From the NCBI RefSeq assembly GCF_023277115.1, contig NZ_JALQCS010000001.1:2226001-2290000 (forward strand): 64,000 bases of DNA, given 5' to 3'. The stretch's first letter is position 1, and each line of letters begins with the position of its first letter. The notes under the pieces are model-generated. The model was given only the letters and a program-made list of their open reading frames with translations. It had not been told where the DNA came from and ran no database searches. This DNA is from Acidithiobacillus acidisediminis. Lineage in GTDB: Bacteria > Pseudomonadota > Gammaproteobacteria > Acidithiobacillales > Acidithiobacillaceae. The translations under genes were made by a program, and so were the position numbers. Below are positions 1-64,000 of this stretch, in pieces.

Positions 1-1808
1 TTCCCAGGGGACACCAAACTTTCTGCGATACGGTGCGCTTCAGAAGCCTGTCCATGATGCTTCAAGAACTTGTCTACATTTTCCTCGATCTTCTCACCGC
101 GTGTCTTCTCCCTCGGCGCATTCGCCTTCTCCATTGTCTCGCGGATACCGCTCAAGTGCTCGTTCATGGGCGCTATCGCCTGTTTGAGTGCCTGATGGAA
201 AGCCGCCTGCTCGGGCGTCATGGTAGGCGTGTTGCCGGTGCCACTACCGCCACCACCGCCTGTGGTGCCGGTATCCACAGTGCTCGTGGTGCCACTGCTT
301 GTGGCCTCGCCACTTATGGCCTCGGCGCTCGCGCCTGCATCACTATTGCTGGACGCAGTCCCGTTACTGGACGCAGTCCCGTCGCTGGACGTCGATGCCT
401 TGGCAGGCTGAGATCCTGCGGATGGCAAGGGATTGGCAGAAGCATTGCCAGACTTGGTGACGCCAGCTTTGGTAGGCTGGCTACCGGACGCAGTCCCGGT
501 ATCCCCGGGCGCCAGCACCGTATTCTCCGGCAAGCCTGCCAGGGGGTTCTCTTCCACCTGCGGCGCATCCACCGCATTTTCCAACCCAGGGGCTGACGAC
601 ATCCCCTCTCCGGCAACCGGACTGATTCCCGCACCGGCCCCGCCGGCGGCACCAGCCCCGCCGGCACCGGATGCGCCAGACATCATGCCGGCGGCTCCGC
701 CGGCACCACCCGCGGCACTGGCCGCCTGTGCCCCGGTCATGGCGCCAGCAGCACCACTCGCACCACCGGCAGCCAGGGCAGCACCACCCGTAGCAACCGC
801 CGCCGCCGCAACCGCACCCGCCGCAACCGCAGCACCCATGAGATCACCACCAGACATCGAAGAGCTGCCCGTCATGACGCTCGCCGCAATGCTCGGCAGC
901 TTCTTGGTCAGCCAGGCAATGAGCAGCACAAAGATCAGGACATCGGCATACGCTATCAACGTGGAATCCACATGATTTGATATGCCTGTAATGCTTTCAT
1001 TGGAAACCTGATTCAGGATATTGGTGATGATGCTTCCTGCGTGGTGCTGCAAAAATCCTATCCATAACAATAACACCAGAAACCTGATCCCCACAGACAA
1101 TGCATACTTGAGGTATCCTTCGGCATGTTGCACTGTCCAGCGGCTACCTGAGAAGCCCAGCATAATGACGCCAATCGAGGCAACCATCGTCGCCTCGATC
1201 TGGATGGCCAGATATTCGAGGGCCAGATAGATCATCGCTATAAGCGCCACAATGGCAACGATGATGCCTACGGCAAGACCCAGGAAGTCCACCAGTAGGG
1301 TATGCGGGCCGTTGGTAATCGTATTCCAGATGCTCTGCAAAACGTTACTATGCTGAGGCTTTATTTTCGGCCCAGCCAGGCAGGACGTAAACACATTTCC
1401 CGCCGTCGTGAAGATCCAGGAAAGCGCACCGCCGGTAGCACCACCGGCACTGGCCCCGGCACCCTTGAATCCATTTTCCACCATGGAAATCAGCGGAAAT
1501 GCGTTCATGAGAACCGTGTAGAAAAACCCTACCGTCAACAGTTTCTTGATGAAGGAGGTGAAAATCTCGTGCACATCCTTACCGCCAATGAGCCACTGTG
1601 CAACCAGATATACAAAGTCGATGCCAAAAAGCACATAAAATATGCCTTCCGCAATGGACTTCAGACTTTGATACCAGTTTGTGGCCTCTCCATTGAAATC
1701 ACTCAGAATCGTAGAGGCTCCAGAACCATTGATCTGCGCGGCAGCCATGGCATCCGGAGCGACCAGAAGCATCAGGAGAGAAAGAACGATGACCCAGTAG
1801 CGGCGCAT
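1..1808 (-). CDS. trbL: TrbL-type conjugal transfer inner-membrane protein (3' end outside window)
   Basis: Polytopic inner-membrane core of the mating-pair-formation (type IV secretion) channel, VirB6/TrbL class. The reading frame starts at ATG 1808 after a GGAG ribosome site and stays open for 602 codons to the window edge, so the C-terminus is missing. It begins with a signal-like hydrophobic segment ending near PDAMAAAQ, then has several membrane segments between about residues 50 and 330. A long low-complexity Ala/Gly/Ser region follows, then a charged coiled tail (GEKIEENVDKF), a typical TrbL layout. It starts 10 nt after trbJ stops, so the two are one transcription unit. Family assignment comes from architecture and its position after TrbJ. 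Confidence 0.85.
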   Translation of the reverse strand, partial: MRRYWVIVLSLLMLLVAPDAMAAAQINGSGASTILSDFNGEATNWYQSLKSIAEGIFYVLFGIDFVYLVAQWLIGGKDVHEIFTSFIKKLLTVGFFYTVLMNAFPLISMVENGFKGAGASAGGATGGALSWIFTTAGNVFTSCLAGPKIKPQHSNVLQSIWNTITNGPHTLLVDFLGLAVGIIVAIVALIAMIYLALEYLAIQIEATMVASIGVIMLGFSGSRWTVQHAEGYLKYALSVGIRFLVLLLWIGFLQHHAGSIITNILNQVSNESITGISNHVDSTLIAYADVLIFVLLIAWLTKKLPSIAASVMTGSSSMSGGDLMGAAVAAGAVAAAAVATGGAALAAGGASGAAGAMTGAQAASAAGGAGGAAGMMSGASGAGGAGAAGGAGAGISPVAGEGMSSAPGLENAVDAPQVEENPLAGLPENTVLAPGDTGTASGSQPTKAGVTKSGNASANPLPSAGSQPAKASTSSDGTASSNGTASSNSDAGASAEAISGEATSSGTTSTVDTGTTGGGGGSGTGNTPTMTPEQAAFHQALKQAIAPMNEHLSGIRETMEKANAPREKTRGEKIEENVDKFLKHHGQASEAHRIAESLVSPG

Positions 1809-1818
1809 ATTGATCTCC

Positions 1819-2604
1819 TTACCCTAATTGATTGGCTTCACTGCTTAGCAGATTGCCGGTTGAATTCAACGTGCCGCCTTGCGTGGAAATGGTCCCGGGA
1901 TTTTGCGATGTCCCAAAGAAATCGTTGGCAACCTGCTGGCTTTGCTGTGCCTCCTGCGTATCGTTTGCCAACTGCGCCTTTTCCCAGTCCGCTTCCGTTG
2001 CCGCCTGCACCTTCAACAACTGGTTGGTCTGGGTGAGCGACGATACGGTCGCCTGCCCGACGGCAACGGCCCCTTGCAGCAAGGCGTTGCGGCTATTGGG
2101 ATTTTGCATGGCATTGGCAATGGCCTGCTGCGCTTGCGCCTGGTTGGTGAAGGCACTGGGGTTCATGCCCGCCTGCTGGATCAGGGTATTCAACGCATTG
2201 TTGAGGCCCTGGCTGATGCTTTCGTAGTTCTGGCTGTACTCGGCCGTGATCTGCGGATTGAAACTCGCATTCAGGTTCTGGAACTGGTTGCCAATATTGA
2301 TGGCATTGGTTTCCAGCTGTTGGGCTTGGCCCACCATCCCGTACAACTGATCCACCGGCTGCAGCACCTGGTTCATCAGACTCTGCGGCAGGGTGGTCAT
2401 GTTTTGCACCATGTTCTCGTACTGCTGGATCTGCTCGACCAGCCGTTCGGCGCCAGAGATTTTGGCCTGAATGGCTGTTGCTTCCTGCACGATCTGCTCG
2501 GGGAGCGTCGCTCCGCCAGTCATGGCACCACCAGCAAAGGCGGATGCCGGAGCAAAGGGCAAGGCGAGTGCCACCAAGGTAGCAAGAAAACGACGTGTGT
2601 GCAT
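1819..2604 (-). CDS. trbJ: TrbJ-type conjugal transfer periplasmic protein (VirB5-like)
   Basis: Exported minor component of the conjugation apparatus, related to TrbJ/VirB5. The start is ATG 2604, preceded by GGGAGG at good spacing; an upstream in-frame ATG would lack this site. The 261-aa product has a cleavable signal peptide (MHTRRFLATLVALALPFAP..ASAFAGG). The rest is mostly alpha-helical and glutamine/asparagine-rich, with a helical region (VEQIQQYENMVQNM) typical of TrbJ. A GCTATACC element lies 35 nt upstream. It is followed directly by trbL, the usual trbJ-trbL order. Confidence 0.85.
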   Translation of the reverse strand: MHTRRFLATLVALALPFAPASAFAGGAMTGGATLPEQIVQEATAIQAKISGAERLVEQIQQYENMVQNMTTLPQSLMNQVLQPVDQLYGMVGQAQQLETNAINIGNQFQNLNASFNPQITAEYSQNYESISQGLNNALNTLIQQAGMNPSAFTNQAQAQQAIANAMQNPNSRNALLQGAVAVGQATVSSLTQTNQLLKVQAATEADWEKAQLANDTQEAQQSQQVANDFFGTSQNPGTISTQGGTLNSTGNLLSSEANQLG

Positions 2605-2639
2605 GGCTGACCTCCCGAAAACCACATAGGACTTCTTGT

Positions 2640-2647
2640 GGTATAGC
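2640..2647 (-). promoter_or_regulatory. GCTATACC element upstream of trbJ
   Basis: Read on the minus strand, GCTATACC ends 35 nt before the trbJ ATG. It is one of eight identical octamers upstream of minus-strand genes of the transfer module. The central TATACC could be a -10 box; I see no good -35 box, which would fit an activator-dependent promoter or an operator. Confidence 0.6.
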
Positions 2648-2649
2648 GG

Positions 2650-2854
2650 GGGTCAGAAGGGATGCGGAGCAGACAGAGGAGGAGGCAACGAAAGCCTTGC
2701 GGGATGCGCTATATTCACCCCAGCCAAATGGCCCATCCAAATCTAGACCTGCTGATCGCCAGGAAAAACGCTGATTCCCTGAAGCACCAATATGCGGATG
2801 CTTAGTCGGACAAGGATCGGCAGATCTGGAGGGTTGCTTAGGCTTCTTCGCCAT
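2650..2854 (-). pseudogene. Truncated small ORF following the Panacea antitoxin gene
   Basis: A frame starts at ATG 2854, 4 nt after the DUF4065 gene ends, with MAKKPKQPSRSADPC and a GLDLDGPFGWGEY segment that looks protein-like. About 65 codons later it runs into the trbJ promoter element and then continues out of frame through trbJ, so the natural 3' end seems lost. By position it could be the remnant of the toxin partner of the adjacent antitoxin-like gene. I do not recognise the family. Confidence 0.35.
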
Positions 2855-2858
2855 CGCT

Positions 2859-3290
2859 CTAAAGCGAACTGTAATATTCTGCCATGCTGGAGTGGGTTAT
2901 TTCATTTGTGCAAGAATCTCCAGGGGCATATTCTTTACGAGCATCTTTCCAAGGGGACTCCGACTGGGTCAGATCAATCAGCCACTGGGCAGATTGATCG
3001 CCATAGTATTTGAGAACAGCATCAACAGTCTCAAGCTCGACTGGAGTTAAAGCGCCAGCATCACCGTTGATCTCACCAGCATTGACAACATATTTGCCAC
3101 GGTGCTGAGAATCCAGGTCCGGGCACACAGGGCCATTAGCCCAAGCTTCTATTCTTTCCTGAAACAGAGGCTTTTCATCCCACACCAAAGACCAGGCTTG
3201 CGAGTAGTACACCAACTTCTGAAGCTTCATGGTTGTCATGCGACCATGTTTTTGCAGGATATAGGCGGCAACATCACTCACATTCGCCAT
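2859..3290 (-). CDS. Panacea/SocA-like (DUF4065) antitoxin-type protein
   Basis: A 143-aa protein with the hallmarks of the DUF4065 (Panacea, SocA/GepA) domain: N-terminal VAAYIL, then MKLQKLVYYSQAWSL, an EAWANGPV segment and a Trp-Lys-Ala-rich C-terminus. Such domains act as antitoxins or proteolysis adaptors for many unrelated toxins. ATG 3290 is chosen because a GGAGGGG site sits 6-8 nt upstream; ATG 3296 would overlap that site. It lies downstream of the type III restriction genes on the same strand, with a truncated ORF after it where a toxin would be expected. Confidence 0.75.
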   Translation of the reverse strand: MANVSDVAAYILQKHGRMTTMKLQKLVYYSQAWSLVWDEKPLFQERIEAWANGPVCPDLDSQHRGKYVVNAGEINGDAGALTPVELETVDAVLKYYGDQSAQWLIDLTQSESPWKDARKEYAPGDSCTNEITHSSMAEYYSSL

Positions 3291-3552
3291 AGCCATCCCC
3301 TCCGCATCCTCTGTTTGCCTGCCCGAGCACCCCTCCGACTCTTTTGCATCGGAGAACAGGTTGGCGCTGAACCGTATCACCTTCCCAACTCTGGGATAAG
3401 TATGGCAGTTCGCACTACGACCGAAACCACGGAGCCAGTCTGCCGGAGTTTGCGGAGGCAGTCTGGCGGCCCCGAATCCTGGCACGGCCTAGCCCGGCGC
3501 GACGGTTGCGGGGTTTATTTGCAAGCGGCGTGACGGGCGGTCAAACAACTGT

Positions 3553-6201
3553 CTAGCAAACGGTAACAATCTGATCTTTCCAGCCATCCTCAAGCAGCAT
3601 CGTAAAGGTAATTTCACTCTGCTCATGCTCTAGATGGAGCTCCCCGGCTCTCACTGCCGTCTTCGCACACTCAGTCAGCAACTCAAACAGCTTGCGCTTG
3701 TATTCCGTATCATCATTGCCCTTGAGGTGTTCTCCCTTGGTTTCCAGCACTGAGAAACGAAACTTGCCATCTTCCGTGCCATGCACGCAGGCAAGCAGGT
3801 CAGGGAAAACGCGCTGGCGCTGCCAACCCTGAACACTATAGGAACGTGAATTTACTGCGATACGGTGCCACCAATAAATACTCTCCTGGTCATCCAGATA
3901 CCAGGCGGTATTCTTCTCCAGCTCGTTAAACTCTTTGAGATACACCTCCTCAAAGAAATTACGCTCCAGGGGCTCGCCGTTTTTCTTTCTTAACAATGGA
4001 TCGGTATCCAGCACATCCAGTTCCAGGGTTTCAGCCAATCGCCAGTTCAACTCCGGGTCATTGGATGAAACCAGGCGCAAACTAATTTCACCGGATTTCA
4101 GTTTGCTACGAAACAACGCCTCGGAAGCCTCGCTCACCTGCTGGCGCAAGTCCTGTTTCATTACCTGTAACAGATCCAGGCGGTTCGCATAGATGCGCTC
4201 TTCACTCACTCCACGTTTTCGCAGGCTCTCCAGGGTCTCTTCCAGGATACGCATCCCCTGCCAAGGATTAGGCACAACGTCCAGCAACTGGCGCACCAGA
4301 AACGGAATATCCAGTCCCTCATCCGGCATACGCTGGCGCTCTTCCTGCGCCAAATCCAGCACCGTCTGGCCACCCTCCTTGCCCTTTTTATCAATATCAA
4401 TACGGGCTATGGTGCGCTGTAGCTTTTCATCCGCCTCTACGTTGACACTTTCGGCCTGAAGAAAGCGAAAGCACTCCCAATCCAGCTCACCCAAAATATC
4501 CCGGTCATAATCCAGGGCACGATAGCCTGCCGGGCTTCCGTCTTTGTGTAGCACGCGAGGCAAAAAGATCGGGGGCAGATTGGCGAACTTATTTTTTCGG
4601 TTAATGGTCTTGCGCTTTGCCGCCTGCTTCTGGCTACTCGAACTATCCCCGGCCTTTACGGATGAGGCCAGATCCGCCATACCTTCATCCTGCAAGCCCT
4701 TGCGCACACCGTTCACCGCCTCGGTCACATCCTGGTCAAAGGTGTACACGTAACACTCATCCAGGGCCTGATAGTTCGTCAACTGGGCATGGGGCTGGCG
4801 CAACACTCGGCCTATCATTTGCGTTAAGGCCGTATTGGCCGTGGTCTTGGAAAGTATCGCCAACACATAGGCAAAGGGACAATCCCAACCCTCCCGCAGG
4901 GCATCTTTGGTGATGATGTATTTCACCGCACAGGTTTCCACCAGCAGATCATCATCGCCCAGTTCGTCAGTCTCGGAGGTTTTAAGGCGTATCTCCTCCT
5001 CCTTTGCGCCTAGCTGTTCCAGTAAATATTGTCGCGCATCTTCCGCGTGCACAAAGGCATTATCCCGTTGTTCCTTACCGGTACGCTCTACCCGCACCAA
5101 CATGATGGGGCGAATATAGCGCCCGGTTTCGTTTTGCAGCGCCTGTGCCTCTTTGTGCAATTCATCCAGCCAGGCGTGGGCAACGGAAAGTGTATGTTTC
5201 CAGCCACCCTTGTCTTCGTTGATTACATTGATGGGGAGCTTGATCATCTCCTCATCTTTCAGGTCGCGCCCCGGCACATTCACCAGCACATTGGACTGAT
5301 GCTTGCCATTGGTATTGGGAGTAGCGGAAAGCTCAACAATAAAGCGCGGATTGAACCCGCATAACGTATCCCGTGCCGTATCAGAATATGCCTTATGGCC
5401 TTCATCGATAATCACGACCGGCTGAACCAGGCGCAATACATTGCCCAGGCTCATCTTCACTGATCGTACACCTGGGAGCACACCATTGGCATAGCCAAAG
5501 TCGGCCAAGTCGTTTTCATCCAGATTGGGCACAAGATTCAGTAAGGCATTATTCGCCTCGCTATCATCTTCAATGGGAAAGAAGGAAGTGAACCGGCCAC
5601 TATCCCGAAACAGGCGCAAGGTCTCCTTGGACTTACGTGCCGCCGAAGGCAACATCAACAACATCACGCAAAGTTGCTCTTCCACGTCACGCCGGGTAAA
5701 TGCATCATTTTTTTCCAGCATCTTGACCCGCCCACCGGAGGCACGCTCCAGCATCTGACGGTAAGGGTGTTCGCGGTTGGCCAACTGCTTCCAGGTCTGT
5801 TTGTAGATGGCATCCGACGGCACCACCCACAACACAAAGCCGGTTTGGCGCTTAAAGTAATCCGCCTGAATGCGCTCTATCGTCGCCGTCGCCAGCAGGG
5901 TTTTGCCTCCACCGGTCGGCACCTTAAAACATACATTCGGAATGGAGCGATGCAGGCCGTCATAACGGGAGAGATACTGCGCTACGACGGCGTTACCCTG
6001 GTTATCGCGCAGATAGGGCAACACCCGCTCATTATTGAGCTGGTCCCACGCCTCCCGTGGGTAGTTGGTCAAGCTCGCTTCCTTGCCCCGGCTGCGCTGG
6101 AACTCCACAATGGCGACCGCATCATCGCGCTTTTCCGCCAGCACAGCCAGGTAACGGTCGGTTTTGCGCAATACTCCCTGTTGATACTCCTTTAGCTCCA
6201 T
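3553..6201 (-). CDS. res: Type III restriction enzyme, Res (helicase/nuclease) subunit
   Basis: ATP-dependent helicase/translocase and endonuclease subunit of a type III restriction-modification system. The 882-aa product has a Walker A motif (VPTGGGKT, about residue 95), a DEGH Walker B box, an ELSATP motif III and helicase motif VI (MIGRVLRQP). Near the C-terminus a PD-(D/E)xK-like nuclease core is visible (FPDLLACV followed by LETKG). ATG 6201 lies 2 nt after the mod stop, with GGGGG upstream; a TTG 6 nt earlier is also possible. It appears intact and full length and is translated with mod. Confidence 0.9.
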   Translation of the reverse strand: MELKEYQQGVLRKTDRYLAVLAEKRDDAVAIVEFQRSRGKEASLTNYPREAWDQLNNERVLPYLRDNQGNAVVAQYLSRYDGLHRSIPNVCFKVPTGGGKTLLATATIERIQADYFKRQTGFVLWVVPSDAIYKQTWKQLANREHPYRQMLERASGGRVKMLEKNDAFTRRDVEEQLCVMLLMLPSAARKSKETLRLFRDSGRFTSFFPIEDDSEANNALLNLVPNLDENDLADFGYANGVLPGVRSVKMSLGNVLRLVQPVVIIDEGHKAYSDTARDTLCGFNPRFIVELSATPNTNGKHQSNVLVNVPGRDLKDEEMIKLPINVINEDKGGWKHTLSVAHAWLDELHKEAQALQNETGRYIRPIMLVRVERTGKEQRDNAFVHAEDARQYLLEQLGAKEEEIRLKTSETDELGDDDLLVETCAVKYIITKDALREGWDCPFAYVLAILSKTTANTALTQMIGRVLRQPHAQLTNYQALDECYVYTFDQDVTEAVNGVRKGLQDEGMADLASSVKAGDSSSSQKQAAKRKTINRKNKFANLPPIFLPRVLHKDGSPAGYRALDYDRDILGELDWECFRFLQAESVNVEADEKLQRTIARIDIDKKGKEGGQTVLDLAQEERQRMPDEGLDIPFLVRQLLDVVPNPWQGMRILEETLESLRKRGVSEERIYANRLDLLQVMKQDLRQQVSEASEALFRSKLKSGEISLRLVSSNDPELNWRLAETLELDVLDTDPLLRKKNGEPLERNFFEEVYLKEFNELEKNTAWYLDDQESIYWWHRIAVNSRSYSVQGWQRQRVFPDLLACVHGTEDGKFRFSVLETKGEHLKGNDDTEYKRKLFELLTECAKTAVRAGELHLEHEQSEITFTMLLEDGWKDQIVTVC

Positions 6202-6203
6202 GC

Positions 6204-8000
6204 TCAATCCCCCAGGATACGGTGAACGGCATAGGGCAACTGGCAGAACTCGATGCGCTGTTTGGTGAGTTCCTTCTGGCTCATGAACTTGGCCACGGCA
6301 AAGACGATGGCACGTTTACCACCCTTGTTACCTTTGGCTATCGCCTCCACCCGCTCGGCATTGAGCGCCGCCTCGTTGGAGCGCAGCCATTCCTTGTCGG
6401 GTTGATAGAGAAGATGAATACGGAACAACTCGGTTTCACCGATAAATCCATCCGCCGCCGGTTTGGCAACATTCTCTAATGATTGGCCGGTGGCGGTGTA
6501 GAACACATAACGGGCCAAGGCCTCGTAACCAGGCAAGCCTTCACCGGTCAACAGGCTTTCAATATCGATTGGCTCTCCCAAAGTACAGAAGGTAAAGCTG
6601 CCACCCAGCGCCGGCGTCTTTTCGGTGATCTTGCGCTCACCTGTCACGGTCAGCACGCCATCCTTAATCTCTTTTTGGATCTTGTCGTAATCCCCACCCT
6701 GAAGATTCTCTATCGAGGCAATGCGCTCCAATACCTTTTGCTGCTTCTTCTCAAATGTGCTCCATGTGATGTTTTCGCGGAAGAGTTCTTCTTTTTGGTT
6801 GCCTTTAAAAGCATAGCCGTTTATTGCACGGCGTACGCGCTCGGCGGTAATGGTGTCGGCGTAGTCTTCACATTCGACGAGGATAAAGCGGCGGTTGCCA
6901 TCGTCTTTTTTATTGGCTTCGAGGACGGCGTGGGCGGTTGTGCCTGAGCCTGAAAATGAATCTAATACAATTGAATTCTCATCCGTCGCTAATGCTAATA
7001 CTCGTCGAATTAACTCAACTGGCTTTGGTGTTGGAAATGGAGACTTCCCATCAAACATTTGTTTCAAAGTACTACTTGCATGTCTTGTACTACCAACTTC
7101 AGAGGCGTGCCATATAGTTTCTGGCGCTCTTTTATCCTGATCCTTTAAATATATTTTTCTTATAACCTTTGTTTCATTTTCGATAAAACTTGCCTCACCT
7201 GAGGCTATTTTCTCTCTAAACGTTTCTTCTTTCCATCGCCAACCATTTTCAGGCGGATCAATATATTTACCCGATGGAGTTTTCAATTTGTATTTAAGAT
7301 TAGGGCGATAAAGTGAATTTCTTACATCACCAAGCCTCCAGTCGCCGTTCGGATCATTATCCGGATTGGAATAATTCACATTATCGCTTTCTGTTCTATC
7401 TAGCCCATCAAAGGAAAAATCCTCCTTGCCATAAACAAGGATGTGATTATGATGAACCGAAAAAATATCACTATATCCTTTACCTTGTACTGAATGCTGC
7501 CAAACGATATTTGCAACGAAGCTATCCACACCAAAAACTTCATCCATCATCATCTTAAAACGATGCGATTCATTATCATCAAGAGTAATCCAAATACTAC
7601 CTTTCGATGACAGCAGTTCTTTTAGCAACTGCATCCTAGGCCACATCATGCAGAGCCACTTATCATGCCGCTCCAGATCATCCTTATCCACCGGATTCGC
7701 AGACTTTTTCAACCATTCCTTCATCAGCGGTGAGCGCACATTATCGTTGTAGCACCAACCTTCCTCACCAGTGTTATAAGGCGGGTCGATAAAGATGCAA
7801 TCCACCTTGCCCGCATGGGTAGGCAACAGCGCCTTGAGCGCCTCCAGGTTATCGCCGTGGATAATCAGGTTGTCATCGAGCGAGGGCTTCTTGCCCTTCT
7901 CCGGCAGCGACTTTTTGGCCTCTACCTTCAACTCACGAAACGGCACACTGAGGTGGTGCGAATAAACAAACTGCTTTCCCTTGAATTCCAGTGTGGGCAT
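6204..8000 (-). CDS. mod: Type III DNA adenine methyltransferase, Mod subunit
   Basis: Sequence-specific N6-adenine methyltransferase and recognition subunit partnering Res. The 598-aa protein shows the beta-class order: DPPYNTGEEGW catalytic motif IV near residue 75, a variable recognition region in the middle, then the AdoMet-binding LDSFSGSGTTAHAV motif near residue 350. ATG 8000 is preceded by AAGGA. The start overlaps the 3' end of the small RHH gene. The middle of the gene (about 7.0-7.6 kb) is visibly more AT-rich, consistent with exchange of the target-recognition domain. Confidence 0.9.
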   Translation of the reverse strand: MPTLEFKGKQFVYSHHLSVPFRELKVEAKKSLPEKGKKPSLDDNLIIHGDNLEALKALLPTHAGKVDCIFIDPPYNTGEEGWCYNDNVRSPLMKEWLKKSANPVDKDDLERHDKWLCMMWPRMQLLKELLSSKGSIWITLDDNESHRFKMMMDEVFGVDSFVANIVWQHSVQGKGYSDIFSVHHNHILVYGKEDFSFDGLDRTESDNVNYSNPDNDPNGDWRLGDVRNSLYRPNLKYKLKTPSGKYIDPPENGWRWKEETFREKIASGEASFIENETKVIRKIYLKDQDKRAPETIWHASEVGSTRHASSTLKQMFDGKSPFPTPKPVELIRRVLALATDENSIVLDSFSGSGTTAHAVLEANKKDDGNRRFILVECEDYADTITAERVRRAINGYAFKGNQKEELFRENITWSTFEKKQQKVLERIASIENLQGGDYDKIQKEIKDGVLTVTGERKITEKTPALGGSFTFCTLGEPIDIESLLTGEGLPGYEALARYVFYTATGQSLENVAKPAADGFIGETELFRIHLLYQPDKEWLRSNEAALNAERVEAIAKGNKGGKRAIVFAVAKFMSQKELTKQRIEFCQLPYAVHRILGD

Positions 8001-8164
8001 TTATTTTTTCCTTCGAGTGGGCCGTTAGTTGCCGAATTGACGACAGTGATGCTGTGCTTGGCGCAATAGTCCCGAATCAGCACCTCCACCATATTGGTGA
8101 TACTGCGGTGCTCCTGCTCGGCGGCAGTGCGCAAGGTCAAGGTGGTGGATTTGCTGGCGGCCAT
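7928..8164 (-). CDS. Small ribbon-helix-helix-like protein, apparently internally deleted
   Basis: The 78-aa product starts KSTTLTLR, the beta-strand of RHH antitoxins and repressors, then goes straight into TAAEQEHRSITNMVEVLIRDYC, the second helix. The roughly ten residues normally between strand and helix are missing, so DNA binding may be impaired. The C-terminus overlaps mod by 73 nt in another frame. One extra A in the A-run just before mod would give a stop right there, suggesting a frameshift. ATG 8164 has a GGGGGA site upstream. It heads the mod-res operon and probably once regulated it. Confidence 0.55.
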   Translation of the reverse strand: MAASKSTTLTLRTAAEQEHRSITNMVEVLIRDYCAKHSITVVNSATNGPLEGKNKCPHWNSRESSLFIRTTSVCRFVS

Positions 8165-8199
8165 GGCTCCCCCTTGTCGGATATGGCGAATACTGCAAA

Positions 8200-8215
8200 T
8201 GTACTGCAATGTACA
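8200..8215. promoter_or_regulatory. Inverted repeat upstream of the RHH-mod-res operon
   Basis: TGTAC-N6-GTACA, overlapping a direct repeat (TACTGCAAATG/TACTGCAATG, 8191-8211). It lies 36 nt upstream of the RHH start and between divergent genes, a typical place for an RHH operator over a promoter. No binding evidence beyond the symmetry. Confidence 0.45.
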
Positions 8216-8270
8216 CTAACATCCCATATAATCCAACGGAATCTATAACCGCACGGCTTAGGAGGGAATC

Positions 8271-8443
8271 ATGGCCAGCCAATACCAACACCGTCAATTC
8301 TTCCGCCGGGTGCCCAATGCGCTGCTGGCCCGCTACTTCGAGGCGCGGGAGGTGGATCTGGGCGTGGTATTCGGGGATCTGAGCGAAACGCAGGTGGAGC
8401 CCCTCTTCGAGGCCTTCACCACTCTTCCGGAGGAGCAGCCGCC
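8271..8443 (+). pseudogene. 5' fragment of an unidentified gene, truncated at a junction
   Basis: A strong ribosome site (GGAGGGAATC) precedes ATG 8271. The first 57 or so residues (YQHRQFFRRVPNALLARYF .. FEAFTTLPEEQ) read as a normal protein N-terminus. At about 8440 the frame changes character and runs into the 3' end of the opposite-strand gene that stops at 8444, ending at 8501 with meaningless sequence. The gene was cut at the island junction. Its family is unknown to me; it may have belonged with the restriction cassette. Confidence 0.6.
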
Positions 8444-9469
8444 TCATCCTTCTGTCCCTTGCGCCGCTGCAATCTCCTTCTGGATCACCTGCACTTCCTG
8501 ATTGTACTGCAGGAGAGATTGCGTAATCGGCGCCATGTAGCCGGCAATGCCGGTCTCATCAGACGCCAGGGCTGCAACCAGTTGCTGGCGGACCTGGGTG
8601 TTCATCTCCGGATAGAAACCATCGTCGATCGCTGGCACTGTCCAGGTGCTGCCGGTTCCCAGGGGCTGCACCATCTGGGCAAGATCCGGTTCATCGGCAA
8701 TGGCCTGGTTGGCTGCCTGCATCACCTGCCCTTTCAGGGGAATCCTGGGCAGGCTGGCCGTGCCGGTTGGGCAGATATCCTGGAGCCTGGCATAAATCGA
8801 GTTTGCTGGCACAAAACTCGCCCAGCCGATCGGCGCACCATTGTTTGGGCCCGGGATGTACTGAACGGCGGACAGATTGGGCGCATCGCCAATGCCCGCC
8901 TGCCAATGGGATATGGGCAAGGGCTGCAAGGTGCTGTTGGGGCCCATGGCGTTGCCCAACTGCTCCCCTGTGGTGTTCAGGAGCGTCGTGAGGCTGTTCA
9001 GGGCCGAGAGCAACGGGCCTTTTTGCGCCATGATCTGGTTGGCCAGCGCGTTGCCCTGCGGATTGCCGCTCTGTACCAACTGCACCAGGTATTCCGACAG
9101 CTGTTGCGGGTAATCCATCGCCACCGCCTGGATCGCGTAGGCTTCGGCTTCCGCATCCCCGGCGATATCGAGTCCGCCAGTCACCAGATTCTGGGTAACG
9201 CTATCCCATCGGGTGTTGTGGCATTGTTCCCAATAGCCATACAAGGTCTGCTTTCTTGGCCCTGGCCCTGCCCACGTGGCCGCGGCATACGGCGCCAACT
9301 GTCCATAGGATTGCGCGGCAGACTGCAACACGGGCCAGGTCTGCGCCATGGCATTGAGCGCGCTGGCATTCTCACCCAACGCCGGGGGGACATCGGCTTG
9401 CGCCATGCTGCCAAAAGACAGTGCGGCCACAACCGCAACCAAAACGGACCAACGAGCTTTCCCGAGCAT
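8444..9469 (-). CDS. Exported protein of unknown function in the transfer module
   Basis: A 341-aa protein with a clear signal peptide (MLGKARWSVLVAVVAAL .. GSMAQA|DVPP), so periplasmic or secreted. The mature part is rich in Ala, Gln, Leu and Asn with few cysteines (WEQCHN, DICPTG). Its last 40 residues look helical (LLQYNQEVQVIQKEIAAAQ). ATG 9469 is the signal-peptide start; a GCTATACC element lies 31 nt upstream. It was probably once next to trbJ, before the restriction island separated them. A conjugation accessory role is inferred from context only. Confidence 0.7.
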   Translation of the reverse strand: MLGKARWSVLVAVVAALSFGSMAQADVPPALGENASALNAMAQTWPVLQSAAQSYGQLAPYAAATWAGPGPRKQTLYGYWEQCHNTRWDSVTQNLVTGGLDIAGDAEAEAYAIQAVAMDYPQQLSEYLVQLVQSGNPQGNALANQIMAQKGPLLSALNSLTTLLNTTGEQLGNAMGPNSTLQPLPISHWQAGIGDAPNLSAVQYIPGPNNGAPIGWASFVPANSIYARLQDICPTGTASLPRIPLKGQVMQAANQAIADEPDLAQMVQPLGTGSTWTVPAIDDGFYPEMNTQVRQQLVAALASDETGIAGYMAPITQSLLQYNQEVQVIQKEIAAAQGTEG

Positions 9470-9500
9470 AGGCCACCCACGTGATTGGAGAACTATCTTC

Positions 9501-9508
9501 GGTATAGC
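9501..9508 (-). promoter_or_regulatory. GCTATACC element upstream of the exported protein gene
   Basis: Exact octamer on the minus strand, ending 31 nt before ATG 9469. Same spacing class as the copy before trbJ. Confidence 0.6.
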
Positions 9509-9528
9509 GTGGGAAGCCGGAGATCCGG

Positions 9529-9915
9529 CTATCTTGCGGACGGCAAACAATCCGCCCGATCAAAGTAATCCTGAAAACACAGGCATTCCCTGGCATCATA
9601 ATCGAAGAAGGCATAGGCCAGCACTTCCAGCGCGCGAAGTGCAGGGTAGTCCTGCGGCAAGTCGGCCTGGTTGATAATCAGGATTTTCTGGTTGTCTATC
9701 GTCCACCGTTTCGAGGTCGGCAGATGGTCAGAAATCAGAATCCGGTAAGCATGGGCATCCGGGTCTTCCACCCGGAGTCTGACGCCAGATTGCGCACAAA
9801 GATCAGTAATCGATGTCAGGCCCTTGGCGCGGTTTTTTGCCGCCCCCATATCCGGGAGAGGATCCCGTAACACGATTGGGGCGGGAAGATTCAGGTTCAT
9901 GGGCGGTTTCGACAT
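9529..9915 (-). CDS. Small hypothetical protein
   Basis: A 128-aa soluble protein with no signal peptide. ATG 9915 has a GAGG site 4 nt upstream; earlier in-frame ATGs lie deeper inside the preceding gene. It overlaps the 3' end of that gene (stop 9803) by 113 nt, suggesting translational coupling. A segment around KRWTIDNQKILIINQADLP, followed by ALEVLAYAFFDYDARE, recalls compact metallopeptidase-like proteins, but no HExxH motif is present. I do not assign a family. Confidence 0.55.
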   Translation of the reverse strand: MSKPPMNLNLPAPIVLRDPLPDMGAAKNRAKGLTSITDLCAQSGVRLRVEDPDAHAYRILISDHLPTSKRWTIDNQKILIINQADLPQDYPALRALEVLAYAFFDYDARECLCFQDYFDRADCLPSAR

Positions 9916-10771
9916 AATCCAATCCTCGCTTTGCCATGCCCCGAAGCTGCTTCGCCAAGTGGACATTGGACTGTGCAATGTCCTGGAACAGTTTCGGGGT
10001 ATCTGCTATTTCTTTCAGCCTTTTCCTGTCCTCGCCCCGCAGATGATCCAGCGCAGCAGGCTTGCGATCCTCGCTTTCCGAAAGCAGGGCCAAGATCTTT
10101 GCGATGTCTTTGGCATCCTTGTGTCCTTTTGCGGAATGCTGACGGTTCTCGAAAGCCCTGAGCTTCAATACAAGAAGATGCTCACGGCATGCGCAACGAA
10201 TCCCCTCTATCACCTCTGAGAATCGGTTCGCGTCCTCATACGGAACCGCCAAATCGTTGCTTTTCTCGACATAAATATAGAAGTCCACGCCATTCTTGAT
10301 CAGTTGGTGTTTCCCCAACCTGGGATTTCTAGTGACTTCTTCAATATCCTTGAGCATGGAGAAGTCCTGCAACCCCATGTAGAAATCGGCGTCATGGCTC
10401 GTTTGCAAAAACTGTTGGCCCAGAAATTTTTTGGTCTGCAGCCAGACGGCAGCCCCACCAATGACCACGATTCCTTCATAATCTGCGCAAAGTCCACGCA
10501 CATCCGAAAGAATCCCATCCCAAAAAGACGTACCAGCCGTATCCGTACCGATAACTTTCTCCGGCAAACCATTCTTTACCGCTGCAGCCGCCATACGGAT
10601 GCCGAGCGAAAGCTCTCCTGCACCTATTTCGCGAAGCGTGCAAATGCTGTCTTGATCGAGGCTCACATTGACGCGACGCAGGCCCACCACTTGATCTTTC
10701 GTCTTGCGACCCTGCCCGCGGCCTGCGCCACCGTGGGTGGATTTTTGCTTCTCCGGTTCTCGCTGTTTCAT
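9803..10771 (-). CDS. Nucleotidyltransferase-fold protein with GGAGRGQGRK N-terminus
   Basis: A 322-aa protein. The N-terminus carries HGGAGRGQGRKTKD followed by a strand-helix region (RRVNVSLDQDSICTLREIG), a pattern seen in phage/plasmid RHH-like DNA-binding modules. The middle has VIGGAAVWLQTK and, about 30 residues later, SHDADFYM, the GG...DxD spacing of minimal nucleotidyltransferases (AbiEii/MNT type). The basic C-terminus includes a helical block (HSAKGHKDAKDIAKILALL). ATG 10771 is chosen to begin at the basic segment; 10783 is an alternative. It could be an AbiE-like toxin or antitoxin; no obvious partner except the similar gene upstream. Confidence 0.6.
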   Translation of the reverse strand: MKQREPEKQKSTHGGAGRGQGRKTKDQVVGLRRVNVSLDQDSICTLREIGAGELSLGIRMAAAAVKNGLPEKVIGTDTAGTSFWDGILSDVRGLCADYEGIVVIGGAAVWLQTKKFLGQQFLQTSHDADFYMGLQDFSMLKDIEEVTRNPRLGKHQLIKNGVDFYIYVEKSNDLAVPYEDANRFSEVIEGIRCACREHLLVLKLRAFENRQHSAKGHKDAKDIAKILALLSESEDRKPAALDHLRGEDRKRLKEIADTPKLFQDIAQSNVHLAKQLRGMAKRGLDYVETAHEPESSRPNRVTGSSPGYGGGKKPRQGPDIDY

Positions 10772-10862
10772 CAGTTGTATCATACACAACAAACAAGAGA
10801 AAGCGACCCCCCGATGTGGCACGCTCTCACAACCCACTTCGGCTCAGGCATCTGAAATCCTT

Positions 10863-11477
10863 CTATTCTTCGTCGATCCCAGACCCTCTGCGGAGTTTTT
10901 GAGGATCTTGCCGCAGCAGCACCTTTCGGAACCTGGCGCTAACGCTCTTTGTCAGGTTCTGCAGTTCCTGTGGCGTGCAGCCTGGGATTTTGGGGATCAG
11001 GTGCTGAATCGTTTTTTCCTGCACCAGTCCATGCTCGATCATGGCGTCCAAAAACGGGCCATCTTTTGGTCTTCCAGCCATTGCCTTGGCAAGGAAAAGA
11101 TCCGCCGGGTGCATGCAATGACCAACGATACCGTTGGTATTGGGGCTTTCGAGGGGATAACAACGAGCTTGCCAACCTTCCGGCGCACGGGCAGTCTCCA
11201 CAGAAACGCCCTGCGCATAATAGCCAAAGGATTTGTGGAAATAGGATTCTTCCCCCAATGTCCCATCGATGAGGTTCGATTTTTCCTCATCGTTGTCGAT
11301 GGGGATGATGTCCGCCTCGCTGGAAAGGGTAAATACCCCAGGCCATTTCCGGGGCGGTTTGCCAGCCCATTTGCGCAACCAGGGCAAAATCGACTGACTG
11401 CCAATAACAAAAACTGCTTCGTCTTTCAGAATAACACCTGAAGACCGGATTAAATGCTCAAGCTGTTCCTCGGTCAT
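10863..11477 (-). CDS. DUF6036-like nucleotidyltransferase-fold protein
   Basis: A 204-aa protein matching the pattern of the DUF6036 family: VIGSQSILPW, then SSEADIIP, LIDGTLGEESYFH and FGYYAQGV, followed by GWQARCYPL and a helical PADLFLAKAMAGRPKDGPFL. The spacing of GS and ExD fits a minimal nucleotidyltransferase; such proteins are often antitoxin-like or paired with HEPN proteins. Its start overlaps the preceding gene by 20 nt and has a GAGGGA site. It is the second nucleotidyltransferase-type gene in this row. Confidence 0.7.
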   Translation of the reverse strand: MTEEQLEHLIRSSGVILKDEAVFVIGSQSILPWLRKWAGKPPRKWPGVFTLSSEADIIPIDNDEEKSNLIDGTLGEESYFHKSFGYYAQGVSVETARAPEGWQARCYPLESPNTNGIVGHCMHPADLFLAKAMAGRPKDGPFLDAMIEHGLVQEKTIQHLIPKIPGCTPQELQNLTKSVSARFRKVLLRQDPQKLRRGSGIDEE

Positions 11478-11844
11478 CCCAGGTTCCCTCGCGCCACTGC
11501 CGCTCGAAATCTAACAAAACCGCCGTACGCTCTTTGGTCGTGAGCACCATCGCAAAGGGCGAACTGCTGCGCATGTCTATCGCGTGTTGGGAGGTCGAAA
11601 GCATGAGATCATACAGCGACTCCCGATCCAGCTTCGTGGTGATGGCACGCCCCAGGCGCTCCACCCACTCTTCCAGCCAAATATCCTCGGGTCGTTCCCG
11701 GGAGAAACGTTGCGCCCAATCGTGGGCTGCACGTAGGTACGGCAAGGGTCCCCCTGACGAGTGGTCCGCTGCCGTGATCTTTTTGTGGATTGCCCGGAAC
11801 AAAGCCAGGCTCTTGGCGTCGTGACGAAGCACTCTCAACCTCAC
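11458..11844 (-). CDS. Small hypothetical protein coupled to DUF6036 gene
   Basis: A 128-aa soluble, helical, charged protein. I choose GTG 11844 because it overlaps the stop of the upstream gene in a GTGA arrangement; the frame is open further 5' but that part lies inside the upstream gene. Its 3' end overlaps the DUF6036 gene by 20 nt. The product contains AAHDWAQRFSRERPEDIWLEEW and ends FERQWREGTWDDRG. No family recognised. Tight packing suggests it works with the DUF6036 protein, for instance as its partner. Confidence 0.5.
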   Translation of the reverse strand: MRLRVLRHDAKSLALFRAIHKKITAADHSSGGPLPYLRAAHDWAQRFSRERPEDIWLEEWVERLGRAITTKLDRESLYDLMLSTSQHAIDMRSSSPFAMVLTTKERTAVLLDFERQWREGTWDDRGTA

Positions 11845-12116
11845 TGCAAAGGCGTCTGAAACCGGAACCCCTGAATCTCGGCCACCAGGTTGGTCAGCAT
11901 CTCCCGGTTCAGATCGATGTGTACGCCACGCTCTTTCGTGCCATACAGCGTCACCCGCACAAAATCCTGGTCCTGGTGCTGCCGCAGCCACTCCATCGCT
12001 TCCAGCAACACGGGCCAGACCGCAGGGAAGATCTGCATTTGCAGGGCGGGTTCCGTGTTGCCATCTTCATCCTGAACGACCAGGTCCAACTGCAAAATAG
12101 GCAAATCCTGGCTCAT
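11841..12116 (-). CDS. Small acidic hypothetical protein
   Basis: A 91-aa protein starting MSQDLPILQLDLVV. ATG 12116 follows a GGAGGA site by 11 nt. The frame is open upstream as far as 12848, but that section overlaps the membrane-protein gene and has shadow-like composition. The product is acidic with a TLYGTKERGVHIDLNREM segment that looks like a compact alpha/beta domain. It couples to the next gene through GTGA. Function unknown. Confidence 0.5.
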   Translation of the reverse strand: MSQDLPILQLDLVVQDEDGNTEPALQMQIFPAVWPVLLEAMEWLRQHQDQDFVRVTLYGTKERGVHIDLNREMLTNLVAEIQGFRFQTPLQ

Positions 12117-12154
12117 CTCAGATCCATTCCTCCGATATCCAAAATTTCCCGGCG

Positions 12155-12901
12155 CTATTGTCTGGAAGCCCAAAACAGCAACAAAGTCCGATCCCGCCGG
12201 CTCCAATCCAGATGGTACAGCCAAAGGGTTAGCGGGACCACCGACTCGAAAACCGCGAATACCAAGAGGAGCAGCAATTCCCAAAAACCACTGGCGGTGA
12301 GTACCCTTGGTTTCGCCAAATAGGCGAAGTACAAAACCACAGCGGCAGAGGCGAGAAAGCCTCCCAGGAAAATCCCTGCCCTGAAAACCGTCTCCAGCGC
12401 ATCGCGATCCAGCCAAAACCACCAGGGGAATCGCCCTGCCGGCCAGTTCCCGGGAGGCTTGGGGTGCGCTGCAAGCCATTGTGCCTTTCGGAGGCGGATA
12501 TCGAGCGGCACTTTCTTTTTCCAGAAGCAAAAGGTCTCCCAAAGAAACGCCGTCAACAACAGCGCTTGCGAGATGGCCCAAGTCACGAATGCTACCCAAG
12601 CCGGCCAGGGTCCCAGACTTTTGAGATACAGCCCGGCAACCGACAAGGAAGCCAGAACGGTCCAGATCAGCAAGGTCAGCCAAGAAAACACCGACAGGTA
12701 GACCATGGCTTGCTTGAGCCAAAGAGGAAGCACATCGGGAGAAAAGGTCGCCCGGTAGTGATCGATTGCCCACAGGTCTTGCAGATTTTTGGGAAGATCG
12801 GCGTCCTTGAGCAGAAGACGCAGCAGCGAATCCCCATCCGGGAACCAAAAGAATTGGCCCATCCAGAAACTCCCAACCAGAAGCAACAGTACCAACGCCA
12901 T
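12155..12901 (-). CDS. Multi-pass membrane protein of unknown function
   Basis: A 248-aa protein with four to five hydrophobic segments (near residues 1-20, 65-90, 100-122, 165-190 and 200-222), many Trp/Leu residues and a cytoplasmic-looking basic loop (FWKKKVPLDIRLRK). ATG 12901 is preceded by GGGAG. A GCTATACC element and an adjacent hairpin lie about 38 nt upstream. Its layout resembles the 258-aa membrane protein on the other side of hipBA, including a PxWWxW/L segment followed by TVFR. Possibly part of the transfer apparatus, by location only. Confidence 0.6.
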   Translation of the reverse strand: MALVLLLLVGSFWMGQFFWFPDGDSLLRLLLKDADLPKNLQDLWAIDHYRATFSPDVLPLWLKQAMVYLSVFSWLTLLIWTVLASLSVAGLYLKSLGPWPAWVAFVTWAISQALLLTAFLWETFCFWKKKVPLDIRLRKAQWLAAHPKPPGNWPAGRFPWWFWLDRDALETVFRAGIFLGGFLASAAVVLYFAYLAKPRVLTASGFWELLLLLVFAVFESVVPLTLWLYHLDWSRRDRTLLLFWASRQ

Positions 12902-12919
12902 ACCAATTTTTCTCCCGCC

Positions 12920-12946
12920 CCCTGTCTATGCCAGACAGGGTATAGC
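12920..12946 (-). promoter_or_regulatory. GCTATACC element with adjoining inverted repeat
   Basis: GCTATACC (12946-12939) precedes the membrane-protein gene by 38 nt. It overlaps an 8-bp perfect inverted repeat, CCCTGTCT-N5-AGACAGGG (12920-12940), lying between the element and the gene. This could be an operator or an attenuator-like stem; hipA ends only 44 nt upstream, so it may also act in ending hipA transcription. Confidence 0.5.
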
Positions 12947-12989
12947 GGCAGCCCGTGGCGGCCAGAGTACCTGCCTCCCCTGCCAGGGA

Positions 12990-14252
12990 TCACTCGATTT
13001 CGATATCGGGTTTCCGTTTGGGGGCAATGAGACCAAAGGAAGCGCTCTTTTTGTCTCTCCCAATGCCCCATTCCTCCAGCATCTTTTCCCGCATCTGGGA
13101 ACTCAACAAATCGAAAGATTCCTTTGCAGTCCGAACCATGCCGCTCCATATCCTGTCAATGGTCTGATCTGGACGGTTTACCCCGCAAACTCTCAAGCCA
13201 AAATCCAGGAGTTCTTTTTTGAGTGGGAAATTTTTCGTGCCGCCAAGCTTGAGTGCCAGGGTCCTGTCGACAATCTCGCGGCCAGTCCGCTGATCAAAGC
13301 CGGCATACACGGTGGTGGTGACAACGTCGTACACTGGCGCGAGCCTTGGCGATGCACCATGCGGATGATCGTACAGGAGACCAAAGTTCTTGAGGTGCGC
13401 GTCGCCATTGCGAACAAGGACAGAAAGCGCAACCGAAGCAAAAAAGGTCTGCAGATCCTCCGCCGCATTCTCTTTCCCGAAAAACTGAATGGCCTTGGCA
13501 ATCTGCTCATAGCTTCCCTGATACTTGTAGTTGCCAAAGGCATCGGCATTTTTGCCCATGAGAACCGCCATGTCCTCAAACCCCTTGTGCGCCCCTAGCG
13601 CATCCAGGTCAAAACGCTCTATGGCAAGCAGTTGGCGATCGGAAGACAACCAGAAATCCGGCACGGGCAGACCGGCATGCTTTGCTGCGGTGAGGCAGAG
13701 AAATTCGTTTACCGCCAACTCCGGATATTCGGAGCCGCCAGATTTCACGATCAGGTTTGCCGTGTTTCCGGTAAACCGGATGTTGTCCGCATCAGGAACG
13801 AGAAACTTGGGTTGTACACCCGATATACCGGAGTCGAAGTATTGCTCTGCTAAAAAGGCAAAGACCTCTACGGATGGCAGGGAGAGTATCTCTTTGAGCC
13901 GGATCGATGGCTTGCTTGCAGAGCGCGGACCTTCCGGTTCCTGGAATGCCAACCGGCCAATCTGTTGTTGGCCGGTAATCGCCAGCAGGGTCATATCGTC
14001 CACCGGGCCCAGCTTTGCCAGCCGTTGTTGCAGATTGTAGGCAAGCCAACCTTCCGGGAGATTCATGGAGAATATCGGAGGGAGCACGTTGGCATTGTAG
14101 CTTTGCGCACGCAACGGCATGGTCAAGGACACTTCGCATGCCGGCTGGACCCCGCGGTCGTAGTTGAAGACGAACTGGGATTCCTTGTCCAGGCACCCGG
14201 ATGGGCCCTGGGGCGTGGACACCATCAACCGCCTAACCCTCGCCGTCTTCAT
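12990..14252 (-). CDS. hipA: HipA-family serine/threonine kinase toxin
   Basis: A 420-aa HipA-type kinase; E. coli HipA phosphorylates glutamyl-tRNA synthetase and is neutralised by HipB. Visible motifs are the glycine-rich SGVQPKFLV loop, an AAKHAGLPVPDF segment, the catalytic NGDAHLKNFG and the APVYDVVTT metal-binding region. The family's N-terminal subdomain (FVFNYD .. LPPIFSMNLPEG) is present. ATG 14252 overlaps hipB by 20 nt and has GGAG upstream; ATG 14225 is possible but shorter. It appears intact, so this is a complete hipBA module within the transfer region. Confidence 0.88.
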   Translation of the reverse strand: MKTARVRRLMVSTPQGPSGCLDKESQFVFNYDRGVQPACEVSLTMPLRAQSYNANVLPPIFSMNLPEGWLAYNLQQRLAKLGPVDDMTLLAITGQQQIGRLAFQEPEGPRSASKPSIRLKEILSLPSVEVFAFLAEQYFDSGISGVQPKFLVPDADNIRFTGNTANLIVKSGGSEYPELAVNEFLCLTAAKHAGLPVPDFWLSSDRQLLAIERFDLDALGAHKGFEDMAVLMGKNADAFGNYKYQGSYEQIAKAIQFFGKENAAEDLQTFFASVALSVLVRNGDAHLKNFGLLYDHPHGASPRLAPVYDVVTTTVYAGFDQRTGREIVDRTLALKLGGTKNFPLKKELLDFGLRVCGVNRPDQTIDRIWSGMVRTAKESFDLLSSQMREKMLEEWGIGRDKKSASFGLIAPKRKPDIEIE

Positions 14253-14511
14253 CGCCAAAAATCTCCTGCAGACGTTCGTACTCGACCCGACCATAGGCCC
14301 GGATCTCCAGACCTTTGCCCAAAGCCATGAGGACCGCCATGAGCACGTGGATTCCGACGTTATCGCCCTTTTCCAGGGCAACGATGCTTTTGCGATCGCG
14401 CCCAATTTTCCGGGCAAGCTCCTCTTGCGACCAACCGCGCATCCTGCGCTCTGCGCGCAGGGCCCTGCCGAGTTCCAATGCGTTGCCGATGGGAAGCTTC
14501 CTGTCCGTCAT
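14233..14511 (-). CDS. hipB: HipB-like helix-turn-helix antitoxin
   Basis: A 92-aa protein with an XRE-type helix-turn-helix (LGRALRAERRMRGWSQEELA .. GRDRKSIVALEKG) and an acidic C-terminus (FGDEDGEG) as in HipB. It would bind HipA and repress the operon. ATG 14511 is preferred over an upstream TTG (14520). An inverted repeat CCAAT-TT-ATTGG lies 14-25 nt upstream and may be its operator. Overlap with hipA implies coupled translation. Confidence 0.85.
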   Translation of the reverse strand: MTDRKLPIGNALELGRALRAERRMRGWSQEELARKIGRDRKSIVALEKGDNVGIHVLMAVLMALGKGLEIRAYGRVEYERLQEIFGDEDGEG

Positions 14512-14524
14512 AAAGGACAATATG

Positions 14525-14536
14525 CCAATTTATTGG
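14525..14536. promoter_or_regulatory. Candidate HipB operator
   Basis: CCAAT-TT-ATTGG immediately upstream of hipB, within a larger imperfect symmetry bounded by GGACA (14515) and TGTCC (14546). It does not match the E. coli TATCC-N8-GGATA operator. Confidence 0.4.
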
Positions 14537-14569
14537 ATAAATGTCCACTAAGTCGGTCACTGTTGGCGG

Positions 14570-15346
14570 CTACTCCATCCAAAATTTTTGTGCGGCATTC
14601 CTCAGCAACACCTCTGAAAACTTCCCATCGCCTTTCCATGTTGCCAATTTCACCAGCCCATCCATCGGCATGATCCAGCCTATCAGCATCCACAAGAGCA
14701 GGATGAACCACGATGTGCCCGCCAAAAAAGAGGGCTTCGCCCCTACCCATGACAAAAACCCAAACGCAAATCCAGCCAAGGCCAGGAAAAGGAGTACAAA
14801 TGGCCACGCAGATTCAAGCAATCGAAAAACCGTATCACTCGTGGATACCCCATATAGCCACCATCTCGGAAGTTCAGAGGGTTCGCCGCTTTGCGCATAC
14901 CGCCAAAGAGCCAGATCGTGCCTGGATCGGAAATCGGCCACACGTTCTTTCAACCTTCCACTTTTGATGGTGAACCGCAGAAGAAGAGTTCCCGTAGTAA
15001 CCAGCATTGCTAATGAGATCACGAACAGAACCGCTATCGACACAAATATAGAGGTTACTCCTTCGGCATGTAAGCAGGCCACAAACATGAAACAAGCGAA
15101 GGAAAAATAAGAACAAAAAGCCGAAACAGCGTACAAAATGCGCATCCACCAATGGGTATCAGGCTCACCAAAAACGCTTAACGCGAACTCTTGTGCCAGT
15201 GATCTTCCGCCCGCCCGGCCATCTTTGAGGAATGCGTCGCTCCAAAAATCGTGAAGAGTTTTCCGCGTCAACAGCCACTGCTCCGACAGGATTCGTATGG
15301 AAAGTGCCAGCATAGCCAACCAGTAACACAGAATCCACACCTTCAT
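14570..15346 (-). CDS. Multi-pass membrane protein coupled to trbE
   Basis: A 258-aa protein with an N-terminal hydrophobic segment (WILCYWLAMLALSI), a pair of central membrane segments (around YAVSAFCSYFSFACFMFVAC and FVSIAVLFVISLAMLV) and two more near the C-terminus. ATG 15346 overlaps the trbE stop (TGATG), so it is in the trb operon. The longer frame upstream lies inside trbE and is not used. The position after TrbE is where trbF would follow in RP4, but this is not a VirB8-type protein. Function unknown. Confidence 0.65.
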   Translation of the reverse strand: MKVWILCYWLAMLALSIRILSEQWLLTRKTLHDFWSDAFLKDGRAGGRSLAQEFALSVFGEPDTHWWMRILYAVSAFCSYFSFACFMFVACLHAEGVTSIFVSIAVLFVISLAMLVTTGTLLLRFTIKSGRLKERVADFRSRHDLALWRYAQSGEPSELPRWWLYGVSTSDTVFRLLESAWPFVLLFLALAGFAFGFLSWVGAKPSFLAGTSWFILLLWMLIGWIMPMDGLVKLATWKGDGKFSEVLLRNAAQKFWME

Positions 15347-17922
15347 CAGTTGACCCCAAACTCCCGATACAGCGTCTCCAGATATTGCGTCCACCCAGCT
15401 ATGGACTTTTGCGGCAAGCGCTCGCGCAACCATTGCATGGGCCAGGTGGCACCGAATTGTTCCTTGAGTTCGATCGCGCGCTTCACGTCCCGCGGATCGG
15501 ACACTGCACAAAAGGCCAGCGCTACCGGCCCGAAGGCAAAGGACACCAGACGCTGGCCCTCGGGACTCGTCACATAGTAATCGCGTTTCGGCGTAGCCGC
15601 GGCCAGCAATTCGATCTGCCGGTCGACCAGGCCAAAAGACTGGTACATCTCCACCAGATTGGGCGACGCGGCTTCCTTGTTGGGCAGGAAAATCTTGGTC
15701 GGGCAGGATTCCTGAATGACCGGTAACAGAGGGTTGTCTCTCAAATCCGCCAGGGATTGCGTGGCAAACACCACCGCCGCATTCTTTTTGCGAAGGACCT
15801 TGAGCCACTCGCGGATTTTTGCGAGAAACATCGGGTTGTCCAGCAACGACCATGACTCATCGAGGATGATCAGCGTCGGGCTGCCGTCCAGCATCGACTC
15901 GATACGATGGAACAGGTACAACAGAATCGGAACCACAAGGCCCTTGGCAGTCTCCCCTTGCGGCAGGCTGTCCATCTCGAAGGTGAGAAAGCGACCGTTC
16001 ATGTCCAGCCCGTCGTGTCGGGCATCCAGGATATCTCCATACTTGCCGGTGCCGGTGTAGACCCCGATGGCTTCCTTGAGATGCGGATCCTGCAAAAGGT
16101 TCACCACATCCGAAATCGATCTCCCCTCTTCCATCGAGAGCCCTTCCACCGCACGATGGATCACCGCGCGGGTAGCCGCCGACACCGGAACGTTTTGCAA
16201 CACGGCCAGGCTTTCCAGCCATTCTTCGGCGAAGATCCGGCCAGGCACTGTGTCGATCCGCTCCAGCGGGGCGAAGGTCAGTTTGCTGTACTCCCCGCCC
16301 AGATCGTAGTGCTGGGCGAAGGAAGGGGAACTGGCGCCAACGGCTTCCGTCAGGGCAAGCAGAGAGCGGCCCTTGTCAAAGGCGATGACGCGGGCACGCG
16401 GGTAGCGGAGCCATTGGGCAGCTATGAGTGCCAGCAAGGTGGATTTGCCACCACCGGTCGGCCCCAGAATCGCCGTGTGGGCCAGGTCAGAAACGTGCAG
16501 ATTCAGACGATACGGGGTGCTTCCCGTAGTCTTGGCAAACATCAGGCAGGGCGCACGCCTGCCCTTTGCAGGGTGCAAACCCTTCGCAGGGTGCAAACCC
16601 TTCGCAGGGTGCAACCCATCCACTTTCATCAGATCGCTCGGGCAGTCCGGGCTCCCTGCCCAGACGGCTGTCTTGGCCGAAATGTCGGCGAAGTTCATGG
16701 TGCTGATCACCGGACGGCGGACATTTTCCCAGGTGTGCCCGGGCAGGCTTCCCAAAAAGGCTTCGACGGCGTTGACTTTCTCCCGCTTTGCCACAAAGCC
16801 TGCATTGTTGATGAGGCTTTGCACCATGCGTACCTGCTCTTCCAGTACCTTGTGATCTTTCCCGCGCAAGATCACCGTGAAGGTGAAAAAGCCCATGCGC
16901 ACGGCGCCACTGGAAACATCCCCGTCGGCAAGTGCCGTCTCCTGCTCCATGGCCTGCTTGAAGGGATCGGCGCGGTCCTGGCGCAGCTGACCCTGACTCA
17001 TGGCACCACTGATATAGTCGCGCAGGGAGAACTTGGAACTCGCCCACTTCTCGCGATAGCCCGCAATCAGCTTTTTGGAACCCTGCTGGTCCTGCAGGAT
17101 CATGCGTGTCGTCATGCGCAGGGGAAAAGGCAGGTTGTGCAGATCCTCGATCAGGAGCGGATGCGTCCTGTCGGGGAAGCCCGTCACCGTCACGATTTCG
17201 ACATTCTCTCCATCGATCGACGGCTCTGTCCCCGCGATAAAATCGTGGTGGCCCAATAACACATCCAGATAGGCAGGGATGGTCGGGGGATTGACGGGAT
17301 GCGTCTGTCCCGTCAGACATTCGTGGTAATGGGTGAGCAATCCGCGGGCATCCAGCGGCACCAGCAAAAAGCTTTGGCGCAGAATCCCCAGGGCAGACTG
17401 CAGACTGTCTTCGAACTTGCGCAAGAGGATATCGAAGCTGTCCGGCTCGTGATCTTTTTTGGATTCAATGAACATCTGTCCGGCGGAGACCTCGGACTCT
17501 GGCGGGGTCTGCCAGGTGAATACCGCAACATACCGGGACAGGAAATGCTCCCCCTCCTGCTCGAACTGCAGGCGCCGCTCGGCGTCGATGAGGGCCGATA
17601 CGGGATCAGGGAAGTGGCACCGGTCGGGATCGATATAGCCGTCTGCAGCCACACGGATGGCCGACCAATGCACGCTCCATCCCGCATCGAGGCGGGCAAG
17701 AGCGGAATTCACGACGGCGGGCAGCCGGTCGATGCCGGAATGGGACAGGCTTTCCCGATCAGGACCGGAAAATTGCACCCCGGCAGAAAAGGAGCCGTCC
17801 TTGTTCAACAAAACGGCACAGGGCTGATTCAGCACATCGATTTCCCCCGCCAAAATGGCGGGGTTCAACAGGTCCGGCAACGCGAGTTCGGTCTTGCTAC
17901 GGAATTCCTTGATATTGATCAT
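15346..17922 (-). CDS. trbE: TrbE/VirB4-family conjugation ATPase
   Basis: Inner-membrane-associated ATPase that powers assembly of the conjugative secretion channel. The 858-aa protein carries Walker A GPTGGGKST near residue 470 and Walker B LIILDESW near residue 670, followed by VVFATQSLADL, the standard VirB4 order. ATG 17922 overlaps the trbD stop (ATGA). Just before the ATPase domain there is an unusual triple LHPAKG repeat (18-bp units). A membrane-protein gene overlaps its stop codon. Confidence 0.9.
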   Translation of the reverse strand: MINIKEFRSKTELALPDLLNPAILAGEIDVLNQPCAVLLNKDGSFSAGVQFSGPDRESLSHSGIDRLPAVVNSALARLDAGWSVHWSAIRVAADGYIDPDRCHFPDPVSALIDAERRLQFEQEGEHFLSRYVAVFTWQTPPESEVSAGQMFIESKKDHEPDSFDILLRKFEDSLQSALGILRQSFLLVPLDARGLLTHYHECLTGQTHPVNPPTIPAYLDVLLGHHDFIAGTEPSIDGENVEIVTVTGFPDRTHPLLIEDLHNLPFPLRMTTRMILQDQQGSKKLIAGYREKWASSKFSLRDYISGAMSQGQLRQDRADPFKQAMEQETALADGDVSSGAVRMGFFTFTVILRGKDHKVLEEQVRMVQSLINNAGFVAKREKVNAVEAFLGSLPGHTWENVRRPVISTMNFADISAKTAVWAGSPDCPSDLMKVDGLHPAKGLHPAKGLHPAKGRRAPCLMFAKTTGSTPYRLNLHVSDLAHTAILGPTGGGKSTLLALIAAQWLRYPRARVIAFDKGRSLLALTEAVGASSPSFAQHYDLGGEYSKLTFAPLERIDTVPGRIFAEEWLESLAVLQNVPVSAATRAVIHRAVEGLSMEEGRSISDVVNLLQDPHLKEAIGVYTGTGKYGDILDARHDGLDMNGRFLTFEMDSLPQGETAKGLVVPILLYLFHRIESMLDGSPTLIILDESWSLLDNPMFLAKIREWLKVLRKKNAAVVFATQSLADLRDNPLLPVIQESCPTKIFLPNKEAASPNLVEMYQSFGLVDRQIELLAAATPKRDYYVTSPEGQRLVSFAFGPVALAFCAVSDPRDVKRAIELKEQFGATWPMQWLRERLPQKSIAGWTQYLETLYREFGVN
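16563..16616 (-). repeat. Three tandem 18-bp units inside trbE
   Basis: Three in-frame 18-bp repeats differing at one or two bases, encoding three LHPAKG hexapeptides in the linker before the Walker A domain. The sequence is near-identical between units, so copy number could change by slippage without breaking the frame. Confidence 0.85.
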
Positions 17923-18302
17923 CGAACGGGTTCCCCTTCCGTGTTTTTGGCAGGTTTCTTTTTGGCGGTCATCCGGGAAAGCAGCTTTGCGGTAAGCGAT
18001 GGCGACTGGGTCTGCGGGATATCCCGATAGGGCGCGTCCAGACTCGCGGCATCCCCATAAAATGGCTGGTACTTGCGTGAGCGCATCACCACATCGATCA
18101 TTTGCGCATCGTTTTTGGCGAGCATCTGTAAAACCGCCTGAGCCGCAACGAACAGCACCACGGCGACGATGATGCCGGGGATGGACATGGTAAAGAAGTA
18201 TACCATCATGGCAAAAACAGCATTCCACATCGTTGCCCTGCGTTCGGCCCCCATCAAGAGATGGGGGCGAACCAGAGACTGGTACAAACGGACTTCGCGC
18301 AT
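17919..18302 (-). CDS. trbD: TrbD/VirB3-like inner-membrane protein
   Basis: A 127-aa protein with an N-terminal LYQSLVRPHLLMGAERR segment, typical of VirB3/TrbD, then a membrane hairpin (VFAMMVYFFTMSIPGIIVAVVLF) and a cytoplasmic tail rich in Lys/Pro. VirB3 family members associate with the VirB4 ATPase. It starts 5 nt after trbC and overlaps trbE by ATGA. Length fits the family. Confidence 0.85.
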   Translation of the reverse strand: MREVRLYQSLVRPHLLMGAERRATMWNAVFAMMVYFFTMSIPGIIVAVVLFVAAQAVLQMLAKNDAQMIDVVMRSRKYQPFYGDAASLDAPYRDIPQTQSPSLTAKLLSRMTAKKKPAKNTEGEPVR

Positions 18303-18307
18303 GCGCC

Positions 18308-18703
18308 TTACAGTCCGAGACCGTGTGCGATCAGGGCAAGGGTCGACACATGCGCACCCATCGTCGCCGCCGAGATTCCCGCCTGCTGACCAAACCAGCC
18401 GTACTGGCTGATGAGGAAGCCGCCGCCAGCCGCGGTACCGACACCCATGGCCGCCTTACCATAGTCATGCTTGAACGCATGGACGGCACCATAGCCAATA
18501 CCCCCAGCGACACCGACACTGCCGATGAACGGCATGAAGTTACTCTGGACGAAGTTGCTGATTGCTCCAAAAGGACCGCCGCTCGCAGCCATTGCCACAT
18601 CGGCCACCATGGCCGCACCCACACCAACCAGAACAGGCAGCGCCGACTTCCAGAAACCGCGCCCCTTGCCAACCTTCTCCCGCACAACCATCTGTTGTCC
18701 CAT
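18308..18703 (-). CDS. trbC: TrbC/VirB2-like conjugative pilin
   Basis: A 131-aa pilin precursor: a basic start (VVREKVGKGRGFWK), a long hydrophobic signal (ALPVLVGVGAAMVADVAMA) with likely cleavage after AMAA, and a second hydrophobic region around IGSVGVAGGIGYGAV. VirB2-family pilins form the conjugative pilus. ATG 18703 is preceded by AAGGGGG; the frame upstream is a shadow. A GCTATACC element lies 50 nt upstream, making this the first gene of the trbCDE operon. Confidence 0.8.
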   Translation of the reverse strand: MGQQMVVREKVGKGRGFWKSALPVLVGVGAAMVADVAMAASGGPFGAISNFVQSNFMPFIGSVGVAGGIGYGAVHAFKHDYGKAAMGVGTAAGGGFLISQYGWFGQQAGISAATMGAHVSTLALIAHGLGL

Positions 18704-18753
18704 ACAACCCCCTTGATCTTCCCAGTAGCCAGGCGAAACGCACGCCTCTACTC

Positions 18754-18761
18754 GGTATAGC
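18754..18761 (-). promoter_or_regulatory. GCTATACC element upstream of trbC
   Basis: Exact minus-strand octamer 50 nt before the trbC ATG. Confidence 0.6.
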
Positions 18762-18980
18762 GAGGGGGGAATGGGATACGGGCGGGGCTGCCGGCACAGC
18801 CTTGGATGGTGTAACATGCTGCTTGGTGGCACCAAGAGGATACAGAAATGGGATGGCGGCCAGACAAAACTATGGCCCGATGCCTCTTGGGCTCTCCATT
18901 CTGCAATCGTGGAGCCCAAGTGATACAGAAAAAGGAAAATAACAGGTTTGTTCAGTGATCAACAGCGTACATCAGGTATC

Positions 18981-19910
18981 ATGATTTCCATCATCATCCC
19001 CTGCCACAACGAGTCGGAGAACCTTTCCGCACTCTACACCCGCATATCTACGGTCATGGAGCAGATCGGCGAGCCATGGGAAATGGTCTGTATCAATGAT
19101 GGCAGCAAAGATGACACCCTGGCGCAACTGCTAGCCCTCCACCGGGAGGATCCCCGCGTCGTGGTGATCGATCTCTCCCGCAACTTCGGCAAGGAGGCGG
19201 CGTTGACCGCCGGACTGGATCACGCCCGCGGCGATTGCGCCCTTCCCCTCGATGCGGATCTGCAGGACCCGCCAGAGATCATTCCGGAACTTGTGGCAAA
19301 ATGGAAGGAGGGGTATGACGTGGTCAACGCCGTCCGCCTTTCGCGCGATGGGGAATCCTGGTTCAAGCGGGCCAGCGCCCATGCCTTCTACCGGGTCATC
19401 AATCGCATGAGCGACGTGGAGATCCCTGCGGATACCGGGGATTTCCGTCTGCTCTCCCGCTCTGCCCTGGAAGCCCTCAAAAAGCTTCCCGAGCGGCGGC
19501 GCTTCATGAAGGGCCTGTTTGCCTGGGTAGGCTTCCGCACGACCAACGTCTACTATCACCGCGAACCCCGCTATGCGGGAAAGACCAAGTGGAACTATTG
19601 GCGGCTGTGGAATTTCGCTATGGAGGGAATCACATCGTTCAGCCAGGTGCCCTTACAACTAGCTGCTTATCTGGGCTTTTTTGTCTCCTTGCTCGCCTTC
19701 CTCTATGCCATATGGCTAGTGATCAGCACCCTAGTCTATGGCAACCCGGTGAAGGGATATCCGTCCATGATGGTCACGCTTCTGTTCCTAGGCGGAGTAC
19801 AGCTTATGGCCTTGGGCGTGATCGGAGAATACCTTGGACGAATTTATGAGGAGAGCAAGCGGCGGCCGGTTTACTTGGTACGACAGGTGTACCACTCGAA
19901 CAGGAACTAA
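18981..19910 (+). CDS. GtrB/DPM1-like family 2 glycosyltransferase
   Basis: Membrane-anchored polyprenyl-phosphate glycosyltransferase, 309 aa. The N-terminus MISIIIPCHNES begins the GT2 fold; CINDGSKDDT and LPLDADLQDPP (DAD metal site) follow, with RRRFMKGLFAWVGF as in GtrB/ArnC proteins. Two C-terminal membrane helices end near GVIGEYLGRIYEESKRRP. ATG 18981 is preferred over an upstream TTG. It is transcribed opposite to the surrounding pil/trb genes and followed 59 nt later by a GT-C-like membrane protein, resembling an O-antigen-modification cassette without a visible gtrA flippase. Confidence 0.88.
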   Translation: MISIIIPCHNESENLSALYTRISTVMEQIGEPWEMVCINDGSKDDTLAQLLALHREDPRVVVIDLSRNFGKEAALTAGLDHARGDCALPLDADLQDPPEIIPELVAKWKEGYDVVNAVRLSRDGESWFKRASAHAFYRVINRMSDVEIPADTGDFRLLSRSALEALKKLPERRRFMKGLFAWVGFRTTNVYYHREPRYAGKTKWNYWRLWNFAMEGITSFSQVPLQLAAYLGFFVSLLAFLYAIWLVISTLVYGNPVKGYPSMMVTLLFLGGVQLMALGVIGEYLGRIYEESKRRPVYLVRQVYHSNRN

Positions 19911-19969
19911 GAGGTGATGGCAGTATTCGACTCCTGTGTAGAACAAAATTCTTAACAAAGGGTGAAAGA

Positions 19970-21682
19970 GTGAAATATTGGCTATTGTGGGCAGCGTTTG
20001 CGGTACTTTCGGTCGCAGTACTTGTCAGCAGTCTGGGAACGGCGTTCCAGACGCTGCCGCTAGATTCGGATACTGCGGAAATGGCAATAATTGCCAACGG
20101 AATTACTAATCATGGGCTTGATTGGCTCATACACTGGCAGTTTCCACCAGACAATCAAATACTAAGCCTGTTGCCTGTTGCTACACTATATTATTGGATT
20201 TTTGGAACATCACTAACCGCAATCATATTGCAAGGATGGTTAATTTTTTTTGCAAACGCAGTAATAACGTCTGTTATAGTGAAAGATGTCACAAAATCAT
20301 TGTTCTCTGGATTTATGGCGTTTTTTCTGGCCTTAGTCGCAAATCCACAGACAGTTGGCTCACCGACAATATTGGCATTCCCGATCAGTCATAACATCGC
20401 ATGGTTCTGGGCACTGCTTGGAGCATACGGACTCATTGGATATATAAGCGGACGATCTAATGGTCTATTATTGGTTGCCCTGACGGTTATCATTGGCACT
20501 ATCTCTGACCCATGGTTCACAGCAGCCTTCACGATTCCCGCTATGATAATTTCGTGGAAAGCAAGGCGGTGGTTTCACACAGAATTACACCGAAAATCCG
20601 TTGTAATTAAAATAATTGCCATTTGCTTTGTCTTTGGTGAAATCGTCAGCATGGCCTTGCATTACTTTGGCATCTTCTTGCCTAATGGTGACCCAATAGC
20701 TTCACTGGGACTACTAATAAAGCACATCCCGATCTTGGCGAAAAGCCTTTTATTGATGTTCTCTTTTACCCCTATTCCCAACGACGGCCCATTTATGGTG
20801 CTGTGGGTATTATATGCTGTAACTGCAGCGATGACGGCATTCATTCTATTCCGCTTAAAGGTGGCAGAAGACAATTTCACGCGAATTACGATTCGGTTTT
20901 TCATGCTATCAATATCTACAATTTTAGTTGCCTTCATAGTTACCGGTTTTGCGCAAAACATAGGTGCATCAAGATTTCTTGTTAATGTTTACTATTCGGT
21001 GATTGTCATTATATCTATATCGGTGCATAGATGTTGGGCAAACATCCGCCACGAAAACAAAATTCAGAATGCTTTCTGTATTGCGCCGGGCATAGCGCTG
21101 ATGTGTTATATCATGCTAACTGTCCACCTTATTGTAGGAACTGGCATGCGGTTCAACGTTAGCAAAAACGAGCGAACTCTAAATATTCTTGTCCACTTTT
21201 TGGAAGAAAAGCATCTCAATTACGGATTCGGTCCTTACTTTCAAAACGTCAATACAATGTTGCTCAACGTTGTGTCGAGCGAAAATGTTACAGGAGTCCC
21301 TGTCTCTTGCAATATGGGATACATGACCCCGTTTTTTGGTGGTGGCGGCAATAAACTATGGCTATCACCAGATAAGTCAGTTATACATAATCAGTTCGTC
21401 GTATTTCGCCGTGGAGACGTACGCTATAATCAATGTATAAAAAATAACGCCGGAATTCCTAACAAGGTCTATCACATTGATAACTGGACGATATTTGGGT
21501 ATCACAAAAACCTGACTCCGATGACGTTAGAAAACGTCAAAATTAAACATGAAGCATGGGTAAGATATAATATAAAGCGCAACAGAATCGGAATAACCAA
21601 AGTCTGCAAACAGTTAGGGATAAACCAGCGTTGGATACAGAGCGCATATGGCTGGTTACTCGCACATGGTATTGGAAATTAA
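19970..21682 (+). CDS. Polytopic membrane protein, GT-C glycosyltransferase-like
   Basis: A 570-aa protein with about ten membrane segments in the first 380 residues and a soluble C-terminal part. An early acidic SDTAEMA segment in the first extracytoplasmic loop fits GT-C enzymes, which use polyprenyl-linked sugars. The start is GTG 19970 with GGTGAAAG upstream. The gene is markedly more AT-rich than its neighbours, indicating separate acquisition. Paired with the GtrB-like gene it would transfer a sugar to an outer target (LPS or pilus). The family call is from topology and context. Confidence 0.6.
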   Translation: MKYWLLWAAFAVLSVAVLVSSLGTAFQTLPLDSDTAEMAIIANGITNHGLDWLIHWQFPPDNQILSLLPVATLYYWIFGTSLTAIILQGWLIFFANAVITSVIVKDVTKSLFSGFMAFFLALVANPQTVGSPTILAFPISHNIAWFWALLGAYGLIGYISGRSNGLLLVALTVIIGTISDPWFTAAFTIPAMIISWKARRWFHTELHRKSVVIKIIAICFVFGEIVSMALHYFGIFLPNGDPIASLGLLIKHIPILAKSLLLMFSFTPIPNDGPFMVLWVLYAVTAAMTAFILFRLKVAEDNFTRITIRFFMLSISTILVAFIVTGFAQNIGASRFLVNVYYSVIVIISISVHRCWANIRHENKIQNAFCIAPGIALMCYIMLTVHLIVGTGMRFNVSKNERTLNILVHFLEEKHLNYGFGPYFQNVNTMLLNVVSSENVTGVPVSCNMGYMTPFFGGGGNKLWLSPDKSVIHNQFVVFRRGDVRYNQCIKNNAGIPNKVYHIDNWTIFGYHKNLTPMTLENVKIKHEAWVRYNIKRNRIGITKVCKQLGINQRWIQSAYGWLLAHGIGN

Positions 21683-21690
21683 GAACGCTT

Positions 21691-23262
21691 TTATGAAAAG
21701 TTTCCGCACACCCATGCAACTGTGGTTGGAGCGTTTCCATTACTAAAACCTGTAGCATATGCCTGCCAAGAGTATTGTCCATTGGAATAAGGGCCTCCAG
21801 ACGGGTAGACTGCAGCATATCCATTGTAAGTCCAAGCAGAACCCATCAAGTAACAAAGATCCCAATTTCCAAGGTTGAATGCCTGTCCATTGTCGCTGGA
21901 CGCACTTCCAGTGGTTCCGATATTAAAATTGGTACCCCCCATCGCTTGCCAAGACCCATTATTACACGTCAGCACCTGCCCACTCCCATTGGCATTCGCC
22001 GCGATCGCGCCATTCGGCGAACATCCCCAGCCGATGTTGGCCGAGCCGCCCGCTGTGCCCAGGGTCGCGTCGTAATTGGCTTGTACCTGACCGCCGGCAA
22101 CAATATTGCCGTTCGACCAGATATAATTCGACCCTAGGGCATTGTTGGCGGTGAAGGTTCCAGCCACTGCGCCGTTACCCTGATTATTGATCCATCCCGC
22201 GGCCCCGCCATTTACCGTAATGGCATTTTGCGCATTCACGTTACCTGTGCTGTTGACGTAGCCCCCCTGAACCGTGCCATTCGTCACGATGGACGCCCCG
22301 CCATTTTGCGATTGCATGTACGCATAGTTCGCCCCATTTAGCGAACTGGTAACTACCTGGCCGCCACCCCCTATGCCTCCATTGAAATCGTTCATGTACG
22401 CATTCAGGCTGCCGTTCTCTCCTGTGCCAACCGTGCCATTTGCGTATATGTCCCAGGAATGAATACCGCCACCCCAACCGCCAGGGAAACCTTGGCCCGC
22501 CTGTTCGTCAACTCCCAGTTGTCCCTGTAGACTAGCCGGACTACCCCCGTGTGCTGCTCCGGGGTTTCCCAAAGTAACATCGTCGTTGACGTTCACATTT
22601 TGGGCATTATTGACATTGTTGTTCCCCATATCCAGATTCGTCTGCATCTGGTTGAGTTGTGGTTGCCCGGGAACCGCAACACGGTACAGATAATCGTTCT
22701 GCACCTGCCCGTTGCTGTACTCGATGAGAGCAGCCAGGTGCCCCGGCTGGGCCGCCGTGTAGGCAGTTGGCACTTTCCAGCCCGCATACACACCACAAGC
22801 CTCACCCGCAGCACAACCTGGAACCGCCGTGTTCCCGGTTCCGCCGCCAACGACACCGCCTGGGCTGCCTGCAATCTGCGCTGCAAGCCCCAAGGACTGC
22901 GTATTGACAGCCTGCCCCCCCGTCGAGAGCACCAATGCCTGCAACTGACCAGCGGACGGCTGTAATACCTGCACCTCCCAGGTTTGGTTGTATGGATTGT
23001 TCGCCTGGAAACCGTTGGGCAGGTATCCCGTGTTCACCAGCATGGGGATGGTGATCGTGACCGGACTGGTGGCCGTCGCCTGTCCCTCGATGTTTGCGGA
23101 GTACGTGGTGATGTACCCCTCGGCGGCTTTCTGGATACGCGCCATTTGCAGGGCTGCAACCGTCGCCATGGTCTGGCGGCTCTGGTAGTTCAGGTAATGC
23201 ACACCCAGAGGCGCCATGATGGCAAGCCCAATCAGTACAAAAACCATCGCTATTGGATTCAT
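21691..23262 (-). CDS. pilV: PilV-like minor pilin/adhesin
   Basis: A 523-aa tip adhesin of the R64-type thin pilus. It begins MNPIAMVFVLIG with a hydrophobic alpha-N domain, then YQSRQTMATVAALQMARIQKAAEGY as in type IVb pilins, then a long Gly/Asn-rich region with repeating NGxV-like strands. The C-terminus has GCSPNGAIAANANGSGQVLTC, resembling the receptor-binding ends of R64 PilV. SD AGGGGG precedes ATG 23262. I see no rci recombinase or shufflon repeats, so the C-terminus seems fixed. It ends 8 nt from the convergent GT-C gene. Confidence 0.8.
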   Translation of the reverse strand: MNPIAMVFVLIGLAIMAPLGVHYLNYQSRQTMATVAALQMARIQKAAEGYITTYSANIEGQATATSPVTITIPMLVNTGYLPNGFQANNPYNQTWEVQVLQPSAGQLQALVLSTGGQAVNTQSLGLAAQIAGSPGGVVGGGTGNTAVPGCAAGEACGVYAGWKVPTAYTAAQPGHLAALIEYSNGQVQNDYLYRVAVPGQPQLNQMQTNLDMGNNNVNNAQNVNVNDDVTLGNPGAAHGGSPASLQGQLGVDEQAGQGFPGGWGGGIHSWDIYANGTVGTGENGSLNAYMNDFNGGIGGGGQVVTSSLNGANYAYMQSQNGGASIVTNGTVQGGYVNSTGNVNAQNAITVNGGAAGWINNQGNGAVAGTFTANNALGSNYIWSNGNIVAGGQVQANYDATLGTAGGSANIGWGCSPNGAIAANANGSGQVLTCNNGSWQAMGGTNFNIGTTGSASSDNGQAFNLGNWDLCYLMGSAWTYNGYAAVYPSGGPYSNGQYSWQAYATGFSNGNAPTTVAWVCGNFS

Positions 23263-23275
23263 GACCGGTTACCCC

Positions 23276-23773
23276 CTAGTTGTTCTCGTTGCTTGGATAC
23301 TGAACCATCCAGGCCAGATCGCCATTGGCAGCGCCTGCAGGTGCCGCGCCGATCCCGATGCCACCGCATTCGGAAAGTATCTCGCCATTCTGGACATAGC
23401 CATACGCACAATCATTCGTTGTCTCATCGCTGACCATGCCCATGTCATTCGACGTGGCGGAATCCGTCCAGACGACCAGATCTCCACCCTGATCCTGTGC
23501 TTGCCAGTTCGGCGGGAAAGCCACACCGCCCATATACGGAGCCAACTGCTGTGCCGTATAACTCCCCCCGGATGGAGCATTCGCTTCCGCATAGGCCAAG
23601 GTAGCCCTGCTGACCGCGATAAAATCATAAACGTTGGAAGCGCTGTCCTCAGAACTTCCATCAGCAGGCTGTTGGCTGTACACCGGCACGATCCCCGAGC
23701 GTGAGGGAATCTGCAGGGAGGCCCCCATGAACAGCAAGAAGGACAGGAACATCAACGGAAAGACATAGACCAT
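23276..23773 (-). CDS. pilM: PilM-like thin pilus protein
   Basis: A 165-aa protein with one N-terminal membrane anchor (MVYVFPLMFLSFLLFMGASL) and a periplasmic domain starting YSQQPADG, including VYDFIAVSRATLAYAEAN. Size and layout fit R64 PilM, required for thin pilus formation. ATG 23773 overlaps the upstream small membrane gene by 22 nt. It directly precedes pilV. Confidence 0.65.
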   Translation of the reverse strand: MVYVFPLMFLSFLLFMGASLQIPSRSGIVPVYSQQPADGSSEDSASNVYDFIAVSRATLAYAEANAPSGGSYTAQQLAPYMGGVAFPPNWQAQDQGGDLVVWTDSATSNDMGMVSDETTNDCAYGYVQNGEILSECGGIGIGAAPAGAANGDLAWMVQYPSNENN

Positions 23774-24024
23774 GCCGACACCCTCAGACCGATTGCAAGG
23801 AGAGCCACACGGCGATCCGCAGGGGTCACGATCAGTCGCACCATTCTCCCCGTCCCGTCCCGCCAGGCCGACCAGGCAGCCAAAACCGCAGAGAGAAGCC
23901 ACCCCAAGGACATCCACCACGCACCTTGCCAGACGAACCAAAGAAAGCCGGCAAAGCTCACCAGAGCGCAGGCAACGTCAAAGGATCGCCAGGATGCCAT
24001 GCGGGAAGCCCCTCTCCGGATCAT
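23752..24024 (-). CDS. Small two-helix membrane protein in the pil operon
   Basis: A 90-aa protein with two hydrophobic segments (ACALVSFAGFLWFVW and MSLGWLLSAVLAAW) and a basic C-terminal part. ATG 24024 overlaps the stop of the PilT-like ATPase gene (ATGA) and its 3' end overlaps pilM. No family recognised; it may be a pilus assembly accessory protein. Confidence 0.55.
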   Translation of the reverse strand: MIRRGASRMASWRSFDVACALVSFAGFLWFVWQGAWWMSLGWLLSAVLAAWSAWRDGTGRMVRLIVTPADRRVALLAIGLRVSAWSMSFR

Positions 24025-24977
24025 CGGAGTATCCCCGTGCCAGCGACTCTCTGCCCGCCAGGGATTGCGCCACCCATGACGGCACGATTGCGCTGCATTT
24101 CGATGTCCTGCTGCAAACTGGAGAGATTTCCTTCCCGAATCTTGATGCGCATGGCCTCATCCTCGACAAAGAATGGCTGCACCAGGAGTACCTTTTGCCT
24201 TCCTGCCGGACTCATGCGCACATCCAGCCGCAGCGTCACCACGGCCTTGAGGGATTGCGCAATGCTGTCGAAACCGGCCAGCATGCCGATCTTGAGGATG
24301 GCCTGTTGCGGATTGTCCGCGTGTACGGTGCTGACGACGAGCATGCCACTGGCCGCCGCAAGACAGGCAGCCTTGGCCGACTGTTCTTCGCGGATTTCCC
24401 CGATATAAAAGGTATCCGCGCCACTGCGCAAGGTATCCATCAGCACCCGCATGACTTCGGAGTCCTCACCAATCTCTTCCTGATAGCACTGCCCTGCCCC
24501 ATGAGCCCCCTGCAAATCGAACTCCACCGGATTTTCCGCCGTCCAGGTAAAACCCCCGATTCTTTCCAGGCGATCCATCAACAGGGCACAGGCCGTCGTG
24601 GTCTTCCCGGACCCCGGCCCACCAGAAAAGAGCACAAAGCCCGCCCGGAGTCTGGGATCGCGAAGACTCTGCACGATGGGCGCCGGCAGGCCCAATTCGT
24701 CGATTTTGCGTAATGCCGAAGAAATCTTCCGTGCCACGAACACGGGACCATACGGTGTATGGCGCAACTGCACCCGCAATCGCATTCCATGAAACTCTAT
24801 GCGAAAACGGCTTCCGCTTTGTTGCAGAAGCGTTTCCCGGAGCGCCTGGACTTCCGGCCACAGCGCATTGGGCACCTGGTTGACCGCCAAATCCTCCGAG
24901 AAACGCTTGTAACGGCAGGCTGCTGGTTCCGACTCGATGGCAATATCCGAAAAATCGAGATCGGCAAGACCTGCCAT
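24021..24977 (-). CDS. PilT/GspE-family ATPase (second ATPase of the pilus locus)
   Basis: A 318-aa secretion/retraction-type ATPase. Walker A is SGGPGSGKTTT near residue 120, an acidic ENPVEF box follows, and Walker B is FYIGEIREE near residue 190, with a His box (VVSTVHADNP). It lacks the N-terminal extension and the tetracysteine zinc site seen in PilQ, so it resembles PilT retraction ATPases more than assembly ATPases. R64 itself has only PilQ. ATG 24977 has AAGGAG. It lies between pilS and pilM. Confidence 0.8.
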   Translation of the reverse strand: MAGLADLDFSDIAIESEPAACRYKRFSEDLAVNQVPNALWPEVQALRETLLQQSGSRFRIEFHGMRLRVQLRHTPYGPVFVARKISSALRKIDELGLPAPIVQSLRDPRLRAGFVLFSGGPGSGKTTTACALLMDRLERIGGFTWTAENPVEFDLQGAHGAGQCYQEEIGEDSEVMRVLMDTLRSGADTFYIGEIREEQSAKAACLAAASGMLVVSTVHADNPQQAILKIGMLAGFDSIAQSLKAVVTLRLDVRMSPAGRQKVLLVQPFFVEDEAMRIKIREGNLSSLQQDIEMQRNRAVMGGAIPGGQRVAGTGILR

Positions 24978-25051
24978 AAAAGCGCTCCTTCATTGATGAA
25001 CCGTGAATATAAGTGGTGTGGTCAGATTGCTCTGGCAAACCACATCTGCAC

Positions 25052-25558
25052 TTACTGTCCGTTACTGAACACAAAGCCCAGCGAGGTCACCCCGCCGCTG
25101 CCGCAAGCGGATTGCGCCTGGGACCCCGTCGGTGTGTTGTTGGCATTGCCAACAGCGGTGCCATCAACCAACGTCGATACGGTATCGACCTGTGAGACAA
25201 TCTGCTTGCAGATGGACGCGCTGAGATTGACTCCGCTGACTTCCACCTCGTACTCATAGTTGGGCAAGCCAGCCCCACCAGACTGCACATTGAAAGTCCC
25301 GCCAATTGGCGTGGTTGCCTGCAAAGCTTCCGGAATGACGCACTGTGGGTTCGCCGTGCCAGACCCACAGTTTGAACTGACCCCCGAATAATTTCCCTGC
25401 ACACCAAACACCTTGTTGACCGCGCCCTGAATCGTCGTCACGTCCTGCACAAACGTGCCCGCCTCACTACCGTGCAGCAGGGAGATGCCTGCAACCACGC
25501 CAGCGATTACGAAGAGCACGAAGACGATGCCGACGAACACCATCGTAATCGGGTTCAT
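25052..25558 (-). CDS. pilS: PilS-like major pilin
   Basis: A 168-aa pilin: MNPITMVFVG then a hydrophobic helix and SEAGTFVQDVTTIQGAVNKVFG, followed by a C-terminal domain with paired cysteines (SNCGSG/QCVIP and SICKQ/SACGSG). This matches type IVb pilins such as R64 PilS. The N-terminus is almost identical in its first residues to PilV. A classical charged leader and Glu+5 are not obvious. A GCTATACC element is 46 nt upstream, although pilR immediately precedes on the same strand. Confidence 0.75.
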   Translation of the reverse strand: MNPITMVFVGIVFVLFVIAGVVAGISLLHGSEAGTFVQDVTTIQGAVNKVFGVQGNYSGVSSNCGSGTANPQCVIPEALQATTPIGGTFNVQSGGAGLPNYEYEVEVSGVNLSASICKQIVSQVDTVSTLVDGTAVGNANNTPTGSQAQSACGSGGVTSLGFVFSNGQ

Positions 25559-25604
25559 AACCTACAACCTCCTTTCTGGGACCAAAAAAAACACCTCACC
25601 TGCC

Positions 25605-25612
25605 GGTATAGC
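25605..25612 (-). promoter_or_regulatory. GCTATACC element upstream of pilS
   Basis: Exact minus-strand octamer in the pilR-pilS gap, 46 nt before the pilS ATG. This suggests separate, probably stronger, expression of the major pilin. Confidence 0.6.
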
Positions 25613-25640
25613 CAGACCCATTCCGGATACACCAAACCTC

Positions 25641-26744
25641 TCAATGCGCAGCCGCCGTGAGCACGCTCTGCAACTGCGTCATTCCGGCAACGGCCAGCAA
25701 AAACACCCCGTTGACTCCCACAGTCGTGGAGATTGTCAGTAATGACACCATCCCCATGATCTTTTCCTCTGTCTCGTCCAACCATTCCCGCGCGAGCTTC
25801 TCGACCAGTTGCGGGAAGTCCGCCGCGCCAGAGAATGCCGACAAATCATCGGCCACGATGCGATCAGGGAAGCCGTATTCGCCATCGATGAAAGCCTTGC
25901 CGATCTCCGCACCGTTTTTCACCCGGATGGCGGCATCATGCAGTCGCTCTGCCATCCACGGGGTGGCCATCTCCGCCTGTAACTGCAAAGCTTCCGCTTG
26001 CGGAATGCCGGCACGGGAAAGCTTGGAGAAAGCCAGCATCCATTGCGCCCCTTGCAAGCGCCGATACAGGCTCCACGGCGGAATCGACTCCACCACACGG
26101 CGGGACCTCCCCGCCCAGCGCGGCAAGGAAATGAAGGCGGCCACAATGGAAATCACAAAGAGAATCAGGAATCCATAAAAAAATGGACTCACCGCCATAT
26201 CGCCCAGTGGCACCATGAGCCTTGCCAAAAAGGGCCAAGTGTTTGTCGGTGCGATTTCTGCAATCGGCGGCACCATCTGGGTACCGATCAAATACAGCAG
26301 ATACAACAACAACAGGGACATGACGCCCGGCTCGATCAGGGCAAAAATGATGCGCGAGATGACCTTGGCAATGATGCCGCTTCCCTGCAAAACACTGCGC
26401 AACGCATCCGGAAGCTCTCCAGATCCCTCACCTGCCCGGATGATGGACAACTCCGATGCCGGCGCCCAATCGGCAAGCGCCTGCGAGAACATTTCTCCAT
26501 TTGCCAGGCGGTCGTGAATCTCGCTGAGGGCGATCGCATCGGCATCCATGAGGGCGAAGAATCCATCGGGATCCTTGTATCGGCCCTTCACTTGATCGAG
26601 CAGCCGTTTCACCGCCTGCCTGGGAGGCGTGCCGTTATCGACATACACCGCCAGGCGCCGGTAAAAAGCCCCACGCTTTTTGGTGCCCCAGCTTTTGTGG
26701 GCGAGCGCCTTCAGAAAATCTTCGAACCAGACCGGCACAGCCAT
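25641..26744 (-). CDS. pilR: PilR-like inner-membrane platform protein (GspF family)
   Basis: A 367-aa GspF/PilC-type protein. Two cytoplasmic T2SF domains are visible (residues about 20-130, with AGEGSGELPDAL, and 230-340), separated by membrane helices (VMSLLLLYLLYLIG and FFYGFLILFVISIVAAF) and closed by a C-terminal helix. It anchors the pilus assembly ATPase PilQ. ATG shares its A with the pilQ stop (TAATG). Confidence 0.88.
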   Translation of the reverse strand: MAVPVWFEDFLKALAHKSWGTKKRGAFYRRLAVYVDNGTPPRQAVKRLLDQVKGRYKDPDGFFALMDADAIALSEIHDRLANGEMFSQALADWAPASELSIIRAGEGSGELPDALRSVLQGSGIIAKVISRIIFALIEPGVMSLLLLYLLYLIGTQMVPPIAEIAPTNTWPFLARLMVPLGDMAVSPFFYGFLILFVISIVAAFISLPRWAGRSRRVVESIPPWSLYRRLQGAQWMLAFSKLSRAGIPQAEALQLQAEMATPWMAERLHDAAIRVKNGAEIGKAFIDGEYGFPDRIVADDLSAFSGAADFPQLVEKLAREWLDETEEKIMGMVSLLTISTTVGVNGVFLLAVAGMTQLQSVLTAAAH

Positions 26745-28396
26745 TACAAATCCTCCCGGGTCAAAGCCCGCAGAGCCTCCGGTCTGGGTTCGATAGGGCC
26801 CAGCATTTCCGCAACGAAGCGCGGATCCGTTTTGCCTGCCAGCACTTTCAGTACGGCATGGGCTTCCATCGGTATTTCTGCGTCGGGACGTGCCAGATAG
26901 CTTCGGCGCGCAGCCATTGGTCCCTCATTGACCATGGCAATCAGCAGATCCTCATCCGTCGGCACCACTTGCGAAACCACGGTACGGCCAGCAATGCCGG
27001 TACCCCGGCAATGCGCGCATCCCGGACCCTTGAGCCGCACCCCTTCCAGGGGAAACTCTGGCGTTACCCAGGTCTTGATGGCCTCCCAGTCCTCGATGTC
27101 GACCCCTTGCGCCCGAACGGACTGTTCATCGGCAGGGATGGCGCAGTGTTGGCACAAAGTCTTTACCAGACGTTGCGCTATCAGGGAGGACAACATCTTG
27201 GGATCCTGCAGGTAGAATCCGTCCACCCCCATGGCCACCAGACGTTGCACAATCATGAACGGATCGGAGACGTGCAGCGTCGTCCATACCTGGTGGCCGG
27301 TAATGGACGCATTGATCGCCTCTTTTGCCACCTCCAGACCACGGATTTCGCCAACCACCACAATGTCCGGGTCCTGGCGAAGGGCAGTTTTGAGCTTGCC
27401 CGAGAACGCCCGGTTCTTTTCCTCGTCGGTATTGGCGTTGGCGATCAGGTATTGCCAGACGTAATCCGTGCCAAACACATACTCCACAGGATCCTCGATG
27501 GTGATGATCCGCACCCCATGGCGCATCCGCAGGATGCTGTGAATCATCTGCGCAAGCGTCGTGGACTTGCCGGAACCCGTTGGGCCGGTAAACGGATTGA
27601 TCCCCATGGTCTGGCGTGCCAGACGATACAGAATGTGCCGCTGGCGCTTGGAGTACCCCAACTGCTCCAGGAGATCGGCATCCTCTCTCGGTTTCTCCAA
27701 CCGATATAGAAGCCGCGCAGCCAGGTTCATGCCGTCATACAACGGCGCCCGCGCCAGGCGTATGCCGGATAACCCCAAATCTTCGCCAGCGTCGCTGCGT
27801 AGCAGGGCCGGATTGACGATGACGGCATGCTGATCTTCCGTCTCACGGAAAGAAGCATCGGAAACCGCGGCCATGCCCTGGAACATGGCGCGGATCATCT
27901 GCGATCCCTCGGAGAAGGGGAACTGCATACGATCCTCGACGGTTCCGCGCACCCGGAACTGCACCGACATGTGTCCCTTGCCGGCTTCACCATGCAGGGA
28001 AAAGTGAATATCGCTGGCCTTTTCCTGTACGGCCTGTGCGACGATGCGGCGCACCTGCCGGACGGCAGAAAGATTGGCTTCCGAGGATTGCGCAACACTA
28101 CTGCGCACCTGCGCCAGGGCCTCCATATCGCATTCCACGATGTCTATGGTGAACCCCGCACGCGCCAATTCGGCCCGCCAGGACTGGATAACCGGCATCC
28201 CATGCCGACCCTTCAGGATATACAGGCGATTCCCGTCGATTGCGGCATACTCTTTCGCAGCGTCCGGGAAAGGATGCTGTCCAATCGCTTCGTCGATAGT
28301 CTTCGGACCTGCAGATTCCTGGGGTTCCGCAGAATCTTTTTCCCCAGATCGTAGGCGACCCTGCTGAAAGCGGCGCAAAAATTCGTTATCTGCCAT
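26744..28396 (-). CDS. pilQ: PilQ-like pilus assembly ATPase (GspE family)
   Basis: Cytoplasmic hexameric ATPase that drives thin pilus extension, 550 aa. Walker A is GPTGSGKSTTL, the Asp box is IEDPVEYVF, Walker B is IVVVGEIRG and the His box is TTLHVSDP. A zinc tetracysteine is present (CQHC and CAHCRGTG). The start ATG 28396 follows AAAGGA; the longer frame upstream is a shadow of pilP. It sits between pilP and pilR, the R64 order. Confidence 0.9.
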   Translation of the reverse strand: MADNEFLRRFQQGRLRSGEKDSAEPQESAGPKTIDEAIGQHPFPDAAKEYAAIDGNRLYILKGRHGMPVIQSWRAELARAGFTIDIVECDMEALAQVRSSVAQSSEANLSAVRQVRRIVAQAVQEKASDIHFSLHGEAGKGHMSVQFRVRGTVEDRMQFPFSEGSQMIRAMFQGMAAVSDASFRETEDQHAVIVNPALLRSDAGEDLGLSGIRLARAPLYDGMNLAARLLYRLEKPREDADLLEQLGYSKRQRHILYRLARQTMGINPFTGPTGSGKSTTLAQMIHSILRMRHGVRIITIEDPVEYVFGTDYVWQYLIANANTDEEKNRAFSGKLKTALRQDPDIVVVGEIRGLEVAKEAINASITGHQVWTTLHVSDPFMIVQRLVAMGVDGFYLQDPKMLSSLIAQRLVKTLCQHCAIPADEQSVRAQGVDIEDWEAIKTWVTPEFPLEGVRLKGPGCAHCRGTGIAGRTVVSQVVPTDEDLLIAMVNEGPMAARRSYLARPDAEIPMEAHAVLKVLAGKTDPRFVAEMLGPIEPRPEALRALTREDL

Positions 28397-28400
28397 TCGA

Positions 28401-29102
28401 TTATTCCTTTGGCATGGGCGGAGCGCCAACAGGAGGCAGGTTTTGCGGAATGCCCTGGGTGACATTCGGCGGCAGGAAAGAATTGCCACCACCACCGCTA
28501 GATGGACCAGCGAAGGTGTTGCCAGATGGCGCAACGGAAGCGCCATCGGAAGCCACAAACGGCAACAGCAGACGCTTGCCCTGATGATCCAGATACACTC
28601 CGCTGCCCGATATCGCGGCGACCTTGCCCCAGGGAGCAACGCTGGCGCCGACCCGCACCGCCACCGTACCGCCGCCAGGCAAGGCAAGATCGGCAACATC
28701 CCCGTTACTGCCCCCAAGGATGCTCACCACCTTGGGGAGCCTGTGATCTCCAGAATCCCCGTTCGGCATGGAACCATTCGGCATCGCCGTTACCGGCATG
28801 GCTTGCGGATAAGCAGTCTGGTTACTGCCCAAGGATTTCCCTTCTTTTACTCTCTTGATTTCCACCTTGAGCTTGGCGATTTCGAGTTTTTCCTTGAGCA
28901 GGGACGCTTCGCTCTGCGCATTGGCAAGCGCCCCGAACGTCGCCGGAGACACGCTGGCGGGGATAGAGACCGAACTGCCAGTGTTGCCACCAGCACCAAC
29001 CGGAGACGCGAATCCCATCCCGGTCCCCGACAAAAAGAACACTGGCCCGGCACACAACATCGCCAGACGCAATGGTAAAATATGGTTTTTTGTGCGAGAC
29101 AT
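28401..29102 (-). CDS. pilP: PilP-like pilus assembly protein
   Basis: A 233-aa exported protein with a signal peptide (LRLAMLCAGPVFFLSGTGMGFASP). It has a coiled region (LLKEKLEIAKLKVEIKRVK) and a C-terminal beta domain (VVSILGG .. AVRVGASVAPWGKVAAISGSGVYL), as in R64 PilP/GspC-like periplasmic partners of the secretin. ATG 29102 has AAAGGAG; ATG 29123 overlapping the pilO stop is the alternative. Confidence 0.8.
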   Translation of the reverse strand: MSRTKNHILPLRLAMLCAGPVFFLSGTGMGFASPVGAGGNTGSSVSIPASVSPATFGALANAQSEASLLKEKLEIAKLKVEIKRVKEGKSLGSNQTAYPQAMPVTAMPNGSMPNGDSGDHRLPKVVSILGGSNGDVADLALPGGGTVAVRVGASVAPWGKVAAISGSGVYLDHQGKRLLLPFVASDGASVAPSGNTFAGPSSGGGGNSFLPPNVTQGIPQNLPPVGAPPMPKE

Positions 29103-29119
29103 CTTTTGCTCCTTTGCCC

Positions 29120-30505
29120 TCATTGCATACCGCCAGAAGAAACCACATCTGTGCCGGGAACACGCGGTACATCATTTTTTGGTGAACGAACGGCAATGGC
29201 TGACCTTGGTGCCGAAAAAGCCGCATTTGGGCTATACAGATCCCCAATGGCCTTCAAGGTAATGGCGCCGGTTTTCGATGGCGTGAACAGCAGTTGGGTG
29301 AATCGCAGCCCTGGAATATCCCAAAGGCTTTGATTACCCCATTGCGCCAGAGGGCCCTTCAACACCACATTCATCGTTTCCCATGGTTTTTCGCTTTTCG
29401 CTGGCTTTGGTGCGGGTCTCTCCCCAGGCAAGGTTTTTTGCACAGGCGCAACCGGAGCGCTGAGGCGGATATCCAGAGCCAAAGCCTGCGCAACTCCATA
29501 GGCAGTTTCTTCGGCACGTTGGACCGGCAAAGTCTGCCCGTCACCAGAAGCCGCTATGGACCCAACCCGCAGTGTCTGCAGAACGGTTTTGCCACGCTCC
29601 AGCAACTGTCCTTTGGGTCGATACAGGGCCGTCGCCCCGGGCGACCAGGACCAGGTCTCCTGTGCAAGCACCTGCCCGTTGGAAACACGACAGGCAATCG
29701 ACTTCAGACCCCAGCCCTTGTCCGATAAAGGAATGCCTTGCGCAAAGCCCATGCAATCCCGGAGGAATGCCGAGGGAAAGGGCTGTGCCGCCCAGGGGAG
29801 CACACGGTTTGCCGCGCGGCGTGCAGCCATGGCACGCTCGATGGCGATGCGCTGTTCTTGCGCCAATAACTGCGATTTTTCAACCTGTTCTTCGTGTATG
29901 TGCCAAAAAACCAGACCGCCGGCTGCGGCAGCCGCCAATGCCCCACCACCCAAAATGGCGGGCATGGCCGGATTCTTCCGGACATCGACGACTGGCGTGA
30001 TCTTTGGGCCTTGCCGCAGAATCTCCGCAATTTCCTCCAATCCGCCATCCCGAAAAACGGAAGGCTCTCCATAAGCGGCATGCTGCCGCCGCAAGTTGTC
30101 TACAGCTTCCCAATCACCAACCGCGTCGCCATCTGGCAATATCTCGTAGCTGTCCCGAACGGCAATGTACCAGTACAGCCCATTGCCCAGATCGAAAATG
30201 CCCAGCCACGGCTCCTGCAGAACATCGGCCATAGCCGCCGCAAGAGAATAGGCAGTTCCCCTATAGACCTTGTTGAGCGCGGCTTTCTTGCCGCCTTCGG
30301 TCAGGAAATCCGCGCCCGTCAACGGGCGGGAAAACCCGGACTGCAGGGACCGGCTTTTGGTTCGGCGTTGCGCCACCCAAAAGTCCGTCCCGCGAGCCCC
30401 AGCCAGCAAGGTTTTTCGCGATGGCTTTCGGTCCTCATGCCGCCAATACATCCCGGCGACGAAAACCCGTTTGTCACCAGGAATCTTGATCAATCCTGGC
30501 ATCAA
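29120..30505 (-). CDS. pilO: PilO-like pilus assembly protein
   Basis: A 461-aa bitopic membrane protein. The N-terminal cytoplasmic part (residues 1-180) contains LLAGARGTDFWVAQRRT and WLGIFDLGNGLYWYIAVRDS, typical of the R64 PilO family. A membrane helix near residue 185-200 (LGGGALAAAAAGGLVFW) is followed by a coiled periplasmic domain. It overlaps pilN by ATGA. Function in R64: inner-membrane assembly component. Confidence 0.82.
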   Translation of the reverse strand: MMPGLIKIPGDKRVFVAGMYWRHEDRKPSRKTLLAGARGTDFWVAQRRTKSRSLQSGFSRPLTGADFLTEGGKKAALNKVYRGTAYSLAAAMADVLQEPWLGIFDLGNGLYWYIAVRDSYEILPDGDAVGDWEAVDNLRRQHAAYGEPSVFRDGGLEEIAEILRQGPKITPVVDVRKNPAMPAILGGGALAAAAAGGLVFWHIHEEQVEKSQLLAQEQRIAIERAMAARRAANRVLPWAAQPFPSAFLRDCMGFAQGIPLSDKGWGLKSIACRVSNGQVLAQETWSWSPGATALYRPKGQLLERGKTVLQTLRVGSIAASGDGQTLPVQRAEETAYGVAQALALDIRLSAPVAPVQKTLPGERPAPKPAKSEKPWETMNVVLKGPLAQWGNQSLWDIPGLRFTQLLFTPSKTGAITLKAIGDLYSPNAAFSAPRSAIAVRSPKNDVPRVPGTDVVSSGGMQ

Positions 30506-32133
30506 AGAATCCTCGCCGTAATCACAATGGCGATCATCTGCCTGGAGAGGCTGGCATCCGCGCCTCCACCCAAGAGCGGGAAGTACGGACTGCCTACGCC
30601 ATTGTGTGTCGTGCTGTCATCATTCTGGGAGAACCCGGTCAACAACAATGTCTGCCCCGGCTTCAACTTCACCGACTGCTGGAAGGTAGAGCTGTCAACC
30701 GTCGGAACCTGAATGCTGCTTCCATTGCTGCTGATAGTCTGTATGCCAACCAGATTGCTGATGGTCATGTTCATCCCCAACAGAATCTTCCCATCGACCA
30801 CCTTGGGCAGGAACATCGCGGTAAAGCCCGTCGTAACCGTTCCCGGAATCAGCCCGCTGGTCGTCCCCACATTGGCGGTTGCCGTGGAACTGCTCTCCGC
30901 CAGATATCCCGTCTGCTGCGCCACCTGAATCGGCGCCGGCTCACCATTCAACGAAACCGCTGACCGGCTGAACACCTGCGTGACGTGCCCCAAGGTCGAT
31001 AACGCCTGGACGGCGACACTGCTGCCCTGCCACTGACCCAAGGCGCCGGTGGCCGTACTCAGGATATTTGCCCCCAAAGAAAGCGGCGAAACGCTTCCCG
31101 TCGTCTTGGGCGGGGCAACCCCTTGCAGGCTCACGCCATACTTGTTGGCAATGGCGTTGAATGCACCAGACAGGTTCAGGCCATAATTCTGCTCATTGTT
31201 GAGGTTCACATTATAGACGTGCACCGTAATCGCCACCTGACGGGTAAGCTGACGTGACAGGCCTTGAACCCAATCGTGGATTCTGCGCACTTGTGGCGGA
31301 GTGCCCGTCACCGTAACGGTCCCCGTAGCCGGGTCCGTTACCACCTGCCCGCCACCAGCAACCGTTTCTGCTACCTTGTCCAGAGTTTTCCAGACATCCA
31401 CTTTGGATGTGTTGGTAATGCTGGTGGTGCCGGTAGACTCATTACCGCCACTACTACCGCCACTTCCGCCAGTAGACCCCATGGAAGAACCACCAAGGCC
31501 ACCAGAAGAACTGCTACTGCTGCCACTCGCACCGGCAGAGGCAACGATCGATCCGGAAGATTCCGTAGCCCAATCCAGTGCCGGCAAAGAAAAAGACCTT
31601 GTTTCCGTGCGGAAAATCTCAACGGCACCATTACGGTAATGCCACCAGACACCGTTCTTCGCGGTAATCATGTTCAGCAGACCGGAAACGCTTCCCTGCC
31701 AGTCCAGAGGGATCTCCACGGCGTGCGACTGACCAGAAGTCCCACCTATGCCACCGGACTGGCTTGGCAAGGGCGGAAGAAAGGTTCCGGGTTTCCCCTC
31801 GTTGGCGGCGGCAAGATCCTCCACATGCACGGGGATCCCCGTGATCTCAGAAATTTTTCCGGCAATTTGCTGAATCGTCAGCGGATTGGCAGAAACCAGG
31901 GTGATGTTCCGCCGCAAAATCTCCGGCGTGGATTGCCGTACATCAACCGCCGCGCCCATCAGATACGGCGTATCCACCGTAGTCACCACAGGAGGCGGTA
32001 CAGGCTGCTGATATTGGGCGATTTTCGCCTCGGTCGATTCCTGCATCTGGTGAACCTGGTGAAAAGTGGCGCAGCCAGAGAGTGCAACCACTGCCAGCGC
32101 CAGAGCGGATTGCAACGTGTTTTTCCTGCGCAT
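30502..32133 (-). CDS. pilN: PilN-like lipoprotein secretin
   Basis: Outer-membrane secretin pore for the thin pilus, 543 aa. The lipobox ALSGC gives a lipidated N-terminus. N-domains (LTIQQIAGKISEITGIPVHVED) and a Ser/Gly-rich spacer of about 45 residues follow. The C-terminal secretin domain shows VQALSTLGHVTQVF, NGEPAPIQV and KLKPGQTLLLTGF. ATG 32133 directly abuts the stop of the transglycosylase gene, with AAAGGAG upstream. Confidence 0.9.
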   Translation of the reverse strand: MRRKNTLQSALALAVVALSGCATFHQVHQMQESTEAKIAQYQQPVPPPVVTTVDTPYLMGAAVDVRQSTPEILRRNITLVSANPLTIQQIAGKISEITGIPVHVEDLAAANEGKPGTFLPPLPSQSGGIGGTSGQSHAVEIPLDWQGSVSGLLNMITAKNGVWWHYRNGAVEIFRTETRSFSLPALDWATESSGSIVASAGASGSSSSSSGGLGGSSMGSTGGSGGSSGGNESTGTTSITNTSKVDVWKTLDKVAETVAGGGQVVTDPATGTVTVTGTPPQVRRIHDWVQGLSRQLTRQVAITVHVYNVNLNNEQNYGLNLSGAFNAIANKYGVSLQGVAPPKTTGSVSPLSLGANILSTATGALGQWQGSSVAVQALSTLGHVTQVFSRSAVSLNGEPAPIQVAQQTGYLAESSSTATANVGTTSGLIPGTVTTGFTAMFLPKVVDGKILLGMNMTISNLVGIQTISSNGSSIQVPTVDSSTFQQSVKLKPGQTLLLTGFSQNDDSTTHNGVGSPYFPLLGGGADASLSRQMIAIVITARIL

Positions 32134-32829
32134 CTACTGCACTCCTTTGTGTGAATACTGCTCAAATCGGGAAATCACCGCGGGGACGTACTGTTGCGTC
32201 TGCCGGAAAGGCGGGATCCGGTATCCGGCGTCCACCACCGCCTGGCCTCCGGCGTTGTACCCGGCAACGGCCAGTGGCCAGCTTTTCAGCCGCAATTCCA
32301 AATGCCGCAGATACCTGGCGCCAGCAAAGATGGCGTCCCTGGGATCAAAAGGGCTGCCCTGCCCGAATCGTACCCAGGTGCCAGGCATGAACTGCATGAG
32401 GCCCTGCGCGCCTTTGTCGCTGACCGCATCAGGATGGAAACCTGATTCCTGCGCGGCAACCGCCAGAATCATGGCAGCAGGGACCCCGGTCGCCGCCGAT
32501 GCCTGATTGGCCCAGCGCACGAACCGCGAGGGGATGGCAGGCAAAGCTGTGGGGTACACAAAGTGCCCACGGGCAGAAATTCCCCGCCCTCCATCTGCAT
32601 ACAGCTTCTCCACCGCCAGAATCCAGGTGCCAGCCGCAATGCCCCAACAAGGGCTCTTGCGGACGGCGCTTGCCGAAAAACCATAGGCAGTCAGTACCGG
32701 CAGCCATTGCTGTGGGATACCCATGGGTCCGACGCCGGATTTGGCCCGCCCTGCCGCCGTCATTACCCGCTCGATGGCGGAGACGGGGACGTGGTAGGCA
32801 GTCGCGGCTTCGTTCAGGCAGGCGAGCAT
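32134..32829 (-). CDS. Two-domain lytic transglycosylase (PilT of R64 / VirB1 type)
   Basis: A 231-aa protein with two successive transglycosylase-like domains. The C-terminal one (residues 110-225) is canonical: VAAQESGFHPDAVS with the catalytic Glu, KGAQGLMQFMPGTW, AGARYLR and LAVAGYNAG. The N-terminal one (1-85) matches VirB1/TrbN-type domains (GPMGIPQQWLPVL, CWGIAAGTWILA), but the expected Glu position reads MTAAGR, so it looks inactive. No signal peptide is visible at ATG 32829. It would open peptidoglycan for pilus assembly. First gene before pilN. Confidence 0.8.
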   Translation of the reverse strand: MLACLNEAATAYHVPVSAIERVMTAAGRAKSGVGPMGIPQQWLPVLTAYGFSASAVRKSPCWGIAAGTWILAVEKLYADGGRGISARGHFVYPTALPAIPSRFVRWANQASAATGVPAAMILAVAAQESGFHPDAVSDKGAQGLMQFMPGTWVRFGQGSPFDPRDAIFAGARYLRHLELRLKSWPLAVAGYNAGGQAVVDAGYRIPPFRQTQQYVPAVISRFEQYSHKGVQ

Positions 32830-32924
32830 ACGTTTGCCTTAGACGAGAAATTGGCGGGGCACTCCCCATCACCATACAATGAAGCCCCTTTTAACCACAT
32901 TGCATAGATCAAAGGATTGTCCCC

Positions 32925-33302
32925 ATGAAAGTTTTTATTCGTTATCTCATCAGCTCCACCGCAACAGTCATTGCGATTTCCCTCTCCGGTTGCGCCAGTC
33001 ACCATTCCAAATACAACGCTTGCGCCAAATCCAACCAATGCGTATCTCATATGATTAGCAAATTTGGACAGGCTGCAGCCACCAACATAGCTGCTCCAGA
33101 CGATATAAATGTAATGAAAGACTTGCATTCTGCTGATTTCCTTCAGTCAGTACGTTTCTGGAAAGAACAGGAAAAACATGACACCCAGCTTTGGGTTAAA
33201 GCCAGTACATTGTGTGATGGGCTGGTGAACGGTCACTCCACTTATCGCAGTCATGACGTATTTTTCCCTGTTGGATGCGCTATGCTGCCTGGAGGATTGT
33301 GA
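32925..33302 (+). CDS. Small lipoprotein, opposite strand in the pil locus
   Basis: A 125-aa lipoprotein precursor with a clear lipobox (ISLSGCAS) after a hydrophobic signal. The mature part has four more cysteines, suggesting disulfides. It is one of few plus-strand genes in the pilus region and its 3' end overlaps the opposite gene by 52 nt. Many conjugative elements encode small surface or entry-exclusion lipoproteins; that role is only a suggestion. Confidence 0.65.
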   Translation: MKVFIRYLISSTATVIAISLSGCASHHSKYNACAKSNQCVSHMISKFGQAAATNIAAPDDINVMKDLHSADFLQSVRFWKEQEKHDTQLWVKASTLCDGLVNGHSTYRSHDVFFPVGCAMLPGGL

Positions 33303-33676
33303 GTAACCACTATGCCAAAGCGATAACCATCCCCAAGAGAAACCAGATGACTGGCAGGAGTGGCGATCCAGCGGTGGATAGACCACACCATTTGTCGTCT
33401 TTTTTGCACGTCGATTCGAACGTAACGCATGCCGCGAATCCGTTTCCCGTGATGCGTTGGCGTTATGATTATTCGTATCTTTTCGTTTCCAAAGTAAAAA
33501 GATTCCAGTCCAATGTTGTTAGCACCAATCGACACTTGAGAAACGCTGCCAAAATGATTTATTGGAGTAGAATGCATGAAGATCATGGTGCCAACGTTGG
33601 CGTTTGCCATCGCCAACGCAGGAACCATCATCAAACCGAGCGCCATACCACATATAGCCTTTCCCAACATCGTCAT
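33251..33676 (-). CDS. Small exported protein coupled to pilL
   Basis: A 141-aa protein with a signal peptide (AICGMALGLMMVPALAMA|NANV) and a basic beta-rich mature domain (IRGMRYVRIDVQKRRQ). ATG 33676 overlaps the pilL stop (ATGA). Its 3' end overlaps the opposite-strand lipoprotein gene. No family recognised. Confidence 0.6.
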   Translation of the reverse strand: MTMLGKAICGMALGLMMVPALAMANANVGTMIFMHSTPINHFGSVSQVSIGANNIGLESFYFGNEKIRIIITPTHHGKRIRGMRYVRIDVQKRRQMVWSIHRWIATPASHLVSLGDGYRFGIVVTHNPPGSIAHPTGKNTS

Positions 33677-34515
33677 TCCCCACCCCCAGCGCCACTGATC
33701 ACCACGGTATTGTTCGCCGTATGAAACACCGCATGGACGTTCGCGCCGTTGGCGGAGAGCGCCTGGATGACCTGGGAAACCGCTTTCCGGAAGCCACCGC
33801 TGAAAGTGGTGGTGTTCGGAACCGTCCAGTCCTCCGGCACCTGCCACACTACCGTCCAACCGGATTGCTCCGCCCACTTCTCCAGATCCGTCAAAATGAG
33901 GTCGCCGCGGTTCAACACGAATACAGGGCTGGCTCCGGCGAGAGATGGCATGGCAACGACGCTGGCCGGTCCCACATGGAAATTCGGCGGCAAGGATTCA
34001 GACAGGTGGCCGGAGGACGGCAAAGGCTCTGTCACCTGTTGCGGCATGGCCGAAGCTGGCGAAAGCTTCTCCTGCTGGTAACCGGCAAGCTTTGGCGCGG
34101 CAGAAACCGTAACCGGGACCCGTTCTACGGGTGGCGTCCACAACGTCAAAATCTGCTGATTCCACCACAGCGCGCCGTGCAGCCCTGCCTGGCGCAATTC
34201 CTCGCGCAAAGCCTGCGTCCAGTGCTCCTTGACCATGGAACCCATGACCACGATCGGAAACTGCAGACTTACGCCAGGCTTGCTGTAGACCTTCCAGCCA
34301 GCCGGCAAGGTCTGCCGAAGAGCAGCACGAACCGTCACCGTGCCCTTTCGCAAGTTCTTCGCCGCATGCGCCACACCAAAACCATGCACCGCAAGTGTCG
34401 GCTGTGTCTCCAGACTCTTGCGGAAACCCGACAGGTCTGGTCCTGGCGGAGGGGCCGACACGGTAATGGCCGGCGGCGTGGCGACGCGCAGTGGCGGTAC
34501 GAGAAACTGATACAT
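33673..34515 (-). CDS. pilL: PilL/TcpQ-like pilus biogenesis protein
   Basis: A 280-aa protein with two copies of a TcpQ-like module. The first (residues 55-130) includes VRAALRQTLPAGWKVY and LREELRQAGLHGALWW; the second (205-275) includes LEKWAEQSGWTVVW and VIQALSANGANVHAVF. This module links the secretin to the cell wall in type IVb pili and occurs at the C-terminus of R64 PilL. No signal peptide is visible at ATG 34515 (SD GAGGGG). A GCTATACC element lies 43 nt upstream. Confidence 0.7.
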   Translation of the reverse strand: MYQFLVPPLRVATPPAITVSAPPPGPDLSGFRKSLETQPTLAVHGFGVAHAAKNLRKGTVTVRAALRQTLPAGWKVYSKPGVSLQFPIVVMGSMVKEHWTQALREELRQAGLHGALWWNQQILTLWTPPVERVPVTVSAAPKLAGYQQEKLSPASAMPQQVTEPLPSSGHLSESLPPNFHVGPASVVAMPSLAGASPVFVLNRGDLILTDLEKWAEQSGWTVVWQVPEDWTVPNTTTFSGGFRKAVSQVIQALSANGANVHAVFHTANNTVVISGAGGGE

Positions 34516-34558
34516 ACGGGTCTATCCCCTCAAAAGCAGTGAAATCCGAATCCGGTTT

Positions 34559-34566
34559 GGTATAGC
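34559..34566 (-). promoter_or_regulatory. GCTATACC element upstream of pilL
   Basis: Exact minus-strand octamer 43 nt before the pilL ATG, in the gap after trbB. Confidence 0.6.
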
Positions 34567-34614
34567 CAAGAGAAAAAGCGATATGAGATAACCAACCACC
34601 ACAACCGGGACGGG

Positions 34615-36657
34615 CTAGATCTTCCCCTCGCCCAAAAACAGCATGTCGGATATGCGACGCCCGGCAGGAGCTTTCGAATCACGGGCAATCTGCACCACCA
34701 CGTCCACCGCTTCCTGGATCAGGTGCATCTGCGATGGGACACCCGCTTCCTGGCAAAGCTGGTCTAATCTGGTGAGTGCACCGGTCGGGTTGTTGGCGTG
34801 CAGCGTGGCAAGCCCGCCTGGGTGGCCAGTGTTCCAGGCCTTGAGTAGAGCCAGCGCCGCCCCGTCGCGCACCTCGCCCACAAAGATGCGGTCTGGACGG
34901 TAGCGCAAGGTCAGCTTCAGCAAGCGGGTCATGTCGATGCCGGCGTCTGGGTCAGTGAGCATCTGCACCGTATTGGGTGCGTTACATACAAGCTCGCGCC
35001 CGTCCTCGATGATGACAATTCGCTGGTCTAAACCAGAGATTTTTGCTATATGGTCGGACAGGGCGTTCAGGAAAGTGGTTTTTCCTGAGTTATGATGGAC
35101 TATAAAATCGCCATCCACATAAAGATGGTCACCATCTATCTCAAACCCATAGTATTCACCATACCCATGCGGCTCAATGGTAAACGCTGAACGGCTCCAG
35201 GAAGATGCTTTCTTGCGAACATCCGCCTGTTTTCTCGGTATCCGCGTTGGTATTTCGTGTAGATTCCCAGATAGTGTCAAGCTGAAACCCATGTGGCCAG
35301 CCTTCTTGGATTTCGTCAAACACTTCTTGATGCAAACTCCAAAGGAAAGCGATTCAGCCAAAAAAGCAACGTCTTTGGCTAGTACCGGGGATGCCGTGTA
35401 ATAATTAAAGGAATTGTTGGGGTCGTAGTGCCCATCGGTATCAAGCAGACCAGCGAGAAGTTGTAACCTTACCTCCCTGTCGGCAGCTTTATACTCAGAT
35501 GGGATAAACTTCTCCCAACCCCGCTTATTCATCAAACCAAGAGCGCGCATGTCCATTACAAGCCTGTTTGCGCCTTTCCGACCATGCTTGCCCTCTTTCT
35601 GCACCAAGAAGTAAGAGTGCTTTCCATTTTTCCAGTGGGTAGTAACCCTCACTTTCAAATCGTACTTCTCTGCTTGCCTGTATACCTCATCAACAATCTC
35701 TTGGTCGGATTTCGTCACCTGAACAGAACCGAGCAAGCAACCATCGCCAATCAAGACGCCAAGAAAGTATGGGTCCACGATAAGCGGCTTTGATGCTCCA
35801 AACGACTCAATCCCTGTCCGGCGTAGCTTATAGGCAATGCTGTCTAAAACCAGACACCGTAAGCGTTGAGAACGTGGGTGTTGTGATATATGCTTGTAGG
35901 CTTCCTCAGCAGTTATCTCCAACTCATGAAGATTGCCTCCAACTATGGACTTCCCACTTAAAGGCAGAATATGTCCTGCGTTGACCACGAACGCATCACC
36001 CTTGCCCGGTTGTATCCGGTACATCTGGTCTTGGCCTCGATGTAGGCGAACAACTGTCCGTGGCCTGCTGTCCGGCCCCATAACCTTATCGCCAACCACA
36101 ACATCCTCTACAGGCTTGATAGACCCATCTGCCATCAAAATAGGATGTCCTTTTGCGTGGCAGCCCGTCCCACCACTCACCAGGATATTCTTCCGCCCAT
36201 CGATGGCAGCAACGAGTTTCCCGCGCTGTTCTTCGGTCAGAATCCCGGAACTAACGTAATCGTCCAGCGTAAAAATCTTCGTTGCCGGCAACCGGATGGC
36301 AAACGTCGGCGTTGGCGTCAAAGGCGGAATACAGCCCGCAAAGCGCGCCCGCCGGAACTCCGGTGGCATGGCGCCCTCGACAATCGGCTTGTCACGCCCC
36401 ACCGTGGTTTCCCGGTAACTTGCCATGAGCCCCAGCAAATTGACCGCCTTGGCCGCCGGCATCAAAGTCAACTCGGTGATACCCTGACCATGCCGCTCGA
36501 CCAAAACCCGCCCATCGTCGTTCAGCATGATTTCGACAGCAGAAGGATCCTCAAAAACCGCGCAAATCTCCGAACCCAGAATCCGGCGCATCTGCTCGAT
36601 CAGACGCGCATGCTGTTCCGCCTTTGCCTTGTCTATGGCGTGCAGGGCATCACTCAT
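34615..36657 (-). CDS. trbB: TrbB/VirB11-family ATPase interrupted by an intein
   Basis: Traffic ATPase of the conjugation apparatus. Exteins of 165 and 157 residues join to a 322-aa protein, the normal TrbB size. The N-extein has FEDPSAVEIMLNDDGRV and ends SGGTG; the C-extein starts SGKTTFLNAL, so the intein splits the Walker A P-loop (GGTGSGKTT). The C-extein also carries IIEDGRELVC, RYRPDRIFVGEVRDG (Walker B) and LATLHANNP. ATG 36657 overlaps the preceding RHH gene. Activity requires protein splicing. Unlike RP4, it is separated from trbC by the pil locus. Confidence 0.93.
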   Translation of the reverse strand: MSDALHAIDKAKAEQHARLIEQMRRILGSEICAVFEDPSAVEIMLNDDGRVLVERHGQGITELTLMPAAKAVNLLGLMASYRETTVGRDKPIVEGAMPPEFRRARFAGCIPPLTPTPTFAIRLPATKIFTLDDYVSSGILTEEQRGKLVAAIDGRKNILVSGGTGCHAKGHPILMADGSIKPVEDVVVGDKVMGPDSRPRTVVRLHRGQDQMYRIQPGKGDAFVVNAGHILPLSGKSIVGGNLHELEITAEEAYKHISQHPRSQRLRCLVLDSIAYKLRRTGIESFGASKPLIVDPYFLGVLIGDGCLLGSVQVTKSDQEIVDEVYRQAEKYDLKVRVTTHWKNGKHSYFLVQKEGKHGRKGANRLVMDMRALGLMNKRGWEKFIPSEYKAADREVRLQLLAGLLDTDGHYDPNNSFNYYTASPVLAKDVAFLAESLSFGVCIKKCLTKSKKAGHMGFSLTLSGNLHEIPTRIPRKQADVRKKASSWSRSAFTIEPHGYGEYYGFEIDGDHLYVDGDFIVHHNSGKTTFLNALSDHIAKISGLDQRIVIIEDGRELVCNAPNTVQMLTDPDAGIDMTRLLKLTLRYRPDRIFVGEVRDGAALALLKAWNTGHPGGLATLHANNPTGALTRLDQLCQEAGVPSQMHLIQEAVDVVVQIARDSKAPAGRRISDMLFLGEGKI
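35089..36162 (-). other. Intein with LAGLIDADG homing endonuclease in trbB
   Basis: In-frame insertion of 358 codons. It starts with Cys1 (CHAKGHPILMADG, block A) and ends FIVHHN with the penultimate His and terminal Asn; Ser is +1 in the extein. Block B (AFVVNAGHILPL) is visible. Two endonuclease motifs, FLGVLIGDGC and LLAGLLDTDGHYD, retain the acidic residues, so both splicing and homing may be active. The codons look more AT-rich than the exteins. Confidence 0.93.
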
Positions 36658-37135
36658 TAGGGGCTACATCCACTACGTTCGGAAGCCGCTCCAACGAAAG
36701 CCGTTCCTCCAAAAGCTGCGCGATCTTCCGCATGGCACGGGGACGACTCCCATCAAAACCAGTGGCTGCTACCTGCTTGATGAACCGGTCGTACCGGGTC
36801 AGCGCCGAAGACTGCACCGCCTCCGCCTCGTCCAGCGTCGGCTCCGGCAGATGCAACAGCATCAGCTTCACAAACAGATCGAACATGGCCACCAGGGTAT
36901 CCAACTCCGACAGCACAGCCTCGATATCCCCGCGACCAGCCAGAATGGTTGCCACCATGCGCCGCTCAAAAGAGCGCAAGTCACTGTCCTTCTGCTCCCT
37001 GGCCGCTTCGATCCCCCGAAGCGCGTAATCCGTCACCAGAGCGTTCTTCGAGACACCACGCTCCTTCGCCTCCGCCTCGATATGCTGGGCATAGCCGCCC
37101 AACAGCTTCACATTCGCATGTAACATGGCCGACAT
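36650..37135 (-). CDS. RHH-type regulatory protein heading the trbB operon
   Basis: A 161-aa protein with an N-terminal ribbon-helix-helix-like segment (VKLLGGYAQHIEAEAKERGVSKNALVTDYA) and a helical C-terminal domain (VLSELDTLVAMFDLFVKLMLLHL). It overlaps the trbB start by 8 nt. A GCTATACC element is 31 nt upstream. It could be the regulator of the transfer genes or a relaxosome accessory protein; the evidence is position plus fold pattern. Confidence 0.6.
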   Translation of the reverse strand: MSAMLHANVKLLGGYAQHIEAEAKERGVSKNALVTDYALRGIEAAREQKDSDLRSFERRMVATILAGRGDIEAVLSELDTLVAMFDLFVKLMLLHLPEPTLDEAEAVQSSALTRYDRFIKQVAATGFDGSRPRAMRKIAQLLEERLSLERLPNVVDVAPNE

Positions 37136-37166
37136 CGCCCATACTCCTCATCGCTATCACCGGTTT

Positions 37167-37174
37167 GGTATAGC
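37167..37174 (-). promoter_or_regulatory. GCTATACC element upstream of the RHH-trbB operon
   Basis: Exact minus-strand octamer 31 nt before the ATG of the RHH gene. It marks the 5' end of the minus-strand transfer module. Confidence 0.6.
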
Positions 37175-37328
37175 GAAGCGGAGGGGGGATGCGGGTATAT
37201 GATTCCTTTGCTGCACACGCATTCGTGTATAGCAGGGGGCCATGGCGCGGAGCCTGGCTGCCGATGACCGGGCTTCTCGAACCGGAAAGAAAAGCGCAAA
37301 ATCTCTCGCAGAGTGAGGGACAGTACCT

Positions 37329-38174
37329 GTGGAGGATGCCTTGCCAAAGTTCACCGACGAACTGGATCCAGATATCCGGAACATCCTGCTCGCGCAAATC
37401 CGCAATCTCTGGACCCATGCCAGCACTGCCCTGGAGGGGAATAGCCTAACCTTGGGAGATACCGCCTTCGTTCTGGAGGAAGGACTCACCATCAGCGGCA
37501 AGCCCATCAAAGACCACGAGGAAGTAATTGGCCACGCACGGGCGATTGACTTGATCTATGGCATGCTCGACCGCAATGCCCACATTCGGGAACCAGAGAT
37601 TTCCGCTCTGCACAAAGCCGTTCAAACCGAAGTGGTTATGGACATCTACCAGCCTGTCGGAGCCTGGAAAAAGGAGAGCAACTACACCAACTACATCGAC
37701 CAGGACGGCAAACAGAAATGGCGGGAGTATCCAAGACCTGAATACGTCCCACACCTCATGGCCGAATGGATGCAAAAGCTCAACAGCCAGGATACGCAAA
37801 GACAATGCCCAGAAAAAAACTATGCGGATCTGCATTTGGAATTTGTTTGCATACACCCGTTCGCCGATGGCAATGGACGCATGGCACGCCTGCTTTCCAA
37901 TGTACCCATCCTACGCTCCGGACTCCCGCCAATCGTGGTGCCGAAAGAAGCACGCAGGGAATATATCAAGACCCTGTCCGACTACCAGCAGACCGTCCCA
38001 AATTTGGCAGATCTAAAGCAATTGTCTGACTTGCCCAATAATCCACAAAGAGAACGGTTCCACACACTCTGCAAGGGATTCTGGAAACCAATCATGGAAC
38101 TCCTGCAGGAAGCAAAGAAAAAACAGTTAGAGCGGGATCGAAGAAAAAAGAGAAATGCGGTAGAGATAGAATAA
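37329..38174 (+). CDS. Fic-domain protein with N-terminal inhibitory motif
   Basis: A 281-aa Fic protein; family members transfer AMP or other phosphate-containing groups to proteins. The active loop is HPFADGNGRMAR near residue 177, with all catalytic residues. An N-terminal STALEGNS motif matches the [S/T]xxxE[G/N] inhibitory helix of self-regulated class II Fic proteins. A Lys/Arg-rich tail (KKKQLERDRRKKR) ends the protein. GTG 37329 has GAGGGA upstream. It is transcribed away from the transfer operon. Confidence 0.88.
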   Translation: MEDALPKFTDELDPDIRNILLAQIRNLWTHASTALEGNSLTLGDTAFVLEEGLTISGKPIKDHEEVIGHARAIDLIYGMLDRNAHIREPEISALHKAVQTEVVMDIYQPVGAWKKESNYTNYIDQDGKQKWREYPRPEYVPHLMAEWMQKLNSQDTQRQCPEKNYADLHLEFVCIHPFADGNGRMARLLSNVPILRSGLPPIVVPKEARREYIKTLSDYQQTVPNLADLKQLSDLPNNPQRERFHTLCKGFWKPIMELLQEAKKKQLERDRRKKRNAVEIE

Positions 38175-38205
38175 GCGTTCCACACCTACCATCTGTTTTG
38201 TTTCT

Positions 38206-38577
38206 TCATTGTAGTTGGATATTTTTTAGGTCAGCGAATATCTTCTTGTTTGTAGTGAGCACTTGAGTGGAAAATTCCCGAGTTATTTCCGTATCAAGCC
38301 GATAGTCGGCTACGATCCGGTTGGTGTGCGCTACACGAAGACGAGTAGCAAGGAGCTTCAACTCACGGTTAAGACTGGTTTTGAACGCTTCCTGCAATGC
38401 CACATGCGAGCCAATGTCGGAAAATTGTGGTAGCCCCATACACTTACTGACATCTATACCCAAAGAATATATTGCATAATACGACCTGGAGATAATGTTT
38501 CGGTAATTGATTTCAGAATCGGCTAACTCTGAAGATTCTATGGCAAGATCCAAAAAATCTTGAGGTGTCACACTCAC
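38206..38577 (-). CDS. HEPN-like small protein
   Basis: A 123-aa all-helical protein with NYRNIISRSYYAIYSLG in the first helix pair and RLRVAHTNRIVADY in the last, the pattern of HEPN proteins (the latter includes Rx4H). HEPN proteins can be RNases of toxin-antitoxin or defence systems, or substrate-binding partners of nucleotidyltransferases. Its ATG overlaps the stop of the TPR gene (ATGA), so the two form an operon. Confidence 0.65.
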   Translation of the reverse strand: MSVTPQDFLDLAIESSELADSEINYRNIISRSYYAIYSLGIDVSKCMGLPQFSDIGSHVALQEAFKTSLNRELKLLATRLRVAHTNRIVADYRLDTEITREFSTQVLTTNKKIFADLKNIQLQ

Positions 38578-39263
38578 GATGGCAACCCCATAAAAGATAC
38601 CACCAACCGATCAATATCAATGTGCTGATCCAACAATGATTCTGCCAGATCATAATCTAACGCGGCCAGCGTCTCTGGATCGACAGATCCAAGAACATAA
38701 TGTACTATCCTGTCGTCCAATACGAGTATTCTGGCCCCGCCAATCAGATGGCCTCTATCGACCAGCATATTGCCGGCAATCTGCACAGCGCGAGACACCA
38801 CTGAATCCGTTAGACCAAAGCGTTCTGAGGCTGCCGGAATATCCCGCTCCTGGTGGTTCACGGAAGAAAAATTACCAGCAAGCTGATATTTCCCCATACG
38901 AAACAACTCGGTGGAAATCATATCGTGCATCTGCGGATATTCAGACAATTGAAGAAAGACCTTTTCTGCCTCTTCAAAGAGGCCAAGGCTTAACAGACTG
39001 GAACCGTAATTCCACAAAACCGTCTCTTTCATGCCACCAGCATTCAATGCGCATTCAAACGCTTTAATGGCTTTGTCCTTCTGCATCCGGATGGTTTCCA
39101 ACATGCCCTCAAGCATCAACCCACCCGAAGGGTTTACACGCTTCACTGAACCAATTTCTTTTTCGGCCCTTGCGATCGCCAATGTGTCGCCCTTCCTTCG
39201 GTCATGTCGAAGACCGCTCAAATACTCAATTAATTCATTGGTTTTCTCAGCGGGATTAGGCAT
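38574..39263 (-). CDS. TPR-like helical protein coupled to the HEPN gene
   Basis: A 229-aa soluble helical protein with tetratricopeptide-like pairs: GLMLEGMLETIRMQKDKAIKAFECAL, then TVLWNYGSSLLSLGLFEEAEKVFLQL. The C-terminal half is alpha/beta, ending around ALDYDLAESLLDQHIDIDRLVV. It may be an antitoxin, sensor or scaffold for the HEPN protein. No recognised family beyond TPR. Confidence 0.6.
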   Translation of the reverse strand: MPNPAEKTNELIEYLSGLRHDRRKGDTLAIARAEKEIGSVKRVNPSGGLMLEGMLETIRMQKDKAIKAFECALNAGGMKETVLWNYGSSLLSLGLFEEAEKVFLQLSEYPQMHDMISTELFRMGKYQLAGNFSSVNHQERDIPAASERFGLTDSVVSRAVQIAGNMLVDRGHLIGGARILVLDDRIVHYVLGSVDPETLAALDYDLAESLLDQHIDIDRLVVSFMGLPS

Positions 39264-39359
39264 ATAGCCTCTCTTCGGGCTGGGGAAGGAGAACGATACA
39301 GTTCAGAGGCGCAATCACAGGGTAATTCTAGAACAGGGGATGGCCGCAGGCAACCACCA

Positions 39360-39433
39360 CCCTATGTGAACCCTATGTGAGGGAAGAAAGCGATTCCCCT
39401 ACCCTGGCGCGCTTCGCTTTCCCTCACGAAGCG
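39360..39433. repeat. Tandem 10-bp repeat and inverted repeat in an intergenic gap
   Basis: CCCTATGTGA occurs at 39360-39369 and 39371-39380. An inverted repeat CGCTTCG-N10-CGAAGCG follows at 39410-39433. The gap (39264-39454) lies between two minus-strand genes. There is no T-tract, so a simple terminator is unlikely; it could be an operator or a transfer-origin-like site. Confidence 0.5.
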
Positions 39434-39454
39434 ATCTAGCAGGTGTAACGTCTC

Positions 39455-40459
39455 CTAGTGCAACCTCACTGGTGGGACTGTACCCCCTGTCGACACACTC
39501 CATAGCACCGTCACTCCCAGATCACTCAGTGCCGCCATGAGATGGCGCGAAAACCGCTCCCGGTCGATTGGCGGACCATCATGCTGCAATCGGCTAAGCC
39601 GTCTCTTTGGCTGCTTTTTTACCTGAACATAGACGTCGATCCTGCCGTCCTTCAATTCCTCTAGGAGTATCCTGGAGCCCTTCACGTCAATGTCGTCCTC
39701 GGTGATCCAGCTTCGCAGGGCTTCACGAATATGCAGGCTCATGTTCACCATCATCTGCTCGACCGGATCGGCCATGCCGCCCGTGTCGAGATCCAGGAAT
39801 TTCATCAGTGGCGCCATGTAGCCCATGCTATTGCTCTCCCAGCCGACACTCTTCACCATAGCCTGCCGCAACCGCTCCAGATTCGGCCACTCCAGGTATC
39901 CGTTACCAGAAAGCTCAACACGCCCCACCAGGACGTGCAGGTCTGGAGTGAAGTTCACCCAATACTTCCAATGGTGCGGCGCTGTCTGATCCGGAGTGTT
40001 GAGGCGGAAAAAGGTCACAGGATTTGTGTCGCGCAACCGATGGATGCTCTGCGGTACGGGAAACCACACCACTTTGGCTCGACCCACGAGCACTCCCTCA
40101 TCCTTGAGCACTTTCGCCAGATGCTTGCGCTCCAAAGGCGTACAGGTGCCTCTCCACGCTGGTAGCAGAGGGAGTCCAACAAGCGCCGTATGCTTGCCAT
40201 TGGTGTACTCCTTCTCGCAAGACATGCTCATTGTTGCCTCCCATAAAAAACGCCAGGCGTCGACGAGACCATCGGCCCGGAGCGTCTCAAATAGGGCATT
40301 GAGGACTTCATGGTCGCCAGACTCAAGGATGTTGTACATCTCCATCATGAGACGAGGAGAGGCTTCTTCCTTGGCTTCCTCATTTTGCCCTATCAAATCC
40401 CTAACCAAAGGCATAAGCACATCTAGCCACTCCTGAACACGGGAATTCCGTTGGGCCAT
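39455..40459 (-). CDS. Hypothetical 334-aa protein
   Basis: A soluble acidic protein with no signal peptide or membrane segment. It has a Trp-rich centre (LPAWRGTC .. KVVWFPVPQSIHRLRDTNPVTFF .. HHWKYWVNF) and a basic patch near the C-terminus (QVKKQPKRRLSRL). ATG 40459 has AGGAGG upstream. No family recognised. The cytoplasmic character and unusual length suggest an element-specific function such as replication or regulation, but nothing in the sequence proves it. Confidence 0.6.
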   Translation of the reverse strand: MAQRNSRVQEWLDVLMPLVRDLIGQNEEAKEEASPRLMMEMYNILESGDHEVLNALFETLRADGLVDAWRFLWEATMSMSCEKEYTNGKHTALVGLPLLPAWRGTCTPLERKHLAKVLKDEGVLVGRAKVVWFPVPQSIHRLRDTNPVTFFRLNTPDQTAPHHWKYWVNFTPDLHVLVGRVELSGNGYLEWPNLERLRQAMVKSVGWESNSMGYMAPLMKFLDLDTGGMADPVEQMMVNMSLHIREALRSWITEDDIDVKGSRILLEELKDGRIDVYVQVKKQPKRRLSRLQHDGPPIDRERFSRHLMAALSDLGVTVLWSVSTGGTVPPVRLH

Positions 40460-40591
40460 GGATCCTCCTACAGGTTTTTTCGGTATTCTACCACAATTCC
40501 CGAAGTAGCGGACTTTGCAGGAGGGGTAAACCTCGACAAATCCAACGCCTCAGAGTCACAATGAAGCATCCCCGATCCAACGGAGGTTCCC

Positions 40592-41143
40592 ATGCTCGAT
40601 CAGACGGTCATTGAGAAGCTTGCCCGGGTAGGACTCACCGTCTATCGACCTGATCCGGACGCCGGGCATCATCCCCTGTCCTTATATCTCTCCCGCATCC
40701 CTGCCGGGTTTCCCTCTCCTGCCGATGACCACATCGAGCGCAGCCTGGACTTACATGAACACTTGCTGGCCCATCCTGACGCTTCCTTCTTTCTGCGAGT
40801 CTCTGGTGACTCCATGCTGGAATATGGCATCCATGATGGGGATCTCCTCATTGTCGATCGCGCGGTGCGGGCCAAAGACGGGATGATCGTCGTGGCCGCC
40901 CTGGACGGGGAACTGACGGTAAAACGCCTGGGACAACATGACGGGCGCCCTGCCCTGCTCCACGGGAATGACCGCTATGCTCCCATTCCCATCCGCGAGG
41001 GCCAGGGTCTCGTGGTCTGGGGTGGTGATCCACGTCATTCACAGCTTTACGCAATGACCCTGGCTCTGGTGGATGCCCTGGGCCCCACCGGCCCGCTTTC
41101 CGTGCGAGCTATACCATTCTGTACTCCCTTTATCTTGCGTTAG
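40592..41143 (+). pseudogene. umuD: UmuD-like S24 peptidase gene, frameshifted into an umuC remnant
   Basis: UmuD is the self-cleaving subunit of the SOS mutagenic polymerase. Residues 1-145 look normal: AG cleavage site (RIPAGFPSPA), catalytic Ser in RVSGDSML and Lys in LTVKRLG. At 41019-41027 a 2-nt loss (or equivalent) breaks the expected VWGVVIHVIH end, which is still readable in another frame up to a TGA at 41055. That TGA overlaps ATG 41054, which begins MTLALVDA like UmuC, but homology ends after about eight codons. The frame runs on to 41143. Confidence 0.75.
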
Positions 41144-41178
41144 TATTTTTCCTATAAAATATTACAAAATGTTGCAAG

Positions 41179-41231
41179 GTGGGTATAAAAATATACCCGG
41201 TTTCGGAAACCGGGTATAAAAATATACCCAC
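41179..41231. repeat. Nested palindrome with duplicated GGGTATAAAAATATACCC
   Basis: Two identical 18-bp units (41181-41198 and 41212-41229), each an inverted repeat GGGTATA-AAAA-TATACCC, flank a 13-bp hairpin GGTTTC-G-GAAACC. The whole 53-bp segment is itself nearly symmetrical. It lies between the umuDC remnant and a convergent gene, in AT-rich DNA. Likely a multi-site operator or partition/replication site. Confidence 0.75.
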
Positions 41232-41243
41232 TTTGCCCTCCAG

Positions 41244-41272
41244 ACGAAGAAAAACCGGCACATGGCCGGTTC
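41244..41272 (-). terminator. Rho-independent terminator
   Basis: On the minus strand: ACCGGC-CATGT-GCCGGT followed by a T-run (TTTTTCTTC), 41 nt downstream of the gene that stops at 41313. Confidence 0.75.
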
Positions 41273-41312
41273 GGTGCTGCTTGAGAAAGCAGGAACCCCA
41301 GAGGGGTTACGA

Positions 41313-41750
41313 CTAGAAGATGCTGTTGATGAGATCGTCGCCGATTCCGAAGCCTGCACCCATTTCAATGGCGCGGCCAAAACCAGAGTTCAGGAAGTTC
41401 GACAGGAACCCACCGCCACCTTGGCCCTGCTGCATGGCTGGCTGGCCATACCCTTGCGCCTGCGGCATCTGCGAGTAGCCAGGTTGCCATTGCTGACCTT
41501 GCCCTTGCATGGATGTTATGTCGTTCTGCACAGCTTGGTGCATGGCCTGCATGACGGCCATTACCTGCTGCTGTTCGGTCTGGATGTTGAGGGCCAATTC
41601 CTTGAGGTCCAAAAGCCATTCGCGAGCGTCAGTGTTGCCGCCGTCTGCCGCGGCCTTGAGCTTGCCGGCCAGCGTCTGCAGGCTTTGCATCACACTCTTG
41701 GCTTCTTGCTGTAACTGCTGGTACTGCTGGTCTACCAACTGAATATCCAC
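41313..41750 (-). CDS. Gln-rich small protein
   Basis: A 145-aa protein. The first 80 residues form a helical, Gln-rich region (QQYQQLQQEAKSVMQSL .. LNIQTEQQQVMAVMQAM). A Gly/Gln/Pro-rich linker follows, with a C-terminal GFLSNFLNSGFGRAIEMGAGFGIGDDL. GTG 41750 follows GAGAGGAAATC; no ATG start has a suitable site. A terminator follows the stop. No family recognised; likely an element-encoded structural or accessory protein. Confidence 0.55.
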   Translation of the reverse strand: MDIQLVDQQYQQLQQEAKSVMQSLQTLAGKLKAAADGGNTDAREWLLDLKELALNIQTEQQQVMAVMQAMHQAVQNDITSMQGQGQQWQPGYSQMPQAQGYGQPAMQQGQGGGGFLSNFLNSGFGRAIEMGAGFGIGDDLINSIF

Positions 41751-41897
41751 GATTTCCTCTCCCAATATCCGAAAGCCAAAAATAAGTGGGAACCCGCAGG
41801 GATCGGTCTGGCATGACGTCACACTTGATCAGGCCTAGCTCTCCCCAGAAACGGGCATATCGTGCTTACGCCCGGGTTCCAGAAAACTACGTTACGT

Positions 41898-42257
41898 TCA
41901 CGCCGCTGAGCGTGGCCGCCGGCCACGACGGGCCCTGCCATGCTCTTGCAGGAGCGACTCACCACGGTCCGCCATGGCATCGGTGTCAAAGCCACTCTCT
42001 ACCGCATCGGCAATAATGGCGATGTAATGGCGATGATCGAGATCAGGAGCAATAACCTTCACAGCGCGCTCGAAACGCTTCTGGTTTTCGAGATTGGTTT
42101 TGCCCGCAGCACCTTTGCCCGCAAGCTTTTTCTTCTGCTCCTCGATCTTGGCAAGCGCCGCCTTCTGCTTCTCCAAAAGTTCCATCTTCTGGCGCTCAAG
42201 ATCCGCAAGACGCTCCTCCGCCGTGCGACGATGCCGCTTCTTCATTTGCTGCTCCAT
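41898..42257 (-). CDS. Small basic coiled-coil protein
   Basis: A 119-aa protein, strongly basic at both ends (KKRHRRTAEERL; RARRGRRPRS) with a coiled-coil (LERQKMELLEKQKAALAKIEEQKKK). ATG 42257 follows GGAGG at 6 nt. A GCTATACC element lies 69 nt upstream, grouping it with the transfer regulon. It resembles small plasmid relaxosome or mobilisation accessory proteins in character, without a firm match. Confidence 0.6.
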   Translation of the reverse strand: MEQQMKKRHRRTAEERLADLERQKMELLEKQKAALAKIEEQKKKLAGKGAAGKTNLENQKRFERAVKVIAPDLDHRHYIAIIADAVESGFDTDAMADRGESLLQEHGRARRGRRPRSAA

Positions 42258-42326
42258 ACAATAACCTCCTGGTCAATGAATTTCTTTGGTGGTACCACCT
42301 GCCGGCAATATAAGGCAGGCATATCT

Positions 42327-42334
42327 GGTATAGC
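42327..42334 (-). promoter_or_regulatory. GCTATACC element upstream of the coiled-coil protein
   Basis: Exact minus-strand octamer, 69 nt before ATG 42257; the only copy outside the contiguous pil/trb module. Confidence 0.5.
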
Positions 42335-42420
42335 AATCATCCATGGCACATACTGACCACAATATAAAATTACCATCGAGGTCAATCTATTCTTGGACCT
42401 GATACCAGCGAATAGCCAAA

Positions 42421-43191
42421 TCATTCACCGACCTCCACAATACGAAACTCTGCTTCCCGCCCTTCGTCTGGGTATCCCCAAGGATTGCAGAGCACCCGCG
42501 TTTTGCCAATGCGGTAATCCACCGGATCGTGCAGGTGCCCATGAATCCAGACATCCGGCTGCCATTCGAGGATGCGGTCATCCAGGTTGGAGCAAAAAGC
42601 GCCGCCAATCGTGGAGTTGGCAAACCTTGGGTGTTGGCTGAGATAGCTTGGCGCATGATGCGTGACCACGAGTGTGCTGCCAGACCACGGCTCCTGAAAA
42701 AACAGGTCCAGCCACGTCACTGCCTTTTGATGCACGCGATAAATCGTTTGCGCACGAAGCGGCCCACCATCCTCTTGCCCTATTACGCGAAAATCGGCAA
42801 TCAGGCCCTCGCAGGTTGGAAGTTGCCAGCCTTCGGCAAAGTCTGACCAAAGAGTAGTACCCAATATCCGTAGCCCATCAAAGGTCATGGAGTCCTGCTC
42901 CAGAAGCCAGGCATGTCCACCGTGTTTGACGATGGATCGATACTCCGATATCCGGTCGGGGAACCTGCCGCCGTAATACTCGTGATTTCCCAGGACGAAA
43001 ACCACCGGCAGCTTTGGGAACCGCTTGCGCAGATTGTGCAGAAACAGGTGATAGCCAGATGGCGCACTGTGCAGATCACCAGCAATGACCAACAGATCAG
43101 CACCATGCAAGGAACCAAAATCGCCACAAAATCCACCCAGTAACGGGTAGTGCTCAAGGTGCAGGTCGGATGCGAAGGCAATGCGGATCAT
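42421..43191 (-). CDS. Calcineurin-like metallophosphoesterase
   Basis: A 256-aa metallophosphoesterase. Metal-binding motifs are in order: FASDLHLEHY (DxH), LVIAGDLHS (GDxH), FVLGNHEYYG (GNHE), VVTHHAPS and IHGHLHDPVDY (GHxH). The family includes phosphodiesterases and nucleases; the substrate is unknown. It starts right after the DUF3037 gene stops, so they are co-transcribed. Confidence 0.88.
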   Translation of the reverse strand: MIRIAFASDLHLEHYPLLGGFCGDFGSLHGADLLVIAGDLHSAPSGYHLFLHNLRKRFPKLPVVFVLGNHEYYGGRFPDRISEYRSIVKHGGHAWLLEQDSMTFDGLRILGTTLWSDFAEGWQLPTCEGLIADFRVIGQEDGGPLRAQTIYRVHQKAVTWLDLFFQEPWSGSTLVVTHHAPSYLSQHPRFANSTIGGAFCSNLDDRILEWQPDVWIHGHLHDPVDYRIGKTRVLCNPWGYPDEGREAEFRIVEVGE

Positions 43192-43192
43192 A

Positions 43193-43627
43193 TCAAGACC
43201 GAACCGCCCATGCCGAATCGCCTGAGCGAGTTGGCAGAACGAGCGACCTCATGATCCGGTCCACCACGGAAAAATAATCGTCGTCGGTCGTATATGAGAA
43301 ATTGCAGAGGCTTTCGTGGGGTCTGACCGTACTGCACTCGGCCAGCATCTTCATCATCTGCTCGGGGTCTGGCTCGATCATGTGGCCGCCCAGCATCTTG
43401 CGGAAAAACTGCGGTATGCCGGACTCCAGATCCAGGATCTCCTGAAGGTCAGCTCCGGGGTTCATGGCCTTCACCTTTTGCAGATCGCCCTCATCCGCTA
43501 TGTGGACCCTCACCGTATCCCTGGAGAGAAACACCAGGATGCCAACGGAGACGCACTCATCCCTGTTGGGGTATGGGAAGTGCCGAAGAACGGTGTACTT
43601 GGCTAGACGCTTTTGTGCATTGCTCAT
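43193..43627 (-). CDS. DUF3037-like protein
   Basis: A 144-aa protein with AKYTVLRHFPYPNRDECVSVGILVF, the N-terminal signature of DUF3037 proteins, and FFRKMLGGHMIEPDPEQMMKML downstream. The function of this family is unknown; it often sits beside other small cytoplasmic genes in accessory islands. It overlaps nothing and is followed at once by the phosphoesterase gene. Confidence 0.65.
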   Translation of the reverse strand: MSNAQKRLAKYTVLRHFPYPNRDECVSVGILVFLSRDTVRVHIADEGDLQKVKAMNPGADLQEILDLESGIPQFFRKMLGGHMIEPDPEQMMKMLAECSTVRPHESLCNFSYTTDDDYFSVVDRIMRSLVLPTRSGDSAWAVRS

Positions 43628-43663
43628 CGAGACTCAACCCCCCTAAAAGCGCAATCTGTTCGT

Positions 43664-43805
43664 AGGTAATAAAGTTTGATCACAAACAGATCATAACACA
43701 TTGTTTTTTAGGCACCGATACTCCACCTCGAAAATATAGTTTGATCATGGTGCCCATCAGCATCGTCGCCAGGTCCCGCAACGAGGTAATAAAGTTTAAT
43801 CACAG
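43664..43805. repeat. Direct repeats AGGTAATAAAGTTTRATCACA
   Basis: Two 21-bp copies with one mismatch at 43664-43684 and 43785-43805, and a partial copy (ATAGTTTGATCA) at 43735-43747. The 310-nt gap 43628-43937 holds these repeats and the left end of a defective IS. They may be operator sites or traces of IS ends. Confidence 0.6.
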
Positions 43806-44926
43806 CAAGGCGTTGCGGTGAAGACCCGCCAGTCGAAGCCCTATTCCCGCGGTTGGCGTAGCGATAAATTGTTGGGAAGGCCCAACCCACAAGGGTTTTC
43901 GGTATAATAGTCTCGTCCGAAAGATTCGCTCACCGGGTGGACTTGCAGGAGGGGCTGATGAAGGAAGTGGCACAAACGGTGCCGCCATTCCCGGTGGCAG
44001 CAACCGAAGAATCCATGACCGCCCACTCGGGGCTCTTGCTCTTTGGGGAGTTTACGTTGGGGCAGGGACTCGGGAGTTGGCTCGAACAGCAAATGCCGAC
44101 ACCCGGCAGTGGCCATGCCTACACCGCCTTTGGTCACAGCTTTCCATTGCTCCAGACGTTGGCTGGCGGCGACCACTTGCTGGGAGATCTACGTATGATC
44201 CACGGCGATTCGGTTCTACGTCGCTTACTGCCGTTGGCACGGGTGCCCAGTACGGATGCGACGGGAGACTGGCTGCGCCGGATGGGGAGTGGGAAGGGTC
44301 TGGCAAGTCTGAGCCGGGTAAATCAGCGGATGGTGGCGCGACGCTTGCGGCAGATAGGGCGCAAGGTCCATACCCTGGACATCGATGCAACCCAAATTGT
44401 TGCGGAGAGGCGCACGACCGCGTGGACATATAAAGGCGAACGGGGCCATCTGCCGATGGTCGGCCACTTAGCGGAAGATGGGGTGGTGATCCATGACGAA
44501 TTTCGTGCCGGAAATGTGGCCCCGGCATGGGGGCATCTTGCGTTTCTTACGGCTTGCGAGAAACGGTTGGCTCGCGGACATCGCATCCCGGCGATCCGGG
44601 CGGATGCCGCGAGTTACCAAGCGGAAATCTTCAACCGCTGTGAGGCCACCGGGAGGACCTTTGCGATCGATGGCCGACTGAATGCACCGACACTCGCCGC
44701 CATCGCTGCGCTGGCTGAATTCTTTACCGAGATTCGCCAACGCAGTTACGCCGCCGCTCAGGACTCAACTGGCTGAATCTCATCTCCCCACATCTTGTCG
44801 CGAATTGCTGTCCAGCGAGGGGAAAGATCGTCCAACAGGCGCAGAAAAGGCATGAGTACCGCGCACCGACAGCATCAAAAACCCGCAGATCCATCTACAG
44901 CGAAGCTGCAATCAATCAAACTATAG
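43734..44926 (+). mobile_element. Defective IS1380-like insertion sequence
   Basis: Bounded by imperfect inverted ends TATAGTTTGATCA (43736) and the complement TCAATCAAACTATAG (44912-44926). It contains a 3'-truncated IS1380-family transposase. The part from 44777 to 44911 shows no transposase continuation, so the element is internally deleted. Ends are tentative because related repeats occur nearby. Confidence 0.5.
43958..44776 (+). pseudogene. Truncated IS1380-family transposase
   Basis: A 272-aa N-terminal portion. LLLFGEFTLGQGL, ALAGGDHLLGDLR-like and VPSTDATGDWLRR segments lead to LDIDATQIVAE (first catalytic Asp) and GHLPMVGHLAEDGVVIHDEFRAGN, then IRADAASYQAEIF (second Asp). IS1380 transposases are normally well over 400 aa, and the third catalytic residue region is missing. 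ATG 43958 follows AGGAGG. Confidence 0.7.
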
Positions 44927-45118
44927 CAAAGAACCGCAACCCAGAGCATCCAGACACCAAAATCACCCATCATAGCCACTGAACTCCAAATCGCTCACTC
45001 CTTTCGCGGAAGTTGGGCCTACACCAGAATTGACAACATCTCGAAAAACCCCGATAAATACTCAACAGCGATTGACGCTCGTTGATCCACTAAAGACGGA
45101 GATCCTTCGACAGAATGT
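44927..45118. other. Non-coding gap before the diguanylate cyclase gene
   Basis: I see no gene between the defective IS end and the GGDEF-EAL gene. The stretch is AT-richer than its flanks and may contain the promoter for that gene, but no clear -35/-10 pair stands out. Confidence 0.4.
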
Positions 45119-47815
45119 GTGATAGGTATGACGGCAACCCGCTGTATACCGCAGGCCTTTTCATTGGACAGCGGCTGGCCGATGTCCGAAACCCCTGATA
45201 GACCAGATTTGCCGGTGGCCCGCACAACCAAGGAGCATATGAGGCAGTTTTCTGTACCGCTCTCTGTACTCATTGAGGCGATCCCTGATGCCGTTTTCTG
45301 GAAGGATGGTCAAGGTCGATGGCTACTGATCAACCATGCGGCCAAGGCACTCTTCCGCCTGGAAGATTTGTCGTGGGTGGGGAAGACAAACCAAGAGCTT
45401 GCCGAGCTGCATCCGGAATTTCGGGGTTCCCATCTTGCCTGTGTGGAAAATGATGAGAAGACCTGGCAAACAGGCAAGCCCATCGTGGTGGTGGAGACCA
45501 TGGTCGGTCCGCACGGGACTCTGGGCGTTTTCGAAGTCCGCAAGATCCCTGTCTTTAGTCCCCAGGGCGAGCGCGAAGGGCTGCTTGTTCTACGGCGTGA
45601 CATCACGACACAGAAACGTCTAGAGGAGAAACTGCGGCGACAGGTAGAGATCCAGGAGCAGATCACCCAGTACAACCGGCTCCTTGGCGAGGTGAATGAA
45701 ACGATTGCCCAGGAAGTCTCTACAGAGGCCCTGTTGCAGCGCATCTGCGAGCTGGCAATTGCTTATACTCCTACTGTGCTGGCTTGGATTGCCCAGCCCG
45801 ATGCACAGGGATGGTTTCAAAAACTCGCTGCAGCTGGTAGGACTGTTTATTTACAGGCGGTCCGGATTTCCACTCGGGCGGATATTCCTGAGGGCCAAGG
45901 CCCGGCGGGGAGTTGCTGGCGAAAGCAAGCCCCAACCTTCAGCTATGTCTCCGATGACAGTATGGCACTTTGGCAAGATCGTGCCAGGCAATTTGGGCTA
46001 GTGGCCAACAGCGTCATACCGATCTTCCGCAATGGTAAGATCTGGGGCATTTTTGGGATCCACTTGAGCCAAAAAACCGACTTTACTCCGGAACTACGGG
46101 ATGTGCTGAAGGAACTGGGACAAAGCATTAGTTTTGGCCTAGATCACCTGGATGCTCTACAGCGGGAACGACGTCTGATCGAAGAGATCAAGGCACAGGC
46201 TATCAGCGATGCGTTGACCGATATTCCTAACCGTCGTGCCCTAGATCAGGAGCTGGATCGGGCATTGTCTCGAGCGAATCGTCGTGAGCGTCTCCTTGCG
46301 CTGTGCATCATCGATCTCGATGATTTTAAGCCAGTCAACGATACCCATGGCCATGATGTCGGCGATCTGGTCCTAGTCACCATCGCCCGGCGGCTGCAGG
46401 AGACCCTGCGGGCCTCGGATTTTATCGCCCGCTTGGGTGGTGATGAATTCGTTTGCCTCTTGGAGGAGTTGGAACGGCTCGACGACTTAGAAGTTAGCCT
46501 ACGTCATATCATAGCTGCGGTGCAATCGCCGGTTGTACTGGACAGTGGGCAAGAGGTCCGGGTTGGACTCAGCATTGGCGTGGCAATCCATTATGGGGAC
46601 GATCCAGATGAAGGGCGCGAGCTGTTGCGAGTTGCGGACCAGGCCCTCTATCAGATCAAGGCGCAGAAAACAGATCGTCTACAACCCTGGCTTATTGCCG
46701 GGGAAATACCCCTGCTGCGGCACAACGCGGCCCAGGAGATGCTCAAGCAAGGAAGGGTAGAGGCCTGGTACCAGCCCATCCTGAGCCTGCGGGAAGGGCG
46801 CATCGTTGGAGTGGAGGCCTTAGCGAGACTCCGCGATGCGACAGGGGAGATTTGGAAACCCGACCGTTTCCTTCCACAGCTCCAAAAGGAAGAACTTTCT
46901 ACCCTGACGCGCCTGGTTTTGGAGCAAGCCATCCGAGACCTGCGCTCTTTGGATGATCAGGGCCTGAAACTCTGGGCATCCGTGAATGTCGATCCTAGCT
47001 CGGTTTCAGAATTCTGCATCACTTGCGTTAAGGAAAGGGTACTTGACGGAACGATCGATCCCCGCCGCATCACGCTGGAGATCCTGGAGGGAAGTGATTT
47101 CCAGGAGCAACAAGAAGCGTTAGCGCATTTGCAAAAACTCAAGGAAATAGGCGTCAGGCTGGCTCTGGATGATATCGGCAGTGCCTACTCTTCCCTCCTG
47201 CGGATCAAGGATCTGCCCATCGACGAGATCAAGTTGGATCAGAAGCTCGTTCGTACCTTGGAGGATCGTCCCGAAGACCTACCGTTTGTGCGGAGCATCC
47301 AGGTGTTGGCCCAGGGAATAGGCGTGGATTTTGTCGTCGAAGGTGTGGAGACGCCTGCCATCCTGAGGGTGTTGTGGGAACTTGGCGTTAATCTCGTGCA
47401 GGGGTATGCCATCGCTAAACCGATGCCTCTGGAGCAGCTACGTGCCTTTCTGCAGCATCCGATGGAGCTCCCGCGAGAGAATCCAAGTACCTTGCTTGGG
47501 CTCTATGTCGCAGTCCTTCTTCACAAGGATATGGTTACATCCGCTATTCGGCTCTACCCTGGCTTACTGAATTTGCTCACTTTGGAAGACGCTCAGCCCT
47601 GCGAAACCTCTCGGCAACTTCGGCGATTCTTTTCCGAAGATCCCGAAAGTCTAGCAACCCTGAACGCGCTGCATGAGGAGTATCATCGAAGCCTTGCGCT
47701 GGTGGAACATTCTGCCCTTTCGGGTCAGGCAGGGGCTCTGGACTGGGCTGCGGTCGATGATGCCGAGCAACGATTTCTGCGGGCATTGCTCCACGCCTAT
47801 CATCATAGAGAGTAA
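45119..47815 (+). CDS. PAS-GAF-GGDEF-EAL c-di-GMP protein
   Basis: Cytoplasmic sensor with both c-di-GMP synthesis and breakdown domains, about 898 aa. PAS domain at residues 45-165 (IPDAVFWKDGQGRWLLIN), GAF-like at 195-345, GGDEF at 365-525 with intact ARLGGDEF near 440, and EAL at 540-785 with intact GVEALARL near 566, plus EGVET. The usual DDFGTG reads DDIGSA. About 110 C-terminal residues are an extra helical domain. The start is uncertain: GTG 45119, ATG 45128 and ATG 45182 all lack a strong ribosome site. An IS200-type element follows directly. Confidence 0.88.
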   Translation: MIGMTATRCIPQAFSLDSGWPMSETPDRPDLPVARTTKEHMRQFSVPLSVLIEAIPDAVFWKDGQGRWLLINHAAKALFRLEDLSWVGKTNQELAELHPEFRGSHLACVENDEKTWQTGKPIVVVETMVGPHGTLGVFEVRKIPVFSPQGEREGLLVLRRDITTQKRLEEKLRRQVEIQEQITQYNRLLGEVNETIAQEVSTEALLQRICELAIAYTPTVLAWIAQPDAQGWFQKLAAAGRTVYLQAVRISTRADIPEGQGPAGSCWRKQAPTFSYVSDDSMALWQDRARQFGLVANSVIPIFRNGKIWGIFGIHLSQKTDFTPELRDVLKELGQSISFGLDHLDALQRERRLIEEIKAQAISDALTDIPNRRALDQELDRALSRANRRERLLALCIIDLDDFKPVNDTHGHDVGDLVLVTIARRLQETLRASDFIARLGGDEFVCLLEELERLDDLEVSLRHIIAAVQSPVVLDSGQEVRVGLSIGVAIHYGDDPDEGRELLRVADQALYQIKAQKTDRLQPWLIAGEIPLLRHNAAQEMLKQGRVEAWYQPILSLREGRIVGVEALARLRDATGEIWKPDRFLPQLQKEELSTLTRLVLEQAIRDLRSLDDQGLKLWASVNVDPSSVSEFCITCVKERVLDGTIDPRRITLEILEGSDFQEQQEALAHLQKLKEIGVRLALDDIGSAYSSLLRIKDLPIDEIKLDQKLVRTLEDRPEDLPFVRSIQVLAQGIGVDFVVEGVETPAILRVLWELGVNLVQGYAIAKPMPLEQLRAFLQHPMELPRENPSTLLGLYVAVLLHKDMVTSAIRLYPGLLNLLTLEDAQPCETSRQLRRFFSEDPESLATLNALHEEYHRSLALVEHSALSGQAGALDWAAVDDAEQRFLRALLHAYHHRE

Positions 47816-47819
47816 CAAT

Positions 47820-47845
47820 CCCCCGGCAAAGCCGGGGGCTTTCGT
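47820..47845. terminator. Strong hairpin after the GGDEF-EAL gene (also IS200 end)
   Basis: CCCCCGGC-AAA-GCCGGGGG followed by CTTTCGTT, 5 nt after the stop codon at 47815. A near-copy (CCCCGGC-AGA-GCCGGGG) is at 48437-48453, so the pair probably forms the terminal hairpins of the IS200-type element and also ends transcription. Confidence 0.65.
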
Positions 47846-47921
47846 TCGTGAGCCGCTCAAAGCGGCTTGAATGGGGACGCTAACGCGGCCCCTCGGTCTG
47901 GGCGCCACCAGATGGTGGCGA

Positions 47922-48353
47922 TCAACTCCACATGTTCAACTGGTCTACCCGTAGATCCTCTTTTTCCTGATGGCGGATGTATTCTCGAATCATCGCCTCA
48001 TCCCGTCCTACGGTGGAAACAAAATATCCTCGTGCCCAAAAATGTTGGCCCACAAAATTCCGCTTCCGCTCTCCGTAGGTCCGGGCGATATGGATCGCGC
48101 TCTTACCCTTGAAGTACCCCACAACACTGGACACCGCATACTTCGGTGGTATCGAAATCAGCATGTGCACGTGATCCACCATCAAATGACCCTCTTCTAT
48201 CCGGCACTCCTTATGCCGCGCCAAGACCCGGAATACTTCCCCCAAAGCCTTCCGAAGCTGTCCATACAGCACCTTGCGTCGACACTTCGGAATAAACACT
48301 ACGTGATATTTGCACTCCCATCGGCTGTGCCGTAGGCTGAATTCGTCGTCCAT
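47922..48353 (-). CDS. tnpA: IS200-family Y1 (HUH) transposase TnpA
   Basis: A 143-aa single-strand transposase. The HUH motif is DHVHMLISIPP, followed by SVVGYFKGKSAIHIAR, HFWARGYFVSTVG and the catalytic tyrosine in IREYIRHQE. It looks complete. ATG 48353 follows GGAGAGACC; ATG 48368 would place the ribosome site inside the gene. Confidence 0.92.
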   Translation of the reverse strand: MDDEFSLRHSRWECKYHVVFIPKCRRKVLYGQLRKALGEVFRVLARHKECRIEEGHLMVDHVHMLISIPPKYAVSSVVGYFKGKSAIHIARTYGERKRNFVGQHFWARGYFVSTVGRDEAMIREYIRHQEKEDLRVDQLNMWS

Positions 48354-48489
48354 CGGTCTCTCCTTCATCGTGTGCTTGGCGGCTCACAACGTCGGTTCTC
48401 CGATGGGCTCCTCTATATGTCAAACATCTACTGTCACCCCGGCAGAGCCGGGGGATTTCCTACTTTTGGTTAAAAATTGCGTGGCGGTT

Positions 48490-48701
48490 TCAAGTATAAA
48501 ATGCAACGCCTGCGCGCAATTCATAGGTTTGTTGTGTTGCGATTTCAGCGAGCTCAGACACCAACAAAATCGCTTTACTCCGGTGGAAACCTCTCTTACC
48601 TCATAAGGGTGGCCCATGCGATCCTGAATCTCAGTTATACGCCGAAGTCATGGCACAACAAATTAATGTGCTGCGCGCAGTTTTTGCGTTTTACGCTTGA
48701 G
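48490..48701. repeat. MITE-like pair of imperfect inverted repeats
   Basis: A segment starting TCAAG at 48490 and running to TTTGTTGTG (about 48536) is matched in inverse orientation at 48654-48701 (GGCACAACAAATT .. CTTGA). The shared core is CTGCGCGCA plus TTTGTTGTG and TAAAA-GCAA. The roughly 115 bp between has no gene. This looks like the two ends of a deleted IS or a non-autonomous element, directly next to the IS200-type element. Confidence 0.55.
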
Positions 48702-48755
48702 CCCAAATAATTTTATTAACGTTCTCCAAGGCGCTCCCTACCATCAGAAGAGGGG

Positions 48756-49253
48756 TTAAGGTTTTACATAGTCAAATCCACGACTCTCTAATTGCATGAT
48801 TCTGACAATTCCAGCCGGAACAACAACCGCAGAAGGAACCAACTTTGGCATATGCCCAAGCTTCTTTTTAAATTGGAGCATGGTATTATGACAAGCATCG
48901 AACTCTACACCCTCAGAATTCAACGCCGAAATTTTCTGCTTCATAGGACTATTAGCTAACAAAAACTTTAGTCCAGGGCCAAATGCAACTATTACCACCT
49001 GAACTTTTTCTTGCCCGAAATAATTTAGAATATTTTGGCTGGTGTTCAGGACCAAGTTCCAACGTGCTGGATCGTCTTGGCTGACCTGGACTACCAGCTT
49101 TCGGTTCGCAAATGGGTGATCATGAATAAAGGCAGGATGATCAAAATGAAAATCATGCAACATTGAAACATTAGCCAGAGCTGTTGTTGTTCCGAAGACA
49201 ATAACCAACATCCCGAGTGTCAGTTTGTTGAACATTTTTTTGATAAGATTCAT
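48756..49253 (-). CDS. Exported DsrE-like protein
   Basis: A 165-aa protein with a signal peptide (LGMLVIVFGTTTALA|NVS). The core KVQVVIVAFGPGLKFLL .. NSEGVEFDACHNTM matches DsrE/DsrF-like folds that carry a reactive cysteine in sulfur trafficking. The export signal suggests a periplasmic form. It begins 18 nt after the porin gene and is likely co-transcribed. Confidence 0.7.
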   Translation of the reverse strand: MNLIKKMFNKLTLGMLVIVFGTTTALANVSMLHDFHFDHPAFIHDHPFANRKLVVQVSQDDPARWNLVLNTSQNILNYFGQEKVQVVIVAFGPGLKFLLANSPMKQKISALNSEGVEFDACHNTMLQFKKKLGHMPKLVPSAVVVPAGIVRIMQLESRGFDYVKP

Positions 49254-49271
49254 TGGATTGGCCTCCTCGCC

Positions 49272-50633
49272 TTAAAAACTAATCATAGCCTGCATGGCAA
49301 ATTCATTATCGGTTGCAGCGCTCACGGCTGCCCCTGGGCTATTCGGCGCTACACCTGGCGCCTTTAGCGTGCGGAAATAGTATCCCGCCATGAGTTTGGT
49401 AAACGGTGTGAAGTGGTACTGTAGAGCTAGTGCCCATGTCTTAAATATTCTCTCCTGACCAGCTGCTTCCAGATTAGGCAGTCGGTTGTAGTAGTCATAG
49501 CGGACATCCGCCTCAATCCGTTTGGTGAGAAAGAGCCCACCCTCCACATAATACCCGTTTGCAGTATTGCTAATGTTCGTATACAACTGGTTGTTATATA
49601 GCGCTGGTTGCAAGCCCAGTTCTTGACTAAAAGCAGCAGGCGCTGAGATCCAACCGTTGCCTCGCATGTACTCGAACTTTAGACGTCGTCCCCATGGGTG
49701 CATGTAACCTTGCAGATACTGGAACCCGGCTCCCTCTCTTTGCATAGTATATGCTTTACCTAGGTAGTCTGGCTGTGCATTTTGATACCAGACCCAAGCG
49801 GTGACGTCGCTACGGAAAGGGCCATGTCCTCCAAAGATATATGATCCTTGTAGTCGGGCTGCGTACAGATGGCTATTAGAAAGATTTCCTGCTGAGACGC
49901 TGCCATACATTCCCACCATTGCCCCGTAAGCAAACTGCCAGTGGCCCCATGTCTTCCAGTCGAAAAGCTGAATGCCAGGATAGCGAAATGCATTGACTCC
50001 GAGGGCTTCAGAAGATGGTACGAGCACGGACCCACTTGGGCCTGCACCATATGGCGATGAAGGCCTTGCTGCGTAAAACGGCTGCAACATCAGCTGATTT
50101 ATGACCGTGGGAAAAACTACATAGTTGTAGCTCATGTACCCATTCATGGCATCCTCCGCACTTGGCGCGCGGATTATTCCTGCTTCTACGCGCACCCAAG
50201 GAATGTAGCCGCTGAAAGTAAAGCGACCATCCTGCAGTTGTGGGGTGTACTGCCCCCTAACATTGGTAGCGCCGTTGTTTCCGAACTCTCCAGCAAAGAA
50301 GTAGGAAATGTGGGGATTGATCCAACCGCGGATCATCAATCGGGCTCGCTGAATGATCCCAGTCGTACTTTGTGAAAAATTCGGCCCAACCAAGTTGTCA
50401 TGTGGCACTGCGGCAATATATCTTTTTAAGGCTGGATTATAGATTTCTGCCGGCGTCCCAGCCATCGCAAAAACGTCTGGCTCGATGAACCCCGAGATCA
50501 GCGGCACATTTTTCGTGTTGGTGTCCTGGATCTTAAACCAATTGGCTGCCGAAGCTGTGGTCAGACACATACCCACCAAACTCACGGCTATAGCCACGGC
50601 AAACTGACGTTTTGCCGCGACGGAAGCGATCAT
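49272..50633 (-). CDS. Outer-membrane porin-like protein
   Basis: A 453-aa beta-barrel protein with a signal peptide (VAIAVSLVGMCLTTASA|ANWF) and a C-terminal aromatic end (QAMISF). Alternating amphipathic strands include RARLMIRGWINPHISYFFAGEFG and YYVEGGLFLTKRIEADVRYDYY, as in phosphate-selective porin O/P-type proteins. The substrate is unknown. Confidence 0.75.
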   Translation of the reverse strand: MIASVAAKRQFAVAIAVSLVGMCLTTASAANWFKIQDTNTKNVPLISGFIEPDVFAMAGTPAEIYNPALKRYIAAVPHDNLVGPNFSQSTTGIIQRARLMIRGWINPHISYFFAGEFGNNGATNVRGQYTPQLQDGRFTFSGYIPWVRVEAGIIRAPSAEDAMNGYMSYNYVVFPTVINQLMLQPFYAARPSSPYGAGPSGSVLVPSSEALGVNAFRYPGIQLFDWKTWGHWQFAYGAMVGMYGSVSAGNLSNSHLYAARLQGSYIFGGHGPFRSDVTAWVWYQNAQPDYLGKAYTMQREGAGFQYLQGYMHPWGRRLKFEYMRGNGWISAPAAFSQELGLQPALYNNQLYTNISNTANGYYVEGGLFLTKRIEADVRYDYYNRLPNLEAAGQERIFKTWALALQYHFTPFTKLMAGYYFRTLKAPGVAPNSPGAAVSAATDNEFAMQAMISF

Positions 50634-50814
50634 TTTGTTCTCCTCTTTTTTGGCTTGTATAAATTGGCGATTCGTGTAAGCATTATCTGTGCCATTTGGA
50701 AACCACGCTGCTGCCCTTCGTGAGGCACTAAATGGCGCAGTGAAGTTAGGAGTTTGTGTCCCGCAAGGTACAACAAATATACATTATATTATGATTTAAT
50801 TATTGGAGACGTGT

Positions 50815-51294
50815 ATGAGAAGCTTTGCAAAAATTTTCACAGGTGCTATGGCCACGATGCTTCTGGCGCCTGTAGCGGTTGGAGCGGACTTGTACGTTGA
50901 GACGGTGAATGCACCAATCAAGCAAGTTGCGCCAGAATTGACCCAAGCCTTAGCTGCGCATCACTTCAAGGTTGTAATGCATCTGGATATTTTGAAGAGA
51001 ATTGAAGCGAAGGAAAAAGCGTTGCATATCCCTCATCTCAACAAGGGAAAGTTTACCAATGTGCAGGCCTTTGTATTTTGCAACCCAATGTTTTTCAGTC
51101 AGTTGCTGAATAGTGACTGGAAATCTGCTTCCCTCTGCCCGTTGAGTCTAACAGTATACGGCAAGGATGGATCCACAACCATCGTGTACCCTGAACGCAC
51201 CGCATACGCCCAAAGCACCCCGGCCAACGCAACGGCACAACACATTGACTCTGCAGTCATCTCTGCTCTGAAGTCTATTCCGAAAGCCAGTTGA
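50815..51294 (+). CDS. Exported DUF302-domain protein
   Basis: A 159-aa protein with a signal peptide (IFTGAMATMLLAPVAVGA|DLYV) and a DUF302 core: VETVNAPIKQVAPELTQALAAHHFKVV, then FVFCNPMFFSQLL and SLCPLSLTVYG. DUF302 proteins are common near sulfur and redox genes, but their role is unclear. ATG 50815 has GGAG at 6 nt. A plausible promoter (TTGTGT-N18-TATACA) lies just upstream. It is divergent from the porin gene. Confidence 0.75.
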   Translation: MRSFAKIFTGAMATMLLAPVAVGADLYVETVNAPIKQVAPELTQALAAHHFKVVMHLDILKRIEAKEKALHIPHLNKGKFTNVQAFVFCNPMFFSQLLNSDWKSASLCPLSLTVYGKDGSTTIVYPERTAYAQSTPANATAQHIDSAVISALKSIPKAS

Positions 51295-51554
51295 AATCTG
51301 AGATGTACTGGCAATGACATACATTGCTGGGCCTCTCGAAGAGTCATACGCTACTCGCCGGGAGAACGAAGCGAGCAGTCCCCGACAGGCTACGTGGTAT
51401 GTTGCATCCGCCGAAACGACAGCCGAAGGCTGGGAGTGCAGCAGCGTGCTTTGCCACATGGTGATCGTCGAGTCATAGAAAGATGTGCGCACCCTCTGAA
51501 CCCCAGCGAGGGCGGGACGGTGCGCTGGTAACCAGGACGCCCGGGCCCAATCGG

Positions 51555-51625
51555 TTGCGGTAGGGACAGTAGTTACCCACTGCCCCCGCAGAGATCCGTA
51601 CGCGCGGAATTACTGCATACGGCTC
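51555..51625 (-). ncRNA. Group II intron 3' remnant (domains V and VI)
   Basis: On the minus strand, a 33-nt hairpin from 51625 to 51593 begins GAGCCGTATGC and ends CGTACGGATC, matching the conserved intron domain V. A second hairpin follows (GGGCAGT..ACTGTCCC), then a CTACC-type 3' end, as in domain VI. No maturase gene is present in the 515-nt gap 51295-51809, so the intron is truncated. Confidence 0.55.
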
Positions 51626-51779
51626 TTTCCTTAGTTCATGACGCGAAACATTTGCGATGGACTGGGATGAGACTGTTTACGGAGTAAGGTATCGCTTCTC
51701 TATAGGGCCAAAACGCCGCCAAGACGGTAACCACTCAAACCGCACCGTACTTTCTGTTCTGATTTGGACGTCTTAACCT

Positions 51780-51804
51780 GCTCCTGAATTCACTAATCAG
51801 GAGC
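51780..51804. repeat. Inverted repeat GCTCCTGA-N9-TCAGGAGC
   Basis: Perfect 8-bp arms immediately upstream of the IS66-like fragment; may be an IS end or an operator. Confidence 0.45.
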
Positions 51805-51809
51805 GCGAC

Positions 51810-52022
51810 ATGAACCAGCGATGTAGCCAGAGCAACTGGCAAAGACTGATCAACGATCAAAAGGCCAGCGGCCTGAGCCAGAAGGCATTCTGTGTCCAAG
51901 CTGGCGTAGCAGTGGCGACCTTCCAGTATCGGAAACGCGAGCTGCGGGCCCCCATCGTGGCATCTGACCACGGCTGGGGAAAGGAGACGTTCATCCCATT
52001 ACTTTCGAGCATGACTCGTTGA
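51810..52022 (+). pseudogene. IS66-type orfA fragment
   Basis: A 70-aa ORF: SNWQRLINDQKASGLSQKAFCVQAGVAVATFQYRKREL has the Trp, SGLS..FC and TF.Y+ pattern of IS66-family TnpA (OrfA) proteins. It stops soon after, and no tnpB or tnpC follows, so this is a leftover fragment. Confidence 0.55.
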
Positions 52023-52071
52023 CACGCTTGAGGTGGTCGCAGGCTTACCTCAGATCTCCAACGCCTTTGGC

Positions 52072-53082
52072 CTAATCAATGAGCCGGATTGCATCTGCCA
52101 GTTTTGCAAGCTGCTGCAGAAACGCCTCACGGGCGGACCTCAGCTTTATCTGGAGTGATCCCAAAGCCAAGGTATCCCCGCGGTGTGCTGCCTCCAGTAT
52201 AGCAACGGATAGTTCATGAATCTCCCGATGCGGCTTCTCCAGGGGCGCAAATTCGGTCAGGTGTCCAAAATTCTGCCGTCCGGCGCCATCATACCATTTG
52301 CCCAGTCGGCATTGATGATAATCTACGGGCAGGGGTAGCTCTTGCGGTGTTATCGCATCGCTGCCTTTCTCAGACTCAATTAACGCAACATCAACAAAGT
52401 GGCCATGGGTTTCTGCCGTGGCGTCGAATTGCATGAGGGTGGTCATGATCCGCATGCTGTGGGCCTTCCCTTGCAAGGATTCGACAAAACTCAATACATT
52501 ACTCGCATGGTCCTGCAGCTCCTGATTATGTTTGGCTATTTCCTGTCCCTGTTCCTGTAGGGCAGAAATTCCAGCGTCAATATCCTCGGTAGATGCGCGA
52601 ACCCGGTTCGACAGGTTCCGGACCTCATCTGCAACTACGGCAAAACCCCGCCCATGTTCTCCGGCTCGTGCGGCTTCGATTGCTGCGTTCAGGGCCAGCA
52701 AATTGGTTTGATAGGAAATCTGTTGTATCTCTTGCAGGATGGATCCAATAGCCTGCAATTTCTGATGCAAGGCCAAAACGATTCGTTCATTGTTATGAAT
52801 CACGGTAGCGGTGTTTTTGGAGGCGATCGACATACCCTGGGCGGCCGATTCGATCTCTTCAGCAGAATGATCCACCTGGACGGTGACATTGCGCAATGAC
52901 TCCGCCGTCTTGTGTGCCTTATCTTCCGCTCCCTGCATAACTTGGATACGTTGCACTACAGGATCCAGGATCTCTTGTAGCGTGAAAGGAAGTTCTTCTT
53001 CCCGGGAGGGATTAACGTTCGCCGTACTTCCCAGAATCCCGAGAAGATAGGCTGTGATTTGTGTAGCCAAAGTTTCCTGCAT
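52072..53082 (-). CDS. Soluble methyl-accepting chemotaxis-type protein with CZB domain
   Basis: A 336-aa protein with no membrane segment. The signalling hairpin [37 protein letters not shown] is typical of chemoreceptors. The C-terminal CZB zinc-binding domain (about residues 220-320) has H near [25 protein letters not shown] and KPHREIH. CZB domains sense oxidants or zinc. The N-terminal region is short, so this is a cytoplasmic receptor. No che genes lie nearby. Confidence 0.85.
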
Positions 53083-53169
53083 GAGTAACGGTCTCCTATC
53101 GATATTTATGCAACAACACTCATGAACCTGCGCATGGTTCTCAGCGTTACAACACGAATGCTCAGCGGA

Positions 53170-53370
53170 TCAGACAATGTTCTGCTTTGGTGGGCACGGT
53201 ACGGTGCCATAGGAACAGAACACACAACAATCACCAGATTTGGGCGAAAGCAGGGCTCCGCAACCCTGGCATTCGTAGAAATGCAGGCAGGAGTCCACGG
53301 GCATGGTTTCTGTCTCGCTGTGCCCACACACTGGGCAGGTGATGATCGATTGCAAAGTGATCCCGCTCAT
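53170..53370 (-). CDS. Small cysteine-rich zinc-type protein
   Basis: A 66-aa protein with several CxxC pairs: TCPVCGHSETETMP, YECQGCG, and SGDCCVFCSYGTVPCPP. This GDCCVFCSYG signature is a conserved small protein often beside heavy-metal or sulfur genes. ATG 53370 overlaps the stop of the P460 gene (ATGA). It is presumably a zinc or metal-binding partner. Confidence 0.75.
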   Translation of the reverse strand: MSGITLQSIITCPVCGHSETETMPVDSCLHFYECQGCGALLSPKSGDCCVFCSYGTVPCPPKQNIV

Positions 53371-53957
53371 TTGGCCACCACCTCGGGATGCTCCTTGAGG
53401 AGAGCCACATAGGCCGGGTTCATCTCCTGCTTGGGGAAAAAGGCCTTCCAGGTGCCCACCGGGAGTAATTGCTGCGGCGGTGGGGCGAACACAAAATCTT
53501 GCTGCCGGACTATGGTGTGACAGGCGATGCAAGACCCTATCTTTCCAAAGGCGACTACGGTGCCATCAGGCTTGTAGGCAGCCATCACCCAGTTCCGATC
53601 CCCTGCATCATACCCGGAAAGCTTCAGCATCGCTGTCACACCGGTCAACTGCTTGTCTACCCCGTAGTTCTCTTTGACCAAAAGACTGTGATTCGCATAT
53701 CGGGAGACGTGGATGATGCCACCGGCCCGAGCAATGGACTGCACTGCGGCGGGATTGGCGAGATCGGTGGTGAAAGCGTCTACCGTGCGGGAACCCACCT
53801 GGAATGGCTGACTCTCTGACATGATGGCGTGGTTCTTCTGAAGAATCTGAATCTCTTGCCAAAAGGCTTGCGCCGTCGGCACGCTCTCCGTGCCGGCCAG
53901 CGCGCTACTCAACCCTAACATCCCGACCGCCATTGACAACCCTAGGATGCTCTTCAT
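53367..53957 (-). CDS. Cytochrome P460-family protein
   Basis: A 196-aa periplasmic protein with signal peptide (GLSMAVGMLGLSSALA|GTE) and one haem-binding motif IGSCIACHTIVRQQDFVF. The segment GYDAGDRNWVMAAYKPDGTV is typical of the P460/haem-binding domain, a group including hydroxylamine- and NO-linked haem proteins. It couples to the small zinc-type protein. SD and start look ordinary. Confidence 0.75.
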   Translation of the reverse strand: MKSILGLSMAVGMLGLSSALAGTESVPTAQAFWQEIQILQKNHAIMSESQPFQVGSRTVDAFTTDLANPAAVQSIARAGGIIHVSRYANHSLLVKENYGVDKQLTGVTAMLKLSGYDAGDRNWVMAAYKPDGTVVAFGKIGSCIACHTIVRQQDFVFAPPPQQLLPVGTWKAFFPKQEMNPAYVALLKEHPEVVAK

Positions 53958-54070
53958 GGATATTCCTCCTTTGCATGCCTTCGCAACTACACCCGACTCC
54001 TACTCCTTGCCGCCTTGAACGATTCAGAGTTGGGAAGGATGGAATCCCCCCGCAGTCGCTCGCAGGCAGG

Positions 54071-54412
54071 CTAGAAATATGCCAACTCATCGGCCGCACT
54101 AATCCAGGCCGACAAGCTTTTCATGGAGCCGGACTGCACACCCGTGGGCAATATGGTTATGCCGTGCCTCTTGAGCGAGCTTCCACAACATTGCACCTCC
54201 AGCCCCAAGTCCAGCAGCTCCCGAAAAAGCCCTAGAGTAGCGGCTCCTCCAGCAAGGTTGTCGGTGCCCAGTAATGTTACTCCATCTCCGACCAGAAACA
54301 GGCGTACAGCCTTATCCTCCGCCAACATGGCCCCGGCGAGGCGAATGGCCGTATCGGCCCGCGGATTTTCTTCGGCGATACTGCTGTGTAGCACGATGAG
54401 TGCGGTAATCAT
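54071..54412 (-). CDS. Cytoplasmic DsrE-like protein
   Basis: A 113-aa protein: ITALIVLHSSIAEENPRADTAIRLAGAML, then VRLFLVGDGVTLL and GLEVQCCGSSLKRHGI. The CC pair at the expected reactive-Cys position fits DsrE/sulfur-carrier proteins. ATG 54412 overlaps the MFS gene stop (ATGA), making it the last gene of the coupled operon. Confidence 0.75.
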   Translation of the reverse strand: MITALIVLHSSIAEENPRADTAIRLAGAMLAEDKAVRLFLVGDGVTLLGTDNLAGGAATLGLFRELLDLGLEVQCCGSSLKRHGITILPTGVQSGSMKSLSAWISAADELAYF

Positions 54413-55710
54413 TCTCCAGCTCCTTGGCGCCAGGAAATGGGATGCGTTTCCTCCACTGCCAGGGCGATCCAGATCGCGGAAACTCCGGTGACGCCGGCCG
54501 TCAACCAGATCGTTGGCAAGGCGGCATCGGCCCACTGCGCAGCGCCACCCAAAAGCAGTCCGCCGATGGCGTACCCCGTATCCCGCCAATAGCGATAGAT
54601 CCCCAAGGTCTTGCCACGCGCCGCCGCGGGTGCCACATCAGCCATCGCCGCGATCAGGTTGGGATAGAGTAACGCCATACCCAGCCCCATGACGGCAGCG
54701 GCGAGCATCCAGGCGACGAAGTGATGGACCAGAGCAATCCCCAGCAGTCCCAGGGTCAATAACAAGAATCCAGACAGGATGGGCACTTTGCGCCCCACGC
54801 GATCGGCAAGGTGCCCGGTCCAAAACTGGCATAGGCCCCAGACCATGGCGTAGCTACCCGTAATCCACCCAATCTGGACGACCCCCTCCCCATGAAAGCG
54901 AAAGTACACCGGCAGCATCACCCAGACCAGCGTGTCTGCAATCTTATTGGCCACCCCACCCTGACAGAGCGCGCGATACGTAGGATCTTGAAACGAGACC
55001 AGGACAAAGCTCTGCCACCGGCTTTCCGGCTGGGTTCTGGCCGAATCCGGATGGAGTGGATGGGATCCTGTCTGTTCCTGATGTTCGGCCCGGGCCCAGG
55101 GCAGGGTATCACGCACCCCAATCAGCACCAGCAAAGCCAAGGCAATCACCAGCAAGGCAAAACCGAGAATCGCCCAGCGGGGACCATAGAGCACCGCCAG
55201 ATAACCGGTGCCCAAACCGGCGAGGCCTACGGCGATATACCCCATAGCTTCGTTGATGCCCACCGCCAGCCCGCGTTGGCGGCTGCCGGCCAGATCGATC
55301 TGGCTGGTCACCGTCATCGTCCAGGTGAAGGCTTGATTGACGCCCAAAAAAACATTGGCGGCAATGACCCACCACCAGTTCGGGGCAAAGAAAATCAGTA
55401 GTGGAATGGGTATACCTGCCAGCCAACCCCAAAACAATACCCGTTTCCGGCCCACCCGATCGGAGAGATCGCCGGCAACAAAATTGAGGATGCCTTTCAC
55501 CAAGCCGAAGGAGACCACAAAACTGGCGAGAAAGAGAAAGGCGTGACTGCTGAGCCCAAAATCCTCCCGCATGGTCGGCAAGACAGTGCGTTCCATGCCA
55601 AGGAGGAGGCCGACGAAAAAGACCTGCGCCGTCTGCAGGGCGAATTGTTGGGAGTTCTGCGTGATACCCTGCGGATATCGCGCCGAGGCTGCAGATGGCA
55701 TGGCATTCAT
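54409..55710 (-). CDS. MFS transporter
   Basis: A 433-aa protein with about twelve membrane helices and a motif-A loop GDLSDRVGRKRV after helix 2, repeated as GHLADRVGRKVP in the second half. It is a major facilitator exporter; the substrate is unknown, though the operon suggests a sulfur compound or toxic anion. ATG 55710 overlaps the arsR stop (ATGA); the longer frame upstream is a shadow. Confidence 0.88.
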   Translation of the reverse strand: MNAMPSAASARYPQGITQNSQQFALQTAQVFFVGLLLGMERTVLPTMREDFGLSSHAFLFLASFVVSFGLVKGILNFVAGDLSDRVGRKRVLFWGWLAGIPIPLLIFFAPNWWWVIAANVFLGVNQAFTWTMTVTSQIDLAGSRQRGLAVGINEAMGYIAVGLAGLGTGYLAVLYGPRWAILGFALLVIALALLVLIGVRDTLPWARAEHQEQTGSHPLHPDSARTQPESRWQSFVLVSFQDPTYRALCQGGVANKIADTLVWVMLPVYFRFHGEGVVQIGWITGSYAMVWGLCQFWTGHLADRVGRKVPILSGFLLLTLGLLGIALVHHFVAWMLAAAVMGLGMALLYPNLIAAMADVAPAAARGKTLGIYRYWRDTGYAIGGLLLGGAAQWADAALPTIWLTAGVTGVSAIWIALAVEETHPISWRQGAGE

Positions 55711-56057
55711 GCCGAATCTTTTTGCGGGAGCTGCACCAGTTCCGCGCGTTGTTGCGTGGTGAGTTCCATTTGTTCCAGAATCAAGCCGCGCACGATCTGA
55801 CAAGTCTCCAGCACCTTGGGACTCGTCAAACGGTAATGACAGAAGGTGCCGCATTTTTCACAGTGGACCAGCCCCCGCGCCTTGAGGACATTGAGGTGCT
55901 GGGAGAGGTTCGCCTTGGCGAGGCCGGTTCGTTCTGCCAACTCTCCGGCACTATATTGTTTCATTCCCAAAAGATGGATGATTTCCAGGCGCTTGGGATG
56001 CGCAAGGGCGGCGAATACCTCGGCAAAGAGGGCGAAACGCACGGTTCCTGTACTCAT
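55707..56057 (-). CDS. ArsR-family repressor
   Basis: A 116-aa winged-helix regulator: LAHPKRLEIIHLL, SAGELAERTGLAKANLSQHLNVLKARGLV. The wing bears CEKCGTFCHYRL, with three cysteines that could sense sulfane sulfur, oxidants or metals, as in BigR/SqrR-type regulators. It is translated with the MBL gene (ATGA overlap) and the MFS gene. It probably represses its own operon through the TTTCG-N7-CGAAA site upstream. Confidence 0.85.
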   Translation of the reverse strand: MSTGTVRFALFAEVFAALAHPKRLEIIHLLGMKQYSAGELAERTGLAKANLSQHLNVLKARGLVHCEKCGTFCHYRLTSPKVLETCQIVRGLILEQMELTTQQRAELVQLPQKDSA

Positions 56058-56791
56058 GCCGCACGCCCGAGATTGGCCGCCACGATCTGTTCCATCTGGG
56101 CGGGTCGTGGCGGGATGCTGGCCACGAGTTCGCGCACAAAGCTTGCGCGATCCATCTGCAAATAGGGGTCCCAGCGCTTCTCGAAGGCCAGGGTAGAACT
56201 GGCCTTGCCTGACAACCCCGCACCACAGACACTCCCTGCCGCGTGTCCGGGGAAGATTTCGAGGGTAGCTGCCAAGGGAAGGATCTTGATCTGCAGGCTC
56301 TCATAGAGCAGGGCCGCCATTTCTTCCGGCGTCCCGCCTAGGTCTGGGCGTCCAACGGCGCCGACGAAGAGGGTGTCTCCCGTCAACAAAAACCAGGGCT
56401 CGGGGCCGCGCCGCTGGTCGGTCACCAACAGACAGATACTGTCCTGCGTGTGCCCCGGAGTGTGCAGAATTTTGGTCTGGACATTCCCGGTTTCCAACAC
56501 TTCACCATCGTGTAAAGCGCGGATTGGAAAGTTGGCCAGATCCTGATCGCTCTCGTGCAAGCAGTAAGGCGCCCCAACTTGCTGCGCCAACTGCCGCCCG
56601 CCGGAGAGATGGTCGGCGTGGAGATGGGTGTCGATGACATAAGAGATGCGCACCCCTTTTTGCTCTGCCTGTTGCAAAAACCAATCCTCGTCGCCCGCGA
56701 CGACATCGACCGCTACCGCGAATCCCTTGCCGCCACAGCCATAGAAATAGGACTGCGTACCATCGGCACCACCGCGCTGTTGAAAAAACAT
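56054..56791 (-). CDS. Persulfide dioxygenase-like MBL-fold protein (ETHE1 type)
   Basis: A 245-aa metallo-beta-lactamase-fold protein. Metal motifs are THLHADHLSGG, HTPGHTQDS and LTGDTLFVGAVGRPDL, with EIFPGHAAG. This set is typical of ETHE1/persulfide dioxygenases, which oxidise glutathione persulfide to sulfite. First gene of the four-gene coupled operon with arsR, MFS and dsrE genes. Confidence 0.85.
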   Translation of the reverse strand: MFFQQRGGADGTQSYFYGCGGKGFAVAVDVVAGDEDWFLQQAEQKGVRISYVIDTHLHADHLSGGRQLAQQVGAPYCLHESDQDLANFPIRALHDGEVLETGNVQTKILHTPGHTQDSICLLVTDQRRGPEPWFLLTGDTLFVGAVGRPDLGGTPEEMAALLYESLQIKILPLAATLEIFPGHAAGSVCGAGLSGKASSTLAFEKRWDPYLQMDRASFVRELVASIPPRPAQMEQIVAANLGRAA

Positions 56792-56801
56792 GGAGCACCT
56801 G

Positions 56802-56818
56802 TTTCGTTAGTTTCGAAA
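56802..56818. promoter_or_regulatory. Candidate ArsR-family operator
   Basis: TTTCG-TTAGTTT-CGAAA, 11 nt upstream of the MBL gene ATG and next to an AT-rich stretch. Its position is right for autoregulation by the ArsR-type protein. Confidence 0.4.
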
Positions 56819-56981
56819 TTTGTAAAATATTGCTGGCACTCACCAGTTGTCAAGGCCGATTCCATCTCCGTTCTACAAATCGAGTATCGTGGCCAGGTTA
56901 TTGCAAAGGCTCTACATCTGAAATCTTCCTGGCATTTCCCAAATCAGACTTCCATCTTGCAATGCGGGGGAATGCATGTAA

Positions 56982-59765
56982 TTAAAAATAATTCTTAATC
57001 CCGCTTGGGGGGAGGGGGGGGGTAGAATTACCATTTGAAAACAATTGGTTGTATTGTTTTACCCAATTTTCGGCTTGATCAGAAGGCATTGGGCGCGCAA
57101 TGGCATAGCCCTGAAAACACTGACACTGGAGCTGGTGAAGCAGCGCGGCATGATCCCAGGTTTCCACCCCCTCGGCAATCACCTCCAGTCCCAGTAAGCG
57201 GGCGCTCGTGACGATCCCAGAGATGATTGCATAGTCCTTGGGATTGTGCAGGATGTCGCGTACAAAACTTTGGTCGATCTTGATGCTGTCGGCGGGGAGC
57301 TTCTGGAGATAGGTCAAAGAGGCGCTTCCTGTACCAAAATCATCCAGTGCCACCCGCACGCCCAGTTGCTGACAACTGAGCAGCACCTGTTGAGCTTTAC
57401 GAAAATCCTGTAATGGGGCAGTTTCCGTCACTTCGATTTCGACCTTCTCTGGAGGAAGTTCCGGATGAGCGTCCAAAGCGGCCTGCAAATCCGAGAGAAA
57501 TGCGGGGTCGAGCAAATGATGAGCACTGATATTCACGGACACTCGCAGATGGACGCCTTGTCGGTGCCATGACTGGTTTTGACGAAAGGCTGTGGCAAAG
57601 ACGAACTGGCCAATCCGCCGGGCCAGGCGTGGAGAATCCAATGCACTGGCAAACGCCGCCGGGGTTAACAGTCCCTGCTGTGGATGATTCATGCGTAGCA
57701 GGGCCTCTACCCCCACCGGGCCACGCTCGGCCTCTACAATGGGTTGGTAGTGTAGGACCAATTGGCCTTGTTCTAGTGCTTCTTCGGTCATTCTGCAGAT
57801 CTCCAAACTACGATCCTGAAATAGCTCCATATCCCTATGAAAGAAAACGTAGGTATCTCTGCCCGCTTCTTTGGCGGCGTAGAGAGCAAGGTCAGCATGC
57901 CGCAACAGCTCTGCGGGGCTATTCTGGTCTTTTGGGAAACAGGTCAGCCCAAGGCTTGCAGAGAGATACACGGTCATTTCCGGCATCTCCAGCGGCGCCC
58001 GTAGGACGTTCAGTATTGCCTGCGCGCGATTTTCTGCCTCTTCGACCGATTGGATCCCGGGGACCAGCAAAGCAAACTCATCGCCGCCCATACGTGCCAC
58101 TACGTCGTTTTCGCGCTGCCATACCAGCAATCTTTGTGCTACTGCCTGCAACAGGGTGTCACCAAAGCCATGGCCGTAGCGATCATTGAGTTGCTTGAAC
58201 CCATCCAGATCCAGAATCCCCACCAGCAGGCTGCCTGAGTATAATGTTTGATCCTGATAATGCTCCAGGCACGCCAGGAACATCCGGCGATTGGGAAGAT
58301 CCGTCAATGCATCATGTGTTGCCTGATAGCGGAGTTTTTCTTGCAACTGCTGGGTCTCTGTCACGTCACGTAGAACCCACACCATACCGGTGTCTCCTCC
58401 TTGCTGGTCGTGAATCAGCTCGGCGCTACGTTCAATCCACCGCTCCTCACCTTGATGATCCAGCACCAGAGCAGGCGGTGGCATAGCCGATTGCCCTTCC
58501 GATGACTCAGATTGTCGAAGAGCGCAACTCTGACTGCATCCTTGCTTATTCTTTTTGCGATCATCCAATGCAAGGATCTGTGACAGCACTTGTCCATAGG
58601 CTTGAGGCACACGAATGCCTAACAGCCGTTCGGCAGCTGGGTTTGCACTGCTAATCCGTCCATCGGCGTCCGTCACGATGACAGCGTCACCGATGCTGCG
58701 CAAGGTCACCTCAGCCCGCTCTTTACTTTCCCACAGCGCCTGTGCCACCCCTTCGCGCTTTCGCTCAGCAGATTGCAGGAAGCGATAGCCCGCAAAACTC
58801 AGCCCCAGCAGTGCCAACAGCCCCCAGAAAGTCCCTTGAAAGATTTGCCACCAACGTGCCCAAAGCGCCGCATAGCCAATTCCGACGCCGGCAACCATCG
58901 GGAATCCAGGGACCCGCACCATGGCGCCCATACGCCACTCGCCGGCAGCCTTTGACAATCCAACAAACGTACCCGACTGCAAGTCAGGATGCGACTGCAG
59001 ATAGCGGACTGCAATACCAGATTGTGGCATAGCGAAGCTAGTTGCCGTTGGCACTGGAAAACGGGCTTCCAGAAACCCGTCTGACTGCAATAAAAACAGA
59101 GAACCAGGGGTTTGGATCGGCAAGCGCTGCCAGGAAGGAAGTCGACCCTGTAGAAGAGGGATCAAGGCCAAGAAGGACGCCCGTCCTTTGGCACCCGACT
59201 GCAGGACCGGCACCATCCAGGTTCCGGAATCCCGTTTGCTTGTTTTGAGTTCCACCGGCGGGGCGACACAGAACTTCGTGCTCAGAAGACAGGCATGTAA
59301 GGCATCTCGCTGTTCTACGGATAATTGCACTTTGTCTGCAGGCGCCGTCTTTGGATGGATCAGCGCCTGCCATAATCCAGCCAAGGTCTTCCCCTCTTGT
59401 CCTGCAGCAACTATCTTCCCGTTCGCAAGAGCCATTCCGACTGCCGCCACATGCGGCTGCATCCGTAGATACTGATGGAGAAGTTTCTGGAGAGGCGATG
59501 GAGCAGTCCCTGACAGATCTTGGCTCTGCTGACGTAGCATGAGCAGGGAAACTTGCAATCCATGCAAATCCGCATGCGTGCTCGTCGCCAGTGCCGCGCT
59601 CAAGGTCAGTAGATTTGCCTCTTCGTGGCGATAGAGTTCCCGCCAAGTCTGCCATCCCCAATAACATCCGGAGGCAAATATCAGTGCGGCAAATCCCAAC
59701 CAGAGACGGAATAGCCATCGTGTCCCAAATGATGGAAGGTATGCCTGCACTGGAGTGCTCAACAC
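56982..59765 (-). CDS. Membrane-bound sensor GGDEF-EAL protein
   Basis: A 927-aa protein with two membrane helices (residues about 17-37 and 305-328) enclosing a periplasmic sensor domain. PAS region at 345-470, GGDEF with intact RMGGDEF near 560, and EAL with intact GVEALLRM near 687, followed by VTETAPL, DDFGTGSAS and EGVET. Both activities look possible. GTG 59765 overlaps the stop of the upstream gene, with GAGAGG before it. Last gene of the c-di-GMP operon; a G-rich run lies at its 3' end. Confidence 0.9.
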   Translation of the reverse strand: MLSTPVQAYLPSFGTRWLFRLWLGFAALIFASGCYWGWQTWRELYRHEEANLLTLSAALATSTHADLHGLQVSLLMLRQQSQDLSGTAPSPLQKLLHQYLRMQPHVAAVGMALANGKIVAAGQEGKTLAGLWQALIHPKTAPADKVQLSVEQRDALHACLLSTKFCVAPPVELKTSKRDSGTWMVPVLQSGAKGRASFLALIPLLQGRLPSWQRLPIQTPGSLFLLQSDGFLEARFPVPTATSFAMPQSGIAVRYLQSHPDLQSGTFVGLSKAAGEWRMGAMVRVPGFPMVAGVGIGYAALWARWWQIFQGTFWGLLALLGLSFAGYRFLQSAERKREGVAQALWESKERAEVTLRSIGDAVIVTDADGRISSANPAAERLLGIRVPQAYGQVLSQILALDDRKKNKQGCSQSCALRQSESSEGQSAMPPPALVLDHQGEERWIERSAELIHDQQGGDTGMVWVLRDVTETQQLQEKLRYQATHDALTDLPNRRMFLACLEHYQDQTLYSGSLLVGILDLDGFKQLNDRYGHGFGDTLLQAVAQRLLVWQRENDVVARMGGDEFALLVPGIQSVEEAENRAQAILNVLRAPLEMPEMTVYLSASLGLTCFPKDQNSPAELLRHADLALYAAKEAGRDTYVFFHRDMELFQDRSLEICRMTEEALEQGQLVLHYQPIVEAERGPVGVEALLRMNHPQQGLLTPAAFASALDSPRLARRIGQFVFATAFRQNQSWHRQGVHLRVSVNISAHHLLDPAFLSDLQAALDAHPELPPEKVEIEVTETAPLQDFRKAQQVLLSCQQLGVRVALDDFGTGSASLTYLQKLPADSIKIDQSFVRDILHNPKDYAIISGIVTSARLLGLEVIAEGVETWDHAALLHQLQCQCFQGYAIARPMPSDQAENWVKQYNQLFSNGNSTPPLPPSGIKNYF

Positions 59766-62035
59766 GTTACTTTCCTCTCCACCAACACCATCTGGAGCTC
59801 TGCCGCAGATACCGGCGGAGAAAACCAGTGCCCTTGTGCCTTGTGCACCCCAAGGTCTCTCAGCGTATTGGCCATTTCCTCATCCTCTACTCCTTCCGCC
59901 ACCACTTGCAGCGACAAGTCACTCGCCACATCCATCACAGCGCGAACATGCTGACACGCCGGGGAAGGTTCTGCCATTCCACGCATCATGTCCCGATCCA
60001 GCTTGATCCCATCGCAGGCCAACCCCGTCAAATATTGCAAAGCGGCGATGCCACTGTTGTAATCCTGCAGCGTGAAATGAACGCCCAAACGGCGGGCGGC
60101 GCGAATCACGGAGGCCGTAGCCGGTATATCCCGTAGCGCGACCCGTTCAGCGACCTCCAGCCAAATATGTCTGCAGTCCACTGATGGATGCTCTGCCAAG
60201 GCTTGCTGCAAAACGCTGACAAAATCAGCATCCTCCAGCTGCACCGCAGACAGGTTGATGTGGATATCCAGGAGGTTTCCCTGGATTTGCCAAGATGCCG
60301 CTTGCGCCAGGGCAGTTTTCAGCACCCAATGCCCAACCTCCAGAATCATCCGTGACCGCTCCAACGGCGCCAAAATTTCGCCTGGGCCCAACAGCCCGCG
60401 TTCCGGGTGTCGCCAATGCAACAATGCCTCGACACCAGATATCGTATGGTCTGACAGGTTGATAATCGGCTGCCATAGCAACTCAAACTCCTTTCGCTCC
60501 TGTGCCAAGATCAACTCTTGGTACAGAGATTCTTCTTGCGGTTGCGTCTCCACGAGATCTCTTCCAAACAGTTTCCAGGTATTTCCCCCTGCATCCTTAG
60601 CGGCATACATGGCGAGATCCGCCTGACGAATCAACTCCTCGGCACTCCCATCGGAAAAAGGGTAAATAACCGCACCCATACTGGCACTGACTTGTAGCCG
60701 GGTTTGCTCATCTGCTACGGAGCACTGCGCAGCCTGCAGAAGCCGCGAGGCAATACACTCCACTTCCTCAACATTGGCAATATCTTCCAGAATGACCAAA
60801 AATTCATCGCCTGCGTAGCGAATCACGCAACCCTCTGCGCGAACAATGGCGCATAACTGACTCGCAATGGTGCAAAGCACATCATCCCCGCAGTGATGTC
60901 CTAGCTGGTCATTGATGGGCTTGAATCCGTCCAGATCAAGAAAAAACAAGGCGGCCAGTCGTTGGTGCCGATCAGAACGAGACATGGCGGCACGTAACCG
61001 CTCCTGTACGATCCGCCGATTCGGCAGGCCTGTCAGCAGATCTTGCGTGGCCAGACCTTCCATCCGATGCTCCAGACGTTCCCGGTACAGGTTCGCACCC
61101 AACAGATCGGCGAGAAGGCGTAAATGATCCCAGTTGGCTTCCGGAATCCGCTGCGGCGCAGGCTGCTGAAACCAGGAGATTACCAAAACACCTGGCATCG
61201 GTTCGTCTGCCATGCCGGGCAATGGAATCGCCAGGCTTGCCCGGAGCCCTGCTGTAACGAATTCCTGCATCGCCCACGGGCTACCTGGATAATCTGGAAC
61301 ATAGACTGGTTCACCGCGTGCAAGTGCCGCGCCGGATACCCCTTCCGTTTCAGGAAACTCCCACTGGCCGAGATCCTGATAACGCGCAGACAAACCATGA
61401 AAGAACCGGTAACGGAGCATTCCTTCTTCCCGTAGAATCAACCCCGCGCCGTCAGCTTTGGCAATCCCGCAGGCCAGCTGTGCGGATGTCGAAAAAAAAG
61501 ATTCAAAGTCAACTAGCTGGAGCAATCCACGCAGTTGCCGCAATACCGTGTGGCGCCGCTCTCGCTCTAGACCAAAGTGTTGCACATACTGACAGGCGTC
61601 CAGCACTCGCAAGAGATTCGACCAAGAGCTCAAGCCTCTCCCTGGCAAAATTGCGTCCTCTTTTTGTGCGAGCAGCAAAGTGCGCAATGTCATGAATACT
61701 TGCGGGAGAACCTGGTCCGGAACACTGGCGGTAGCCAAGCGCTCGCCAATCAGTAGCTGCTCTTCCCAAAATGCTTGTTCATAAGTGCCAGAGAAAAGGC
61801 GTCTGAACCACTCGGCAGTATAGGGACAATCTGCAGCTCGATGCGTTGCCTCCGTACACAAGGAGGCAAAACGCTTGGTAATGGTTGTCGTTATGCGAGG
61901 AAAATGTGCAGATGCCTCTATTCCCAGTCGACGTAAACTGCGCTGGGCACGAACGGAGAGTGCCAGGTCGTCATGCAACCAACGCAGCTCCTCAGGAAGA
62001 CCATTTGTCCCCATCCCTTCCTTCAGCATCGCCAT
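59759..62035 (-). CDS. Globin-like-GAF-GGDEF-EAL protein
   Basis: A 758-aa cytoplasmic protein. The N-terminal helical region resembles a globin-coupled sensor (WFRRLFSGTYEQAFWEEQLLIG), but the position of the proximal haem His reads IGERLA, so it may lack haem. A GAF domain follows (about 175-310). The GGDEF motif reads YAGDEF near residue 407. EAL is present as GVEALLHW near 535, but the metal-binding DDFGTG reads QDYNSG, so phosphodiesterase activity is doubtful. ATG 62035 follows AAAGGA and overlaps the upstream gene. Confidence 0.82.
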   Translation of the reverse strand: MAMLKEGMGTNGLPEELRWLHDDLALSVRAQRSLRRLGIEASAHFPRITTTITKRFASLCTEATHRAADCPYTAEWFRRLFSGTYEQAFWEEQLLIGERLATASVPDQVLPQVFMTLRTLLLAQKEDAILPGRGLSSWSNLLRVLDACQYVQHFGLERERRHTVLRQLRGLLQLVDFESFFSTSAQLACGIAKADGAGLILREEGMLRYRFFHGLSARYQDLGQWEFPETEGVSGAALARGEPVYVPDYPGSPWAMQEFVTAGLRASLAIPLPGMADEPMPGVLVISWFQQPAPQRIPEANWDHLRLLADLLGANLYRERLEHRMEGLATQDLLTGLPNRRIVQERLRAAMSRSDRHQRLAALFFLDLDGFKPINDQLGHHCGDDVLCTIASQLCAIVRAEGCVIRYAGDEFLVILEDIANVEEVECIASRLLQAAQCSVADEQTRLQVSASMGAVIYPFSDGSAEELIRQADLAMYAAKDAGGNTWKLFGRDLVETQPQEESLYQELILAQERKEFELLWQPIINLSDHTISGVEALLHWRHPERGLLGPGEILAPLERSRMILEVGHWVLKTALAQAASWQIQGNLLDIHINLSAVQLEDADFVSVLQQALAEHPSVDCRHIWLEVAERVALRDIPATASVIRAARRLGVHFTLQDYNSGIAALQYLTGLACDGIKLDRDMMRGMAEPSPACQHVRAVMDVASDLSLQVVAEGVEDEEMANTLRDLGVHKAQGHWFSPPVSAAELQMVLVERKVTC

Positions 62036-62225
62036 CTGCCATCCTTTCCCCATCACGTTGGGTCGGCGGCCGTGCTCCATCAACGATCATCTGGAGATAG
62101 GCCTCCAACAGCAAGGTATCCAGTATCTGCTCTGGCGGCATCCGCCAGCGTTTTGCCAGCTCATTCAGGCAATGCCGACGCCAGCGGGCATCTCGTCCCA
62201 AATCAAGTGGAAAAATCTTCCGCAT
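61992..62225 (-). CDS. Small hypothetical protein in c-di-GMP operon
   Basis: A 77-aa protein starting MRKIFPLDLGRDARWRRHCLNELAKRWRMPPEQILDTLL. It is basic at the N-terminus and acidic at the end. ATG 62225 lies 2 nt after the PilZ stop and its end overlaps the next gene by 44 nt. Likely co-expressed; function unknown. Confidence 0.55.
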   Translation of the reverse strand: MRKIFPLDLGRDARWRRHCLNELAKRWRMPPEQILDTLLLEAYLQMIVDGARPPTQRDGERMADGDAEGRDGDKWSS

Positions 62226-62227
62226 AG

Positions 62228-63001
62228 TTAGAAGGTTTTGCCAGAAAAGCGATCCCGAGCAGAGTTCACCACTTTTTTGATCTGTTCGGCCTTTTTGCAT
62301 AGGTACAGGTGTTCTGCCTTCCGCTGCTGAGCCTCAGTCAGCTGAAAGTAAATACCATACAAATACGGGTAGATCGGGTGGGTGATGCGCTCCCGGCGTG
62401 CTATGGTAGCAACCGTTTCACAGATCCCACACTCCGGAATCTCGAACTCCACCAATACCATCTCTCCAGGCTCCAGGATGTCCTGATCCAGGAACATCGA
62501 AGCCCCCCCAGGGCTGAAGTCGTGCAGCTTGCCATAGAGCGTCCTGCCATTCTTGGCTCGCATCAGGATGTTCCCTTCGATCGGCACCCGCCGCTGCTTA
62601 CGAGCGTTTCTGGCAAGCACACGGGTGGGCAGTTCAAAATGGTGCAGACCTTCACCAGAATACTTCCAGTCTGCGAAGAACCCCAAAATCCGTGGCCGTG
62701 CCAGCAGAAAGATGAGCGGCTTCCGTAGCTGCGTCTCTTCACCAAGGGAGGGACCCGCCGGTTCTAGTAGAAACTCGCGCCCTTCCCAGCGCAGAAAATG
62801 ACATAGGGTACCATTGTCTCCCGAATCCGGGGTGTAAAAAATGGCACTTTGCCCTTCTGCTACCCCCAGGTCTTCCGGGTTCGGCAATAAGAACTCGTGG
62901 GACCCTGATAAGAATGCGAGCGGCAGGAACTCGACCAAGGGTAAGTTTCCCCGGCTAGGAAGCAGTAAAGCCAACTCCGTATCGTCTTCACTGAGAGGCA
63001 A
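62228..63001 (-). CDS. PilZ-domain c-di-GMP receptor
   Basis: A 257-aa protein. An N-terminal domain of about 130 residues (YcgR-like) is followed by a PilZ domain with the c-di-GMP motifs NARKQRRVPIEG (RxxxR) and DFSPGGASMFL (DxSxxG). It therefore should bind c-di-GMP. The start appears to be TTG 63001 after AAGGGG; no ATG is suitably placed. First gene of the operon, with a TATAAT box about 20 nt upstream. Confidence 0.85.
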   Translation of the reverse strand: MPLSEDDTELALLLPSRGNLPLVEFLPLAFLSGSHEFLLPNPEDLGVAEGQSAIFYTPDSGDNGTLCHFLRWEGREFLLEPAGPSLGEETQLRKPLIFLLARPRILGFFADWKYSGEGLHHFELPTRVLARNARKQRRVPIEGNILMRAKNGRTLYGKLHDFSPGGASMFLDQDILEPGEMVLVEFEIPECGICETVATIARRERITHPIYPYLYGIYFQLTEAQQRKAEHLYLCKKAEQIKKVVNSARDRFSGKTF

Positions 63002-63020
63002 AGCAAACCCCTTCTGGTCT

Positions 63021-63026
63021 ATTATA
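63021..63026 (-). promoter_or_regulatory. TATAAT -10 box upstream of PilZ operon
   Basis: TATAAT on the minus strand, 20 nt before the TTG start. No convincing -35 box is visible. Confidence 0.4.
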
Positions 63027-63244
63027 AATGTTACCGTGTAGCACTATTGGAACGAGCAAGCTACTCCGTCCTTCCTGAAGTTGCAACTACCCTGACCCGT
63101 CGCAGGAATTGGGGAACAGCTGTTCCTTGCGCTCAACGGCTCCGCCCAACGCAACAGCGCCTGCTGAGGCATCTTGCAAAACTGAGGGCGCTGATACATG
63201 GCGCCATATTGTGGGCCACTGACGGCAGTAAAGCCCGTTGTTTA

Positions 63245-64000
63245 TTACCATAGCAGGGCCTTTAGCCTCTTTGCCCATCTTTTCACATAGTTCTCATCAT
63301 TCCCCTTTTTCGTCATCCGGGCGAGCTTGGGCAATCGTGTAACTGTCGCGTAGCTAGACAATTCCCATTCTGTTTTCTCATCCCACCGGCCCGAAAGGTC
63401 TACCATATTGTCCAGTAACTGCTTTACCTGCCGCTCCATATCGGCAAGGCTACATTGCCGATTGTAGCGCAGCAGCAACCCCGATAATGCACCCGGAAGA
63501 TTGTTGTGATCGACATCAAGAACTACTCTGGGGAGCTGGGTCGGAGCTGTGAACACCGCCACCAGGCAAGCGCGTGGGCCATGGCGCGAAATGGCTCCAT
63601 GACCAGCCTTTAAGGCCACCAGAGAAACCGACAAGGTCACATCGGATTGCAGCATCTCAACTTGCTGCAGCACCTTGACCAGGAGCCCAAGATCGCCGAC
63701 AGCATCCCTATTCAGAGGCTCCAGCACGGACACTTCAACGGGGGGTAGACCTCCGGCGACAGCTGTTTCCCCCATGCTAACTGGTTTGGTAACAGTCACC
63801 GGTGACAAACGAGGGTCAACCGGAAGGCCTGTAGCGATTCTTTTTTTTCGCAATCCACCCTCCTGTTGTTCAGAGGAACTTGGCCTCCTTGATCGCGAGT
63901 GTGGAGGAGACAGCACCTTCTTCACCCATGCAAGTGTCTCAAATTCTCCTCGTTTGCCACCCAGAAGAATCAGCGCTTGATTGACATCCTGTTTACTCTC
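63245..64000 (-). CDS. Partial TnsE-like protein (5' end outside window)
   Basis: The frame is open from the right edge (64000) to the stop at 63245, 251 codons, so the N-terminus is missing. The C-terminal part reads RVVLDVDHNNLPGALSGLLL, then MERQVKQLLDNMVDLSGRWDE, LPKLARMTKKGNDENYVKRWA. This pattern recalls the C-terminal domain of Tn7-type TnsE. A central KRIATGLPVDPRLSPVTV region looks like a linker. I cannot confirm the family without a search; no other tns genes are visible in the window. Confidence 0.45.
   Translation of the reverse strand, partial: ESKQDVNQALILLGGKRGEFETLAWVKKVLSPPHSRSRRPSSSEQQEGGLRKKRIATGLPVDPRLSPVTVTKPVSMGETAVAGGLPPVEVSVLEPLNRDAVGDLGLLVKVLQQVEMLQSDVTLSVSLVALKAGHGAISRHGPRACLVAVFTAPTQLPRVVLDVDHNNLPGALSGLLLRYNRQCSLADMERQVKQLLDNMVDLSGRWDEKTEWELSSYATVTRLPKLARMTKKGNDENYVKRWAKRLKALLW

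Follow-up and report, generated by a model that had tools for sequence, protein, structure and literature searches.

P-loop ATPases are usual hosts of inteins (PMC5050341, PMC5874633), and public plasmid records contain P-loop inteins in the TraD protein of IncC plasmids, in DotL-type coupling proteins and in a TadA-like ATPase. IncC TraD carries a full-length intein with Ala1 at GSGK^T, which is present in six plasmid records at 99% or more, including KR827394.1 (L048:4822-7794); in the TraD of NZ_AP028311 an IS3-family element interrupts the intein region. This intein had no match in the E. coli genomes searched, and no publication on it was found in the open-access literature. DotL/TraM-recognition proteins encoded on Pseudomonas and Xanthomonas plasmids (L068:3569-6664; L069:3569-6688) have short inserts at GSGK^T that start with Pro and end in THN, apparently inteins without an endonuclease and with Pro at position 1. 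A similar coupling-type protein with an intein is encoded on the megaplasmid of Methylorubrum extorquens AM1, and a Miltoncostaea oceani plasmid (L047:4849-7170) encodes a P-loop intein in an ATPase of the T2SS/T4P/T4SS family (TadA-like). An earlier note on the DNA studied here had described an intein in the conjugative ATPase TrbB, a host for which it knew of no precedent. As regards the protein itself this holds, in that no report of an intein in TrbB or VirB11 was found in the open-access literature, and TrbB is a new host protein for a known kind of intein. The host class, on the other hand, is less unusual than was held, because the IncC TraD and DotL/TraM-recognition inteins were already in public records.

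The window analyzed, a stretch of 64,000 nucleotides from Acidithiobacillus acidisediminis, contains a trbB gene that is interrupted within its Walker A motif (SGGTG^SGKTT). The frame and boundaries of the insertion, as first proposed from the letters alone, were exact base for base. The intein comprises 1074 bp, or 358 codons, from the TGC codon of Cys1 to the AAC codon of Asn358, and corresponds to residues 166-523 of the TrbB precursor. The open reading frame of the precursor has no internal stops and the window has no ambiguous bases. In-frame excision yields KNILVSGGTG|SGKTTFLNAL, the P-loop of the uninterrupted trbB copies, and the exteins match NCBIfam TIGR02782 (TrbB) in two stretches with 375.5 bits against a cut-off of 304.55, confirming that a full-length intein splits the P-loop of TrbB between SGGTG and SGKTT.

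Pfam matches of the intein were Hom_end_hint (5.8e-20), Hom_end (4e-07) and LAGLIDADG_3 (1e-06). In the Hint segment Cys1, Asn61 and His64 are invariant in the alignment, His64 being the histidine of the block B motif VNAGH, and the C-terminal part contains YYGFEIDGD and then FIVHHN, followed by Ser+1. The endonuclease has PYFLGVLIGDG with Asp140 as motif 1 and LLAGLLDTDG with Asp243 as motif 2, in addition to Lys218. Translation and alignment agreed with the earlier note that Cys1, HHN, Ser+1 and both LAGLIDADG motifs with their acidic residues are intact. The features of a class-1 intein (Cys1, block B His, penultimate His, terminal Asn, Ser+1 and a host protein restored by excision) are all present, as are the two motifs with acidic residues of a LAGLIDADG homing endonuclease. 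Separate searches, which the same note had advised, identified the exteins as TrbB and the intein as a Hint/LAGLIDADG protein with PI-SceI as the nearest structure. PI-SceI was the best PDB sequence match (4e-16) as well as the best structural match of the predicted intein model (3.5e-19; TM-score 0.43), the model being moderate (mean pLDDT 72.9, pTM 0.59) with an uncertain domain arrangement, and the fold match being supporting evidence only. The GC content of the intein is 48% (GC3 50%) versus 59% (GC3 68-71%) for the exteins, which is consistent with a foreign origin. Judged from its sequence, the TrbB insert is a canonical class-1 full-length intein of the PI-SceI type and is predicted to splice.

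Table 1. Features of the intein-bearing trbB gene and its surroundings, in window positions
Feature	Position	Strand	Basis
Conserved gene upstream of trbB	36650..37135	(-)	71% identical to counterpart beside second trbB
trbB precursor, 680 aa, P-type conjugative transfer ATPase TrbB split by intein	34615-36657	(-)	TIGR02782
N-extein, 165 aa, ends ...NILVSGGTG	36163..36657	(-)	Translation, comparison with uninterrupted copy
Intein, 358 aa, Cys1...HHN	35089-36162	(-)	Pfam, PDB search, junction check, alignment
N-terminal splicing (Hint) segment, blocks A and B (CHAKGHPILM..., VNAGHIL)	35956..36162	(-)	Hom_end_hint residues 1-82
LAGLIDADG homing endonuclease core	35260..35772 (limits approximate)	(-)	Pfam, PDB search, alignment
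C-terminal splicing segment, blocks F and G (YYGFEIDGDHLYVDGDFIVHHN)	35089..35154	(-)	Translation, alignment
C-extein, starts with Ser+1 (SGKTT...), Walker B and His-box region intact	34615..35088	(-)	T2SSE 9.6e-30
Type IV (thin) pilus module: TcpQ, SLT, secretin, PilO, GspE-type ATPase, T2SSF, shufflon-type PilV	21691..34515	(-)	Pfam
Likely trbC	18308-18919	(-)	Position and sequence, small ORF
Likely trbD	17919-18302	(-)	Position and sequence, small ORF
trbE	15346-18228	(-)	TrbE family matches; collinear with second element

The trb genes around the intein-bearing trbB comprise trbE, J, L, F, G and I together with VirD4/TraG, where trbJ and trbF, which have no family match, were assigned by position and by similarity between elements. 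The trbF, G and I genes lie beyond the window (G000:C1:2214423-2217592), the VirD4/TraG gene is located at 2169424, and a weak match at 2153090 is a relaxase candidate. Between trbF and trbL, within the trb region, there is an IS66 transposase gene. The element's remaining trb genes have open frames and have kept their families, and the trb set looks complete from its sequence, the relaxase being uncertain. On this gene content, the host of the intein is an integrated conjugative element of the P type, for which DNA transfer is predicted. The genome contains a second element, whose trbB is uninterrupted, encodes a protein 79% identical to the TrbB of the window and is followed by a compact set of trbE, J, L, F, G and I. 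The trb genes of the window's element are in the same order as these counterparts. In the second element the small trb genes and trbE follow directly after trbB, whereas in the window the pilus module with its shufflon-type PilV sits between trbB and the likely trbC-trbD-trbE, in a block of about 16 kb. A paper on mobile elements of Acidithiobacillus caldus describes trb-type ICEs with pil genes and mentions neither an intein nor TrbB. A plasmid search gave 77% identity to an A. caldus plasmid over 740 bp. Elsewhere in the window, two adjacent GGDEF-EAL proteins are encoded at 56982-59765 and 59759-62083.

The occupancy of the site was assessed in 29 genomes of the family and in 369 genomes sampled from the class. 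Among the 28 trbB genes of the family, 26 are uninterrupted (counted over the TIGR02782 cut-off) and two are occupied, namely that of the window and one in genome G012. Because 26 of 28 lack the intein, the insertion is no fixed domain of TrbB, and the empty-site comparison contradicts the reading that the earlier note had named as fatal to its proposal. All 20 trbB genes over the cut-off in the class sample are uninterrupted. When a TrbB/intein hybrid was used as the query against a phylum sample, the hits besides the window were all helicase inteins. Of the empty trbB genes, one is in the genome of the window and two belong to a congener. Most empty copies have the P-loop SGGTG|SGKTT and a few have GGTS, GGTA or GGAG; such residues before SGKT are seen in the empty copies L054 (G001:C1:1702524-1703471), L095, L110 and L113, and these changes at the intein target might yield poor homing targets.

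The occupied trbB of G012 (L052:6898-8307), followed by trbC/D/E-like genes, carries an intein at the same residue, GGTG^C...QGN^SGKST. The two inteins share their host protein and insertion residue and are 53% identical over the aligned splicing parts, but that of G012 is a mini-intein of 152 residues without an endonuclease and with a QGN end, whereas that of the window has 358 residues and an HHN end. The QGN C terminus of the G012 intein lacks the usual penultimate His, and its splicing competence is doubtful.

The exteins of the window's trbB were compared with uninterrupted copies. The N-extein has 76% amino acid identity to the uninterrupted trbB of the same genome, and comparison with two uninterrupted copies gave an extein dN of 0.16 and a dS of about 1.5-1.6, that is, a dN/dS of about 0.1, which is a rough ratio with dS near saturation and does not give the date of the insertion. 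The low extein dN/dS is consistent with long-term purifying selection. No clear co-conversion tract was seen in the DNA identity around the insertion. The empty site deduced for the window's trbB is GGTGGGACGGGC^TCAGGAAAAACC, and by manual count the second trbB differs from that of the window at 7 of 30 bases flanking the insertion site. The intein-less second trbB has remained unconverted, as would be expected if the endonuclease is inactive, the target has diverged or the opportunity was simply lacking; because 7 of 30 site bases differ, it may not be a homing target.

Intein splicing by established chemistry involves an N-S acyl shift, transfer, Asn cyclization and a final acyl shift. For the window's trbB, the precursor would be translated as a single 680-residue chain, and because its P-loop is split, normal binding of ATP is not expected and the chain should be inactive as an ATPase. 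The Hint domain would catalyze the N-S acyl shift at Cys1 and then transfer to Ser+1, after which Asn358 would cyclize with the aid of the adjacent His and an acyl shift would produce a normal peptide bond. The splicing product would be a 322-residue TrbB with an intact SGGTGSGKTT. The endonuclease of the freed intein would cut empty trbB alleles encountered during conjugation, and repair templated by the intein-bearing copy would spread the intein. The lineage itself would have jumped into TrbB, most likely from a helicase of phage or plasmid origin that is interrupted in the G^SGK register. Taken together, we consider it very probable that the Walker A loop of TrbB holds a bona fide class-1 LAGLIDADG intein that splices, homes and came from a P-loop ATPase.

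An extension of this reading is that splicing is conditional, responding to redox, pH or metal, and gates assembly of the ATPase and hence conjugation. The intein would then be a post-translational switch owned by a nested mobile element that spreads through the very mating it controls. The position in the P-loop would make activity dependent on splicing, and other ATPase inteins are reported to be condition-responsive: a DnaB intein responds to oxidative stress (PMC6195587), another DnaB case to zinc (PMC7360933), and an intein-extein switch is described for RadA (PMC5790916). However, the occupancy is sporadic, at two of the 28 family genes, which a selfish element fits better than a conserved switch does. 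The second trbB could also supply TrbB in trans and so bypass the switch, which weakens the case that transfer depends on splicing. Gating of transfer by condition-responsive splicing is accordingly regarded as unlikely.

Another explanation is that the intein is degenerate and no longer splices, so that the TrbB of this element is dead and either the second trbB does the work or transfer has been lost. The presence of the intact second trbB, its lack of conversion by the endonuclease and the IS66 transposase gene between trbF and trbL would agree with decay. Yet every splicing residue is intact and the frame is open over all 358 codons; loss of splicing would normally bring decay of the exteins, which instead retain their catalytic motifs and a low dN/dS, and the rest of the element's trb genes are preserved as well. 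A dead intein is therefore thought very unlikely. An artefact of assembly or annotation can practically be dismissed, given the exact codon-level junctions that restore a consensus P-loop, the unambiguous bases and the related mini-intein at the same site in another genome.

The preferred reading of a splicing and homing intein includes its origin in another P-loop ATPase, which was addressed through its relatives. These were found in viral contigs, phages, plasmids and genomes, mostly in P-loop proteins (DnaB, SF2 helicases and a UvrD-type helicase), host proteins being stated only where the host was identified. Two registers occur among the relatives, one separating G from SGK and the other K from T. 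The G^SGK and GK^T clades are separated with support of 100/99 in a maximum-likelihood tree, on which the register changes once whereas the host protein changes at least three times. The TrbB intein groups with helicase inteins of the G^SGK clade; the tree is small and leaves the order within this clade unresolved. A sister grouping of the window and G012 TrbB inteins (p-AU 0.24) is plausible, being neither supported nor rejected. Since the inteins group by register and not by host protein, another P-loop ATPase was probably the source from which the lineage came to TrbB, and a helicase of a phage or plasmid that shares the G^SGK register is the most likely donor. The simplest reading is that it would have entered by an ectopic jump between P-loop genes encoding a similar target sequence. 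The TraD and TadA-like inteins, with Ala1 at GK^T in contrast to Cys1 at G^SGK in TrbB, form a separate lineage with support of 100/100 in a tree from which the DotL-type inserts were left out; inteins therefore entered the class of conjugation and secretion ATPases at least twice. The SF2 helicase of locus L126 appears to hold a further intein (CFMTGTPVS...), which lies downstream of the one in the P-loop and follows the DE of the second helicase motif.

The TrbB intein adds the VirB11-type conjugation motor to the hosts of inteins. Together with the TraD, DotL and TadA-like cases, it suggests that the presence of inteins in ATPases of conjugation and secretion has been little noticed. Mating would deliver the endonuclease-bearing intein directly to the empty trbB that is its target in a recipient cell, so the TrbB intein offers a naturally occurring model in which homing during conjugation can be tested. 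With an empty trbB in the same cell, homing and complementation are directly testable. That register tracks the intein lineage and host protein does not supports jumping from P-loop to P-loop as a route to new hosts.

Among known inteins, the P-loop inteins of a UvrD-type helicase from a viral contig and of SF2 helicases such as those of Klebsiella phage YX3973, phage phiHSIC and plasmid pSU2 share with the TrbB intein the register (G^SGK or G^CGK), the clade and, mostly, the CHA.G start and HHN or THN end, and are 40-49% identical over the aligned intein; their hosts are DNA helicases, whereas TrbB is a conjugation/secretion ATPase. The GK^T inteins of DnaB and SF2 helicases have related Hint and LAGLIDADG domains (35-43% identity), but sit three residues further along the P-loop and form a separate clade. 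PI-SceI, the yeast VMA1 intein and the closest solved structure, likewise combines a Hint domain with two LAGLIDADG motifs, but is 454 residues long, resides in a V-ATPase and has about 22% identity to the TrbB intein. The Ll.LtrB group II intron, located in a conjugative relaxase and shown to restrain conjugation (PMC6003770), resembles the TrbB intein as a mobile self-splicing element in a transfer gene, the difference being that Ll.LtrB is an RNA intron whereas the TrbB element is an intein.
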